From positions 10,195,001 through 10,259,000 of the forward strand of contig OX485807.1 of assembly GCA_950295325.1 (NCBI GenBank): a stretch of 64,000 bases of DNA, written 5' to 3'. The DNA comes from Polytrichum commune (Eukaryota; Streptophyta; Polytrichopsida; Polytrichales; Polytrichaceae). Positions 1-64,000 of the stretch are shown one piece after another. The position numbers and the translations under genes were made by a program. Positions within the stretch are counted from its first letter, which is position 1. The number at the start of each line of letters is the position of its first letter. The notes beneath the pieces are model-generated. The model saw nothing but the letters and a program-made list of their open reading frames with translations, ran no database searches and was not told the origin of the DNA.

Positions 1-2600
1 TTGGATTGGAACTCAGTGTTTTAATTTTAATTTTTTTTAATGGATTCTAAGGGTGGAAGGAACTCCTGGATTATTATAAAGTAAATAATTAAAATCTTAA
101 ACATTACAAGAGTGCTTCATAATCTCATCATAGTTTAAGTACATACATGTGTCAAAATGTGTTTGGGGGTGGGGGGGGGGGGGGCAATCTCAACCGTTGA
201 GAGCATAGAAGTTGGGACTTACCACTTCACACGGGGTCCCAAGTCCTAAGTCCCAAGTATAACATGAATGCCCACATGGCAACACGTTTTGGAGGTGAGG
301 CTCAGGGCTTGTGTTGAGAGTTGGGATGAACAAAAAACTAGACCCAACTCTCAACACAAGTTCCGTGAATATTGTTTGCATAAAATAAGAAAGATTCGAC
401 TTTAATGATTGCAAAAGCTACCAACATACGAAAGCTTTTACGTACATATAGGGATAAAAAATTATTTTATCCCAGAAGAATTGATACCCAATGGATTATT
501 AGAGCCATATTGATGTAATGTAACAAACCATATTTCAATGGTTTCTTGAGGCTCAAAAGTTGGGACTTTGCCTCCATGACTGGGGACTTGGGACCTCACG
601 TGAACTGGCCCTTAGTGTCTTCTCTTTTTCTTCGTGCTCTTGGGTTCTTTAGTTTCTTCCTTGTTCTATGTTGTCTTCTTGATAAACGAAACTTGGAAGC
701 ACGGTGCCTTGACAGTCAACGTCTTTTTGAATTTTGCCTCTTTCAGAGAACTTAGCTTAAGATACCCCATTTGATATATATAGCCTTAGATACTCCATTT
801 TATGATATTTTATCTCTCTCATAGGACATAGCCTTAAGATGCTCCATTTGATAGAGTCAGCCTTAGATAGTCTATGTTGATGATAATTCACCTCTTTCAT
901 AGAACAAAGCTTGAGATACTCCATTGAAACTGCCTACTATAACACATTACCGTCAAGTAGAGGTTTTTTGTTTTACGTTGTCATCTATAAAGTGGTCATG
1001 ATAGGCATGGATTATATAATGCACACACTTTTGTGTGTGTAACTATGTATGACGGTGGGGGGATGATGCTTGGTACCAAACCGATCAACACAAAGTCGGA
1101 TCTTGCTTTTGAGCAATTTTCAACTATATTTGTGTAGATTACGAAATCGAGGTCAAGAGAGATACAAATAATTGTAAAGGTGTTTGAACAATCTTGTTAC
1201 ACACTCATATATTTTTAGATTAAAGCCGTGCTAAAGAAAAAATTCATCATGGATACATCTTTCAAGGTAATGGAGAAGTTTTCAGTAAATGAAGATGGTT
1301 CTTGTAAAGTTGAGGCATATGGACAAAGGGATCCCTGTTTCTTTGTATATGCTAAAATCTTTGTTCCCAAAACATGTGAAAGTTGTCTTTCAACCTAAGT
1401 TTATTATTGATTTACACATTTGTTACTGAAGGATTACTCAAAGATGGGAGGTTGGATAACTATATTTTGTGATCTGACTAGCCCTATGAAAATCCCAACA
1501 ACAAAACCATGACACTCGATTGTCTTTAATTTGAGATTAATCGATAAATGTGGAACATTTGAACCTTTGATTAGATCTCTGATTCTCTCATGGTGCAGAA
1601 TTGGATCAAAATCCTTGCAATTTCAAATCACATTGTTTATTAAGTCCATTTTAATAAACAATAGCCTATGAAAGTTAAGCACATGACTTACATTCGACTG
1701 CCATTGCTCTTACATGTCCAAAACATCATTCCTCTTCAAGACACTTACACTCAACAAGTACCAATACATCAAGTTCACCAAGACAATAACACTACAATTA
1801 TGACTTTATTTTTTATGTTAGAGTCTGAATCACTCGGCTTTATAGGACTCATCCTATGCCCACAAGCATCGTACTTGGGACTTGCCTAATTGCTGATCAA
1901 CCTCAATCACTGAGTGTTGATGCTTTAGAAAGCCTATTGCTTTAGCTATGAGACTATGCATGATTTCTAAAAATGACAATAGCATGTCTAAATCATCTCT
2001 CGCCTCCTCCTTATTGTGTGGAGGAAGGAGAGGAGTTGGTTAGACTCTGTAACCACTTCCTAATGGTAATTGCCTCTTCCTTCCACTCTGGATGACTTCC
2101 AACTGCCAATGGTTGGATGAAAGACATCAAAACTTGAAAATTGCCTAATTCGGCTAGGCTATGGCCCAAAATGTGGTTTTACAGTGAAATCTTGTTTTGG
2201 ATGTAGATTTCATGACCTTAACTATTTTGAAGTTGGAATATTCTTTCATATTCTTTGAATTCATTACCTAATTGAGGCCATCATCACAAAACTTTATGGA
2301 AAACCATCAATTTAATGTAATTTTATCGTACTTTAAACAAAATTTAGAAAGTCACTTGTTCAATATCACCTACTTGCACACCACTTCCACCGTCTTCTAA
2401 AATATGTAGACTTTTATTGGGATTTTTTTCATCATAATTTTCTTGGAAAATATTAAAGTATGTTGCACACATTCCACTTAAAGATTGTGCTACTATATAT
2501 ATATATATTCTAAAAACCATCAAAAATTTGCCACTGCATATTCAAAAACAAAAAATATTGGCATCGCATATCCAACATGCTGGAATTGCATTCTCGATCC
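1..2600. other. Gene-poor left end with a minisatellite
   Basis: No convincing gene is visible; open frames are short and unlike known families. A G-run lies near 172-184. The motif GTTGGGACTT occurs at about 210 and 558, each followed by related GGGGxCxxxxGTCC-type text, which suggests a small decayed repeat. A tandem repeat lies at 735-925. The rest is AT-rich sequence in which I recognise nothing. Confidence 0.5.
735..925. repeat. Tandem repeat, about 77-bp unit, 2.4 copies
   Basis: The phrase AGCTTAAGATACCCCATT recurs in diverged form near 754, 830 and 907. Each copy is followed by 'agccttagata' and a 'cctctttcatagaac'-like stretch. The spacing is about 77 bp and the copies have drifted. 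No coding potential is seen. Confidence 0.6.
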
Positions 2601-5125
2601 ACTTTAAATGTTGTCACTAACGTCTCCTAATTGTTGTAGTTTGCCAAAGAAATAGTCTTAATGTTTGAAAATAAGCAATGCAAGTCCTCGTTGAGTGTAG
2701 AATTTGGAAAACACCTCGGATTTGCAAAATAAACATAGGACACCCACTCCAATGCCAAAGTAAGTAATTTAAATAAAAAAAAGTTTTAGAAGTCCCCACA
2801 AACTGTACATTCACGGCCCTTTGTTTCAAACATGCAGAAAAAAATGAAAACCCTTCATTGTCTAAGTTAACACCAATTACAAAAGGGTAGAAGCCACAAC
2901 CACAAAGGATCTTAAACACAAAGTTATTATGGATGGCATCCAAATTGCCCTCTAATATGTGCAAGGCGGCGAGTTGCCAAGGGTGATGGCTTGCTCCCAA
3001 TAGCTCCACCAACTAGCTGTTAAAATTGCACACGTGAACAATGATAACTTGCACCAAGAAGGCATGCAAACAAAACAACAACGAAAAAAAACACCAATAA
3101 GTAGGGCCACAAACCACTGCATGTTCCCATTCAAGCCTTTGCATGCCTCGATACAAAAATGGGCAAAGACAAGCACATGAGTTACCTTTCATGCCCTTCA
3201 CTTTATTCCTCCCTTGCAATGCACATGGCTTGTTGAGATGCTATTTTTCTAACCTTGGACCACATTGCCAACTACAATATGGTGCTTAGTGGTTCAAATA
3301 CAACACAATCGTGAAGGGGTGGCTGATCACATGGATGTCGTTATAGGTAAGCCATTCCTCTCTTTCATAACCATTTTCTTGACCCTTCCAATCAGAGACG
3401 GCAAGCTGATACGGGAAAATCATGCATATGTAGAAACTTGGGAGAATATGTACACATCGAGGTCAAGGTGGAAAGTGAGTTAGTTGTGGAATTCTCTTTT
3501 GTAGATGGAAGAATGTTAAAGGTGCCCTCATCCTCAACATTCCCCAAAACGTGCACATGAACAAGCTCTGTAACCTTAAGTGTTTTGATAGTTTGTCAAA
3601 TAAGAGGGTGTTGTGAGAGTGTTTGCACCACATCTTGGAAACATGTTTCTTCATTATGGGCAACACCACGGCGCCGACCAACACTTGCAAGCATCATTGA
3701 CTTGATGAAACACACATACAACTCAAAAATGCGTCTATCAAGGATCGGCATCACATACTCATCATTCCCAGTCTCCACTACCTTGCCATCTTCAACCATT
3801 GGCACTAAAATTGCCTTGGTAGTGCCATAGTGTTGTTTCAATGTTTCCAGTGCTCAAAAAACACAACCTTGCAAGAATATGCAAGCCAATATTGTGGATA
3901 ACACTTGCCTACAACACACATAACCTCCTGCTAGGGAAACCTCTTCTCCAACTCCTCCATTAGGCGTTAGGCTACAAGGGTAAGTTGTTTCTTCACTAAA
4001 GCAACAATTACATCTCATTTGATGAATGAAACTTCTTCATACTTGTTGGGCAGTCCGTAGAACTCATTCCAACCATGTGAATCACTATGGCATCCTTGTA
4101 TGCAAGGTGTAGCTCACTAGTGTTGAAGCAAAAAATCCAATATAGTTTCACACACATGGATATGTCATTAGCAAAAGACTGAAATTGCAGGAACTCCTCA
4201 CCCTTGGAAGAATAAGTAAGATCAAAATACATACAATATAAATCCGATCAACACATTTTCAAGGTTGATATGAAATCAACTATGTAAAATGCATGGCTTT
4301 GTGCAAATATAATCAAAGTATTGACCAGATACAAACATTGGCATCAATCCAAGAAAAGCAAGCATCACTTCGCTTTCCAACAACATTTTCAAGTTCTTCT
4401 TTGCCGCATGCTCCTTATGTGCATCAATTGCCATTTTTTTGACAATAAACTTGTACTCCTCCAACATCAACCTTGTTGGTCCTAGCATAATATCCATCGC
4501 ATCTTCACATTTTGCAAGATTATTTTGCCCTTCGTCTCAAAACATCCTGCAAACATTTGGAACTCTATCGTGCAATTTTGTGATGCATTAAAGTAGGTGT
4601 AGAGAGTGGCTGGCAACTCCTCTACCCACTTCAAGCTCGAACAAGGTACTATGTGCAGAGAGGCTTGTTTGGTGCACCATCCAATGAACATTGATCATGT
4701 AACGAGTGTGGAAGTTGTGGAGTTGCACCATAACCTTGGTCTTGGCCCTATAAATATCGAAACTTCATTGGTGCCGAATGTGATTAGTTTCTCTTGGATT
4801 TCAAAGCCAAACAAACCACTATATGTCTTTGCCACCTTCATGATTATAGCTGTGAGTTTATCAGTTGTGCCTCCGTCCACCACCCTCTCTGAAGCCAGAA
4901 GGATTGGAGTGCAACTCCAATTAATGACCACATAACCATGAACTAATATCCAATTCTGAGAATCAATGGAGGTGACCTCGTCCACAAAAGGGAGAAGAAG
5001 TGGGCTACCTACATGACCTCCTTTATGTAGTTCAACACAATACATTGAATCACATGCATCATTCTTTACCCACTACTAGTGCTCCAATGGTGGTTGGGGT
5101 TATTCTTGAGTTTTAGGAGCTCAAA

Positions 5126-6090
5126 GAGGTTGTCGCAACCCTTGCTAGCAGCCCTTAACAATCTTGACCATTTTCATTTCTAGCAAGGGTCACGAGTGCT
5201 AATCCTTCGCATTCCGCCATGCTAATGTTAGCTCCCCATACCGCGGACCTCTTCGTTGATAGGAGGGGGACCAACCCTCCTACACTTGCATTCGGGACTC
5301 ACCACTTAATCGGTAACCAATAATAAGATGTGGACTTCCATTCATGAAAATCCAATCTTTAGTTGATCATCGTGTTGCCGGAGCAACACTACAACAACCC
5401 GAACCATACTAGGCAACTATGCCCCCATCTTGGGCCAATGCCCGTGGAGGCTGTGCTGTTCGGCCTCGGGTGGGTTCGGCGGCTACACTGCCTCGCCAAT
5501 ATAAGCCTATAGGACTTTTGATAGGGCCTTTACCCCACCATCAAGAAACCTTTTGTCTCTCTACCAAGAGTTGGCGCCAAGTAGACATTTTCCCTTAGCC
5601 GTTGGGGCTGGGAGCCCCCAACAGCTTCAGGCTTGTATAACTTCATTGGATGATCTTTGATGCTCACATTCAACCACTCCATTGTCATCTACGTTTTACG
5701 TAAATGCCGATGGACTCCTTGCTTGTCCCAAGTATTGAGGACGTTATTCCTGTTCAAACCCTGGTAGTCCCGGGAGCCACTCCTAGGCCACTACTGTACC
5801 AAGGCGTTGTCTTGGGACAACGCGCCACTCAAATCGCCATATCTCCTAGCTCACACCTCTGATTAAGGTGTTCTTGAGCATTTTAGAATTTGCATGCCAT
5901 AAGATACGCATAGCCTATGACTTTACCCTCGTGACTCCTTGTCTCCGTGGGTGGGAGGCGTTCCCAACGCCCAGATCCCTCACCCACATTAGAATCACTT
6001 GGGCCCTCTCACCAACAGCGGCACAAGTCTCGGGTGTCACTCCGGGGTCCCCCTTGTGCCCATGGTGTTTTGGGCACTCCTCATGAAAAG
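5126..6090. mobile_element. GC-rich insertion in the hAT-like gene, possible solo LTR fossil
   Basis: This block is more GC-rich than its surroundings and splits the minus-strand transposase remnant. Homology stops near 6100 and resumes near 5125. Its left part reads TGTCGCAACCC, a start like that of some Ty3/gypsy LTRs. I could not find a clean target duplication, so both edges are approximate. No coding region is seen. It may instead be a non-autonomous element of another class. Confidence 0.3.
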
Positions 6091-6481
6091 GTGCACGATA
6101 GAGATGATACATTTGTTCATTGTCAATAAAAGACATGCCATGCTGCAAGAGGTGGAATATGATTGCAATTGAACATATTTTTATGGTGGTCACAAAAGGT
6201 GTTCTCCCCCATTTTGTGCTCGTGTGAATCAGTAGGAATTCTAACAAACAATCTTTCATTATGAGGGTGCCTTGCGTGGTGCCTTGAATTGTGGTTTATA
6301 TATTTCTCCCCATCGGTAATCCATGCCCGGGCACCAAGGTTGTTTTATGACCCTTGTGTTTCCATAGATTATAAAATTTTGCATTAGAAACTTGGACCTC
6401 CCAATTACCGTATCTTGGAGCACACCTTGCAAACGATTTTATTATCTCATCATTTTCAATGATTGGCTCTACCCATGGCCG

Positions 6482-6499
6482 TGGGGGGGGGGGGGGGGG
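6482..6499. repeat. Poly-G run
   Basis: An uninterrupted run of about 18 G. Similar G or C homopolymers occur near 172-184, 25642-25654, 26000-26013 and 32826-32838. They probably come from repeat ends and are length-unstable. Confidence 0.8.
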
Positions 6500-6981
6500 A
6501 TTCATTTGAAATCCATGATAGTGCTCATGCTATTCACACTTCTGTGACAAGGCCTTTGCTAGAGATTTGGTGGCCAGTGTTGCCATTTCTCCTAAGCCCA
6601 CAAAATCCCAACAAGAACAAGTTTGAGAGTAAGGAGGAAGAGGGTAGGGTTGAGTCCCAAGAGGTCGGATTGGTGAAGGTTAGCAACGGCCCAATTTTGA
6701 GATGTGGGAAACACCCTTGGGCCTCAAGCATGTAGAACAAACCACCATCTTCCAACATTCAAACACATGAGAAAAACTCAAACTTAGCCCCCAATTCGGC
6801 ATATACATCCAATAACTTCAAGAGCTAACTACTTCGGTAAAGGAAAATATATGGTAAAACAAAAAGCAAAAGAGATTGCAAGGTTTTTGAGTCTTCAACC
6901 ACTCACTTTGTTTTCAAATTATCACTTCTAGTTATGGGTAAAGCATCAAATGAAAGCTTTTGAGGAAGCAAATCGAAATAG

Positions 6982-7350
6982 CCTACTCTCACTTCTTAAA
7001 TCTATAATATAGAGGGAGAAAACCTTCAAAATTGACATGACGAACAGTTGATCGATCTTTGAATGGACACTACGCCCAATTGACTTATGAGAGTTCCCAA
7101 ATCACCTACTCTCACTTCCTAAATCTACAATATAGAGGGAGAAAACCCCCGAAATCGACATGACAAGCAACTGATCGATCTTTGAATGGACACTACGCCC
7201 AATTGACTTATGAGAGTTCCCAAATCACCTACTCTCACTTCCTAAATCTACAGTACAGAGGGAGAAAACCCCCAAAATTGACATGACAAGCAACTGCTCG
7301 ATCTTTGAATGAACACTGCGCCCAATTGACTTATGAGAGTTCCCAAATCA
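6982..7350. repeat. Three tandem copies of a 123-bp unit at the 3' end of PLAC8-1
   Basis: Three near-identical units begin with CCTACTCTCACTTC at 6982, 7105 and 7228. Each ends with GAGAGTTCCCAAATCA, the last at 7350. The final TCA is the complement of the PLAC8-1 stop codon, so the array starts at the stop and runs into the 3' flank. The matching flank of PLAC8-2 (about 18960-19106) has a single unit, so the amplification followed the block duplication. Confidence 0.9.
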
Positions 7351-7788
7351 CCGTTCCATTTTGGTGGACTTAAAATCAGGTGCAGCTGTGGGATTCTGAA
7401 AGGTCGAGGCATCTGAATAAGCCGCAACGCCCTGCCGGTCTTTGAGTTCTCGACGCTCTTGACAAAGTGCGCAGCAGTGGCACAAGCAGTGCGTTAGCAG
7501 ATCGCTCGAAAATGGTGTAGCCTTAAGCTTGTACTTGTTCCGAAGCTTTGTCCTCCACTTGTAAGTGTACACGGACACAAGACAGCACGAGACATGACAA
7601 AGGAGTCCATAAATCAAGCCTTGGAGGAAACATGTGTCCACCCAACGGTTGCCTGCTGGATCACTTTCAGTTAGCCCTTCTGCAATTTCTCCAAACACTA
7701 CATACGGGCACAAGCATGTGAGGCAACACACCTCGCTATCTTTGCCACAATCACAAATCCCGGTCTGCCACTCCACTGTCTGTGCCAT
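7348..7788 (-). CDS. PLAC8 family cysteine-rich protein, copy 1 (intact)
   Basis: This is a 146-residue protein read from the ATG at 7788 (MAQTVEWQTGICDC). The PLAC8 family includes plant cadmium-resistance (PCR) and cell-number-regulator proteins, small membrane proteins tied to metal transport and organ size. The sequence shows the family start WQTGICDCGKDSEVCCLTC, then CLCPYVVFGEIAEG, a hydrophobic stretch GLIYGLLCHVSCCLVSVY, the basic KWRTKLRNKYKL, and the second cysteine cluster HCLCHCCALCQERREL. The usual CPC of the first cluster is CPY here. The frame stays open upstream of 7788 but has no ATG, so 7788 is the best start. A diverged copy with one nonsense codon lies at 19104-19541. Family assignment is firm; the substrate is unknown. 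Confidence 0.85.
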   Translation of the reverse strand: MAQTVEWQTGICDCGKDSEVCCLTCLCPYVVFGEIAEGLTESDPAGNRWVDTCFLQGLIYGLLCHVSCCLVSVYTYKWRTKLRNKYKLKATPFSSDLLTHCLCHCCALCQERRELKDRQGVAAYSDASTFQNPTAAPDFKSTKMER

Positions 7789-8343
7789 CCTAGCTAGCAA
7801 CGCGATACTATTTCGGAAATTGATCTGGCAGCTGGTGAAGTAACTGTGGTTCAATAGTTGTGCAGATACGGAGTAGAAAGAATTGTGGCGAGGATTCAGG
7901 AACTAGAGTCAATCAGATGTTTCTATCAAGGCGTTCCAGAACGAGTAGTACCCAATATGGGTTTTGTATATATGGAAAGCAAAGATGGTTGAACCCCTGG
8001 CAATGTGTATGTTGGCTACATAAATTTCTTCACAACGCGCCATAGTAGGTAGCCCACAGCTTTATGGTGCTGGTCAGCATCATCTCTGGCGGATATTTGA
8101 GAGTATTCCAATTTGTGAGTATATATATGGAACAAAGTACTACACCCTTTATGGTATTTAGTGTCACATGCGTAGTGGTGTCACTTACCCTTTTTTGAGG
8201 CGTGTTCTAGGTTGCGTTGTCGATTAACAAGTTCACGATAAGTTTCATCTCATGACACTTGACGGTCAAGTGCGCTTACTATCTTGGCATGAGTATGTTC
8301 AGTAGTGTTATGAGGTGCATGCCTATGTCACCCTTGGTCTACA

Positions 8344-8850
8344 AGTTGACTAAAGTGCACACAAATGACTCTTGCCATTAGTATGCTCAAGAATATCTTC
8401 CTCTTGCATACTAAAATGTATACACATGACGCTTGTCATTAGTATGCTCAAGAATATCTTCCTTTTGCATACTAAAATATATACCGTAACACCATAGCAG
8501 GTTCGTTCTTAAATAATTCCAAAAAAAAAAACGAAAAAGATCAGAAATTCCAGGCCATGAAGAACGAAATTATGGAAAATTATATTATGAAAAGAACGAA
8601 AATCCAGAAAGTTGGGTGAAGCAGACTCTGTTGAAAAAATCAATTTAAGTTGTCATCCCGGTACATCTACTCTGTTCCAGGACGAATTATTTTTTTCCTC
8701 AAAATAGAAGAACGAATTTCAAAAAAATCTATTTTAAGCAAACGAACCTTATTTTTTCAAAAAAAATAAATATTCGTTCGCCAGGTGATAAACCTGCTAT
8801 GGTGTTACGGTACACATGACACTTGTCATTAGTACGCTCAAAAATCATGA
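8344..8850. repeat. Tandem repeat of about 66 bp, interrupted by a MITE
   Basis: Units carry 'catgac(g)cttgtcattagtatgctcaa' and 'atcttcctcttgcatactaaaat'. Two complete units precede 8484. A third is split by the MITE at 8484-8810 and resumes at 8813. The intact units serve as an empty-site reference for the insertion. Confidence 0.75.
8484..8810. mobile_element. MITE of the Tc1/mariner type (TA target)
   Basis: The 327-bp element has 20-bp perfect inverted ends, CCGTAACACCATAGCAGGTT on the left and its complement on the right. It is flanked by TA at 8482-8483 and 8811-8812. Removing the element plus one TA restores a tandem unit matching the intact neighbour except for one base. There is no open frame, so it is non-autonomous. 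Confidence 0.85.
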
Positions 8851-9208
8851 TGACGAATGGAATCATACTGGCAATAAACAGGCGTGAGACTTTGAGACCT
8901 CTAGGCATCTAGATCAGGCCCTTCACAAATATTGCACTTGAAACTATATATCATAAATGTTGTATGCCGTATATGTTATGTGGCATGGACAGCTACAACG
9001 CACTGAAGAAGTACAGAATAGTACTGTCTGTACCTAAGGGTAGTGCATGGCAGGCCTTAACTATCTGTACCTTAGAAGAAGTGTAGTGTGCGGCAAGCCT
9101 TACTCTACCTAAGAAAGTGAATTGTTAGACAATCCATTACATACATAATCAGTATATTCTATTTGAAGGTGTCCAATAATACATGTATATACGTATGCAT
9201 CAGATATA

Positions 9209-9457
9209 TAGGGGATTGTTAAATCGACCATACATTGATTGAAATGACCACAGAGACACGTCGTGTGGTCACATGACTTATTGAAAGATGAACAATTCTA
9301 GTTGTATGTTGAAATGTAAGAAAGAGGAAGCTGAGCTAATACCTTACTCCTTTTTATATGTGCGATGAGAATCAAGTTTTGACAAGTCATGTCATTGCGT
9401 GACATGTCTTTGTGGTTGTTTTAACAAACTACATGGTCAATTTAATAATCCCCTATA
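9209..9457. mobile_element. MITE with TATAGGGGATT ends
   Basis: A stretch of about 250 bp with inverted ends: TATAGGGGATTGTTAAAT on the left, and the complement of TATAGGGGATTATTAAAT on the right. The flanks are TA-rich, so the duplication is TA or TATA. This fits a Stowaway-like element. A (GATA)n microsatellite follows at about 9456-9480. No coding region is seen. Confidence 0.7.
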
Positions 9458-9588
9458 GATAGATAGATAGATAGATAGATGCATGTTTAAAATGAACTTG
9501 ATTTGTTGTTGGTCACCGACAGTTTCCGATCCGTGTCAATCTTCCAAGGGTTATAGCCTTTAGACATGTTTACATTTTGAGAAACTTA

Positions 9589-12257
9589 GGGGTCGTTTAC
9601 ACCACAGACCATGAAGTCATCTCAAGGTCCTCTAAAATATGTGGTTGGTTGCTAAACTCATCCTGGGACCACTTCGGTTTACACCAAGGAAAAAATGTTA
9701 GAGTGATTATGGAGTTCGAGGTCCCCAAAAGACATATTTTAAGGCCTCCACTAACATGGTCCATGTGAGGCCAAACCCCCCACCCTTAAGCGTCCGTAGT
9801 CCGAGTAGTGGGTTTGGGCTCACATTCCTCCGCGGTATTGGATTTGGACTTGGATGAGTCCATAGTGCAAGGTTCACCCTTCAAGTGGTCTTGGATTTAA
9901 CTGGAATTTCACTTTTAACAACTCAATGTACGATTTCAATACGTATGTGGAGAATGCACAAGTTAACTATGTTATTTTAATCTCCTTATGCTCGGGTGCT
10001 ATTTTGTCTTTGTTTGCTTCTAACGTCCATCCGGCTGCTTTAGCTACACAAGCCCTTAAGGATATCCCTCTCCTAAATGGAGTCCGTGCCGTTGACTCTA
10101 TACTACCACTTGAACTATCACTTGTGTATTCCGTATCGCTACTATAAGAGGTCTCACTTGGTGTCTCCATACCGTACATAAGCCTTTAAGTATTAAGAAA
10201 CACTTATGTGACTTATGTCAATCTCTCCCTCGCACCTTTGGTCTTTGCTTCCTTTGTCTTGCCATCGCGAGAGTGCTCCACATTCTCCATTAAGTTGTGC
10301 ACGTGGTTTATTTTTAAAGAGAGGATGCAAGTGTTAAAAAAAACACTATTCTCTATAGTCAATCTCAAATACATTTACTTGTGAAAGCCACACATAACAC
10401 TAACTAGCATAATGTAACTAACTACTTGTCTATGAGCTAATTAGGTAGGCTATCTACTAAGCTCCTTCATGAACCCATCTCTTTACTTTCTAATTACATA
10501 AACCTAGCTCCTTCATAAACCCAGCTCCTTCATAAACCCAGCTTCTTAGCTTCTAACTAAACAAACCCAGCTCCTTCATAAACCCAGCTCCTTCATGAAC
10601 CCAGCTCCTTAGCTTCTAACTAAACAAACCCAGGTCCTTCATAAACCCAGCTCTTTACTTTCTAACTAAACAAACCCAGCTCCTTCATAAACCCAGCTCC
10701 TTCATGAACCCACAACTTTGTAGTTGTAATCTCCAACTACCTCACTAATTATTCAAGCCCTTAACTAATCTTCCTACCTAATTTCCCTAATTCTACTAAC
10801 AACCCCTTTCTAATCACACAATTCTTCTCTAATCCTAAAATCCTAAAATCCTAGAGAGGAGAGGGGGAGAGAGAATTTCCTAACTTCACTAAGACTAACT
10901 AATCCACACAAGTATATTTTTGCACTCATCACAACATCAAGTGCTCAACTCTTAAACATGGAACTTGCAACCACGTGTATTCAAAACATGAACTTAAAGT
11001 ACCACAAATTGGAATCATGAATTAACTTTAAAATCCTTCACGTCAACACTAATTCTACCAAGAGGTCAAGCCCTCTTCAAGGCTAACAAGCCTTGGCTCT
11101 CAAACTAAAAACTAAGCACACACATGTGCTCCAATATGGCTTCCCACACCCACACTTATAACTCGTGGGGTGCCTTGGAGCACAAAGGAAAGAGAGGATG
11201 AGTGAGGGAAGAATGAGGGATTATATAGTAAGCTTGAGGGGGTGAGCACCCTCAAGGCTCACGATAAGCCCTTGAGATTTCCTCCTACTTAGTAGGCGCC
11301 AATCCTATCTTCTAAGCCTTCCTCCCTCAAATGATCAACAAGGATCCTAATTCGAACATTTAACTAGCCTTGGCTTTCTACCTACCACACTTTACCAAAC
11401 TTGGGATGCTTCAACCCAAACTTAGCCTCCTTCGCTTTCCGCCGCCATAACTTTCTCCCCTTACTTTCCCAAATCGTCGCTCACCACTTAATTCAAACCA
11501 CGATGCTTAACTCGTGATTTGATTGGTGCTTTGAGAATTTGCTTATCCTCCACCTTGCATTCTTCCTTGGGCCTTCCCCATTAAGTGGCCATGATGAGGT
11601 GGTCCACTTGTGCGCTCCATGTGATCCTCCATTCATCCCAATTCGAATGCACTTGCCTCTTGAGTCACTTTGGTTGTCTCCATCCATTTGTACTAGCCTA
11701 CTCACTAACTACTCAATCCAAGTTCTCCTTACCTATCCTCATTCACTCAAATCCTTCCGAAGGTAAAAACACAATAACAACTCACATCCTAGCCTCTTAC
11801 AACATGGTACTTCTAAGACTAACATTTCACTCTTTTTATATTTTTGTGAAGTAACATGCTACTTCAAAGTGCATCAACTAACGTTTCAAGGGTCTAAGAC
11901 TAAATGTGGGCACCCTTTTGGGCTCACAGTCCAACATAAGATGTGAAGAGAGGACAAGACAAGAGAAGACAAGAGAATACTCAAACTAGAATTTTTTTTC
12001 AAATTTTTCAATTAACACATGCACTTTTTAATGCATGGTCATTCCTCTTAGTCCACATTCGGTTCACACCTAGTGAAGGGCCTAAAGACTTTGAAAATTC
12101 TGTTTTTGAAAATCGGACCATGGATGTTGGATCATAAAGTCAAACCATGGATGTTGGATCATAAAGTCAGACCATGGATGTTTGACCATAAGTCGCACCA
12201 TGGAAAAAAGGTCATCTTCTATGGTCCGACAACATGGTCCATGGTGTAAACCGGCCC
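9589..12257. mobile_element. MITE (GGGxCxGTTTACACCA ends) split by a solo-LTR-like fossil
   Basis: The left end reads GGGGTCGTTTACACCA and continues to GACCATG. The right end is the complement of GGGCCGGTTTACACCATG. Flanking triplets are TTA and TTC, in line with a Tourist/Harbinger-like 3-bp target. Without the nested fossil (9764-11928) the MITE is about 500 bp. Its right half holds several 'accatggatgttggatcataaagtc' repeats. It lies just upstream of kinase gene 1, so it may sit in its promoter. Confidence 0.6.
9764..11928 (-). mobile_element. Solo-LTR-like fossil, 2.17 kb
   Basis: The element starts TGTGAGGCC and ends GGCTCACA, so it has TG...CA ends. The 5-bp sequence GTCCA flanks both sides (9759-9763 and 11929-11933), as expected for an LTR retroelement insertion. 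A TATATAA-like box on the minus strand near 11225 suggests the minus strand is the sense strand. No internal coding region is present, which suggests a solo LTR or a short non-autonomous LTR element. An array of the phrase CCCAGCTCCTTCATAAA lies at about 10500-10720. The short intact ends and duplication suggest moderate age. Confidence 0.6.
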
Positions 12258-12389
12258 TTCATGGAATAATTCGCAGTTACAGCCGCCCCAGCTCACAAGA
12301 AGTCACTGGGTATGTGCACTCCATCTCCCCACGCGCTTGTCAGGGTTGCGTCTGTGTCGTCACAAATGGAAGCCTTTTGACTGGCGAAC

Positions 12390-12479
12390 ATGGCAAATAT
12401 CCAGGAGGCTTTCCGTGCATCAGAGGCAAAGGAGCTGTATTGCTTCGAGAAGGCTGCTGAAGAGACCTATCCTAGCTAT
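12390..12479 (+). other. Possible extra 5' exon of kinase gene 1
   Basis: ATG at 12390 opens 30 codons starting MANIQEAFRASEAKELYCFE and ending PSY, directly followed by GTAAGT at 12480. The next acceptor (TTTTCCAG, 12777-12784) lies against the ATG of the main first exon, and the phase fits, so splicing would add 30 residues. Kinase gene 2 has a diverged match near 50105-50160, but both splice sites are lost there. It could be a real first exon or untranslated sequence. Confidence 0.45.
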
Positions 12480-12784
12480 GTAAGTTCATTTTGGGCGAGT
12501 CTCGACCCAAGATATATACCCTAATTGTCATACCATATTGTCTGGAATTATTGGTCAAGAGCTCATATGTTGCAGAGTAGCGCGCTTCCTGCAGAAGGAG
12601 CAAGGAATTTCTATCTTTTCTTTTAAGCTCAGGTATATACACGACTCGAATCAGCTCATGACTCTAGTGCTACTCCAATTAAGATTTTGCATTCGGAGTG
12701 GAAGCTGAACCAAACAGTCCAGCTCGGCACTGAGATCAATCATTCCTCATCATTTATGACAGTCAATACAGGGATATTTTCCAG

Positions 12785-15700
12785 ATGGCTTCCGGAAGTG
12801 GAGATCATTCCAGATCATGGGCGAAAAATTTGTTACATGACTCGCGAGCGAAAGTGGATGCAACGTTGGAGAGATTCTCCAGACACAACAGGACTGCAGG
12901 GGATCTATCTAGTGATGCTAAGGATTATAATAATATGTCAGAAGAGTCAAATTCCTCTAGTAGTCATCGCAACTATCTCCACACAGATCACCAGAACTCG
13001 AAATTGCAGCCTGCTACTTCAGTAAACTCGTTGGTGGCGAGTGCCATGAGTGAGATGATCACAGATTATGATGTCCGCATCAATGACCACCATTCTGCTG
13101 TTCACAAACTTGCTATGGCCGTCATGAACAAGCCGTAAGTGTTTCTACATGTGTGAAATTAATTACGTTACCAGTCCACTGCATAATGGCCTGGGTTGCA
13201 ATCATAGCCTCAATAAATAAAATCTTGTTGTACATGAAGACTTGGAACCATAAACAAGTAGGAAAAAGACAATTGTTGGCAAGAGTATGGAGAAATAAAT
13301 ATTTGACCTCTCTGTTCTACAAGTGACTATTGTACCGCTTCTGAAATACAAGTCCCATCATGCTTTGCGAACATTTATTGTGGTAATGGTCATCAATCAT
13401 TACTAAAACTGGTATTGGAATGTATGATTTCACAATATGTGTATGCTTTGTGCAGACAATAATTAGATTTTGTAACTGTTTGAGGGCATGGGTCTATACT
13501 GGAAATGATGCTGAGATGTACTGAGCTTCTGCAGATCATTGATATTGAGATCATTTAAAGTAGGTATAATCAAAGAAATTCTCCTGCAGTTTACTGGTCA
13601 ATACCTCAACTTGTCAATTGGGATGTTTTCTTTGTGGTGAATTTTCAGGAAAGAAGCAAAGTCAGCCGTAGAAGCTCTGGAAGCTTATCTTGAAATGCGC
13701 CAGGATGCAGTCAAGCAGCTTCAATCACTTAGGGTTAGGATCTTTAAAACACAACAAACCTTATCTTGTTCAAATTGTGGGAATACCCAGGTTAAGATTG
13801 ATTGTGTATATCTGTTGAGATTTTGATGTTGGGAGGACATCAACTTCTGCGCTCTGTGTCCTAATGCAGTACCAGTTTAAATCTTTTCTTGGAAGTATAA
13901 CTTTCTTCCATATTTAAAAATTTCAGGAATCCAGGTGATATAGTCTGACGTGAGTAACAATTGATAAGTCAGAGAAGATTGTGCACTACTAATAATATGG
14001 AAACTACAATATCTGCTCTTGAAAGTGCCAAATAGCTTTCTCACTTGTGTAAACAATGATTTACCCTGAGAGACATGCTCTCTCTAAAGGAGGTTATGCC
14101 TAGCAAAAGCGCTCAATGAGTTGTATGCATGATTGGTTGGATTGACAGGTGCTGGAAAACTTGTTCGCAATATGTGGAGAAGACTCCAAGTTTCGAGAGA
14201 CTCTTGCACTGAGGTGTGGACAGGATTTTGTACGATTAGTGAAGAGTAAAGTAAGTACCTACTTCATTAGTGTGCATTCAGACATACATGCATATGGTTT
14301 TCAGCTATTCTCAATTCGCAAGAGCTATGTGTTGTTCATATACTTATATTACATTATTTGTGAGTTCAAAGGTCATTCACGGTGCCCTCAGTGCTCACTC
14401 CTATGTTGGGTTTAATATTTTGTCTGTCAGTCTAGAATGTTTGCCACAACATATCAGGAATTTATAGTTGAAGTGCTAGAAATGTGTTAATACTAGTAGC
14501 TTGATAGAGTTAGGGCCAGTTTAGACTACGGTGAGGAAGTGCACCGGTCAATCAACAATTTCCACACAAGACATGGCTATTTGAGGCCATGGTTGACATG
14601 GGTGACAGTTGCTTGGAAAATAACCACAAAAAAGAAAGAATGAAAGAAAGAAAGAAAAGCCTCAAGTTGGAGAACTCCCCTAGCAAAAAGTGTTGCCACA
14701 CTGGCAGCCATGTCAATTTTCATCCATGCTTGAAGTTCTCCACCGGAAAAGTCTTGGGCATAGTGTAAACCCCGGCCGATGAAGAACCCATTTCGTAGTC
14801 AATCATATTGCTTCAATCTCCTAGAATTCTTGAATGGTGCACTTCTTCATTGTAGTCTAAACCGGCCCTCAAATAGAATATAGCTTGTATATAGATACAA
14901 GATTATGAGTAAATTCCAAATACTTCATGGACCAGGAGAGTTTGGGAAGTTTTTTGTTTTTCAAGGATCTTTATTGAAGAGCAATACAAGTTTTCTCTAC
15001 TTACCACTTGAATGGTATCATAGAACAAAAAACAAAATATTGGGGCAAAATTGGTGGCACGGCCAGTAATTTATAATCTCTCTCGATGACTCTCAACTCC
15101 TCCAGACTGCTGGCATGCTCCATGTGATGGACTATTTGATCAAATGTCTAGCAGGAAGTCTCTCAATGTCACAGGAGTTTTATAATTACTCCTTGTACAG
15201 AATGTGTACAGAGTGTGCTCAGGCTCCATAGGGCATGTTCCTTCCTACCTAGTTATGAGGCAAAGGAAAACATTATATCCACAAATTCATGTTTTACCAT
15301 GTGTACACCTACCTCAGTGGAAGTTGATAATTCTGTACTTATTTTGGTGTTCTCTTATTTCCAGTCACAGGAGCAAGTGAGGGACAAATTCCTTATTCTG
15401 CTGGATACATGGCAAGAAGCATCAAATGGCGGAGATGGTCGATTTCCACAGTTCTTCAGGGCATGCAAGGACCTTCAGGTAGGAATAACAATGCTCAATG
15501 TCTCTATGGTCATTTCCACTGTTGGTCATGGTGTATAGGTGAGTGCACAGTATCAATGATCAACATCAATAATGGCACCAACAAACCAGTCAAACATTGA
15601 TATTGGGTGGGTATCTCAGGGTGAGATTCTTTGCATACCTGAATTATTACTTGGGGTCAATATTATTCTAAACCATATTGATATTAGGGCAATTTTACTT

Positions 15701-18418
15701 AGGTATGACGATTCTTGCAGGGAATATAAACCAGAATGGTATTGATAATAAAATATCCTCAAATACTCATATCCTGTTGGTATCAAAATGTGGAATCCTC
15801 ATTATAGATGCCCGAATTGTATGAGAAAAAAAACTTATACCAGTCCAACATTGGTCATGACAGCCAGGCTGCCATCAAAATATTTCACTGTGATACTCTA
15901 TGGTGTTTTTACTGAACATGTTTTTTTGTACTGGACCTCATGAGGGAGACCAAGTTTAGATAACTTTGCGCCATGTCAAGGCTAGGCAAGTAAATATCAT
16001 GCACACATATTCATAATATATTGATTTCACTGTTTATGTGATTGGCAGTTTGCTGGCATCCAATTTCCTGCTCGAGCGGATGTCATGGGTCCTCAATTTA
16101 ACTCCATAGCTGATAACCCTGGACCGACAATACCAAGGAGGTCAGAAAGTTTGTAAATTTCTAGGGCCACAAATCTTCTCTGCGTAGTGCTATGCTATTT
16201 TACTTTATGATACTAAGTGACATGAGCTACCATAGGTCAGCATGATACGCCCTGCTTGTCTTTAGAGAATTCATTACTTTATGAAACCACTAAAATACAT
16301 GGTTTGAGTCAATTCCTGGAATAGTACAGTAACTTAATGGTCTTTAAATTTTTACAGTATATTTCCAGGCCGGTTACTTCTGTCATAAGGTCGACTTACA
16401 CACTGTCTATTTTTGACAAAGTTTTTGCAAGTTTTTGACATTTGACACCCAAACACTTGCACACAAAAAAAAATGCACATCAATTGTCACACCCAATTTA
16501 GAATTTGACATGTAGTGTGCCTTGTGAAGAAAAAAACCCCACGTCAATTGACATGTTAGAGATTGAAATGACACGTACCACTAGGTATGTGACATTGAGG
16601 TGACAGTTCTAAAGAAATTGTAGATGCCAATTGACATTCAACAATTGTTGCCCTTGGCATGTCTCAGTTCAACAGATCTACCTGAAAACATTTTGAGTAC
16701 ATTAGCTGACGCATTACTGCCAAACGATCAGAAGGTTTGCATCCCTACCTTGACATTAACCTAAATTACTTAGTTCCTTGTATCTTCTCATTTTAAAATC
16801 TGGTTGAGGTAAAACAAGCCTCTCTTCAATCCATTGTTTGGTTGTCTGCCAGATATCAGTTTCAAATCAGCGGCGTCCATATACTTTTTGCAAACTGTAT
16901 ACTGCACCGCCTAAGGACTACCTTGAATCTGCAGTAAAATCCTTGGAAGATGCTGAAAGAATTGCAAGCAGATTTTGTATTTATCAGCATCAGTGTCTTC
17001 ACATACTTGATGCTCTTACAAAGGTTGTGAAAGAAGCAAAGGCAGAGGTCGACTTGTATTCATATAAAGACAAAGGCAGTCTACGTCATCGTATTTGCGA
17101 GAAAAAATGTATCGAAATCTTGAGGGTACTCAAGACACTCGTCGATGAATGTTGCGATGTTCATAATTATGGCTGGCTGCAAGCCGCTGTCATACTGGGG
17201 GATGTGACTGAACATCTTTGGTTCTTTCTTAAGGAATTTGAGTTCTACACGACACTGCTAATGAGAAACAGCCACCCGCGGGAATCATTAGCTGATCAAA
17301 TTATAGATGAAACTGGTAGCTTTGGAGAGCCTGACAGTTGGATGAACACAAAAGCTGAATCCGATCGAGAGGCACTGTTGGAAAAAGCAGAAGACTTACT
17401 ACGGTCAGAACATTCAAGCGTCCAAGAAATTGAACTTGCAACCTACTTGGCGGGAAGATTGGGAGGTAAATCACAACTACTTCAAGTGGATTATAAAGAG
17501 TTGAAACGACGGCCTGAGCAATTAGGAGGTGGCGCTTCAGCCTATGTGTACAAGACCTCGTGGCTTGAGAGGACTTTTGCCGAGAAAGTTTTCCAGGTCG
17601 GCAGGCAACAAGACCTATCTGATTTCGAGCATGAGATGTCAAGTTTGGCGGGGTTATCCCACCCACATGTTGCGCCCATGCACTGCTACGCGACTGGTGA
17701 GAGGGAGTGTTCCCTCGTCTTGGAGTTAATGGAAATGGATCTATCTGGATATATGATTTCGAAAAGGTCGTACACCAATACTAGGGTTCAAGGCACATCT
17801 CCATTTAATCTGCACGAAGCTCTGGATATTATGATTCAAGTCGCGGAAGGCATGTGCTATTTACGGAGGAAAAACATCGTTCACAGGGATCTAAAGCCCA
17901 AAAACATCCTAGTCAGAAGGGTAAAATCAGAGTTCGTAGATGGAGACCAAGAAGGTGTGCGTGTCAAAATTTCGGATTTAGGGCTCTCCGTGGTTAAGGA
18001 ATTGAGCACCACGTATCACATTACGATGAACAGAGGCACGAGTGTTTGGATGGCACCAGAGTTGATTGAGTTCAATAATCGCAATGAAGATCGCGTCAGG
18101 TCTCCAGACTCTGCCAAATCACTCAAATATCCGTATGCATGCGATGTTTACAGCTTCGGAATGGTGTGTTACGAGGTTCTGACAGGACAAGAACCTTTCT
18201 CAAGTCACGTGGGGGGAAGAGTTGAATTGAAACACAAAATCAAGGAGGAATTTGTACGGCCAGAGATACCTGAAGGTTATCCCAAGGCCCTGACCTCTTT
18301 GATCCAAAAATGCTGGAACAGCAACCCCACCCAGCGTCCAAGGATTGAAGACATTTGTAAGGAGTTGAAGTTTCAATTGTGCCTTCTTGTGACAGGTCAA
18401 TTGAATACTGGCGACTGA
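12785..18418 (+). CDS. VHS domain - HeLo/DUF1221-like - protein kinase fusion, copy 1 (intact)
   Basis: Seven exons with GT-AG borders join in frame: 12785-13134, 13649-13733, 14149-14250, 15365-15478, 16049-16140, 16668-16734 and 16853-18418, giving 791 residues. Residues about 83-228 form a VHS domain like plant TOL (TOM1-like, ESCRT-0) proteins: LVASAMSEM, VLENLFAICG, KFLILLDTWQEA and FPQFFRACKDLQFAGIQFP. Residues about 290-410 form a helical region resembling the DUF1221/HeLo bundle of plant MLKL proteins. The kinase domain follows: glycine loop GGGASAYVYK (about 495), lysine in FAEKVF (515), HRDLKPKN (614), DLG (645) in place of DFG, GTSVWMAPE and DVYSFGMVCYE. Unlike Arabidopsis MLKLs, which lack key residues, the Lys, HRD Asp and DLG Asp are present, so activity is plausible. 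VHS domains bind ubiquitin and sorting signals; MLKLs act in immunity. The joint role is inferred. A 30-residue 5' exon at 12390-12479 may be added. Confidence 0.85.
14513..14868. mobile_element. MITE in intron 3 of kinase gene 1
   Basis: The 356-bp element starts GGGCCAGTTTAGACTACGGT and ends with the complement of GGGCCGGTTTAGACTAC. The inverted match runs about 40 bp and includes GAAGTGCACC. Flanking triplets TTA and TCA fit a 3-bp Harbinger/Tourist-like duplication. Intron 3 of kinase gene 2 lacks it (753 versus 1114 bp), so it inserted after the block duplication. Relatives lie at 19755-19997 and about 21425-21690. Confidence 0.75.
15510..15870. repeat. Insertion in intron 4 of kinase gene 1
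   Basis: Intron 4 is 570 bp here and 232 bp in kinase gene 2. The flanks align and about 340 bp is extra. It begins after 'atggtcat' near 15515 and homology resumes at 'catgacagcc' near 15865. The ends carry 'ttggtcatg' as a direct motif. No clear inverted ends or coding region are seen. Confidence 0.5.
16400..16650. repeat. Insertion in intron 5 of kinase gene 1
   Basis: Intron 5 is 527 bp here and 284 bp in kinase gene 2. The extra 243 bp lies between 'ggtcgacttacacac' and 'cccttggcatg'. It is rich in TTGACA/TGTCAA pairs and CAATTG, hinting at a diverged foldback MITE. I could not fix its ends. Confidence 0.45.
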
Positions 18419-19103
18419 TGCAGGGCTTAAACTCCAAGATGCAGAGTAGGCTAAGAACCGAACCTTATTTTTACATCTTTAAGTGTAATCACTCTGCATC
18501 ATCATTCACATATCATTTGATTATAAAGCAATAGTAATTGCTGCATTCTGTCTACATTCATTCCAAGCAGAAGCATCCATCATAGTCGTCTCTTGACACA
18601 CTTGCTGCAACATATGAAGATCAATTGTGTTGCTGAAATACAAACAAACAAAACATTCATGAAGGATACATGAGAAATGAAAAGCAAGCCCGGAGGCCCT
18701 CTGTGACCTGAAGGTCCCACAAATGAAGCTGCCGCTCGTATGGTACACCTCCTCATCATTCATGGTACCTACTTGGCTCCACTCTCGAGCCTTAACCCCC
18801 AAGGCCCACATCTTAATAATCATCATAAGGTGAGGTGGCAGCTTGAGTTTGAAAGCTCTCTTAACAACGTCATGACTATTTTTGAGTCTTTAGCCACTCA
18901 CTTTGTTGTCATTTTTTCACTTTTAGTTGCGGGTAAAGATTCAAATGAAAGCTATGCAAATCCAAAGAGCCTAATCTCACTTCCTAAATCCAAGATAAGA
19001 TATTGAGGGAGAAAACCTCAAGAAGTTGACATGAAGAACGTGAAGAGCAGCTGATTGAGTTTTGAATGATAACTGCACCCAAGTGGCTTCTCTAGTTCTC
19101 AAA

Positions 19104-19541
19104 TCACCGTACCATTTTGGCGGGCGTAACATCAGGTGGAGCCATAGGACCCTCAAAGGTTGCACCTTCTGATGAATGACCCGCAACACCCTGCCGGACT
19201 TTGAGTTCTCGATGCTCCTGACAAAGTGCGCAGCAGTGGCACAAGCAGTGCGTTAACAGGTCGTGCGAGAACGGCGTCCCTTTAAGCTTGTACTTGTTCC
19301 GAAGCATTGTCCTCCACTTGTAAGTGTACAAAGCAACAACACAGGATGGGAACTGCCAAAGGAGCCCGTAAATTAATCCTTAATTGAAACATATATCCAT
19401 CCGACTGTTAGGATCACTTTCAATTAGCGCATTTGCAATTTCTCCAAACGTTACACATGGGAACATGCATGTGATGCAACATATCGTGCAATCTTTGCAA
19501 CACTCACAAATCCCGGTCTGCCACTCCACTGTCTGCGCCAT
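19104..19541 (-). pseudogene. PLAC8 family gene, copy 2 (one nonsense codon)
   Basis: Homologous to PLAC8-1 over its whole length, from MAQTVEWQTGICECCKD at 19541 to the stop at 19104. The frame is continuous except for one TAA near 19379, where copy 1 has CAA (FLQGLIY versus FN-stop-GLIY). That stop falls just before the hydrophobic segment. The C-terminal cysteine cluster HCLCHCCALCQEHREL survives downstream. The first cluster reads CCITCMFPCVTFGEIA, with FPC where copy 1 has CPY. One disabling change in an otherwise well kept frame suggests recent loss, or use of a truncated 54-residue product. Confidence 0.8.
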
Positions 19542-19754
19542 CCTAGCTAGCAATGCAATATTGTATGAGAAGTCCGTGTCCACCAAGCAGCTGGTTGATA
19601 ATTCGGTTCGAGTATTTCGTAGTTCGGTGTTTGTCCAGATATGGAGTAGCAAGAATTGCGGCAAGGATTGAAGAACTAGATTCAGATGTTTCTATATATC
19701 GAGGCTCGGCATATACATCGGCGAAAAACGATCACGGTTACTCCTGGGTGGTAA

Positions 19755-19997
19755 GGGCCTCTTTGCACTACGGTGGAGAAGTGCACCGGTCGGTCAAGAA
19801 CTTTCGCCCAAGACATGGTTGTTTGAGGCGAGGGATGGTAATGCCGGAGATAATAAAATAATGTCTTAAGAAGTCTTGACCGGCTGTAGTGTAACCACCT
19901 AGAGGAGAAGTGTATTGGACAACTTCACCAAGAGGAGAAGTCCACCATACTACTTCACAAAACGGTCAAAGCTGGCCATAGTAGAAACCTTACCCCC
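19755..19997. mobile_element. MITE with TAA target duplication
   Basis: The 243-bp element starts GGGCCTCTTTGCACTACGG, and its right end is the complement of GGGGGTAAGGTTTCTACTA. It is flanked by TAA on both sides (19752-19754 and 19998-20000). The left end resembles the MITE at 14513, including GAAGTGCACCGGTC. This points to a Tourist/Harbinger-like family. No coding region. Confidence 0.6.
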
Positions 19998-20193
19998 TAA
20001 ATGACCATTGTATTGATATTTTAAAAATATATATTGATAAATAAAATAAAATGTATATGGCAATATTTTAGAACTTCTTTCATGAAAATAATTTAATTGA
20101 AAATGTTCCACCTCTATAATACATCCAAATTAAGGTAAATAAGTAGGTAACATTATCTCCTTATTGATTTTTAAAGAAATAACATGTTGGTAT

Positions 20194-20960
20194 AGTCCAA
20201 CCTCGTTAATACGACACTTGTTTATACGACACCCTCAATATTACGACACATTTTTATGAGACCAAACTTTTTAGTTCAAAACTCCCTCTTTTATACGACT
20301 ACAACAATCGATAATGCAACATATAGAATCTCCGTTTTGTCATATTAAAGAGGTAGTTAATGCTAGAATTCCTTTCATCTATATAATGTACATCTAAAAT
20401 ACATCCATCTTCACTTGGGAACTACTTGGGAACTTCACTTATTGTTGGGAACTTAATGATAATTAGGGTTACTAGTGTAGAATGAACATGGTTAGGGTGA
20501 GAGTGGCCTCCTGCCTAGTATGTTGCCTTGTACACGGGTGATATAGTATCACCAGTATCTTGATGCTAAACGTCATGCATCATTGTTGTCTAGTTTCTTA
20601 TTAGAGAACTCTTTATATTTTGGTGTTAATGAAATTATTAGTTTCCAAAAGTTAGATGGGAATTTAGATAAGATCACAGTTGCTAACTTGGGTGGCAACA
20701 CCAAAGATCTTTGGACTCTTATTTTGAGAGTTCATGAGAATATTTGTAATAGTTTGGAGTTATAAGTTATTATTTCATACCATCTATATTGCTTAAACTT
20801 GTTGGATATATTTTTAAGCTCATATTACTTATGTTTTCGTATTCCCTCAATAGTATGACAACTTTATGTCATTTGTCATAGTAATGAGAAGATGATACCT
20901 CGATAATACAACTTTTTTGTATTTCCCAAAAATGTCATACTAAAGAGGGAGAACAATAGT
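20194..20960 (+). mobile_element. Tigger/pogo-like remnant
   Basis: The left end reads ATAGTCCAACCTCGTTAATA, close to the pogo element end at 50607 (CAGTCTAACCTTGATAATAT). The right end near 20925-20955 is a decayed complement. An open stretch at 20550-20765 reads LLENSLYFGVNEIISFQKL then DGNLDKITVANL, resembling the C-terminal tail of pogo-type transposases. The catalytic part is missing. It is therefore an old internally deleted copy. Confidence 0.45.
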
Positions 20961-20974
20961 GCAAAGATTTCTCT

Positions 20975-21394
20975 TGGGGCGATCACACCCCCTTACGTTT
21001 CATAACCACGCGCGATAAAAGTTTGCTACCCTATCTTATATATATGCCATATATAATTTTGAAAATTATGATATTTTTTGTACATATGCATAACCATTGA
21101 TAATACCCTTTTTATATATATTTTAAAAAAATTTGAGCATCTTAGTTTTTGTAGTAATGTTTTTAGTTCAATTTTGCATCATTCTAGTTAGAAACGGTAT
21201 GTTTTATAAAATTTATCAACAAAAATCATAAAACTTGGTTATTATGTTTTACTATGTAATAGATACCGTGTATCTCTACTCATGAAAAACAATTGATAAA
21301 ATTTTGACCCATTTTGGTGATGCTTTATGTAGAAAGTAGATTTTATTTATCGCACGTGATGTTCAACTTGACAATGGAGTGCACCCCCCGAGAA
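20975..21394. mobile_element. hAT-type MITE (copy A)
   Basis: The 420-bp AT-rich element is flanked by the 8-bp repeat ATTTCTCT (20967-20974 and 21395-21402). Internal text such as 'aaaacataccatttctaact' matches, in inverse orientation, the MITE at 28764-29173. The right end carries the same 'ttgacaatggagt' and 'cgcacgtg' motifs. The terminal repeats are drifted here. Confidence 0.65.
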
Positions 21395-21427
21395 ATTTCT
21401 CTAAGAAAGAAATATTTTATTGAAGTT

Positions 21428-21501
21428 GGAGTTCTCCGGAGGCCAAGTTTCTTGTCCGAGGCTTTGAGGTTGCCCAAGAAACTTGACCTCCGGAGAACTC
21501 C
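21428..21501. repeat. Foldback hairpin, 27-bp arms, inside a MITE
   Basis: The arms at 21428-21454 and 21475-21501 are complementary with one mismatch (GGAGTTCTCCGGAGGCC...). The loop is 20 bases. The surrounding 21425-21690 stretch matches the 14513 MITE family ('aagttctccacc', 'ttggccgtagtgtaaacc') and ends near 21690 with ACCGTAGTGTAAAGC. The hairpin could give a small RNA precursor, but this is only inferred. Confidence 0.6.
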
Positions 21502-21699
21502 CCATGGAAAAAGTGTCGCCACGTTGCCAACCATGTCATTTCTTCATCCATGTACTAAGTTCTCCACCAAAGGACTCTTGGCCGTAGTGTAAACCACCAC
21601 TGGACAAGAGTGTCACTCTCGGCCAATCAAATTTCAAAATTCCCCTAGAATTCTTGACCGGAGGACTTCTCCACCGTAGTGTAAAGCAACTCTAAGTGT

Positions 21700-22890
21700 G
21701 TTGGCTACGTAAATTCATTCAAACATGCCACAGAAGGGACAATGATTGATTTAATTATTGTGGGTGAAAGCCGTGTGGGTGGGAGATTAGTGTAGCCCAC
21801 AGTAAGATAATAGTACTTGCCTTGGTTATCATTAGTAATTTCATAGTACTTGCCTTGCCTTGAATTTTCATCCAAATATGCACACGAAAAAACCCACACT
21901 GGAAATTACAGTGGGCCACTTCAAATTATAATCAAAAAATGGTGTGGGTGATTGGGAATTAGCGTGGCCCAACCTAATTAGACAAAATAGTGTACCTCAC
22001 AACTCAATGCTAAGTGAGCTTTCTGAGCATCTCAGTCAAGATCCCGGTTCATTTGTAACTACAATAAATATACCAATTAGTGAGGGTGGTACTAATTCAA
22101 GTCGCACACACAATCTAGCCAAACCTCAAAGTTATCAAGGGTTAAAGTTGTTACTAAGTGACATGAAATTCATGACTATAATAAATTCTATGCTCATTTA
22201 TCATAGATTTCAAGAAAAATAATGAGTGCTTATGATTAGCGTGCGCCACATCCTTGTCAATGAATAATGCCAAGTACCAATACATTTAGTGATTAGTACC
22301 AAGATGAACAACGCTCCCTAGTCGTAGATCTAAGATCTTTTGGTGGCACTAATTCATAGCGTAAAGGAATTTAGTACCACGCTCACTAATTTCCCATCCT
22401 TATTATTTGGTATATTTAGTGTAGCGGTTAGTTCTCTCATTCATTCTTACAACTTTGTGGTGGTGGTCAACTTTTCTAGCAGATATTTGTGAGTGTTTGT
22501 TATTATAAGTACTACAATAAATATTGTATTTGTTGTCATATATGTAAATTTATGTCATTGTGCTAAGTTTTCTAGTCACACTACTTACGAATAAGTTCAC
22601 AGGTATTGTCATCACAACTCACTTTTAGTTCATCCACATGCCAATTATTGAAACAATGTTTTGTATATTCTACATCCTAACATTTTGTAATGAAATATTG
22701 TCATGTTAGTTTGGAATTTGGATGAAAAGTCACCTACCTAATTTTATGAAGAATGAAAAATAATGTTAAGTTTACATCTAGTGTTGGTGACATTACACAT
22801 GTGGCTCACAAAATTGGTATTGAGAAAGACAAGTATAATTGGTGACACGAAATACAATATTTAGTGTAGTTCCGTGGCATATCAATGTTT
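21700..22890. other. AT-rich stretch, no gene seen
   Basis: Open frames are short and unlike known families. Motifs such as 'gtgtgggtgattgggaattag' and 'attagtaccac' recur in diverged form near 32700-33260 and 46440-46960, so this is probably old non-autonomous repeat sequence. Confidence 0.4.
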
Positions 22891-22899
22891 GTGAGGATT

Positions 22900-25800
22900 C
22901 CAACTTGTGTATTTGGAATAATTACAAGTTATGTGGCATGGCCCTAACCATCACAAAGCCAAGAAGAAGAACTCCGGTCCCAACTAGGGGGGTCACAAAG
23001 CCAACCACTAATGTCACTCAATCTACCTATGTTGTCTCTTCCAATTCCACTCAACATGTAAAGTATTCCTCCTACAATGGACAAACTTGGCTCCCCAGGT
23101 TTTGTCAAACTCTTGGAGCATGGCCACATCAGAGAAGTTGTTAATCTTAATTTGTTCGAGCTCCCATTCCCAAGCCGCCTTGGCATAGATGATGAATTCA
23201 TCCCAAATGCGATGTTTGACCTTCGATGCATGCCAATGTTCATGATTGAACACTTCGTTGTTCCGCTCAATCCAAATAGTTCATAATGTAATGCCCCTAA
23301 GGAGGTGCCCGATTTTGATTTTTTTCCCCATACTTCTTAGGAATCCTTTCCCCAAAAATGATTTGCTTCTAATTAATATAGTCATAATTGCCGGACCTAA
23401 CACCACAAAGTTCATGCATAATGTAGGTGGCCCATCTCCACGCCCTCCTAGATTGAATACAATCCCAAAACTCGTGTTAGGAAGACAAAAGGGGCATTGT
23501 TTGGAAATGGAGACCGGCGTGATACAGGCCCTCCATTCATTGACCACCACTGCCTTGTGCCAAATTGACCACATGAAGGCAGTTTCCTTCCTGGACCGAA
23601 GCATGTCCCAAATATGGGACCAGTAAAACTTGTAGTTACTGGGGAGATAACCTTGTCACTTATTTGCCGCGCAGGTGGTACCCCGGTTCATGTTGATAAC
23701 CAAGTCCCTCCCAAGCTTAGTAGTGTAATTAAGGGAGCGAGATCTATCAAACCACCGCCACCGTTCCGGATCCCAATTAAGCATGGCCGTTTTCCAATAG
23801 AAAAAAAATGATTTCCTCCCTTTCTCTTTCCTTTTTTGGGCCTCTAGTGATATTCATGATTTTGACCATGAAAAAATCTACCCAATCTCCTGTTGGTTTT
23901 TTCCATTCTCTGAAGCATTCGGAATGAGTGCCTACTATAAAACATTGCACAAAGAGGGGCATAGAGAGGTTGTGGAGTTGCATACACGGTGATGAAAAGT
24001 TGGTGACACATTGCATGACAAAAGTAAGATCCTCTTCACCATTAGCATAAAACCCAATCCATTATCTAGGGTGGGTGGTATTTGAGTCATCCTCTAAGTT
24101 GTGTCTCCATTGTTCCACAATTTTACCAGTAAGTTCAGTCCAATCTCCAATTTCGATTGGTGTGAGGTTAAATTTCTCTCTAGCTCTATCCCAAGTAAGG
24201 AAATCCTTTTGTTTGTTGTATCATATAACGTCCACACACTGAATCCCCTTGCGGTAAAGAATGCAACCTATTTCGTAGGTAAATCCTTTATTTATAAGCT
24301 CCATGCCATCCGACCACCATATGTTCAAGTGAAGCAATTCCATTCCCGTGCAAGGGGGAAATTGATAGGTGTCTTTCACCGTTACTTTCTATGCTTTACT
24401 AAGGAGGCCCAATATCCTTGACCCTGCAATACCTTGGTGCCATTTGTGGTAAACCAATCAAGGCACGGGGGGGTGACTATCGGAATTTTAGAAACCACGT
24501 GAGATAAAAAAAATAGGGTCAATTTAATTCGTTGAGGGTAAATTTTATAACTTCGTTAGATCTACCATAGCTTTGGAAATATGTCCCATACATGATTATA
24601 TATAAAATAGGGCGGTGAATAATTCCTCCATTTTAGTAATCAGTAGAAAAAAAATAGGATTATAGATATTGGATCCCCCCAAATGTGTGTAGTAGAATCA
24701 ATAGAATAATTATGGGTTTGACTACTTGGATGAAGAATTGTGTAAATTCTGTCCAAATTTGAATGAAAAGTGTTAGTATGGAGGAAAAATGTTGTGGATT
24801 TTTTGGGGGGAAGGAACATTGTGACTTCTCAACGGCCCTTGGGTTGGCTTAGGGTTTGGACAAGCATAGTGGCGTGAAGGCGGTGGATTGCGCTTTGCCT
24901 TGGAGGATACGTGATGGAGTGGTTGGAGACTTCGAAGGTTGCCCGCCTCATGCCAATAATTAGTTTTAGTTATTTGTCATCATTGGTGTTAAACCTCTCC
25001 AAAACATTTTGTCTTATCATGACATTGTAGAGGATATCGATATGTACCTTGACATGTATCGGAGGGTGCATAGTTATATCCTAACCCTTCACATTGTAAA
25101 TATTTGGTACAAGGTTGAATGTGTTTGTGAACACAATTAAAGTAAATGTTTTCAATTTTTGTATTTGGTTTTTTCAATTGAATGCAATCTTTTGTTTTGG
25201 AGTAGATAATTATGCAAAATTTCATGTCTTATGACAATTGATTATAATTCTTGTTTTGTTCTATCCGTGTTTACAACTTGTCTATGTTAGCTTGTACATT
25301 TTGTTATCTTCATGTTCATTGGTAATCTTTTAACTAAACTCCAAGTGTTATTGGTTGTGCTTTGAATGGCATTTTGAATGCTTTAGCATTGGTATAACTA
25401 ATTGAAACCGATTAAATGATAAGATGGATGGTGTGGAACGTTTGTTGCTCACATAGTTGATTTTGCAATTCTATAGTATTCCGTTCATTATTTGGTACTT
25501 GTACGATTTATAAAAAAAATATGATGCCAAAAATTGGTCTCTCTAAAAATTTACAAATAAACATAGGATGCTTAAAAATATGTCAAAGTAACTTTATATC
25601 TACAAATAGGGAGGGAAAAAATACCGAGAGGTGCATAAATACCCCCCCCCCCCCATTAAATACCCCATTATCGCACGTGGTTATAAAGTGTAAGGGGGTG
25701 TGACCCCCCCGTGAATCAAGGTTGACTCCCCAACTTCTTCCCATCTGTGGGTTAAACCTTGCCAGCCTATACCTAAGCATCAATTGGAGGTTAGATTCAC

Positions 25801-26590
25801 CAAGCTCGACTACTTTGACAATCCACTTGCAAAGAATGTTGGTTTTTGCTAGCTCTGAATTAACAAGTCCCAATTCTTCGTATTTCTTTTTCATACAGCA
25901 TTCCTTCCAACTAACCCTTGTACGCGTGAGTTGCTCCTTGCATAACCAAAAGTAGTTGCGGATCGCACCTCTAATTTTCCCAAGTATCTTATTGGATTCA
26001 CACCCCCCCCCCCCCAAATACCGTTATAAAGAACCACAGTGTGAATAGAAATACATGATTGCAAATAACAACTCTTCATGCCAAGGAAAGTTTCATAGAG
26101 CTTCAATAATCAAGTTTTTTGGAGATTTTGCTATACAAAAATTGGTCCACATCCGGGGTCTGTAGGCTAAGATCAAATGGGATACCCAAGAGTTTGGATA
26201 AGTCTCCTTCCTCTGCCCATTGCCAGTTGTATCATGCAAGCCACTCCGGATTATGTGTGTATTATATTTGTCAAACCAATATGCGCAAGATTTCTCCCAA
26301 TTAATCTCCATTCCGGATGCGGCACTAAAGACTTTGAGTAGGCGAACCAACTCATCTATGTACTTTTTGTCCCCCCTAACCATGAACGAGGAGTCATCTA
26401 TATATTGAGAAATGTTTTGATGTTTTTCCGCCCCCTGGAGAGTAATTCCCTTCAACCTCCTTTCTGGCACTACTTTCTTGATTATATGCGTGAGTACCTC
26501 CCCTATAATGAGAAAAATGTATGGGGCAATTGGGCAGCTTTGTCTTACCCTTCTCTCAATTTTAAAGTTGTTGCTCGGACTACCATTAAG
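22900..26590 (-). pseudogene. Plant L1 LINE, 3' part (RT second half to zinc-finger end)
   Basis: On the minus strand the pieces run in L1 order. RRVRQSCPIAPYIFLIIGEV (near 26540) is RT motif B, and YIDDSSFMVRGD (about 26380) is the catalytic box, with YIDD in place of YADD. INWEKS lies near 26310. The downstream IRNYFWLCKEQ and ANWKCC-like region (25750-25960) precedes a 'FMWSIWHKAVVVNEWRA' zinc-finger (zf-RVT) region near 23520-23590. ITLxTIWIERNNEVFNHEH sits near 23240-23280 and the coding end near 23020. There are many stops and shifts, so it is dead. A 1.25-kb hAT-type element is inserted at 24464-25713. The missing 5' half lies next door in inverse orientation. Confidence 0.75.
24464..25713. 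mobile_element. hAT-type non-autonomous element (copy C, 1.25 kb)
   Basis: The ends are CACGGGGGGGT and its exact complement ACCCCCCCGTG. Both sides carry the 8-bp duplication AATCAAGG (24456-24463 and 25714-25721), the hallmark of hAT insertions. The inner ends share ACCACGTG and CGCACGTGG boxes with the elements at 20975 and 28764. It holds no transposase; short frames inside look random. It sits inside the L1 remnant, so it is younger than that. Confidence 0.85.
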
Positions 26591-27610
26591 GTTGCTATTG
26601 TTGAGGCGTTCCCAAACAAGAAGGGGAAATTACGGAGAAACTTAAGAAAAAGTGGAAAAGCCTACTGAGACAAACATCCTTCTTCCATAAACTTAGGCTC
26701 ACATCCAAATTCTATAGGGAATTTAACAAGAAGAACACTCATGAACACAAAAGAGAGGAACTCAATGCTTGGGCCAAACAAAAAATAGCTACATCTCACT
26801 TGCACGAGGACATATACGGCGAAGATAAACTAGGAGAGGTCAATTGACTAAGGTGGACCATTGAAGTAATAGAAAATAGGAGAACGAGAGGAGCTTGTAC
26901 CCGATCGAGAGTTAAGTGACAAAAGGTGGGAGACAAATATCCTGCTGAATTTTTTAAGTCAGTTAGATAAAAGAACGTGCAAGTAATAATTTTTGGATTA
27001 AGAGCTAGCCATGGCGGGATTTTAACTGATAGAAAGAAACCAAAGAAGATTTGTTTTGACTTTTACAAAAGTTTTTACCAACATAAGGAAATTTCAGATG
27101 AGGCCCTTGAAGAGGTACTGGAGGTAGTGCCGAGTATATTTACAAATGCTATGAATGAGAACCTAGCATGGGACATAACGGAAAGAGACTTAACAATTGC
27201 AATTAACATCATGGCAAAAGGAAAAAACACTAGGGCATTATGGGGTGTTTGGCAACTTAGGCTTCAACCAACTCTAAGGGATTTGATTAGCCTGGAGCAA
27301 ATGGCGTTCTTACCACTTCGTTTTATCTTAGACAATATTGTGTTGACCCAGAAGTCTTTGCATTGGGCCAAAACGTCTAAGTAGTCTACAGTTTTTTTGA
27401 AACTAGATTTTTCCAAAGCATACGTTAAGGTTTCGTGGAGATTTTTGTTTTAAGCAATGCAAAAAATGAACATTTGTGGGAAATTTATCAGCTGGGTAAA
27501 ACTCTTGTTTGGATTTGCACATATATATGAAGTCATGTGTACAACCAGCAAGCCTTCCAATTATACGAAAATCAATGTTCGTCAAATGATTCAGTACCCA
27601 TATATTTGAA
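26576..27610 (+). pseudogene. Plant L1 LINE, inverted 5' part (linker and RT first half)
   Basis: On the plus strand this reads as the endonuclease-RT linker and RT front of a plant L1. KYPAEFFKSVR lies near 26945, and KKICFDFYKSFYQHKEISDE near 27040-27100. Then comes SLEQMAFLPLRFILDNIVLT (27290-27350), with FLKLDFSKAYVKVSW near 27395-27440, and ISWVKLLFGFAHI near 27490. It ends at KPSNYTKINVRQ near 27585. That is the RT position where the minus-strand piece begins, so the two are halves of one inserted copy. Several frame breaks are present. Confidence 0.75.
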
Positions 27611-27614
27611 AGAT

Positions 27615-28755
27615 CTTGATTCTTCTAGTATACATCATATACATACATACATACATACATATGCCTCTCCAAGATGAACTTGTAATTTTGTTGTTGGTCA
27701 AATGGAAGTTGTGGCACACACCCCCAAATCGGAGGTTTTCATAAAAGTCGCCTTGGAATGGAGAGGTGAAATCAAATGTTTTGAAACTTGCGGTCACACT
27801 ACATGTGCAAATGATCACAACGGCTAGTTCTAACATTCTTTGTTGGTACCTCCAACTATAAAAGTGTGAGAAGTGATGGGTGAACGTTTATTTCTAAACA
27901 TGATTATGAACAATTTCATGGTTGGAACCGGACGGAAAGTCTGGTGTGATCGGGGTATGAGTTGTTGTTTCAGTTGGTTGAATGACATGTGCCGGGTCAA
28001 AGAGCCACAAGGTCCCACAACACCTTTACCATGTGCTTTGACCAAATACTAATAATTCTACTTGGTTTTCACCCCTCTTTCTCTATTAAAAATGAAGAAA
28101 ACTAAAAACGATTACTTATTTGCAAAAGGGTGATAAGAGAATCGGCTGCATTGTTGGCAAATATACGTTCTTCTCAATGATACATCTAGTTGGGGATTGT
28201 TAGCAGGATCCTGAGACATGTTTCTTGATGTCTAGATGTGCGCTTTGCAAAGCAAGGGTTTTGAATTTGCTCTATATGTTCTAATTGGTACAAGTTGGAG
28301 AACATGAAAGAGGAACCCCATAACACCCTGTAAAACACAATTTTTGGACCATCGCCTGTCCGAATAAGGCTATTAGCCTATTTTGACGACTTTCATTTGG
28401 CAATTGACGGTTGAACTTCATCTGGAGTCGATGAAGGGGGCGATTGTCGTTCAGAAGCGGTTACGATAGCTAACCGACTCGTCACCTCCTTCGCCGATAA
28501 GGAGGAGCCGGCTATTATCATTTTGCAGAATCTCACATAGTCTCAAGTTTAGCATAGAGTTAGCAATAGTCTTAGCCGGCGTATCACTCAGTGATTGAGT
28601 GTCGTCGTAGTTATATCCCAGAGCGAGAGGCTCGGAGGGATTGGCCATAGGCAGAGAGTCGAAACACTCAAGGTTAGAGTGTCTGTGAACTTTGAAACAG
28701 TAAAGACTGAAAGTATTCAAGAACATTGATTGAATTATTACGGAAGAAGAAGTAA
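27615..28755. other. No gene recognised; contains a MITE fragment
   Basis: An (ACAT)n microsatellite lies at 27637-27661. The stretch 27870-27960 matches the MITE at 48128 ('ccccgatcacacca', 'actttccgtc', 'ggttccaaccat' on the minus strand). A 130-codon minus-strand frame at 28451-28843 crosses the MITE at 28764 and shows no known motif, so I do not call it a gene. GGGGATTGTTAGCAGG near 28195 resembles the edge of an LTR but has no partner I can see. Confidence 0.4.
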
Positions 28756-28763
28756 AGTGTGAC

Positions 28764-29173
28764 CACGGGTAGATCACTCCATTGTCAAGTTGAACACCAC
28801 GTGTGACCAAAAAAAATCTTCTTTTGGTAAGTTGCACCACCAAAATGGGTCAAAAAAATTTCAAATTTTTTTCATGAGTAGATATACACATTACCTATGA
28901 CATAGTTAAAAGTGGTTACTAAATTTGATGATTTGTTTTTTTCATAAAACATACCATTTCTAACTAGAATGACACATAATTGAACTAAAACAATTACTAA
29001 AAAAAAATAAAGATGACTAAAATTTCAAAAGAGTATACAAAAGATATTATCAATGGTTATGTATATGTAGAAAAAATATCATAAATTTTAAAATTATATA
29101 TGACATGTAATATAGGGGTAGCAAACTTTGTCCGCACGTGGTGTCAACTTGACAATGAAGTGACCTCCCCGTG
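28764..29173. mobile_element. hAT-type MITE (copy B, 410 bp)
   Basis: The left end reads CACGGGTAGATCACTCCATT. The complement of the right end reads CACGGGGAGGTCACTTCATT, continuing to GTCAAG. The 8-bp duplication AGTGTGAC flanks it (28756-28763 and 29174-29181). Inner boxes ACCACGTG and CGCACGTGG are shared with copies A and C. It is non-coding. Confidence 0.85.
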
Positions 29174-29181
29174 AGTGTGAC

Positions 29182-29787
29182 ATTGTTTGACTGCGTGTGG
29201 AATGTGGAAATTGTGAAGCGAGTCCGTCAGTAGCATTGTCTGAGTGAGGCAAGTAGTCTGGCAGAGCGATGTGATATTAAGATTAGGCAAATAGGCGGAT
29301 AGCAGTTTGCATTGGAATATGTCAAAGTCGATTAAGGGCGAGTTGGCGGAGAGGAGTAAAAGGGCTATTGACGGAAGGATGCTTAGTTGTAGGAAGAGCC
29401 GAAAGAGTCTGAGTGTATGTGAAGTATGAGAGAATAGAGACAATATTCTGAGAGGAAGTCAAGATGTGGCAAAGTAAACTTACCCTGAAGGGGTGTTGAC
29501 GTAAGATGTGAGCCTGTCGAAAAGAAGGCAAGTTGTTGATGAACTCAGTCGGGGAGGTTGAGTGGGCAATAAGCTTAGTCTTGGGCAATTAGCCGAGAGC
29601 AGTGAATGCTGGCAATTAGCCAAGAAGGAAGAGAGCCATAGTCTCGGGAGAGAGTTGAGAGAACTCTCAATAAGCTGAGTAGCCAGCCGAGAGGGCAATA
29701 GCCGTTACAAAGAGGCAGACAGAGAGCAAAGAGAGGGGCTATTGCCTAGGCACGTGCTATTACTTTACTGGCCATTAGCTGAAAGAG

Positions 29788-29823
<36 letters not shown>

Positions 29824-31240
29824 GGACTAGTAGCCAACGATGGACATGGAAGGACTAGAGGCAGGCCATAGGCTGTCAAGACATAACCTTCCCGAGAAGG
29901 AGATATTACCGTATTGGAGTAAGACTTTACCAACCACATGACATTATTAGGTTCAAACAGATTAAAGCCTTAAGGAAAGAATATAGCCTAGCTGTTGATG
30001 TATTGAATTTCATATTAACAAGTGGATGATTGCCTAAGATGAGTCACCAGATGATCGAAGATGAAGGTGGTGACTTGAGTTATGTGAAGACATGCATGAT
30101 GGTTGTAAGTTGAATTAAAAAGGAATTAAAAATGATTGAATTACCGCAATTGTGAATTATGTTGCTCTAAGACGATGCGGTTACTAAAAGACATTACCCC
30201 GGACTTCGGTCCTGACAAATTGCCAAGCTTTTGAGCTTCACGACTGAAATAGGTCAAAAACATAGAGTGATAGAAACTTTCCTTGAAGATAGGACGGAAT
30301 CACTCACGACTAGAGAAGCACAAAGAACCATAAGAGGGGAGAATAAGTGGAATAATGAAGGAATGAAGAAATAAAGACCCTAAGATGTTATTAAGAACCT
30401 TAATCCAATGTGACATTAACCCTTATAGACACTATCTCAGTCTTCCTGGAGACTTTGTTCCCTGGGTTTTGTTGTTTTGAGCCATAGCAAAAACTTACTA
30501 CACACCCACATACCTTACCTTGGTTGTGACTAATAGCAATTTGATTGTTCACCTAATTTAGTTAATAGACTTTTAGCTAAAGAGGGCCATGTTGGATGCT
30601 CACGTGTTTTTGACGGGTTTCCTATATGCTTTTTGGATATGTTAGCTAAAAGATCAATAATCGTCACATCTTGCACCCCACAAATAAATTTGATGTCGAC
30701 TATTATTAGGCCACATTAGCTTGATGATTCCTCTTAATGTTCGCTCTTGAGAAGAACATGTGCATAGTCTTGTTCAATCTTAATTGCTTGTTTTTATCAT
30801 ACTAGATTATCAAATCAACTTCAAGATGGCATCACGAAGTAATTCAAGGTTGGGCAGACCAAGGAGGGATGCTCACCAACTCTTTATAACATCTTTATCT
30901 AGTTCTCAAGGTTACAAAAACATGAACCTTCTCAAGAGGTACGTATTTTAAATCGTTTCCTCTAGGTTATGTAAGTTTTGAAGATATTTACTATGTATAT
31001 TTTTTTTAAGGATGAAAGATTGTATTGTAAAAGATGTGCAAGAACAATTGACTTTGTATTATCTTAATTTTAAAAATAATGTAATCTGAGTTTTATTTTT
31101 CAAATTTTTCTTTCCCTTTGTGTTAATTTAATTAAGTGTTAGGTTACATTATCTTACACACAAATCCACAACATATATAATATTCTTATATATATGTGTG
31201 TGTTCAACTTACCCTATAATATACCATTACATATAAATTT
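29182..31240. other. Repeat-like region without a recognised gene
   Basis: A (GA)n microsatellite lies at about 29787-29821. Between 29270 and 29760 short phrases such as 'ggcaattagcc(g/a)aga' recur. No frame resembles a known family. It may be decayed LTR or other repeat sequence, but no ends were found. Confidence 0.4.
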
Positions 31241-31244
31241 ATAT

Positions 31245-32150
31245 TTAAAATAATATCTCAACCTGTGTATCTATCTCCTCTTCAAGTCCATGTGATGTTA
31301 AAGCTCCATGACCTTGTCCACTTTTTCGGAATTCCAACTTCAAACAAACAACTTGCACTTTAAGGTGTTCGAACCTTTCAAATTTCTTTTCTTTGTCCAT
31401 CTCTATAGTATTTTCATGGAGAGGGAGCTCCAAGCTTTGCCTATCGCAATGCATTTCCACAACCAAGGCCATATGATCACTTGCAAATTTGGCTTTTATC
31501 TCCTCCATAGCTTTACAGTCCCTCTTGGATATCAAGATATCTTCTTCATTTTTATTATTTTTGAATCAATCTTGCCATCAACATTATTCAACTTACAAAC
31601 TTGTTCTCTACGAGATTCAGGTGTTACGGGTAGCATTTTTTCTTCAACAATGTCTACGTATGGGAATAAATGTATATTATCTAAAATCTCATTAGGAGAA
31701 AGAGACATCGGTTGGGGACTTTTCATAGTCCCAGAATTGAGGTCTATAACAAATTTAATACCTTCATAATCATCAAGATTTACCACATTGGTGGTGAAAG
31801 GTACCTCACTAGTAAGATCATATACACCATGCATGGCTGCATTTCTTTGAATAGTTGCCCACAAATAGTCACATTCGTCATACCATGGTTGTTCTGATGG
31901 CACCCCTTCAGTAACCTTGGATTGTTCAAATTTATGATGTTCTTCAATCAAAATTGGATTGAATGTTGTTGATGGTCTACGTCTTATCAATTTTTTTTTG
32001 TTAGAAATATTGACAACAAAGAGTTTTCAAGTTGTTATAGTTTATGTGAGTTACATAGAGATCTTCGTACGTTTTGAGCAAAATGGTAATTTCCTCATCT
32101 TCATGTCTCATCATTGAACTTATAGAAATCTTGGAAGCCTTAGGAGCCAT
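31245..32150 (-). pseudogene. Unrecognised gene-like remnant with a Myb/SANT-like start
   Basis: The minus strand holds three consecutive open stretches. The first (32150-32001) starts MAPKASKISISSMMRHEDEE and continues ITILLKTYEDLYV, reminiscent of Myb/SANT-like starts of plant transposon accessory proteins. The second (about 31990-31532) is acidic, with no motif I know. The third (31535-31245) is charged and helical (EKKFERFEHLKVQVVCLKLE), likely coiled coil. The second and third join across a one-base shift near 31535; an intron may separate the first two. Function unknown. A Harbinger-type accessory gene is one guess. Confidence 0.35.
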
Positions 32151-32239
32151 GATGCTACACAAAAAACACAACATTAAGACTTTAGAAATACATCCCAAAA
32201 TTTGAAAATTGATATAAGATGCAATTTTCAACAAAGTAA

Positions 32240-34020
32240 TATGGATTTTTATTTGTTTTTCCTTTTTGTCAAATCGATCATTTTGTTGTATGATAAAAAC
32301 TAATTCTAGAATTCCTACATGCTCTCAACAACATTTAAGAAATGGAAACTAATGTATGTTGTAACATTAAATTTTCCGACCCTCTCACTTCTTAAAGATA
32401 TTCAACAAAGAAAACATATAGTAGAAACTTATTTAAAAGTAGACAAGCAAAATTATAAAACATCACCAAAAAAAATTAAAAAATTAAAGTCACAAATGCA
32501 CATTGATGTTTATGGGTTTTAGCTTCTAAAGTTACATAAGACTTCTTGAAATATTTATAACTTATCAGAAACTTAGTTGTTGGTACCAACCCCACCTCAA
32601 AGTTGACTAATTAACAAATAGACCCAAATATGTTAAACGTGATATTGTGTTCTCATTGGCTTTCAAAATTTTGGGCCATATTTTTCACAAGTTGGTAGTC
32701 TAGTGGGGAGGCAACCCAAGTTCCCCATTCCCAATTGAATGAGGAATCAACTTTATTTTTAGTGGCCACAATTCTCAAAATGTGGCATCAATGGAGAATA
32801 TTAATAGTTCCCCACCATGTGTGCCCCCCCCCCCCTCATCAACAAGTACTACACAAATTAGCCCAATAAGCGAGGGAGGGCTAACAATGCGTTTAATAAA
32901 TTAGTGAAGGTGATATTAAAATTTCTTCTGACTATGAAATTAGTGCCACCAAAAGATATACATAAGAAGCATTGATCATCCTAACACTATTCATTAAAGA
33001 TACTATGCAAAGCAATTTTATTCACTAAATGTATTGGCAAAATTCATCATGATATTATTCATTAACAAGCATGTATTTGCATATAATTGTTTTATCACTC
33101 TACAAGTACCTTAGAGCATGCATTAATTTTCTTGAAATATGTGGTTAATGAGCATGTATTCATGAAATTAGTATCACTTGGTACAAATTCAACCCTTGCT
33201 AATTTTTGAGATTTTTGAAAAATAATGTATGTTTCAGAAATTAGTACCACACGCACTAATTGGGATAATCAATGTATGTACTAGGAAACATGTACTAGTA
33301 AAAAAAACATGATTTTAGGACACTTTCCATTGACAAAGGTGGTATAATGTCATATAGTGGCGAAAACACTAAATAAATTGGACTCGACACTTGTAAATGG
33401 GATATTGTCTTAATGACCAACCTTGTAAAATGAGAATTGTGAACAAGGAATGACAATCCCAATTAGTGAGTTTCCGATCCAACATGTCCAAGGTTAACCC
33501 TTCATAGACTTAATTGTAAAGTCAAGCAGACGAAACCATGGGTTTATTCCCAAACCATGTGTTTATGAAAATCAACACAAAGTCACCCAAGTTTTCTTAA
33601 TGCATAAGTTACCATGCACGAAGAGTGGTGTCGGGATATTAAAATTTGGTTTTCTAACTTGTCCTACTAGGGTGGGTGGGTCAAGCTAGCCTTGCATATG
33701 CGAATCCGGATTTAGGATAGCGGGTCCCATGTGCATACCCTATTTTAGGTCCTATTTAAAATTTTGTCAAAGTTTGAGAGGTGGAAAGAGGAGGGGCCAA
33801 AAGTTTCACCCAAACTCTAAAGTAAGCTCCAATACACAGAGAGAAAAAAAAGAGAAAAAACTTCGGTCTCCGGAGGAGACCGACGTGAATGAATTGTCTG
33901 TTCGATCCTCCTCCAATCCGATGCCCACAGGACAAAGGTATGGAGGTAAAGATCTACTCCTCCCTTTCGAGAGTAGACACTATAGTCACCAGTCACTAGT
34001 AACAAGAACCAAAATGGTTA
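32240..34020. other. AT-rich stretch without a recognised gene
   Basis: A poly-C run lies near 32826-32838. Phrases such as 'attagtaccac' and 'gcactaattgggataatcaatg' (about 33240) recur near 46930. No coding region is supported. The 3' end of the large LINE must lie within or just right of this stretch, at about 33840-34030. Confidence 0.4.
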
Positions 34021-34123
34021 GTTTTTAGGGGGGATTGTTAGTATGGTTTGGGTCGCCAAGTCTCTAGTGCATTGTTAGTGAGTGGAGTAGAGTGGCTTAG
34101 TTACTAAAGTTTTATGGCTTTAT

Positions 34124-37100
34124 CTATGGGGGGTCTAGTGTTTGGGGCAGTGGTTGGTGGTTTTCTATTCTTCTTTTGTGTAGGAGGATAGACATGGCAT
34201 ATTTAATAGCGATAGTATTGATGTTTTTAAAGGTATTTTTAATGATAGGCATAGGTATTTTAAATTTATTTTCAAGTGATTTCATTGAAGGAATGTGTGT
34301 AGTGGCTCTAGCGCCTGCGGTGATTATAATAAGGGGGTCAACTTTCCATCCTCTAGCAGCAATACTATCAATTAATGGTTTGTACTTGTTATTTTTTGCT
34401 TCGAGTGTTTCTGGAGCGAATCTATCATTACAGTATGTAAATTCGAGGAATTGTATGGTGAGGTTGGGGTCCAAGTCTGTGGGGGGGTCATTTTGGTATG
34501 GTAATCCTCTAACACAGAGGATGTCAGGTCTAAATCTGGAGTTACAATGGCATCTTTGTGTACCGCATGTGCAAGGGAGTAGCCAATTGGGAACGGTGTT
34601 TTCCTGGGGTGTATTATTGAAAGTGCCAACATTCATGAGAGTATAACATCTAGATTTCTCAGATGAGATTAGTAGTTTCCTAATTCCCCATATTGCTTTG
34701 TTGTGTCTTTTGACGTGGAGTGAGTGTATATGTTGTTGTTTACACGTAAGTAGTACGTGTAACCACGTGTCCGGTTCGTATGAGGTGCAAATGGGGCATG
34801 TAACAGAGGGATATGTTTGTCTACCGAAGAACAATTGTTTTCGAGCATTGCCCATATATGTTCCTGTTCGGAATTTTATGAGACATGATTTTTGTTTATC
34901 CGTGACTTCCGGGTTTTCCCAGAATTCGTTAGAAAATTCTTTATCTATATCTGCATTTCCTGTCCATTTGTAAGTGTTGGGGGTTTGTGTGGCCATGTTT
35001 TCCAAGTTGTTTTCCCTATCGTATTTAATAATTTGTTTTTCTAGGAATCTAACGGGGCCTTTATCAGGAACGTCCGTCATTGAGGCCCAAATGTCCTTTT
35101 GGTAGTAGTATGGGGTGGCATGAGCATGCTCATATGGATGAATGGCAATTATGTGCTCTAGTTCTAGCCCTTCTTTTGCCAATTTGTCTGCTTGTTCGTT
35201 GCCGTCAATGTTGACGTGTGCTCTAACTTTGTATAGTGTGATTGGTTGTGTCCGGTTTTGAAGTAGTTGTACCATGGTGGCGAGGGTAATTTGGTCGGGG
35301 TGGCTATTGTGAAGTGTGGGGTGTTTAATTTGTGTGTTGAGTAAGTGTAATACGTTTAGACTGTCGGTAAATATGTATGCGGGTTCGTTTGGGTATAGTG
35401 TATTAATGGTTGTTAGTGTTTCATGTATTGCTATCATTTCTGCTCGTAGTATGTTTTGGTGTCCATGTAGTCTTTTGGAGATGTTAAGGCCCTTGGGGCT
35501 ATAGATTCCATAGCCGGCTCTTTCTCTTCTCCATATTCCAGGGTTAATTTCTTTGGGTTTCATGAAAGAGCCGTCTGTGTAGTAGCTGAATTGAGGGTGG
35601 AATTTTAGTGGTAAGTTAGTTTGGTAATCTGGGAGTTGTGGAATAGGTGTGTTATTATTTACGGGTGTGTTTGGATAGTTAGATTTAGCCCATTTTTTGC
35701 TAGGGTTAATGGCGGTATTCACAGGAGTGGGTGGTGCAATTTGTGTGTGAATTTGTATTATTTGGAGGTTATTTGCTATGTTGGTAAGTTGATTCATTTG
35801 TTCGTAGGTACCGATGTGATTGTTTTGGTGGTGGATACAGAATATTCGTAATGTTGATAATTCTTTCCTCGTGATATTGAGTTCGGGGGGAATTGTGGGT
35901 TCTTCGTATATAATGGTGTCTGCTGCAAAGTGGGCAATGATGTGTGTGTCCGAGAATGGGCCAGTATATGGGTTAAAATTGTGGTACCAATCCATGTCTT
36001 TTGAAATAAGTATAGTGATTGTATTTGGATCGTTTTTGGCCGCAATGCGGGCCCAATGGATGGCTTGTTGTAAGTCTGTTGCGTTATGGGGGTGGGCGTA
36101 ACCAATTCCCTTCCATTTTTGGTCAAACGCTTTTCCTAGGGATCCAAATATTCTATCCCTGGAGAATGGTGAGTGGAATTAGGTGAATTGTATGGGGCAA
36201 GTAACTGGGATGAGAAGTATGAATGGTTGATATTGAAGGATGTTATTAGGAAGTCTAGTATTGGAGTTGGTATTGTGTATTGGGCTTGTTTAAGTGGATC
36301 GTTTTTTGGAATACGGTATTTATACCTTTGGTATAGCCACACGATTTCTATTTCAAATGATTGGGTAGGTGGTTCTAGACTATGTGGGGTATCTTTAGCT
36401 TGATGGTATTGTTTCTATAACCACAATAATATAGTTTTTGAGATGGTAATGAGGTGCCGACCGTTGTCTTCATATATGTGAGCGACGTCGAATTGTGTTT
36501 GGATAGTGTTAGTGTTTGTTTCGATGTCACTCTCTGGGTTGCATTCATTAATGGAGATATGTATCAATGGGATAATTGTGGTAGGGATAACGTATCTAGT
36601 GTCTCGTTGTTGTTCTATGGAGAAGTATGCATTGATGATGTTTGAGAAGTGTTTGTGTTGTCTTTTTGTATAATATTGGGTAAGTAGTTCGGTGTTGTAA
36701 CGACTAGTATATACGTCACAATAGGGGAATAAATCTCTTTGGGTGCGCCATTTGTTGTATGTATTATTATTTGGGGTAATCCATTGGCATAGATATGATG
36801 TGTCTTTTCTTTGTATCCCATTAGAATCTGTGAGTTGTCGTTGTTTGTGGTCAAGTATTGTGTGTATGGGAAATTTACGGGGGTTTTTAAGCATATTATT
36901 GGGAGGTGGGGGTAGGTGGGGGACCGGGGGGTTCGGGGGGTTCGGGGGGTGTATAGGGGGAGTTGGGTGTTGAAGAAGGATGTTGTGGTTTACTATTGTA
37001 TAATCATTTTTTAGGGTTCGTGGAGGATAGTGGTGTGGGCATGGGAGTGGACATTCTCGGTGACAGGAAGGGTGGCAGAATAATTGGTTTGCGATGTTTA

Positions 37101-40100
37101 ATGCACTCTTTATAAGTTTTGTAGGGTTGGAGTGGTATATTTTAAAGTCATCTGGGTTCATTAGGGTGACACCGTTGGACATGGTTATTTGTTCTAATTT
37201 TATTATATTATGCAATAGAAGTTTTTGTAATAGTTTAAATGAAGTGTTGGGATTTAGGCCCTGTAGGTTTTGTGCTTCTTTCAACCATGCGGTTTCGAGT
37301 GGGGACGGATTTAATAGAAATGTATCTATTGTGCTTTTTAGGTGGACTCCAGCTTCATGTTTGAGTAGGAATAATATTCTGGTGATAGGTGATCTAACGC
37401 AGTGGTGGTATTTAATGTGGGTTATTTCTTTGGAGCCTCCAAATTTAGCTAATATAAATTGTGTCAAACCATAATAGATTTCGCCAAGTCTACCTTTGTC
37501 ATTGAGGGCGTTTTGTAGTTGTTCTCCAATACAGCGCAGGTAGGCATTTTGTAGTGAGAATGCTTCAATTCCGAATAGATCATGTGGAAGTTGTGTAGCA
37601 ATATTAGATGTACATTTCAATAATCCGCATATTGTCTTGTGGAGTACTATAATCTTTTTGTCGAGTTTTTTGATGGCCGGAATAGAGTATGGTATTGCGT
37701 AAAAGCTATAGGCTATTCTAGCACGTATGACTGTGTCCGCCATGTTGATTTTTTGCTTCATGGTGGCTAGGCATGCTACGAGGGCTTGACATTGTTTGAT
37801 GATTTTTGCTGTAGTGGTGTTTATTTGTGTTTTCCATTTAAGTGAAGGTGCGAGGTTTATTCCAAGATAAGTGTATGGTTCGTGTTGGTCTAAAACTGGA
37901 ATTTGTTGGTTTCTATAATTTATATTAGTAGATTGGATCAAGGCTTTGAATGTTATGGGATTCATTTTTGATTTATTAGGACATCCGGTCACTGTGCATT
38001 TGGGTATTCCAAGGTCCATTCCTGCCCATCCGCAGAATTTGTCTAATTTATTTAGTTGTACTTGTAATGATTTTAGTTTGTTAGCAATAGCTGCCAAGTT
38101 ATCTGCATATGCTGCGGATGTAATTTTTTCTTTAGATGTTCCGAAGGTGTATCCATTATCACCTTGGTGTAGCCATCTAAGGAGGGGTTCTAAAAATATT
38201 AAAAATAAGTATGGGCTGAGAGTGTCTCCTTGTATTGTACCTCTTTGAATGGGAATAGGTAGGGTTTTACCAAAGTGTTCTCCCGTAAATATGGTAGATG
38301 ATTGTGAGTATATATTCCCGATGAGGTTTATGGCGTCAGCTGGATAGCCCAGGTCCTTCATTATGGCTAAAAGTCTTGCATGGTCAATGGAGCCGAAAGC
38401 ATTTTTGAAGTCGATGTAGAGGATGTATATATCTTGGTTCATGAGTCTAGCATCTTCTAATGCTGCAATGAGGATTTGAAGTTGCCTAGATGTTCCTGTT
38501 TCAGCTCTAAATCCTTCTTAGCTGTCATGCAATATTTGGTATCTTTCCCCATAAGCTGAAAGGATAGATGTTAGTGTGTTTGTGTATAATTTATATATGG
38601 TGTTAGCTAGTGCGATAGGTCTGTGGTTGGTAAGTTTTGACGGGTCACCTTTCTTATATAGTAAAATTGTTAAACTGGTTTCCACGATGCGGGAATTTGC
38701 TTTTGTTTGTAGCAGTGTTTGAAGAATAAATAGAGTAGTTTGTGAAATCGTGGGGGCATATTTTTTAAGATTGAATTAGGGATTTTGTCTGGGCCCGGAG
38801 CTTTGTTGTTGCCTAGGTTTTTAAGGCAGAAGTCGTATGTTTTTTGGTCAAAGTATGTGTGCAGGGGAATTTGGGGTTCACCACGTTGATCGATTGTAAA
38901 TCCTTCTAGGTCGTGCCATGGGTATTGCCTAACACCACATGTGTAGTATGGTGGGTGAATATTATGGTAGTGACATGTGGGTACTGTTGGGCGGTTACTG
39001 ATGGATTGTTGGATGTGTATTTCTTTTGTAATGTCTTCAGGGCTAGTTATGATATTGTTTTGTCTATCCGTGATGGAGTCTAGGGGGGAGGTTTCGGAGT
39101 GTTTGAAGACTTTCCTATTTATATTTTTGAGGTTTTTTTCATACATTTGTCGGTATTTTGATACAGCTTTAAGAATACAGTCTTTGGTATATTTTGTGGT
39201 GATTTTTTTGGCGTTTTTATTAGCAGTTTTTACGATGGCAGCTATGATGTCTATCCATTCATTTGGAGGAGTGGTTGTTGTGGATGGATGTGGAATTAAC
39301 ACATTTTGGTGATTTCGGATTTCATTTAGAATAGGGTGAGTTTGCCAGTGTGGGTTGTTTTTTGTAATGTATACAGTTTTCCTAATAAGGTGATATGTTT
39401 CAAGGTGTTTTTTCCATTCTTTAGATAGCTTTCGTGGTAGGAAGCCACCTTGATGTGCAGTTTTGTTCGTGAGGGATGGTATTGGGGCTGCTTTGCAGGT
39501 TTTTTCAATGGTTTCAGAGATTTTCTCTACAATATTGTCTAGTGTTTCACAGGCTTCTTGCCATTGATCAGGGTTGAGGTGGTTGTGGTCCTCTAGTAAT
39601 TTGGTTAGTTCGTTTAGTTGCGGGGAGTATGTTTCGAAAAATTCTATATTGAATTTTTCTAAGTTTTCCGGAGGGATTGGGTTTAGTATTCTGGTTGGTG
39701 TGATATTCGTGGGGAGTAGGGGTCTAGCTATAAGTGTGTTTTGGGGTATGTGCAGAGTGACTGGGTAGTGGTCTGAGTTTAGATTCATGTCTGTGTTTGT
39801 TGTGGAGGTGAATCTATTATTATCTGGTGAGTTGATATAAAAGCCGTCTATAAGGCTGGTTGATGTGTAATTATAGCTGCCTTGTCTAGAGAGGGTAGTG
39901 TCCGTAGGAATATATTCTAAATTGAGGGTTGTGGTGAAGTTTTTCCATTGTATGTTTTCTTCTTGTGGAGGTGTGCTATTGTTATGGTTTTGTCTACCAG
40001 TGAGTGTAATGTCTCGGTTAAAATCACCACATAGGATGTGCGTGTGGTTTGGATGTGCAATGATTTGATTAGTGATTGCGGTTTTGAGGTACGGAATGAG

Positions 40101-41606
40101 GTGGATATCTTCTAAGTGTGTGGGCATATACATGTGTATAATTAGGCATGGTATGAGTGGGTGATTGTTTATTTTTATTATTTGTAAGTATGGGGAGATG
40201 TTTGCTGGTGAAGGAATCTTGGTGACGTTTCCGGGAAATGCGTATTTGTTATGAATTAGTGTGAGTAGGCAACCTCTTCCGGGGGTGTAAGGCATTCTTT
40301 GTTGTATACATCTTGTGAGGGCGTGCGTGTTGTTAAAAATAAGTTTGTATTCAGGGAATAAATTTTGTATGTATTTTGTTGATTTAGTTGCTGTCAATTT
40401 GGTTTCTTGGATATTAATGATTGCAGTGTTTCTGAAGGAGTAGTTTATTAGGTTTTGTAGGTTTGGTAAGGCTGTGTTAAGCGATGAGGCATTTCAAGTT
40501 ATCATGTTTGTTTCGTGGTTGATATTTATGACGTTTCTTGGAGTTGGTGTAGGGGTGTTTGGGAGTGGAGGCGGGTGTGAGTATTCGTTTATGTTTTCTA
40601 GGCATCGGAGAGATTCGGTTATTAATTTTTCTGGAAGATAGGGAAATTTTCTTTGGAGTGTGGCTGGAGTAGGTGGGGTTTCTTGGCTATGGATGAATTC
40701 ATATAGTTCAGTCTGTATAGTGTTTTTGGGGAGTATTATGTCTTGGTTATTTTCTACAAATGTAGTGTATGGATGTTGTGTTAGAATATGTCGTTCGGGG
40801 GGGTTGTTAAGGTTGGCTAGCCTAATAATAAGTGTGTTGGTCCATATATTGTTAAAGTGGTGAATGTATGGTTGGGCTAGTATATTGTTACATATGTTTA
40901 TTGAGGGGTTTATAGTGATGATTAAGGCGTATAGTATGTGAGTTGATGGGGAATGACTTTGTGTTTGGATGTATTGATGTAAATATGTATATATAGTGGT
41001 TGTTTGGTGATGTAGTGGATGATTATGTTTTAGTATGGGTGCAAATGTGGTGGCTATGTGTTGATATTCGGGTTGCAGTTTTATCGTATTTGGAATAAAA
41101 TATTCTTTGGCTCTCTTTTTGTGTGAAGCGGGATATGTGTGTAAAATATCAGGCATTGGTCCAGGGTTGGGTTCTATATCTACACATTTTAATAATGTTA
41201 GTTTGTTAATGAAGTAGTACACATGAAGTTGTATCGTTTTTGGTTTTTTCTTGTTTATTTTTAGATATTTGGTAAGTATGAATCTAGTTGTTGTAAAAAT
41301 ATTAGCTAAGACGGGTATTTTGTTTGATATTTGTTTGGTTGAGAAGTGTGTATTTGTGTTCTCTTTAGGTGTATGGTCTGTTATTTTGTTAGGTGTCCAG
41401 CTGTTTACGATTTGGTATTTGTTTATATTTTTGTGGCGAGGCCGGGAGGCCGAGGCCGTTTCATGTTGAAGGCGATGTTTCAATTGAAGTTTATGTTTAG
41501 AATGAAATTTATATTTTATGTGTATAGAGTGGTTGTGGTAGGATTCGTGTAGGTGTGGGTATATTGTTTGTTTATTTTTGTGGCGAGGCCGATAGGCCGA
41601 GGCCAT
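34124..41606 (-). pseudogene. LINE ORF2: 2A-like, APE, RT, RNase H, finger, RLE
   Basis: From the in-frame ATG at 41606 (MASAYRPRHKN) the frame spans about 2490 codons. A 150-residue leader ends in LLKCVDIEPNPGP (2A-like, 41157-41180). APE follows (INIQETKL near 40410, CGDFNRD near 40030, NSDHYPV near 39770). RT shows NNKAPGPDKIPNSILKN near 38790, YIDFKNAFGSIDH near 38390, GTIQGDTLSPYLF near 38210, and YADN at 38098-38109 where YADD is usual. A Cys/His cluster CHPSCHRECPLPCPHH lies near 37060. RNase H has YTDGSF (35575), RAEMIAIHE, FTDSLNVL and HVNIDGNEQADKLA, so all four acidic residues are kept. A CPIC...H...C...H finger is near 34720-34800. The RLE has FRPDILC (34530), LEFTYC (34430) and KNNKYKPL (34385). 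Breaks: a TGA near 40484 in MIT-stop-NASSL, a shift near 38680, a TAA near 38520, a TAG at 36415 and a shift near 36140. Confidence 0.75.
41157..41180 (-). other. 2A-like ribosome-skipping motif DIEPNPGP
   Basis: The ORF2 leader reads LTLLKCVDIEPNPGP and is followed by MPDIL. This fits the 2A consensus D(V/I)ExNPG/P with the usual upstream leucine-rich stretch (LLK-C). In viruses and some LINEs (for example Trypanosoma L1Tc) the motif makes the ribosome skip the final Gly-Pro bond. Here it would free a leader of about 150 residues from the APE-RT polyprotein. Activity is inferred, not shown. Confidence 0.8.
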
Positions 41607-41612
41607 TTGGTG
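41440..41612. repeat. Duplicated GGCCGAGGCC box in the ORF2 leader
   Basis: TTTGTGGCGAGGCC followed by GGCCGAGGCC occurs at 41434-41460 and again at 41577-41604, about 140 bp apart. Both are GC-rich islands in AT-rich DNA. In ORF2 sense they encode ASA(Y/S)RPRHKN twice, and the upstream one carries the first ATG. They look like an internal leader duplication. Confidence 0.6.
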
Positions 41613-41859
41613 TTTTGTTTGGTGTTTTATAAGGAGTTTGGTGAATATTCTTATTTTTGTATTAGTTGTGAGTAACCTTTTAGTTTGTGTGAGCGTCTTT
41701 TTATTGTGTGATACCGGTTGTTTATTTGTCTGTGTGTTGTTTATTGTGTGTTTAATGGGCGTTTTTGTTTTTATTTTATTTATTTGTATTCTTAGAGTGG
41801 TATTGGTAAGTACTATGATTGTTTTGTTTGGTTTTAGAATGTGTGTTGTGAGGTTTTTA

Positions 41860-42335
41860 TATATATCATTTAATAATACTATACGGTATTTGTATATATG
41901 TTTGTTGTATTTTGTATGTAAATATAATTTTATATTATATGTTTTTGATATTACGTATGTTAGAATTAGCCTTGTCCGTATAGTGTTGAAGAATACTATA
42001 CGGTGTTTGTATTGTTTTTTATTGTAATTTATATACAAATCTATTTTTATTTTATATTTACTTGTTGTTTTGTATATAAAGTTTTGTTTTATACGTATAG
42101 TATTTAATAATACACTACGGTGTTTGTATTTTATATATAAGTATATTTTTATTTTATATTTATTTGTTGTTTTGTATATAAATTTTTGTTTTATACGTAT
42201 GGTATTTAATAATACTATACGGTATTTGTTTTTGTGTTTTGTATAGAAATATACTTTTATTTTATGTTTTATTGAAGTTACGTATTTAAAAAATCGTTGT
42301 TTACTTTTAGTATTTAGTAATACTATATGGTATTG
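41860..42335. repeat. Five-unit minisatellite between LINE ORF1 and ORF2
   Basis: The phrase ATTTAATAATACTATACGGT recurs in slightly changed form at about 41867, 41979, 42099, 42201 and 42309, so units are about 102-120 bp. Each is followed by AT-rich filler with 'tttttattttatat'. In element sense the array is open in the ORF2 frame and would encode a basic repeat (YRIVLLNTIRIK...). It lacks an ATG, so it is more likely a spacer. Confidence 0.75.
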
Positions 42336-42409
42336 GAATTTATTTTTGTTGAATTTTGTATAAAAATATACTTTTATTTTGTTTTTCTTTGTCGCTACGA
42401 ATGTCAAAA

Positions 42410-43340
42410 CTAGTTTGACGTGTCCATATTACCTTCAATTTCGGGTGTGTCGGGGTGATCCGCTTGGAGGGTTTCGAGGGTGATGCGCATTTGCTTTTGG
42501 AGGAGTGCAATTTGAATTCTTGAGTTGCGATTTGATTCTGCTTGTACTTTATCGGCATACATTCTTGCTTCTTCTACAATTTCCTCTTTAAGGAGGCTCA
42601 TCTCTTTCCGAATTACTACTGCCCCTTTATTTACCGCCTCTTCAACCATCTTGCTTAAGTCCGCTTTTGTGTATCCTTTCGGAGGTGCATTCTCCATTGC
42701 TTGGATTGTGTTTGCAAGTGCGGTATTCACATCGGAAAACCCAAGTCTAGTAAGTTCTATTGGGGAGGGGGCGTCAATTCCATCTAGGCTTTTGGGATGG
42801 GGTGAAAATTCAACGTATTTGCCAAAAATTAGGTGATTTTGCTTCACATATTTTTTGTATACCACTGCGTTTAGACACTGCACATTGCATGAACCCACAT
42901 GTTTCCCTTTTTCTAATCGGAAGAAAATACCCGCTACGTTTTCCTCTCCAAAGAGTTTCTTTATTCCCTCCTCTAAGGCAGCGGTTGTTTTGGTTTTGTT
43001 AAGGTTTTTTGCAATTAAAACCACCGCATTTTTCCTAGCTTTGTCATCCTCTGAAAGTTTCTCGGTACTAGCAAAGTTAACTTCCATGATTTCATTAAAG
43101 AATGAAATCTTGTAAGTTTTAATTTTCTTAGCTTGGTCCGGGGATGGGGTTTTTATCCAAGCAAATTCTGCATTATCATTTTTTTGTACGTTGGTAACTT
43201 CAAACTCATATCCTCGTTTGAAGCTATCATTTACTATCTCCTCATGTAGTTGGAACCATTTCTTGTCCTTGAGTGTTGGACTAGAAATTTTAACCGAAAG
43301 TAAACTTGCTATTGCTATTGAGTCAAATGACTTGAAGACC
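42410..43340 (-). pseudogene. LINE ORF1, second part (RRM-like plus coiled coil)
   Basis: This frame is open from about 43332 to the TAG at 42410-42412. It has no ATG at its start, because it continues ORF1 from another frame. NAVVLIAKNLNKTKTTAALE and later GIFFRLEKGKHVGSCNVQCL, then FGKYVEFSPHPK, look like an RRM-type RNA-binding fold. A C-terminal charged helix (KEMSLLKEEIVEEARMYADK) follows, probably coiled coil. LINE ORF1 proteins bind the element RNA and help form the particle. The stop lies just before the minisatellite spacer. Confidence 0.6.
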
Positions 43341-44040
43341 AAACCCTATAATAAGAAATGTTGTCCAATTTGAGGATGAATGATCTTATTCCTAGTAGGA
43401 GATCATTACCATCTTTTAACGGATTCTTGAGGTGGAGTTTAATTGTTCCACTCCACCTCTTAGAGCTGTGAAAACAAAGTATAGCAATCGGTTCACCTAG
43501 CACTTCTCCTAGTTGAATATTCATTTTTTCCAGTCTAGCTTCCGTTTTTGCATAGATTTCATCTCTTGTTAGATTTCGATCACATAACTCAAATGCTATG
43601 GCAATTTGATAATCTAGAGAAAATCCATTTTCATCAACCTCAACATCAAACGGAACTTGAGTAAGGTTAAAATGCCCGCCCTCTTTTCCATCCAATCTCT
43701 TAGAAGGCCAAGCTTCTTGGGGAATGTATGGAAATGAGGGAATAGCTTCTAAGTGTTCTAATGCCTCATTATGTTCCATCCCAAATCTTACGAGTTCACT
43801 AACTGAGAGAGTAGGTTCTATCATTTCACCATTGTCACATGCTAGTGCATTGAGTGTATGGTATCCAAGCCAAAAGGGGGGGCGTTGGGGGGCGATTTCT
43901 TTCCCCTTAGCCTTCTTTTGGCTTGATACAATCATTACCCCGACTGACCGTTTTTGACCATTCAACACAATATCCATATTATCATTTTTTTGCTCAAAAA
44001 GTTTTCTAGTAGTGGCAGCAACGTTGGCGGATGAAGACAT
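43315..44040 (-). pseudogene. LINE ORF1, first part
   Basis: ATG at 44040 opens MSSSANVAATTRKLFEQ and the frame runs about 241 codons to the TAG at 43315. RPPFWLGYHTLNALACDNGE and GEPIAILCFHSSKRWSGTIK suggest another RRM-like fold. The next frame, holding the rest of ORF1, overlaps its last 16 codons or so. A one-base shift in that window joins both halves, by mutation or by programmed frameshifting. The frame also extends upstream of 44040 with a hydrophobic stretch (ATFITLVFWLTA), which I take to be leader sequence. Confidence 0.55.
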
Positions 44041-44499
44041 TCTGTTACAAGTACAATTTTTAAGTAAGTGACATATTTTTTGTGGAGATATAGCAAAGTT
44101 TATTTCCCCTATTACAACTCCATTCCACAAATTAAGTTGTGGGCCTGTTTGGATGTTGTTTGTAGGGAAGAAGCATGCATAGAATGTGTGAGAGTGTGCA
44201 CCATGAGAGTTTATCCAATATGAGGTGGCTGTGAGCCAGAAAACAAGAGTAATGAAGGTTGCATGAGCAAACCTCATTTTTCTAAGTAACCTACTTCTAC
44301 TACTAGGAATTGAAATGCTATGTGTATATTCTCCTAGTGGGTGCGCTTTAAGTGAGGATTCTTGCAACAAAAGTTTTACTTTGTGAATTAGTGTGTTTGT
44401 GTTTAATGTGAGAGCTGCCCTGTTATGAGTGGCTAATGTGCTAAGTGAGTGCTTGTATAGTTTCCTCTATATGCAACTGAAATTGAAAAAAAGTTTTGG

Positions 44500-46300
44500 T
44501 TTTAGAAGTCCTTACCTTAATACACCAACACCTTCTTTGGGTTTGCTGGTTTGATGGTTCGAACTTCTAGTAGTTGTAGCTGCAGTTGTGGCTCCACAAT
44601 CTTCTTTTGCGGCACCCCAACTATTTTTCCCAGCAGCTCCTCGGCGCCAAGTTTGCAAGCTCTAAGCAGCTCCTCGGCTAGCAGCTTCCCAGTAGCTCGG
44701 GCAGTAACTTTGCTAAATTTTGCTCCTCAACTTCGTAGCACCGTATCCCAGCACTTCGAACTCCCACCTTCCGCAACCTTCGCCCTAGCAGCAGAGTAAA
44801 CTCTCGGAGGCTAGTTGATGATGAGTGGTTTTCCGCGGTGTAGTGACCCTTTAACAGTTATGAGTTTTGTCGCAGCTCCAGCAGCTACAGCTTCAGATTC
44901 GATTACTTCTCTTGGCAGCTCCTTCGTTAGTTGTAGCTCCCCGACACCTTCTCCCAATACTGGTTGGTCTTGTCCTACAGCAGTGAATCAGCTACGGTTT
45001 CTCCTCAGTTGTTCGACGTCTTACTCCCAGTGTGCCGAGGAGTCTCAGCACTCAAAAATTGTCTGAGTGATGTGACCGGTTTGTCTTGAAAACACTTAGG
45101 GTCACAGCCGATTACCGCCAACTATCTCAGTGTTGTAACCGGTAAACTATCTCAGTCGGTTATCTGCAACTTTGTTCGCGATTTTAAAGGGCAACAACAG
45201 ACAGGATTTCGGAGACTCTGTTTGGTGTATTTCGGAGACTGTTTGGTGTATTTCGGAGACTGTTTGATGCGCTACTAGGTTTATGGTGCTCTCAGTAGAT
45301 CCGGTAATCTACTGGGTTTGGGTGGGTTTTCGATCACTATGAAAGACTCCTATAAGCCGACTCAGGAGGTTTCGGAGACTTGTTTCAGGAGAGTTTTGCA
45401 AGTCTGTAAGTTTGAGACTAACAGTGAGCAACTGTGAATGAGAATGAATGAGACTCTATAAACAGCTGAGCATGAATGTATCTACCTGAGCATGATCTGT
45501 AGTTCTAGATCTATGTAGTTTCAGAGAGACTATGTGTGTTGTTTGCGGCTAGGAGGCGGAGAAGTGTGAGCGGAGGGCAGGAGAGACTTGTCCGGAGCGG
45601 ACTCTTTCAGCAGCGATCTTGTATCAGCAGCAGCCACCTTCTTGAATCGGCAACAGTATTGATGTGGCAGTAAGCTTTGTTTTTCGGCAGCAATCAACAG
45701 TCTTGAGGCAGCAACAACAGCATCAGTCTTGAGGTAGCAGCAGTGATGGGCGGTGGGTCTCTTGGTTTCGGCAGTAACGTCGCCTCTACAATCGCGTCAG
45801 GGGAGTCGAGATCTGCAGCTTCGAGGGGAGCGTTCGGGAGTTTGTGGGGGTGATGTCTTTGAAGGTGATGGGCAGTGGGTCTCTTGGTTTCGGCAGCAGC
45901 GTCTCCTCTTCAATCGCAGCAGGGGAGTCGAGATCTGCAGCTTCGAGGGAGCGTTCGGGAGTTTGTGGGGGTGATGTCTTTGAGGGTGATGGGAGTGGGT
46001 CTCTTGGTTTCGGCAGCAACGTCGCCTCTTCAATCGCATCAGGGGAGTCGAGATCTGTAGCTTCGAGGGGAGCGTTCGGGAGTCTGTGAGGGTGATGGAG
46101 GGGTTTTATGCTATTCTGTTTGACCTTTCGGAGTCGGAGAGGGTGGGTGGAGGGGAGGGAGGTTACGAGGAGCAGCAGCGCCGCCGCCGCTTCAACTCTT
46201 GGCCCCCCTCCCTACCTCCGGCAGCTCTCTCTCACCTCCTGTCTCTATCGTTGCTTCGGCATCTCCATCGGGTCGCACTTTGGACTTTCAACTATAGCCC
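44500..46300 (-). other. CAG-rich GC-rich leader of the large LINE
   Basis: This GC-richer, (CAG/CTG)-rich stretch lies upstream of ORF1. Frames such as SSSCSCSCGS reflect low complexity, not genes. It holds the tandem array 45745-46093. A GTAAGG...TTTTTTCAATTTCAG pair on the minus strand near 44470-44515 is too close for a plant intron. I read the whole as 5' UTR and promoter, but a separate repeat is possible. Confidence 0.45.
45745..46093. repeat. Tandem repeat, three units of 122, 121 and 106 bp
   Basis: Units start GATGGGCGGTGGGTCTCTTG (45745), GATGGGCAGTGGGTCTCTTG (45867) and GATGGGAGTGGGTCTC (45988). Each contains GGGGAGTCGAGATCTG and GAGCGTTCGGGAGT. The third is shortened. The units are nearly identical, so the array is young. 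Its position upstream of LINE ORF1 resembles promoter monomers of other LINEs. Confidence 0.85.
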
Positions 46301-46399
46301 CTCCAATACACAACAAGCTAACAAAGCTAAAATGTTTTGTCAAAGAAGGATCAAACCCATGGTCTCGTCCCTCTTCGAGGGCCTTTACAAATAACTCTA

Positions 46400-48110
46400 T
46401 TATTTGAAGGTGTTATGTATTTTCAAGATCGATTATAAAGTGAAATCTTGCACCAATTAGTGTGGGTGGGCAACTAGTTGATAAGACCCACTCATAAACC
46501 CTAGGCAATGTGAGCACTTGGATGGGAGAATGGGCTCCATTGATGTCTCAGAATGGAGCTTATTGGCTACTCCCAATATTGGAGCTTAATCATGATTTTT
46601 AGGCAACTCCACTCCACCCATGTGAAGCTAGTTGGTGTCACCTCTTGCCCACAAAGAGTAAAGGTGGCACCTTACAAAGCAAAAAATCAAATTTTTCCAC
46701 ATGCGTGTGTGTAAACCATTGCAGTTCACTATAGCAAAGTGGCTACTACACAAATAATCCCAATTATTGTGTGCTACTATTTAAAGTTATGCAGTGCTAT
46801 AACTATTTAATAAGAATGTAATATTCTACCAAGCAAAAGTCATTTATGTTCTATAATGTTTGAACCTATGGAACTTATGTGAATAAATATTGAACTCCTA
46901 AGTGAGACGTGATTGCACTGCGTAACTTTGAATAATAACATGCACTAATTGGAGTAATCAATGTATTGTCTCCGTCACCCTCGCTACTCTGAGGCCCACT
47001 TCACACACAAGACTGAGTGCCTGTGACCATTACACTTCAAGCATTCTCATTGGTGGAAAAGGTGGAGCCGGTCCAAGTTTGCTTCACACTACGCTTGAGG
47101 GACCAACGGAGTATGTGAATGCAAGATGGATGTAAAGTCTACATGAATTCCTACATGGCATCAAATGGATCATGTTTTATAGTCACTTGGACTATTTCAA
47201 AAACCACCTCTTGGAAGTAGGCCTAACACAAAACCGGGAGACCATGCAATCCGAACGATCACAACAGTTAATTTATTCTATTTTATCATGTGTGAGGACC
47301 CGCATGAATAGAATTTCATTGAAATAGCATTTGGTTGAGGGTCCAATCACATATGACTTCAAACTACACTTGAGGGTCCATGACCACACTACATGATTTT
47401 GGAGGTGTGTTGGGACGGTCTTTGGACACTTTCTTTTGGGCTCTCACAATTTCACGGGCACGGCTCTTGGCTTGTGTAGGAAGTGGCCTTGAGACCTCTA
47501 GCTGGAAAACAAGGAAAACGAAAAAGAAAAAGGGTTGACAAGCCTGAAAACAAGTTCATGCAGTGTGTGGTGTGAAAGCCAACCACTTCGAGCTAGTTCA
47601 GGGTTTTTTACAAAGATGGACTCTTTTAACTATAGAATTAGTGTAGCACGTGACACTATAAAATAATACAAAGTGCAACATTTTAATGGTGCGGAGTCCA
47701 CTCCACTTGGCCTTCCCGGACGATGTGGCATATGCATGCCCCAACATTCAACAAGTGGCAGAAGGAGAAGAAGAAGAAGAATAAACCACACGGGAGGAAC
47801 GGCAATGAGTTGGATGAATAACATTGGTTCAAATGAGCAAGTGGTTGCCACATGAGAGGAAGTATGGGGAGTGGCAACAATGACTTTTTAGCTTCGGATT
47901 TTGCTTTGGATCTTGCTTCGGGATCTACTTGGCAATAAAGTAGAGTGACATGGCACAATAAATGTAGTTCGCAACTACCGGGCACTACTGTAGTGCCCGG
48001 AAGTCCACAATATAAGGAGAAAAACGAGGAAAAGGAGACTTTTCTTGGGCAAGGTGCTATGTTGGAGGAAGTTGTGAAACTTCCTCTGCCTCTCGTGTGG
48101 GAAGGGCCTT
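46400..48110. other. No gene recognised
   Basis: Open frames lack known motifs. A short (GAA)n run lies at 47763-47780. Phrases near 46930 ('gcactaattgg(a)gtaatcaatgtat') match the region near 33240, on the other side of the large LINE. They are probably remnants of one older repeat family. Confidence 0.4.
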
Positions 48111-48127
48111 AGAATCGCACACTAATG

Positions 48128-48402
48128 CCCCGATCACACCAAACTTTCCGTCGGGTTACAACCATAAAATGGCTGAGATTATGTTCAAAAATAAATGTCG
48201 GTTGACGGATGATGCCATAAGTGGCCGGTGTGATCAGCCCCTCAAGCCTCGATCGCACCAAAATTTCAATCTGGTTCAAGTCGTGAAATCGCCATGAAAT
48301 TGTGGTGTGAATTTGCCATGAGCAATAGATGATGGCCTACCACTTTTCAGACTATTGTAGTCGGTATATGCCGACTGACTATCCGGTGTGACCAGCCCCT
48401 GA
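48128..48402. mobile_element. Two adjacent MITE-like units (GATCACACC ends)
   Basis: Unit 1 (about 48128-48240) runs from CCCCGATCACACCAAACTTT to GGTGTGATCAGCCCC. Unit 2 (about 48246-48400) runs from GCCTCGATCGCACCA to GGTGTGACCAGCCCC. Both have short inverted ends (GATCACACC/GGTGTGATC). A related piece lies at about 27870-27960. Non-coding. Confidence 0.55.
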
Positions 48403-48626
48403 TCAGAAGGTGCCGTAGGACACAATTCATCTCATCTGTACAGGTAAGGATTTGTGGTCCACCCCTATCGGATATAAGTTAAGTTACGCGATTGCAAATG
48501 GCAGAAGGATCTCCGATCTTCACAATAGATTGATTTTGAAGGCACCGTATTCTCTGCTTCTCTGTGTCTGTTTGCTTTTGTCGATTTCTGCGCATCAGAA
48601 GCGTAAGGGCGGACATTAATAGGCCC

Positions 48627-48694
48627 CCCACACATACTGGTGGTGGGCGGTAGTGAATGGGCGAACACCGTTCGCTGCCACCAGTATGTGTGGG
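48627..48694. repeat. Perfect 17-bp hairpin
   Basis: The arms CCCACACATACTGGTGG (48627-48643) and its exact complement (48678-48694) enclose 34 bases. The loop again contains partly complementary GGGCGAAC/GTTCGC text. It resembles the end of a foldback element and shares words (GCGGACATTAA, GTGGGCGG) with 49620-50105. Confidence 0.7.
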
Positions 48695-48699
48695 CGTGT

Positions 48700-49630
48700 C
48701 CCCAGAAATGTGTTGGACAAAGACGCCGTACTTTTCATAGAACCTTAGTATTTCGAGCCTCAGTAGAGATGTTGTAACTGTGTCTACGAGATGGAAGCTA
48801 GTCTTCGTTTCTCAAAATATTACGGATTCCTATTGCTACATAAAACTTGGAGGATCTAGAAAGATTTTATGTAGTGACAACTTCGAGATCTCCTTGTGAG
48901 CTTTTTTCCTTGTAGGTCAGCGGTTTAACCGTTTCTACCCATGTACTTCTATGCAGTGCTAAAGCATGGTGTTTTATGTTTGCTTTATTTGCGAATGCAA
49001 GAAATCGTGATCGTCTTACGTTGATATAAGACTTCCAACTCTATTGGAGATTTTACACCTTCGCTTGAAATGTAAATTCTGTAAATTCCTTTTTCGACTG
49101 TAGAAAATTGTAGTGGTTCCGTTGTAAAAGGCTCGTTACTTGTATTTATTTACCACCATTTCTTTGGTGGTATATAATAGACGTCCTCGCAAGTTGTGCC
49201 ATGGACATAATAAAAGTATTAAACGTACTTGGGCCTGCAAAAACCCCGAAGGCTGAAGAATCCTAGTGTTTGCAAGTCCAACCGGTTACATGTTGACATC
49301 CTCCGGTTTTCCTTTATTAAGTTGGGGTACATTCTATAAATTCCTCTAACATGATCGGTAATTTTCTTGCAGTCTTGAACTTCCACCGGTTATTTCTCAA
49401 AATCATCCAGTTCATTTGTAACTAACTACCGGTTCTCCCCAATCATAGTTCACGAGCAGCTAATAGTCCCCCCCCAAAAAAAATTTCTGTGTGTTGGGTA
49501 GAAACTAACAGCGAATGGGCGAGTAGCGCGACGGTTGCGACCAGTCGCTGCCGCTGCCGAATTTCGCTCGAAAAGGGGCACCTTGCTGGTGGGAGCCTGC
49601 GACTGGCCCTCCCACCAACAGGTGTGGGCG
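48700..49630. other. No gene recognised
   Basis: AT-rich sequence with short frames only. A GC-rich part at 49500-49635 has words (GCGAATGGGCGAG, GGTGTGGGCGG) related to the hairpin region at 48600-48700, so a second foldback copy is likely. Confidence 0.4.
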
Positions 49631-49635
49631 GCTTA

Positions 49636-50095
49636 TAAGTTTCCCCATACGAACTATGGGGGTGTCAGTTCCGGGCGGGGGCAACCTCCAGGAAAATTTC
49701 TGAACCCGACCGAAAATTGCTGCCCGCCCCGCCCAACTTCGAAAAAAATATTGCCCTTGCATTCTTGAAGGCCGCTTGACTACAAATCCCACATTGAGTG
49801 CACTTCGCCTTCAAGGTCTAAAATCCAATATATATGTGCACTTCCAATTAGTAAATAAGCAATTCATTGGGATTTCATTCCGGAAATGAAACCATCAATG
49901 AAGCACGTAATTAACTTGGAGGTCAAATAAAATTACAAAATCCTCATTAACATTGAGGTTATAATTTTTATGACTTACCATTTGAAATTGTCTTTGTCAT
50001 TCTAAAATAACACTTAAATTTTGTGTGCTGATTTAGTATAACCTCAATGTTTTCGGTCGGATCTGACACCCCCATAGTTCGCATGGGGAAACTTA
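49636..50095. mobile_element. Foldback MITE at the 5' side of kinase gene 2
   Basis: The arms begin TAAGTTTCCCCATACGAACT on the left and its near-complement on the right. They run about 33 bp (49636-49668 and 50062-50095) with two mismatches. The element is 460 bp, AT-rich inside and non-coding. It ends a few bases before the sequence homologous to the 5' exon of kinase gene 1, so it may have removed the original promoter and start there. Confidence 0.65.
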
Positions 50096-50606
50096 ATGTC
50101 CGCTGAAACGAAGGAACTTTGCTCGGAGCAGGCTGCCGACTCGGCCTATCCTACCTACCGACAAAGTTCATTTTAAGGATACCCCAATTGTCATACCATA
50201 GTCTCTGGATTTATTTGTCAACAGCTCATACGTTGCAGTCTTGCAGAGTATCGTGGATACTGAAGGAGGAGCATGGATGTTTTGAAGTTTATACACGATA
50301 CGAATCGCTCATGACTCTAGTGCTACTCCAATCAAGTTTTTCGGTTCTGAGTGGAAGCTAATCTGCACAGTCCAGCTTGGCACTCAAATTAATTATTCCT
50401 GATCATTTACGACAGCCAATACAGTGATATTTTCCATATGTCTTCCGGAAGTGGAGATCATTCCAGATCATGGGCGAAACATTGTATCCATATTTCACTA
50501 GCGGGAGTGAAAGCAAAGTTAAAGCGATTCTCTAAACGCAATATGACTGCGAGAGATCTATCTAGTAATGCTAAGGTTTATAACGATATGTCAGAAGATT
50601 CAAATA

Positions 50607-52656
50607 CAGTCTAACCTTGATAATATCACACCATCCGTTTCACCATAAAGTGTGATATAAACAAGGTGTGACATATTTGATAATGTCACATTTTGAAGAT
50701 TTGTGCATAATGTGATATTATCAAAAAAAAAAAGGTAGAAAATCAAAATGAAATTACAATGTCAAAAAAAAAAAAAACAAACACAAGACTTCAATGTTTT
50801 TGAATGTAAAATATAATTCAAAATTGTGAATAACAACATGAGCACATCACAATGTGTCATTGAGATCAGGTAAAGACCTCTCACTAGAGACAAAGAAGCT
50901 TCTAATGTCACATTGTTTTAGTGATGTTAAATGTCCAACACCAATTCTAATGAGTTTGTCATGGATGTTTTCCATTCCTAACAACTCATGAGTGTTGAAA
51001 ATCTGAGAACCTTGGCTAGCCATAAAATTCAAAACATCTTTAGCATATTTTTGTGCATCGCTTAGCTTCACTACTTTAGACTCATCATCATTGCTATTAA
51101 CAATCAATGGGTCTTCTTCCATGGAATCAAGTACATGTTCGCCATCTTGCACTAATTGCACAAGCTCCTCAGTAGAATATTCCACCTCAAAATCATCTTC
51201 ACCTTCCATGTTTATGTACTCTAAAGGACTAAGCTTTTCTATAGGCTTGCCTTCAACATCCAAACCCAAATTCAATGCGGCGATGAGATTGCCCAATTCC
51301 AAAGCTGCTTCCTCCATTTTGGACTTCATACGTTCATCAGAATTGTTGATATCTGCATTCCACGCTGCAGGCAATATGGCAGACTTTCTCCAACAATTTC
51401 TAATGGTTTGATCATCTAATTCATGCCATGCCGCCACACACCATAGCATTGCTTGAAATAGATCAACATTCAGTTTCCCCAAATCTTCATTTGAGTTATC
51501 AATTTGTTGCAAAGTCCAGGCAACAAGCTTGCGTTTATAGCACATTTTGAATGCTGCAATCACTCCTTGATCCAAAGGCTGAACAACTGAAGTCACATTT
51601 GGTGGAAGAAACAATATAGTGATATGGGAGAGTACAAAAGCATTAAATCCATCTATAACTTTTTTGACCTCACCATGAATATCATGGCTTCCTGCATTAT
51701 CCATAATAATGCAAATTTTTCTATCTTGCAATGCCATTCTTCGGTTCTCACTCTTCACCCAATGTGTAAAAGCATCACCATTCATCCAGGCTGAATTGTT
51801 AGAATAATAGTGTACTATACTATTTGGATCAAACTTCCGAGGAAAGCATCTGGGACGTGTTGATTTGTGAATGAAAACAAGCTTCAATCGCTCCTTCCCT
51901 GAGATATTAGTGCAAAGCCCCAATGTCACACGGTCCTTCTTCTTTTTATTTCCTTTTGCCTTCCCAATATTCAAAGTCTTGCAAGGAGAGGCTTTATAAT
52001 ACAAACCTGTCTCATCAAAATTGAAGATGTCTTCAGGATCTTACTAGATTTTCCTATGCGACTATTGACTATAGAAACAGTGAAGACCGTGCCACATATC
52101 TTGAGATTTCTACATTGCAAACCAATTGAACTAATTTAGCTTGAGTCGACACTACTCTGTACCAGCTCAGCTAAACCGTAGAACTTAACATCCTAAATTA
52201 CTTCACACAAGCTGAAACCCTCAAAGACACATAGGTGAACACATGTGACGGAAGGTGGGGTGCATAGAGGCCAAGAAGTCTTGGCAGCGCCGTCAAAGAC
52301 AACACCTTTGAGTGCCGTGTATAGACAACACCGTTCAGGGTTGGTGCACAGAGGCGGCTCATGACCCTTTGAATAACATTGCATTTATCACAGGGGTGGC
52401 TCATGACCCTTTTGGCTACTACAATATGTCCATCCAACCATCACATACAATCCATACATCCAACCATCACATACAATCCATCCATATTTGATATTATCAC
52501 ATTTACACTACGGATTTTGGAAAAAAATAGTGACATTAACAAGGGTGATAGGGATAATAACGAGGGAGTTTTACACTAAGAAAATCAGTTTCAAACTTTT
52601 AGGTGACAGTATCAAGGTGTCCCATTAACAAGGGTGACATTATCAAGGTTAGACTG
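50607..52656 (-). mobile_element. pogo/Tigger DNA transposon in exon 1 of kinase gene 2
   Basis: The 2,050-bp element starts CAGTCTAACCTTGATAATAT and ends with the near-complement ATTATCAAGGTTAGACTG. It is flanked by the TA duplication (50605-50606 and 52657-52658) typical of Tc1/mariner-pogo insertions. It encodes a minus-strand transposase remnant (50847-52040). The remaining 600 bp at its right side has no coding sense. Intact ends and a clean target site suggest a fairly recent insertion. Confidence 0.9.
50847..52040 (-). pseudogene. pogo/Tigger transposase, N-terminally truncated (DDE_1)
   Basis: The open frame begins at 52040 (DPEDIFNFDETGLYYKASP) right after stops and ends at 50847, about 397 residues. 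The catalytic triad is visible: D in FDETG, D in IIMDNAGSHD, and D in VVQPLDQGVI. The C-terminal tail ends HLTSLKQCDIRSFF, as in the family. The N-terminal HTH/CENP-B-type DNA-binding region (about 150-200 residues) is absent, so the element is probably non-autonomous by internal deletion. A remote 5' exon is possible but not seen. Confidence 0.85.
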
Positions 52657-55600
52657 TACCCTGAAAGGTCATGGCAACACTCCCCACAGAGATGAACAAA
52701 GCTGGAGACCGGGCTCTGCTACTTCAATAAGCTCGCTGGTGGCGAGTGCCATGAGTAAGATGACCCTAGATGACGATGTCCGCAGCGATGACTGCCATCC
52801 TGCTGTTCACGAACTTGCTATGGCCGTTATGAACAAGCCGTAAGTGTTTCTAAATGTGTGAATTTGATTAGGTTGCCAGTCCACCTCATGATGGCCTGGG
52901 TTGCATTTATAGCCTTAATACACATAAATCTTCTTTTAAAGACACTTGGAACCACAAGCAAGTAGAAAAAAGATAAATGAAATTCTTGGCAAGTGTATGG
53001 AGAAATAGGTATTTGACCTCCCTGTTCTAAAAGTGACCCTAGACTACTGTACTACTTCTTAAATGTAAGTCCCATCACGCTTTGCGAACATTTATTGTAG
53101 TAATGGTCATTTGTCACACCAAAACTGGCATAGGTATGTATGATTTCACAATGTGTGTATGCTTTGTCCGGACAGTAAGTAGATTCTGTAACTGTTTTTA
53201 GGGCAGGGGTCTATATTGGAAATGATCCTGAGATGTACTGGGCTTCTGCAGATCAAGAAAAGTGATATGATTTAAAGTAGGTATAATCAAATATTTTTCG
53301 GCTGTAGTTTACTGGTCAATTCCTCACCTTGTCAATTGGGATGTTGGCTTTGTGGTGAATTTACAGGAAAGAAGCAAAGTCAGCCGTGGAAGCTCTGGAA
53401 GCTTATCTTGAAATGCGCCAGGATACAGTCAAGCAGCTTCAATCACTTAGGGTTAGGATCTTTGGAAACAAAACAAACCTCGACTTGTTTGGAATGTGAG
53501 AATACCCAAGTTTAAGATTGATTGTGTGTATCTGTTGGGGTTTTGAGTGTTGGGAGAACATCAACTTCCTGTGTTGTAATGCAGACTCAGTACCAGTTTA
53601 AATCTTTTCTTAGAAGTATAACTTTCTTCCATATTTAAAAATTTCAGGAATCCAGGTGATATAGTCTGACGTGTGTAACAATTGATAAGTTTGAGAAGAT
53701 TGTGCACTAGAAAATCTCTATACTAAAGAAATATCTGTCCTCAAAAGTGCCAAAATAGGTTACACATTTGTGTAAAGATCAATTTAGCCTAAGAGACATG
53801 CCCTCTCTGAAGAGGTTATGCCCAACAAAAGTGCTCAATGAGTTGTATCTGTGTTCGGTTTGATTGGCAGGTGCTGGACAACTTGTTCACAATATGTGGA
53901 GAAGACTCCAAGTTTCGAGAGGCTCTCGCACTGAGGTGTGGGAAAGATTTTGCACGAATAGTGAAAACTAAAGTTAGTACCTACTTCATAAGTGTGCATT
54001 CAGAAATACATCCGAATGGTTTCAGCTTTTCCCTATTTCTAACAATCATGTGTTTCTCATATAGTTATGATATAAGTTTACAGCTTTCAAAGTTCATTTA
54101 GATCACCGGCTCCTCACTCCTAGCTTGGGTATAATACTGTGTCTGCCAGTCTAGAATGTTAGCCACGATATCTCAGGAATCTATGATTGAAGTGTTACTA
54201 ATGTTTTAATAGTAGTAGCTAGATAGAGTCAGATAAAGTAGTTTCTATATAGATACAAGATTATGAGTAGATTCTAAATACTTCATGGACCAGGAGTACC
54301 TTGGGAAGTTTTGTTTTTTTTCAATCTTAAGTGAAGTGCGTACAAGTTTTCTCTACTTACCACTTAAATGGTATCATAGAGCAAAAACAAAATATTGGGA
54401 GATAATAGGTGGCACAGCCTGTAATTTATAATCTCTCCCTCGATAACTCTCAAATCCTCTAGATAAATGCTGGCATGCTTCAACTGATGGACTATTTGAT
54501 CAAATGTCTAGCATGAAGTCTCTCAATGTCACAGGAGTTTTATAATTACTTCTTGTACAGAATGTGTACAGAGTGTGCTCGGGCTTCATAGGGCATGTTC
54601 CTTCCTACCTAGTTATCAGGCAGAGGAAAACATTATATCCACAAATTCATGTTTTACCATGTGTGCACCTACCTCATTGGAAGTTGATAATTCTGTACTT
54701 ATTTTGGTGTTCTCTTAATTTCCAGTCACAGGAGCAAGTGAGGGACAAATTCCTTATTCTGCTGGATACATGGCAAGAAGCATCAAATGGCGGAGATGGT
54801 CGATTTCCACAGTTCTTCAGGACATGCAAGGACCTTCAGGTAGCAATAACAATGCTACAATGTTTTTATGGTCATAATGTCTTGACAGCCATAACATCAT
54901 CAGAATATTTCTATGTGTTACCATGTGGTGTTTTTGCTGAAGATGTTATTTGTACTGGACCTCATGAGACAGAACAAGTTTAGATAATTTTGAGCATGTC
55001 AAGGCTGGGGCAATGAATATCATGCACACATATCCATAATTTATTGATTTCAATGTTTATGTGATTGGCAGTCTGCACGGATCAAATTTCCTGCTCGAGC
55101 GGATGTCAAGGGTCCCATATCTGATCCCATTGGACCATATATATCAAAGAGGTCAGAAAGTTTATAAATTTCTAGGGCCACTAGGTAGTGCTATGTTACT
55201 TTACTTTATGATACTAAGTAACATGAGATACCAAAAGTTAGAATGATACGTCTTGCTTGTTTTCAGGAAATTCGTTTATGTATTTGTTAATGAGCTCACT
55301 GAAATACGTTGTTTGAGTCCAATCCTGGAATAGATCGTTAATTTAATGGTCATCAAATTTGTACAATATATTGTCGGGGTTGTTACTTCTGTCATAAGGT
55401 CAACTTACACATGTTTTGTCCTTGGCATGTCTCAGTCCAACAGATCCATATAGAAATATAATTGAAAAAATAGCTGAAGCATTACTGCCAAACGATCAGA
55501 AGGTTTGCATCCCTACCTCGATATTGACCTAAATTTCTTACAGTTCCTTGTATCTGTCAATTTCAAATCTGGTTAAGTCAAAAAATCGTCTCTTCAATTC

Positions 55601-57179
55601 ATTCTTGGTTCGTTTGTGCCAGATATCAGTTTCAACAAAACGGCCTCCACCTTTTTGCAAACCGTATACTGCACCACCTAAGGACTACCTAGAATCTGCA
55701 GTAATATCCTTGGAAGATGCTGAAAGAAATGCAAGCAAATTTTGTATTTATCAGCATCAGTGTCTTCACATACTTGATGCTCTCATAAAGGTTGCGAAAC
55801 AAGCAAAGGCAGAGATTGACCAATATTCATATGAAGACAAAGGCAGTCTACGTCATCGTATTTGCAAGAAAAAATGTATCAAAATCTTGAGGGAAGTCAA
55901 GACACTCGTTGATGAATGTTGCGATGGTCATAATTATGGCTGGCTACAAGCCGCTGTCATACTGGGGGATGTGACTGAACATCTTTGGTTTTTTCTTAAG
56001 GAATTTGAGTTCTACAAAATACTGCTAATGAGAAACAGCCACCTGCGGGCTGATCAAATGAATGGAACTGGTAGCTTTGGAGGGCCTGACAGTTGGATGA
56101 TCACAAATGCTGAATCTGATCGCGAGGCATTGTTGGAAAAAGCAGAAGATTTACTACGGTCAGCAAATTCAAGTGTCCAAGAAATTGAGCTTGCAAAATA
56201 CTTGGTGGGAAGATTGGGAGGTAAATCACAACTACTTCAAGTGGATTATAAAGAGTTGAAACGATGGCCTGAGCAGTTAGGAGGTGGCGCTTCAGCCTAT
56301 GTGTTCAAGACCTTGTGGCTTGAGAGGACTTTTGCCGAGAAAGTTTTCCAGGTCGGCAGGCAACAAGACTTCGAGCACGAGATGTCAAGTTTGGCGGGGT
56401 TATCTCACCCAAATGTTGCACTCATGCACTGCTATGCCACTAGTGAGAGGGAATGTTCCCTCGTCTTGGAGTTAATGGAAATGGATCTATCTGGATATAT
56501 GATTTCGAAAAGGTCATACACCAATACTAGGGTTCAAGGCACATCTCCATTTAACCTGCACGAAGCTCTGGATATTATGATTCAAGTCGCGGAAGGCATG
56601 TGCTATTTACGGAGAAAAAACATTGTGCACCGGGATCTAAAGCCCAGAAACATCCTTGTCAGCAGGGTAAAATCAGAGTCCGTAGATGGAGACCAAGAAG
56701 GTGTACGTGTCAAAATTTCGGATTTAGGGCTCTCCGTGGTTAAGGAATTGAGCACCACGTATCACATTACGATGAACAGAGGCACGAGTGTTTGGATGGC
56801 ACCAGAGTTGATTGAGTTCAATAATCACAATGAAGATCGCGTCAGGTCTCCAGACTCTGCCAAATCACTCAAATATCCGTATGCATGCGATGTTTACAGC
56901 TTCGGAATGGTGTGTTACGAGGTTCTGACAGGACAAGAACCTTTCTCAAGTCACGTGGAGGAAAGAGTTGAATTGAAACACAAAATCAAGGAGGAATGTG
57001 TACGGCCAGAGATACCTGAAGGGTATCCCAAGGCCCTGACCTCTTTGATCCAAAAATGCTGGAACAGCAATCCCACCCAGCGTCCAAGGATTGAAGACAT
57101 TTGTAAGGAGTTGAAGTTTCAAATGTGCCTTCTTGTGACAGGTCAATTGAATACTGGCGACTGATGCAGGGCTTAAACT

Positions 57180-59285
57180 CCACGATGCAGAGTAGGCTAA
57201 GAACCGAACCTTATTTTTACAGCTTTGGGTGGAATGGCTATGCATCATCATTCCATATCATTATTTTTTTAGAAGGCAATAGTAAATGCCGCATTCTATG
57301 TACATTCATTCCAAGCAAAAGCATCCATCACAGTGGTCTCTTGTAGATGTATTTGCATCTTGCACTAGAATTTCAGTTACGCTGAATCAAGCCCTTAGAA
57401 CCTTAGTTCTTCTTGTAAATGGATGGAGGACTGACCATATTTTGCTGTGGTTCACAAGCCACTTGGTGATGGTGTAGACTAGAAGGAAGGCTGGGATTTT
57501 CAAATGCAGAAGAGGTTGTTGTGGGGCTAAAATTATGGTGTGATGTTGTCTTGGGGTGGGATTATTGTGAAGGCAATTATGGCAATAATCCTCGTTTTGA
57601 AGAATCCTCAAATGTCTGAGGATGGTGGAGTGTGTCAGTCTTAGGTTCTGCATAGGTTTTGTGATTGCCTGCCTTAGTGAGTAGGTGTGCATATCCATAC
57701 CAAAAAATGGCTATAATAGAAGACTATTGAGTTAGAAAAACTAACCCACGTGAGAAGGTTTGATTCATCATCAATCTGAGCTGTTGGATCGCCTTGACTT
57801 CCTTACTAATTTCTATTCTTAACTCTAAAATGACCATGTTAAATCCAAATGCATCAATTTCTATAGTTGTGTGAAAATTATACATGCAAAGCCTTGTCAT
57901 GTGTCAATTTTTGCAGGCATACAACTCAATTTGATATCCATGTCTTCCAATGAATTCCGTCTTTACTACAAAGGATAGAGTGCATCTATCTATCTATCTG
58001 TAGATGAATAGGTAGCAAGTTGTTGTGGTTGTTTTATTTCATTTTATGTGCTCAACATATACCTATGCGTCATTCATATAAGGAGGATGATAACCAAGGT
58101 TTAGCAATGGTTTACATTGGTACAACTCATGGTGTCATGACCCTTGTGCCCTCCAGCATGTCCAAGTCTTTGGGATTCCATTGGAAGTGACCAGTGAAAT
58201 ATGTGGAGCAAATTTGCAACAACAAAGGGTACAATGACATTGCTCATTTGCAAATTCCAAGGCAAATTCTTCTCCATGCTCCGAATGATAAGAGTTCAAA
58301 GTCTTGCCATAACTATCTATTTTGGAGTATTTGTCTTTCATAAACCTATCCATATTGAACTTCGATGGATTGTCCTAGGTTTGGGATCCTTGCCAATGCC
58401 ACATACATTCATCATCAATAAGGTCTTTGTAGGTTGATACATACATAACCAAAGGTTGTGCATGCTTCAATGGACTTGTGGGGAATGAGCGAGGGTAGGG
58501 GGGATGGAGGTGGAAGGTCTCTTTGTTGCCTATACATTGAATGCACTTGAGGTGCGGGATATCATATTCTTGTGCACACCAATTTGCTACCCCAACCATT
58601 GTTGTTAGCTCTGCTTCTGCTCTCTTCAACATTGAAGGGTTGTAGAAACTTCAAATATTCTCCAATGAATGGTTACAATTGTTGTTTCCATTGCATCATG
58701 CAATAAAATATATTAACAACAACTCATGAGAAATAATATATAACACATTTGCCAAAATGTCATGACCTCGTGTCATAACTAAAGTGGTCAAAGCAAAATA
58801 TGGATTATGCAACAAATCGAAAGGCACATGCTACAAGGCATCAATGATGATTATAATTACCCTATAGGGCTGGAGCAGCCACAAAACTTTTTACATGGCC
58901 ACAAAAATGAAGGTATGTTATAAACAAAATTGCAGTGCATGCTCAAAGTTTGTTAACTATTCTAAATTCAATAATCAACATAGTGGGAAGACCTAAATTA
59001 TCATGTGATAAGATTCACGATATTGAATTGGGTATTTATATGAGCTTTCAAAACAATGAGGAAAATGGCTACGGATCCAATTTCGTCCTAAGCTTGTGGT
59101 TAATACTCTAGGAATAGAGGGCTAACTAGAACATGTGAATGTTTAAGACCCTTCTAACGCATGTATTAGTAATCCACGCGGGCTACACCTCTAAACAAAA
59201 GGCAGAGAAAACACTCCTGGGGATATAGCCATGTATATAGCTTGCTCCTACTTGCTTCCAAGTCACTAATTTATTGAGGGAGGGA
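57180..59285. other. 3' flank of kinase gene 2 and unrecognised sequence
   Basis: From 57165 to about 57345 the flank still matches that of kinase gene 1, marking the right edge of the duplicated block. A minus-strand stretch at 58135-58632 reads in one frame apart from a single stop and has Cys-rich text (CHCTLCCCKF), but I recognise no family. A (CTAT)n microsatellite lies near 57986-57998. Confidence 0.4.
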
Positions 59286-59294
59286 ACAACAATC

Positions 59295-62200
59295 TGTTGA
59301 TGATTTTCTCTACTGCTCTAACTTGAAGATGGATAGAACCTGAGAAGATGTAATGGACAGAGACTTACATGGGAAAGTCTAACCACTATAGAGCCCATGA
59401 TGCTTCCTTCTGGTAATTGATAGTGACCTTGAGATGAACATGTATGTTATTATCCCTATTAGTTGCATCTTGGAGTTGTGATACTTTACGTTGTTTCGGT
59501 GTTGCGATCTGTGCACTAGTGCCGAAGATTGTTCTGGTTGAGTCTGGGAATTGTGGCAAAGACGGCAAAGAGCTTCTTTCGGAATTCACGGAGCTTCGTT
59601 CGCCTCGATTACTCCCAACCTTGTGTGCAAATTGTTAGCTGCATCTTGGAGTTGTGATTCTCTTTGTTGTTTCGGTGTTGCGATCTGTGCACTAGAGCCG
59701 AAGATTGTTCTGGTGGAGTCTAGGAGTTGCAGCAGAGAGTTTCTTTCGGAATGTCGAAACTAAGGTAGAAATCACTACCTTGGAACTGAACTGTTCAAAG
59801 GTGAGATGGAACTCACAGGTATATGTACATGTTGATCTAGACCTAATTACTGGAAGAAACCCTAATGGTAAATAAAAACTAACTACGGTAACAATCCTTG
59901 TGGGCAGATGGTTTCAACACCCCCTCTTGCACACAAGGCTCCTATTGAGCTAATTTACAAGTGTCAAGCCAACTGAGGCTTTTTAGTGAGTGTGAGTAGT
60001 GATGGACTTGAGATTGAAGGAGATCACTTGGGTGCAATTGTTGTCTTTGTTGATATGGACGATCTTGGTCATGTTGAAGCGGGGTATATCACAGTTGATA
60101 GATGCGATTGAGAGTACAGTTTTTGATAAAGGTGAGCAGTCCTTGAGTGGGGGAGTCTGAGGAAGAACAGTCGAGGCAACGACATTGTTGCCCCCTCCGA
60201 GCGATGAATTAGTCCTCACCTGAATCTGGCCCCTTCTCCATCGGAAGTTGAATGTATCGCTTTTATGGAGGCTCATAAGGGTGAACCGTGCCTGGAGGGA
60301 GGGCGTAGCCATGACCTTAGAATGGGTAGCCTTGAAGATAGTCCGGGTCGACACTCTAGGTTACGTTCGATACCTCGAGGATCGTTGTGAGCGTCGTCCT
60401 TCGTTGCGGGAGCGGGTGGAAGATGAGTTGAAATCAATTTCAATGTTGCTGTCGGAGCGCCTCGCGGATTACACATCTCAGTCTGAAAGGATTCGGTCGA
60501 AGACTGATAGTTACGAGAAGGATGAGGGAGACTAGAGTTCGACTGAGGGTTCAAGTGATGTCGTCTGTGCTTGTATGTGGACAGGATTCCCTTGTTATGG
60601 GAATGTTCGCAACTATAGGGAGAGTACATGTGATCAGAATGAGGGAAAAGGGTTTGAAGAGGCATGTGCTTCTTCCTCTGGGAGTTCAGTGAGGGCGTAT
60701 TTCCCTCGTCACTTGATGAAAGTCTGACGATAGTCAGTCAGGCTGTTTCGGAGGTGAAGTTTCCTTTTGCAGTCTTCGAATTTGATTCTCCCGAGCGATT
60801 TGGTGAGAAGGTCGGCTGGTTGTTCTTGAGATGGAATGAACTCCACTTTGATAGTGTTATTTTCTACCTTCTGACGAGTAAAGTGGTAATCAATCTCAAA
60901 GTGTTTGGATTTTTCATGAAAAACTGGATTGTAACTGAGTTTGATGTTGCTTTGGTTGTCACATAAAAGATGGGTAGGCTTGTTGTCTAGGATTTTAAGT
61001 TCTTCCAACAGTCTTCTAATCCATATGGCTTCACATGAGCATTGAGCAAGAACTTTGTATTCTGATTCACAAGAAGACCTAGAAGTACTAGACTGTTTCT
61101 TAGAATTCCAAGAAACAGGAGAATTTCTAAGGAAGAATATGTATGCTCCTACAGAAATTCTATCATCAATATCCTGGCCATAGTCTGCGTTGGTGTACCC
61201 ATGAAGACGATTCTCCTCCTCTTGTTTGAAAAACAAGCCTAAGTCTGGGTAACGGCGCACATAGCATAAGACATGTTTGGCCGCTTGTAAATGAGCTTCT
61301 TGGGGATTTTGCATAAACCTGCTAATTACACTGACATCATGAGTGATGTCAGGTCGAGTTTTAGTGAGAAACAGTAGCTTACCTACAAACATCCTGTAGA
61401 TGGTGGCATTGACAGGCGGTGTAGCAGAATCCTTGGACAGGGTGAGGCCCTCGGGAAGAGGGGTGTGGGATGGAGTGCAGTGCTCCATGTTGAAGAGATG
61501 GAGAATGCTGAGAGCATACTCCGTCTGATGCGTGCGAAGACTAGTAGAATCTCGGTCGAATTGAACACCAAGGTACCTCTGAATGGGGTCGAGGTCGTTG
61601 GTCTTGAATGTGCAGTGAAGGTGATTCTTGAGCTGGGTGATGAGACGGAGGTTGCTTCATGTGACAAGGATGTCATCGACATAGACTAGGAGAACAATTG
61701 TGTCATTACCTACGTGAGCGAAGTAAAGGTTAGGGTCAGAATGGGATTGGATAAATCGTCAGGCAAGAAGGGCAGCATGAAGGCGTGCATACCAGGCGCG
61801 TGGGCTTTGTCGAAGTCCGTAGAGGGATTTGTGAAGTTTACACACGAGGTGTTCAGCTCCTCTCTGGATGAAGCCAAGGGGCTGATGCATGTAAACGTCC
61901 TCTTCTAGAATGTCATTCAAAAAGGAAGTTATGACATCAAGCTAGTGGATGGGCCAATTGAGGTGAATAGCAATAGCAATGAGAATTCGGATAGTCTCCC
62001 AGCGAACCACAGGGGCAAAAGTATCAAGAAAATCGATGTCATCCTTATGTTCAAAACCTCGAGCAACTAATCTTGCTTTATATCGAGGAAGACTGCCGTT
62101 GCTTCTTGTCTTCACCTTGTAGACCCAGCGGGAAGAGATTGTTTTCTTGTCAGGAGGAAGTTCGACCAAGGTCCAAATGTTATTGTTGTGTATAGAATCA

Positions 62201-64000
62201 ATTTCTTCCTGCATGGCAGCTTTCCAGTGAGGGTTAGTATGGACTTGTTGAAAAGTGAGTTGTTCAGGTTGCAGTTCAGGGATAGAGGCAGAATGGTCGA
62301 GTTCGACGTGAGCCGCAAAGTCGTAGAGATGTCGAGGGAAGCGTTTGATGCAGTCGGACTGCCAAAGGGGATTGGTTACTAGAATTGGTGAGGAGGGCGG
62401 GGAAGCAATTTCCTCGGGGATAGGTGAAGAAGTATCAGCACCGATGAGAGTAGGTGAGGATAATTGCGGTATGTCTGGTAGGGGAATATATGCTTGAGGA
62501 CTTGGTGGGTTATCATGTGGGTCAGGAGTAGAATTTTGTGGCTGCAGGTTGAGAAGAGTCTGGGATTCTTCAATCCGAGTTGGTGCAAGTGTATTATCTG
62601 TTGGGAGAGTAGATTGAGTTTCCGGTGTCTGTGCCGGAGTGAAAAGATTGTCCTTGTCAATGACAATATCCCTGGAAACAAAAATCTTTCTGGTGGAGGG
62701 GCGATAGCACCTGTAAGCTTTAGCTGCTTCATCAAAGCTAAGAAGAATACATTTTTCGGAGCGGGGGTCTAATTTGGTCCTAGAGGGTTTTGGGATGTGA
62801 GCAAAAGCACGAGACCCAAAAATTCGAATGTGAGTAATAGATGGTTTCTTACCGGAAAAGAGTTCATTCGGTGTCTTGTCAAGGTGGCGTTTCATTGAGC
62901 ATAGGTTAAGTATATCACCAGCAGTTTTTACTGTTTCTCCCCATAGATGTCCAGGGAGGGTTTTGTCCAGCAGGAGACGCCTCGTAATGTCAAGTAGGGA
63001 CATGTTTCGCCTTTTAGCAATGTCATTTCGTTGTGGCGTGTGTGGAGGAGTGAGCTCACTAGCAATTCCTTTTGAGGAGCATAAATCCTGAAAAGCTTTA
63101 GAAGTATATTCACCGTCATTATCCGTTCGAAGAGTATGGATAGTCTACCCTGTCGAGTTTGACATGAGCTGTACGAAATGTCTGAATTTTTCGAGGACTT
63201 GACTCTTCTAAGAGATAAAGTAAATCCACAGTTTTCGAGAGAAGTCGTCCAAGAAGGTGACGAAGTATCTGGCGCCTCCTGTGGAATTGATTTTAAAGGG
63301 GCCACAAACATCTGAATGAACCGATTCCAGGATTCTTGATGCATGATGTGTGGCCTCTTTCGGTATCTTGGTCCTGGCATGTTTGCCAAGCTGACATCCA
63401 CTGCAGGTTTTCGTCAAAAAAATGAAGATAGGGCATGCCTCTGACCGCCTCGGAGGCAATCATTCTTTGCATGCTTCTTACATGGAAGTGTCCGAGCCTC
63501 TTGTGCCAGAGGTCGGCTTGTGAGCGGAGGTGGAGTGAGTTGATTTCTGGCCTTACATCGGTCGAGTCAGCTTGCAACCTGTACAGTCCCTTATGGTTTT
63601 CTCTAATAGCAAAAACTTCAACTCTTAGAGTAACATCATCGATCACGAAGCAACCTTGAGATTTGAACACAAGGGTCTTTCGTTGGTCAGTTAGAGACCC
63701 TACGCTTAGCAAGTTCTTAGTGATTCCAGGCGTATAAAAAACCGATAAAATGTTTTTTTATTTTTCCAGACATGACCTGGATGTCGACATCTCCGACTCT
63801 GGTCACACTATGGTTCTGACCCCCTGCGGATCGGACTTGAGCGCCGCTAGTTGGGCGAATCGAGGAAAAGATAGTTGAATCACCCGACACATGGTGAGTA
63901 GCACCAGAGTCAAGATACCAAGCGGTGTTTTGATGTGGTGTTTCTACCATATTAAGCTCTACCAAGCAGGCATCTACGACTTGGTCTGCCAGAAGATTGT
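59295..64000 (-). mobile_element. Ty1/copia LTR retrotransposon fossil, truncated by the window edge
   Basis: On the minus strand the order is protease (WYLDSGATHHVSGD, near 63900), integrase finger and core (HKRLGHFHVRSM near 63550; VHSDVCGPF near 63310), reverse transcriptase (SSRWVYKVK near 62120) and RNase H (YTNADYGQD, SSCESEYKVL, 61090-61210). That is the copia order. The coding end is near 60709. The 3' LTR spans 59919-59295, starting TGTTGAAACC after a purine tract and ending TCAACA, and holds a partial internal duplication at about 59455-59757. The 5' LTR and gag lie beyond the right edge. The coding part has several breaks, so it is dead, but it is well recognisable and therefore not very old. 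Confidence 0.85.

What the first reader, a model, noticed from the sequence alone, without database searches (positions are those of the whole stretch)
12785..18418. A VHS (ESCRT-0 type) domain fused to a plant MLKL-like HeLo/kinase
Seen: seven exons join in one frame and give VHS, then a helical bundle, then a kinase. The VHS part matches plant TOL proteins (LLDTWQEA; FPQFFRACKDLQFAGIQFP). The rest matches plant MLKL order (helical region, LSHPxV, ELMEMDL, DVYSFGMVCYE). Known: TOL proteins bind ubiquitinated cargo; plant MLKLs have a DUF1221/HeLo bundle and act in immunity. I know of no described VHS-MLKL fusion. Inference: an MLKL-type kinase recruited to ubiquitinated cargo on endosomes or the plasma membrane.
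Basis: partly seen in the sequence, partly recalled or inferred. Interest (0 to 1): 0.88.

Follow-up and report, generated by a model that had tools for sequence, protein, structure and literature searches.

The report
VHS domain fused to MLKL-like kinase
A plant-type gene, present here in two copies, appears to join a worn-down endosome-sorting (VHS) domain to a helical region and a probably active kinase related to plant cell-death kinases, a combination I found no description of and which may be an immune sensor.

Summary
The seven exons are real at the given coordinates: 6 of 6 introns GT-AG, one frame, 791 aa. The front is a divergent TOL/TOM1-type VHS domain (PDB 9rdc_C 3.4e-14; Pfam VHS 1.7e-5, below its cut-off). 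The back is a kinase whose nearest solved relatives are 6ka4 and 6lba, which I recall as Arabidopsis MLKLs (2.9e-36, 3.3e-35; next, TAK1, 4.8e-25). The middle is predicted helical, but DUF1221/HeLo was not detected. A second copy at 50438-57164 keeps the splice sites, has no internal stop, and its exons 2-7 differ in length only by multiples of three, but a DNA transposon sits in exon 1. This argues strongly for one gene. Two inferences weaken: the VHS lacks the helix-2 Trp found in 5 of 5 aligned reference VHS domains and no GAT domain was found, so ubiquitin-cargo recruitment is unlikely; and the kinase keeps its catalytic motifs, so it is not an AtMLKL-type pseudokinase. Best reading: a kinase fusion protein in which a degenerate ESCRT-0 domain is address or bait for an active MLKL-like kinase. 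No transcript or plant genome collection was available.

The parts
12785..13134 (+). exon 1: Ser-rich N-terminus (residues 1-80) and start of the VHS domain
   Evidence: homologous to 50438-50605 and 52668-52839 in copy B
13649..13733 (+). exon 2, VHS
   Evidence: 83 of 85 bases identical in copy B
14149..14250 (+). exon 3, VHS
   Evidence: 91 of 102
15365..15478 (+). exon 4, VHS (LLDTWQEA..FPQFF)
   Evidence: 113 of 114
16049..16140 (+). exon 5: end of VHS (to about 16093) and start of linker
   Evidence: 63 of 80 aligned bases; 12 bases shorter in copy B
16668..16734 (+). exon 6: linker; 67 bases, needed to keep frame between exons 5 and 7
   Evidence: 54 of 66 aligned bases
16853..18418 (+). 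exon 7: helical region and kinase, ends in TGA
   Evidence: 1461 of 1542
16919..17236 (+). four long predicted helices (residues about 293-398), candidate HeLo-like bundle
   Evidence: mean pLDDT 54.6; no HeLo profile or fold match
17333..17458 (+). two predicted brace-like helices (residues about 431-472)
   Evidence: weak match to 6ka4 185-217 (134 of 5000 shuffles as good)
17516..18367 (+). protein kinase domain (residues 492-775); K of FAEKVF, HRDLKPKN, DLG, APE present
50438..57164 (+). copy B of the gene: exons, as analysed, 50438-50605 and 52668-52839 (exon 1, split by the transposon), 53367-53451, 53871-53972, 54726-54839, 55072-55151, 55436-55502, 55623-57164
50607..52656 (.). DNA transposon with DDE_1 transposase on the minus strand and CAGTCTAACCTTGATAAT terminal repeats, a TA on either side, inside exon 1 of copy B

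Best explanation
One gene (with a tandem paralogue) encodes a kinase fusion protein: a degenerate TOL-type VHS domain, a fast-evolving linker, a helical (possibly HeLo-like) region and a probably active MLKL-like kinase. Shown: gene structure, VHS and kinase homology, absence of the VHS helix-2 Trp, intact kinase motifs, frame preservation in copy B. Inferred: the VHS no longer works as a ubiquitin-cargo receptor but as an address or bait, binding endosomal or plasma-membrane partners, or pathogen factors that act on ESCRT-0; the kinase with its helical region then signals, perhaps toward defence or cell death.
For: Gene model. Copy B: GT-AG at the six homologous introns; 0 internal stops from the second part of exon 1 to exon 7; length differences of exons 2-7: 0, 0, 0, -12, 0, -24; exon 7 dN/dS 0.32, bootstrap 0.22-0.55. 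Exon 7 has no Met before residue 137 in copy A or 136 in copy B, and the only in-frame ATG in the open DNA directly before exon 6 or 7 (16624, copy A) has no counterpart in copy B. VHS. Kinase alone: 6ka4 and 6lba rank first of 82 PDB sequences at E<=1e-18 (best 60 shown). Trp to His in both copies. VHS changes amino acids faster than the kinase (about 25 of 354 against 14 of 728 nonsynonymous sites, p 7e-5; synonymous 11 of 101 against 18 of 196, p 0.68). Precedents: kinase fusion proteins in wheat immunity (PMC11153570 passages; PMC10260399 abstract); Pm13, an MLKL with intact catalytic residues (PMC10951266 passages); a plant TOM1 found near the bacterial effector AvrPto and affecting bacterial growth when silenced (PMC6305590 passages).
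Against: No transcript evidence. VHS dN/dS 0.63 has an interval of 0.32-1.52, so selection on the VHS is not proven. The helical part also evolves about four times faster than the kinase (p 8e-6), so fast change is not special to a bait. Exons 2 and 4 are 98-99% identical between copies, which suits a working domain. HeLo identity not shown. No immune role shown for this gene. VHS is N-terminal, its usual place in trafficking adaptors.
Confidence: 0.42

Rival explanations
1. The VHS is a working, ubiquitin-independent membrane or endosome adaptor (lipid or protein binding) that puts an active MLKL-like kinase on endosomes for trafficking control; no bait role.
For: VHS fold motifs kept in both copies, exons 2 and 4 98-99% identical. 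TOM1 VHS binds PtdIns5P (PMC7952518 passages). Mammalian MLKL goes to endosomes when ubiquitinated (PMC8816944 abstract and section 6).
Against: VHS accumulates amino-acid changes faster than the kinase; no basic excess in the VHS (K+R against D+E: copy A 20/21, copy B 24/23; 9rdc_C 21/18).
Confidence: 0.27
2. One reading: the VHS binds ubiquitinated cargo and recruits an MLKL-type executor to it.
For: TOL-type VHS similarity; TOLs bind ubiquitin through VHS and GAT (PMC12051064 passages).
Against: Helix-2 Trp replaced in both copies and 6 residues inserted beside it; no GAT hit.
Confidence: 0.1
3. Two genes, or a chance chain of exons: a VHS gene fragment followed by a separate kinase gene.
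For: No RNA data; in copy A an ATG at 16624 opens a frame into exon 6; a separate, unseen 5' exon for the kinase is not excluded.
Against: That start is absent in copy B; exon 7 lacks an early Met; exons 5 and 6, their splice sites and phase are kept in both copies although intron lengths differ by up to 361 bases.
Confidence: 0.09
4. Both copies are decaying duplicates; copy A is only still intact.
For: Copy B has a transposon in exon 1; other transposons nearby; dN/dS of residues 81-270 is 0.92 (0.51-1.88).
Against: Exon 7 dN/dS 0.32 (0.22-0.55), no stops or frameshifts in copy B downstream of the insertion.
Confidence: 0.12

Closest known systems
Arabidopsis MLKL2/MLKL3 (PDB 6ka4, 6lba; the MLKL names are recalled, the listing says F22L4.1 protein and Protein kinase family protein)
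   Same: Nearest solved kinase domains; a helical region before the kinase
   Different: No VHS, as recalled; fragments of their N-termini match DUF1221, this one does not. In the alignments both have Arg for the kinase Lys and have lost the DFG Asp, with HRD as HGE (6ka4) or HGD (6lba); this one keeps Lys, HRD and the Asp (as DLG)
Pm13, wheat MLKL-type resistance protein (PMC10951266)
   Same: Helical N-terminus plus a kinase with intact catalytic residues (passages)
   Different: No VHS described in what I read; its kinase is of the DLSV/LRR_8B type (section 13)
Plant TOL / TOM1 proteins (PDB 9rdc_C; species not shown, plant by recall of its motifs)
   Same: VHS domain with DTWQEA and FP-type motifs
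   Different: No GAT found; helix-2 Trp and the Asn of NCG replaced; kinase fused
Kinase fusion proteins of wheat immunity, e.g. Lr9 WTK6-vWA, Pm57
   Same: Kinase joined to an unrelated domain; bait role proposed for pseudokinase and vWA of Lr9 (PMC11153570 passages)
   Different: vWA instead of VHS; tandem kinases

Membership tests
Plant MLKL | kinase-like domain closest to known plant MLKLs | tested here: met
   6ka4 2.4e-36 and 6lba 2.1e-35 rank first, TAK1 follows at 9.2e-25; PDB only, no plant kinome compared
Plant MLKL | N-terminal HeLo / DUF1221 / MLKL_NTD bundle | tested here: inconclusive
   PF06760 not found while control fragments hit it; the copy B region gave only SPECT1 at 0.02, below cut-off; MLKL_NTD (cd21037) not available; four helices in low-confidence models; Foldseek 0 matches at E<=0.001; similarity to 6ka4 26-85 equalled by 17 of 3000 shuffles for copy A but 439 of 3000 for copy B, and to 6lba 29-77 by 257 and 950 of 3000
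Plant MLKL | brace helices between bundle and kinase | tested here: inconclusive
   two helices in the model; weak match to 6ka4 (134 of 5000 shuffles)
AtMLKL / animal MLKL type | pseudokinase (degenerate catalytic motifs) | tested here: not met
   K of FAEKVF, HRDLKPKN, SDLG, APE present (alignment)
TOL / ESCRT-0 | VHS domain | tested here: met
   9rdc_C 3.4e-14; PF00790 1.7e-5 and 6.4e-5, both below the curated cut-off
TOL / ESCRT-0 | GAT domain | tested here: not met
   no GAT hit at E up to 1 in the full protein; no positive control run
TOL / ESCRT-0 | ubiquitin-site Trp in VHS helix 2 | tested here: not met
   DW in 5 of 5 aligned references, His in both copies; 7 further VHS chains were not aligned; its role as ubiquitin contact is recalled
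Kinase fusion protein | kinase and unrelated domain in one polypeptide | tested here: met
   gene model, two copies; transcript not seen
Kinase fusion protein (resistance type) | confers disease resistance | not testable with these tools
   needs genetics

The most novel reading that the evidence does not exclude
An integrated ESCRT-0 bait: a plant fused a TOL-type VHS, since stripped of its ubiquitin site, to an active MLKL-like cell-death kinase, so that interference with endosomal sorting at the VHS directly triggers the kinase.
Probability: 0.25. Interest if true: 0.78.

Novelty: new variant of a known kind. Interest (0 to 1): 0.5.

Why it matters
If real, it hard-wires the endosomal sorting entry point to an MLKL-like kinase in one chain. 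MLKL and endosomes are linked in mammals by ubiquitination of MLKL (PMC8816944, abstract and section 6), and plant kinase fusion proteins are a growing class of resistance proteins (PMC11153570, passages). A VHS fusion would add ESCRT-0 to the list of integrated domains and give a direct handle on whether plants guard this step.

Tried and rejected
HeLo identity: Pfam on the whole protein and on three versions of the region (the copy B version gave only SPECT1, E 0.02, 15.0 bits against a cut-off of 38.4), phmmer and a two-sequence profile against PDB (three Rho-GEF chains at E 2.3, no MLKL; nothing at E up to 10), AlphaFold and Foldseek (best match G-CSF at E 0.53). None supports it beyond the helix layout. 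I do not call it HeLo.

Relatives elsewhere: no whole genome held. Viral contigs with exon 7 and with the VHS half: 40 and 93 pattern stretches, 0 relatives. Genome contigs with exon 7: 177 stretches, 1 relative, an Acidobacteria locus, 26% identity over query residues 223-495, kinase part only, not informative. These are viral and prokaryote collections, so absence there says nothing about plants.

Extra 5' exon at 12390-12479 (30 codons, in frame through a GT-AG intron to the ATG at 12785): possible, but the donor is absent in copy B; left open.

Indel test (5 of 5 coding indels multiples of three against 10 of 45 intron gaps, p 0.0014) is biased because the coding gaps were read from a protein alignment; I rely instead on exon lengths and the open frame.

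Literature: 10 searches. 'VHS domain' with 'MLKL' is in 2 papers, both on ESCRT by title, seen only in the listing; 'VHS domain' with 'protein kinase', 'Physcomitr' and 'domain architecture' in 0. The ENTH/ANTH/VHS survey of 84 genomes, Physcomitrella and Selaginella included, uses the word kinase once, for PtdIns-kinases (PMC3473312, passages); its supplements were not seen. A study of NLRs across plant lineages lists MLKL among NLR-associated proteins and holds no 'VHS' (PMC11218826, passages). Only open-licence papers were searched, and no plant sequence database was, so the architecture may already be annotated in UniProt or InterPro.

Full report
Observation. The exon chain of the finding is exact: seven exons, six GT-AG introns, 2376 bases, 791 aa and a stop. 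The two introns that join the halves are 16141-16667 and 16735-16852. Exon 6 (67 bases) is needed, since exon 5 ends in phase 2 and exon 7 starts in phase 0.

A second copy. blastn and tblastn of the gene against the window show a tandem paralogue at 50438-57164, 91.6% identical to 16648-18595 and 1461 of 1542 aligned bases in exon 7. Its six introns use GT-AG at homologous places. Downstream of a transposon in exon 1 it has no internal stop. Exon lengths differ from copy A by 0, 0, 0, -12, 0 and -24 bases (exons 2-7), while 5 of 6 introns differ by a number that is not a multiple of three (lengths). NG86 dN/dS (bootstrap 95%; residues 58-791, the part of copy B after the transposon): kinase 0.20 (0.09-0.42), helical part 0.42 (0.25-0.71), VHS 0.63 (0.32-1.52), linker 1.95 (0.64-8.3), residues 81-270 together 0.92 (0.51-1.88), exon 7 0.32 (0.22-0.55), whole 0.53 (0.39-0.74). 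So purifying selection is shown for exon 7 and the whole, not for the VHS alone. Exons 2-4 are 287 of 301 bases identical against 84-88% in introns, which argues for constraint there too, although local gene conversion is not excluded. Copy B carries a transposon of about 2 kb with a DDE_1 transposase (4.8e-36), matching ends and a TA on each side, in exon 1, upstream of the VHS.

One gene or two. A separate kinase gene would need its own start. Exon 7 has no Met before residue 137 (136 in copy B), at the end of the fourth long helix of the model. Directly upstream of exon 6 an in-frame ATG exists in copy A (16624) but not in copy B; none lies directly upstream of exon 7. An unseen 5' exon is not excluded. 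With kept splice sites and phases, one gene is much the likelier reading; RNA is still needed.

Domains. VHS: phmmer of residues 1-270 finds 9rdc_C 'Target of myb protein 1' at 3.4e-14, then STAM2 0.027 and Hrs 0.19; that 9rdc_C is a plant TOL is my recollection of the family's motifs. Pfam VHS reaches 1.7e-5 (A) and 6.4e-5 (B) on the trimmed domain, both below the curated cut-off; CID, of the same fold class as I recall, also scores (0.0042, 0.00044). In an alignment of both copies with 5 reference VHS domains (those printed, of 12 VHS chains listed) the helix-2 Trp of all 5 is His in both copies, with six extra residues beside it, and the Asn of NCG is Ile. VHS binds ubiquitin with helices 2 and 4 (PMC7952518 passages); that this Trp is a contact is recalled from Ren and Hurley 2010, which is not held. 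No GAT domain was found.

Kinase: nearest solved sequences are 6ka4 and 6lba (2.4e-36, 2.1e-35 for the kinase alone), then TAK1 at 9.2e-25, Roco4 and RAF. It keeps the Lys (FAEK), HRD and the DFG Asp (as DLG). In the alignments 6ka4 and 6lba have Arg for the Lys, no DFG Asp, and HGE or HGD for HRD. Intact motifs also occur in Pm13 (PMC10951266 passages).

Middle: four long helices and two shorter ones in the models (mean pLDDT 34.1 and 54.6), the layout of MLKL, but Foldseek gave 0 matches at E<=0.001 among 182 at E<=10. Pfam gave nothing for copy A and only a sub-threshold SPECT1 match for copy B (0.02). The Pfam control with fragments of 6ka4 and 6lba worked. A local similarity to 6ka4 around a QxQC motif is equalled by 17 of 3000 shuffles for copy A and 439 of 3000 for copy B; to 6lba by 257 and 950 of 3000. 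HeLo remains a suggestion.

Mechanism. Shown: structure of the gene, homologies, absence of the Trp, intact kinase motifs. Inferred: not a ubiquitin receptor; VHS as address or bait; kinase output. The bait idea draws on faster amino-acid change in the VHS than in the kinase (p 7e-5; but the helical part changes as fast), on duplication, and on precedents in kinase fusion proteins and a TOM1 protein near the effector AvrPto. The rival, a ubiquitin-independent trafficking adaptor, is nearly as good.

Organism. Not given and not determined; plant is inferred from the TOL- and MLKL-type matches and the introns. 'Non-seed plant' could not be tested.

Verdict. It is a new domain combination as far as the searches named in Tried and rejected go.

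Noticed in passing
50438-57164: Tandem paralogue of the finding's gene, with a DNA transposon in exon 1; not mentioned in the finding.
   Followed up: yes
12390-12479: Possible extra 5' exon of gene A: 30 codons in frame through a GT-AG intron to the ATG at 12785; donor not kept in copy B.
   Followed up: partly
7348-7899 and 19104-19691, minus strand: PLAC8-family gene (PF04749 5.2e-25) and similar open stretches just downstream of gene A (about 80% blastn identity around them).
   Followed up: partly
34124-42428, minus strand: Large retroelement frames with reverse transcriptase and RNase H, strong base skew over about 32-44 kb.
   Followed up: no
60709-63757, minus strand: Copia-type element: RVT_2, SH3_retrovirus and an integrase remnant in 61945-63144.
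   Followed up: no
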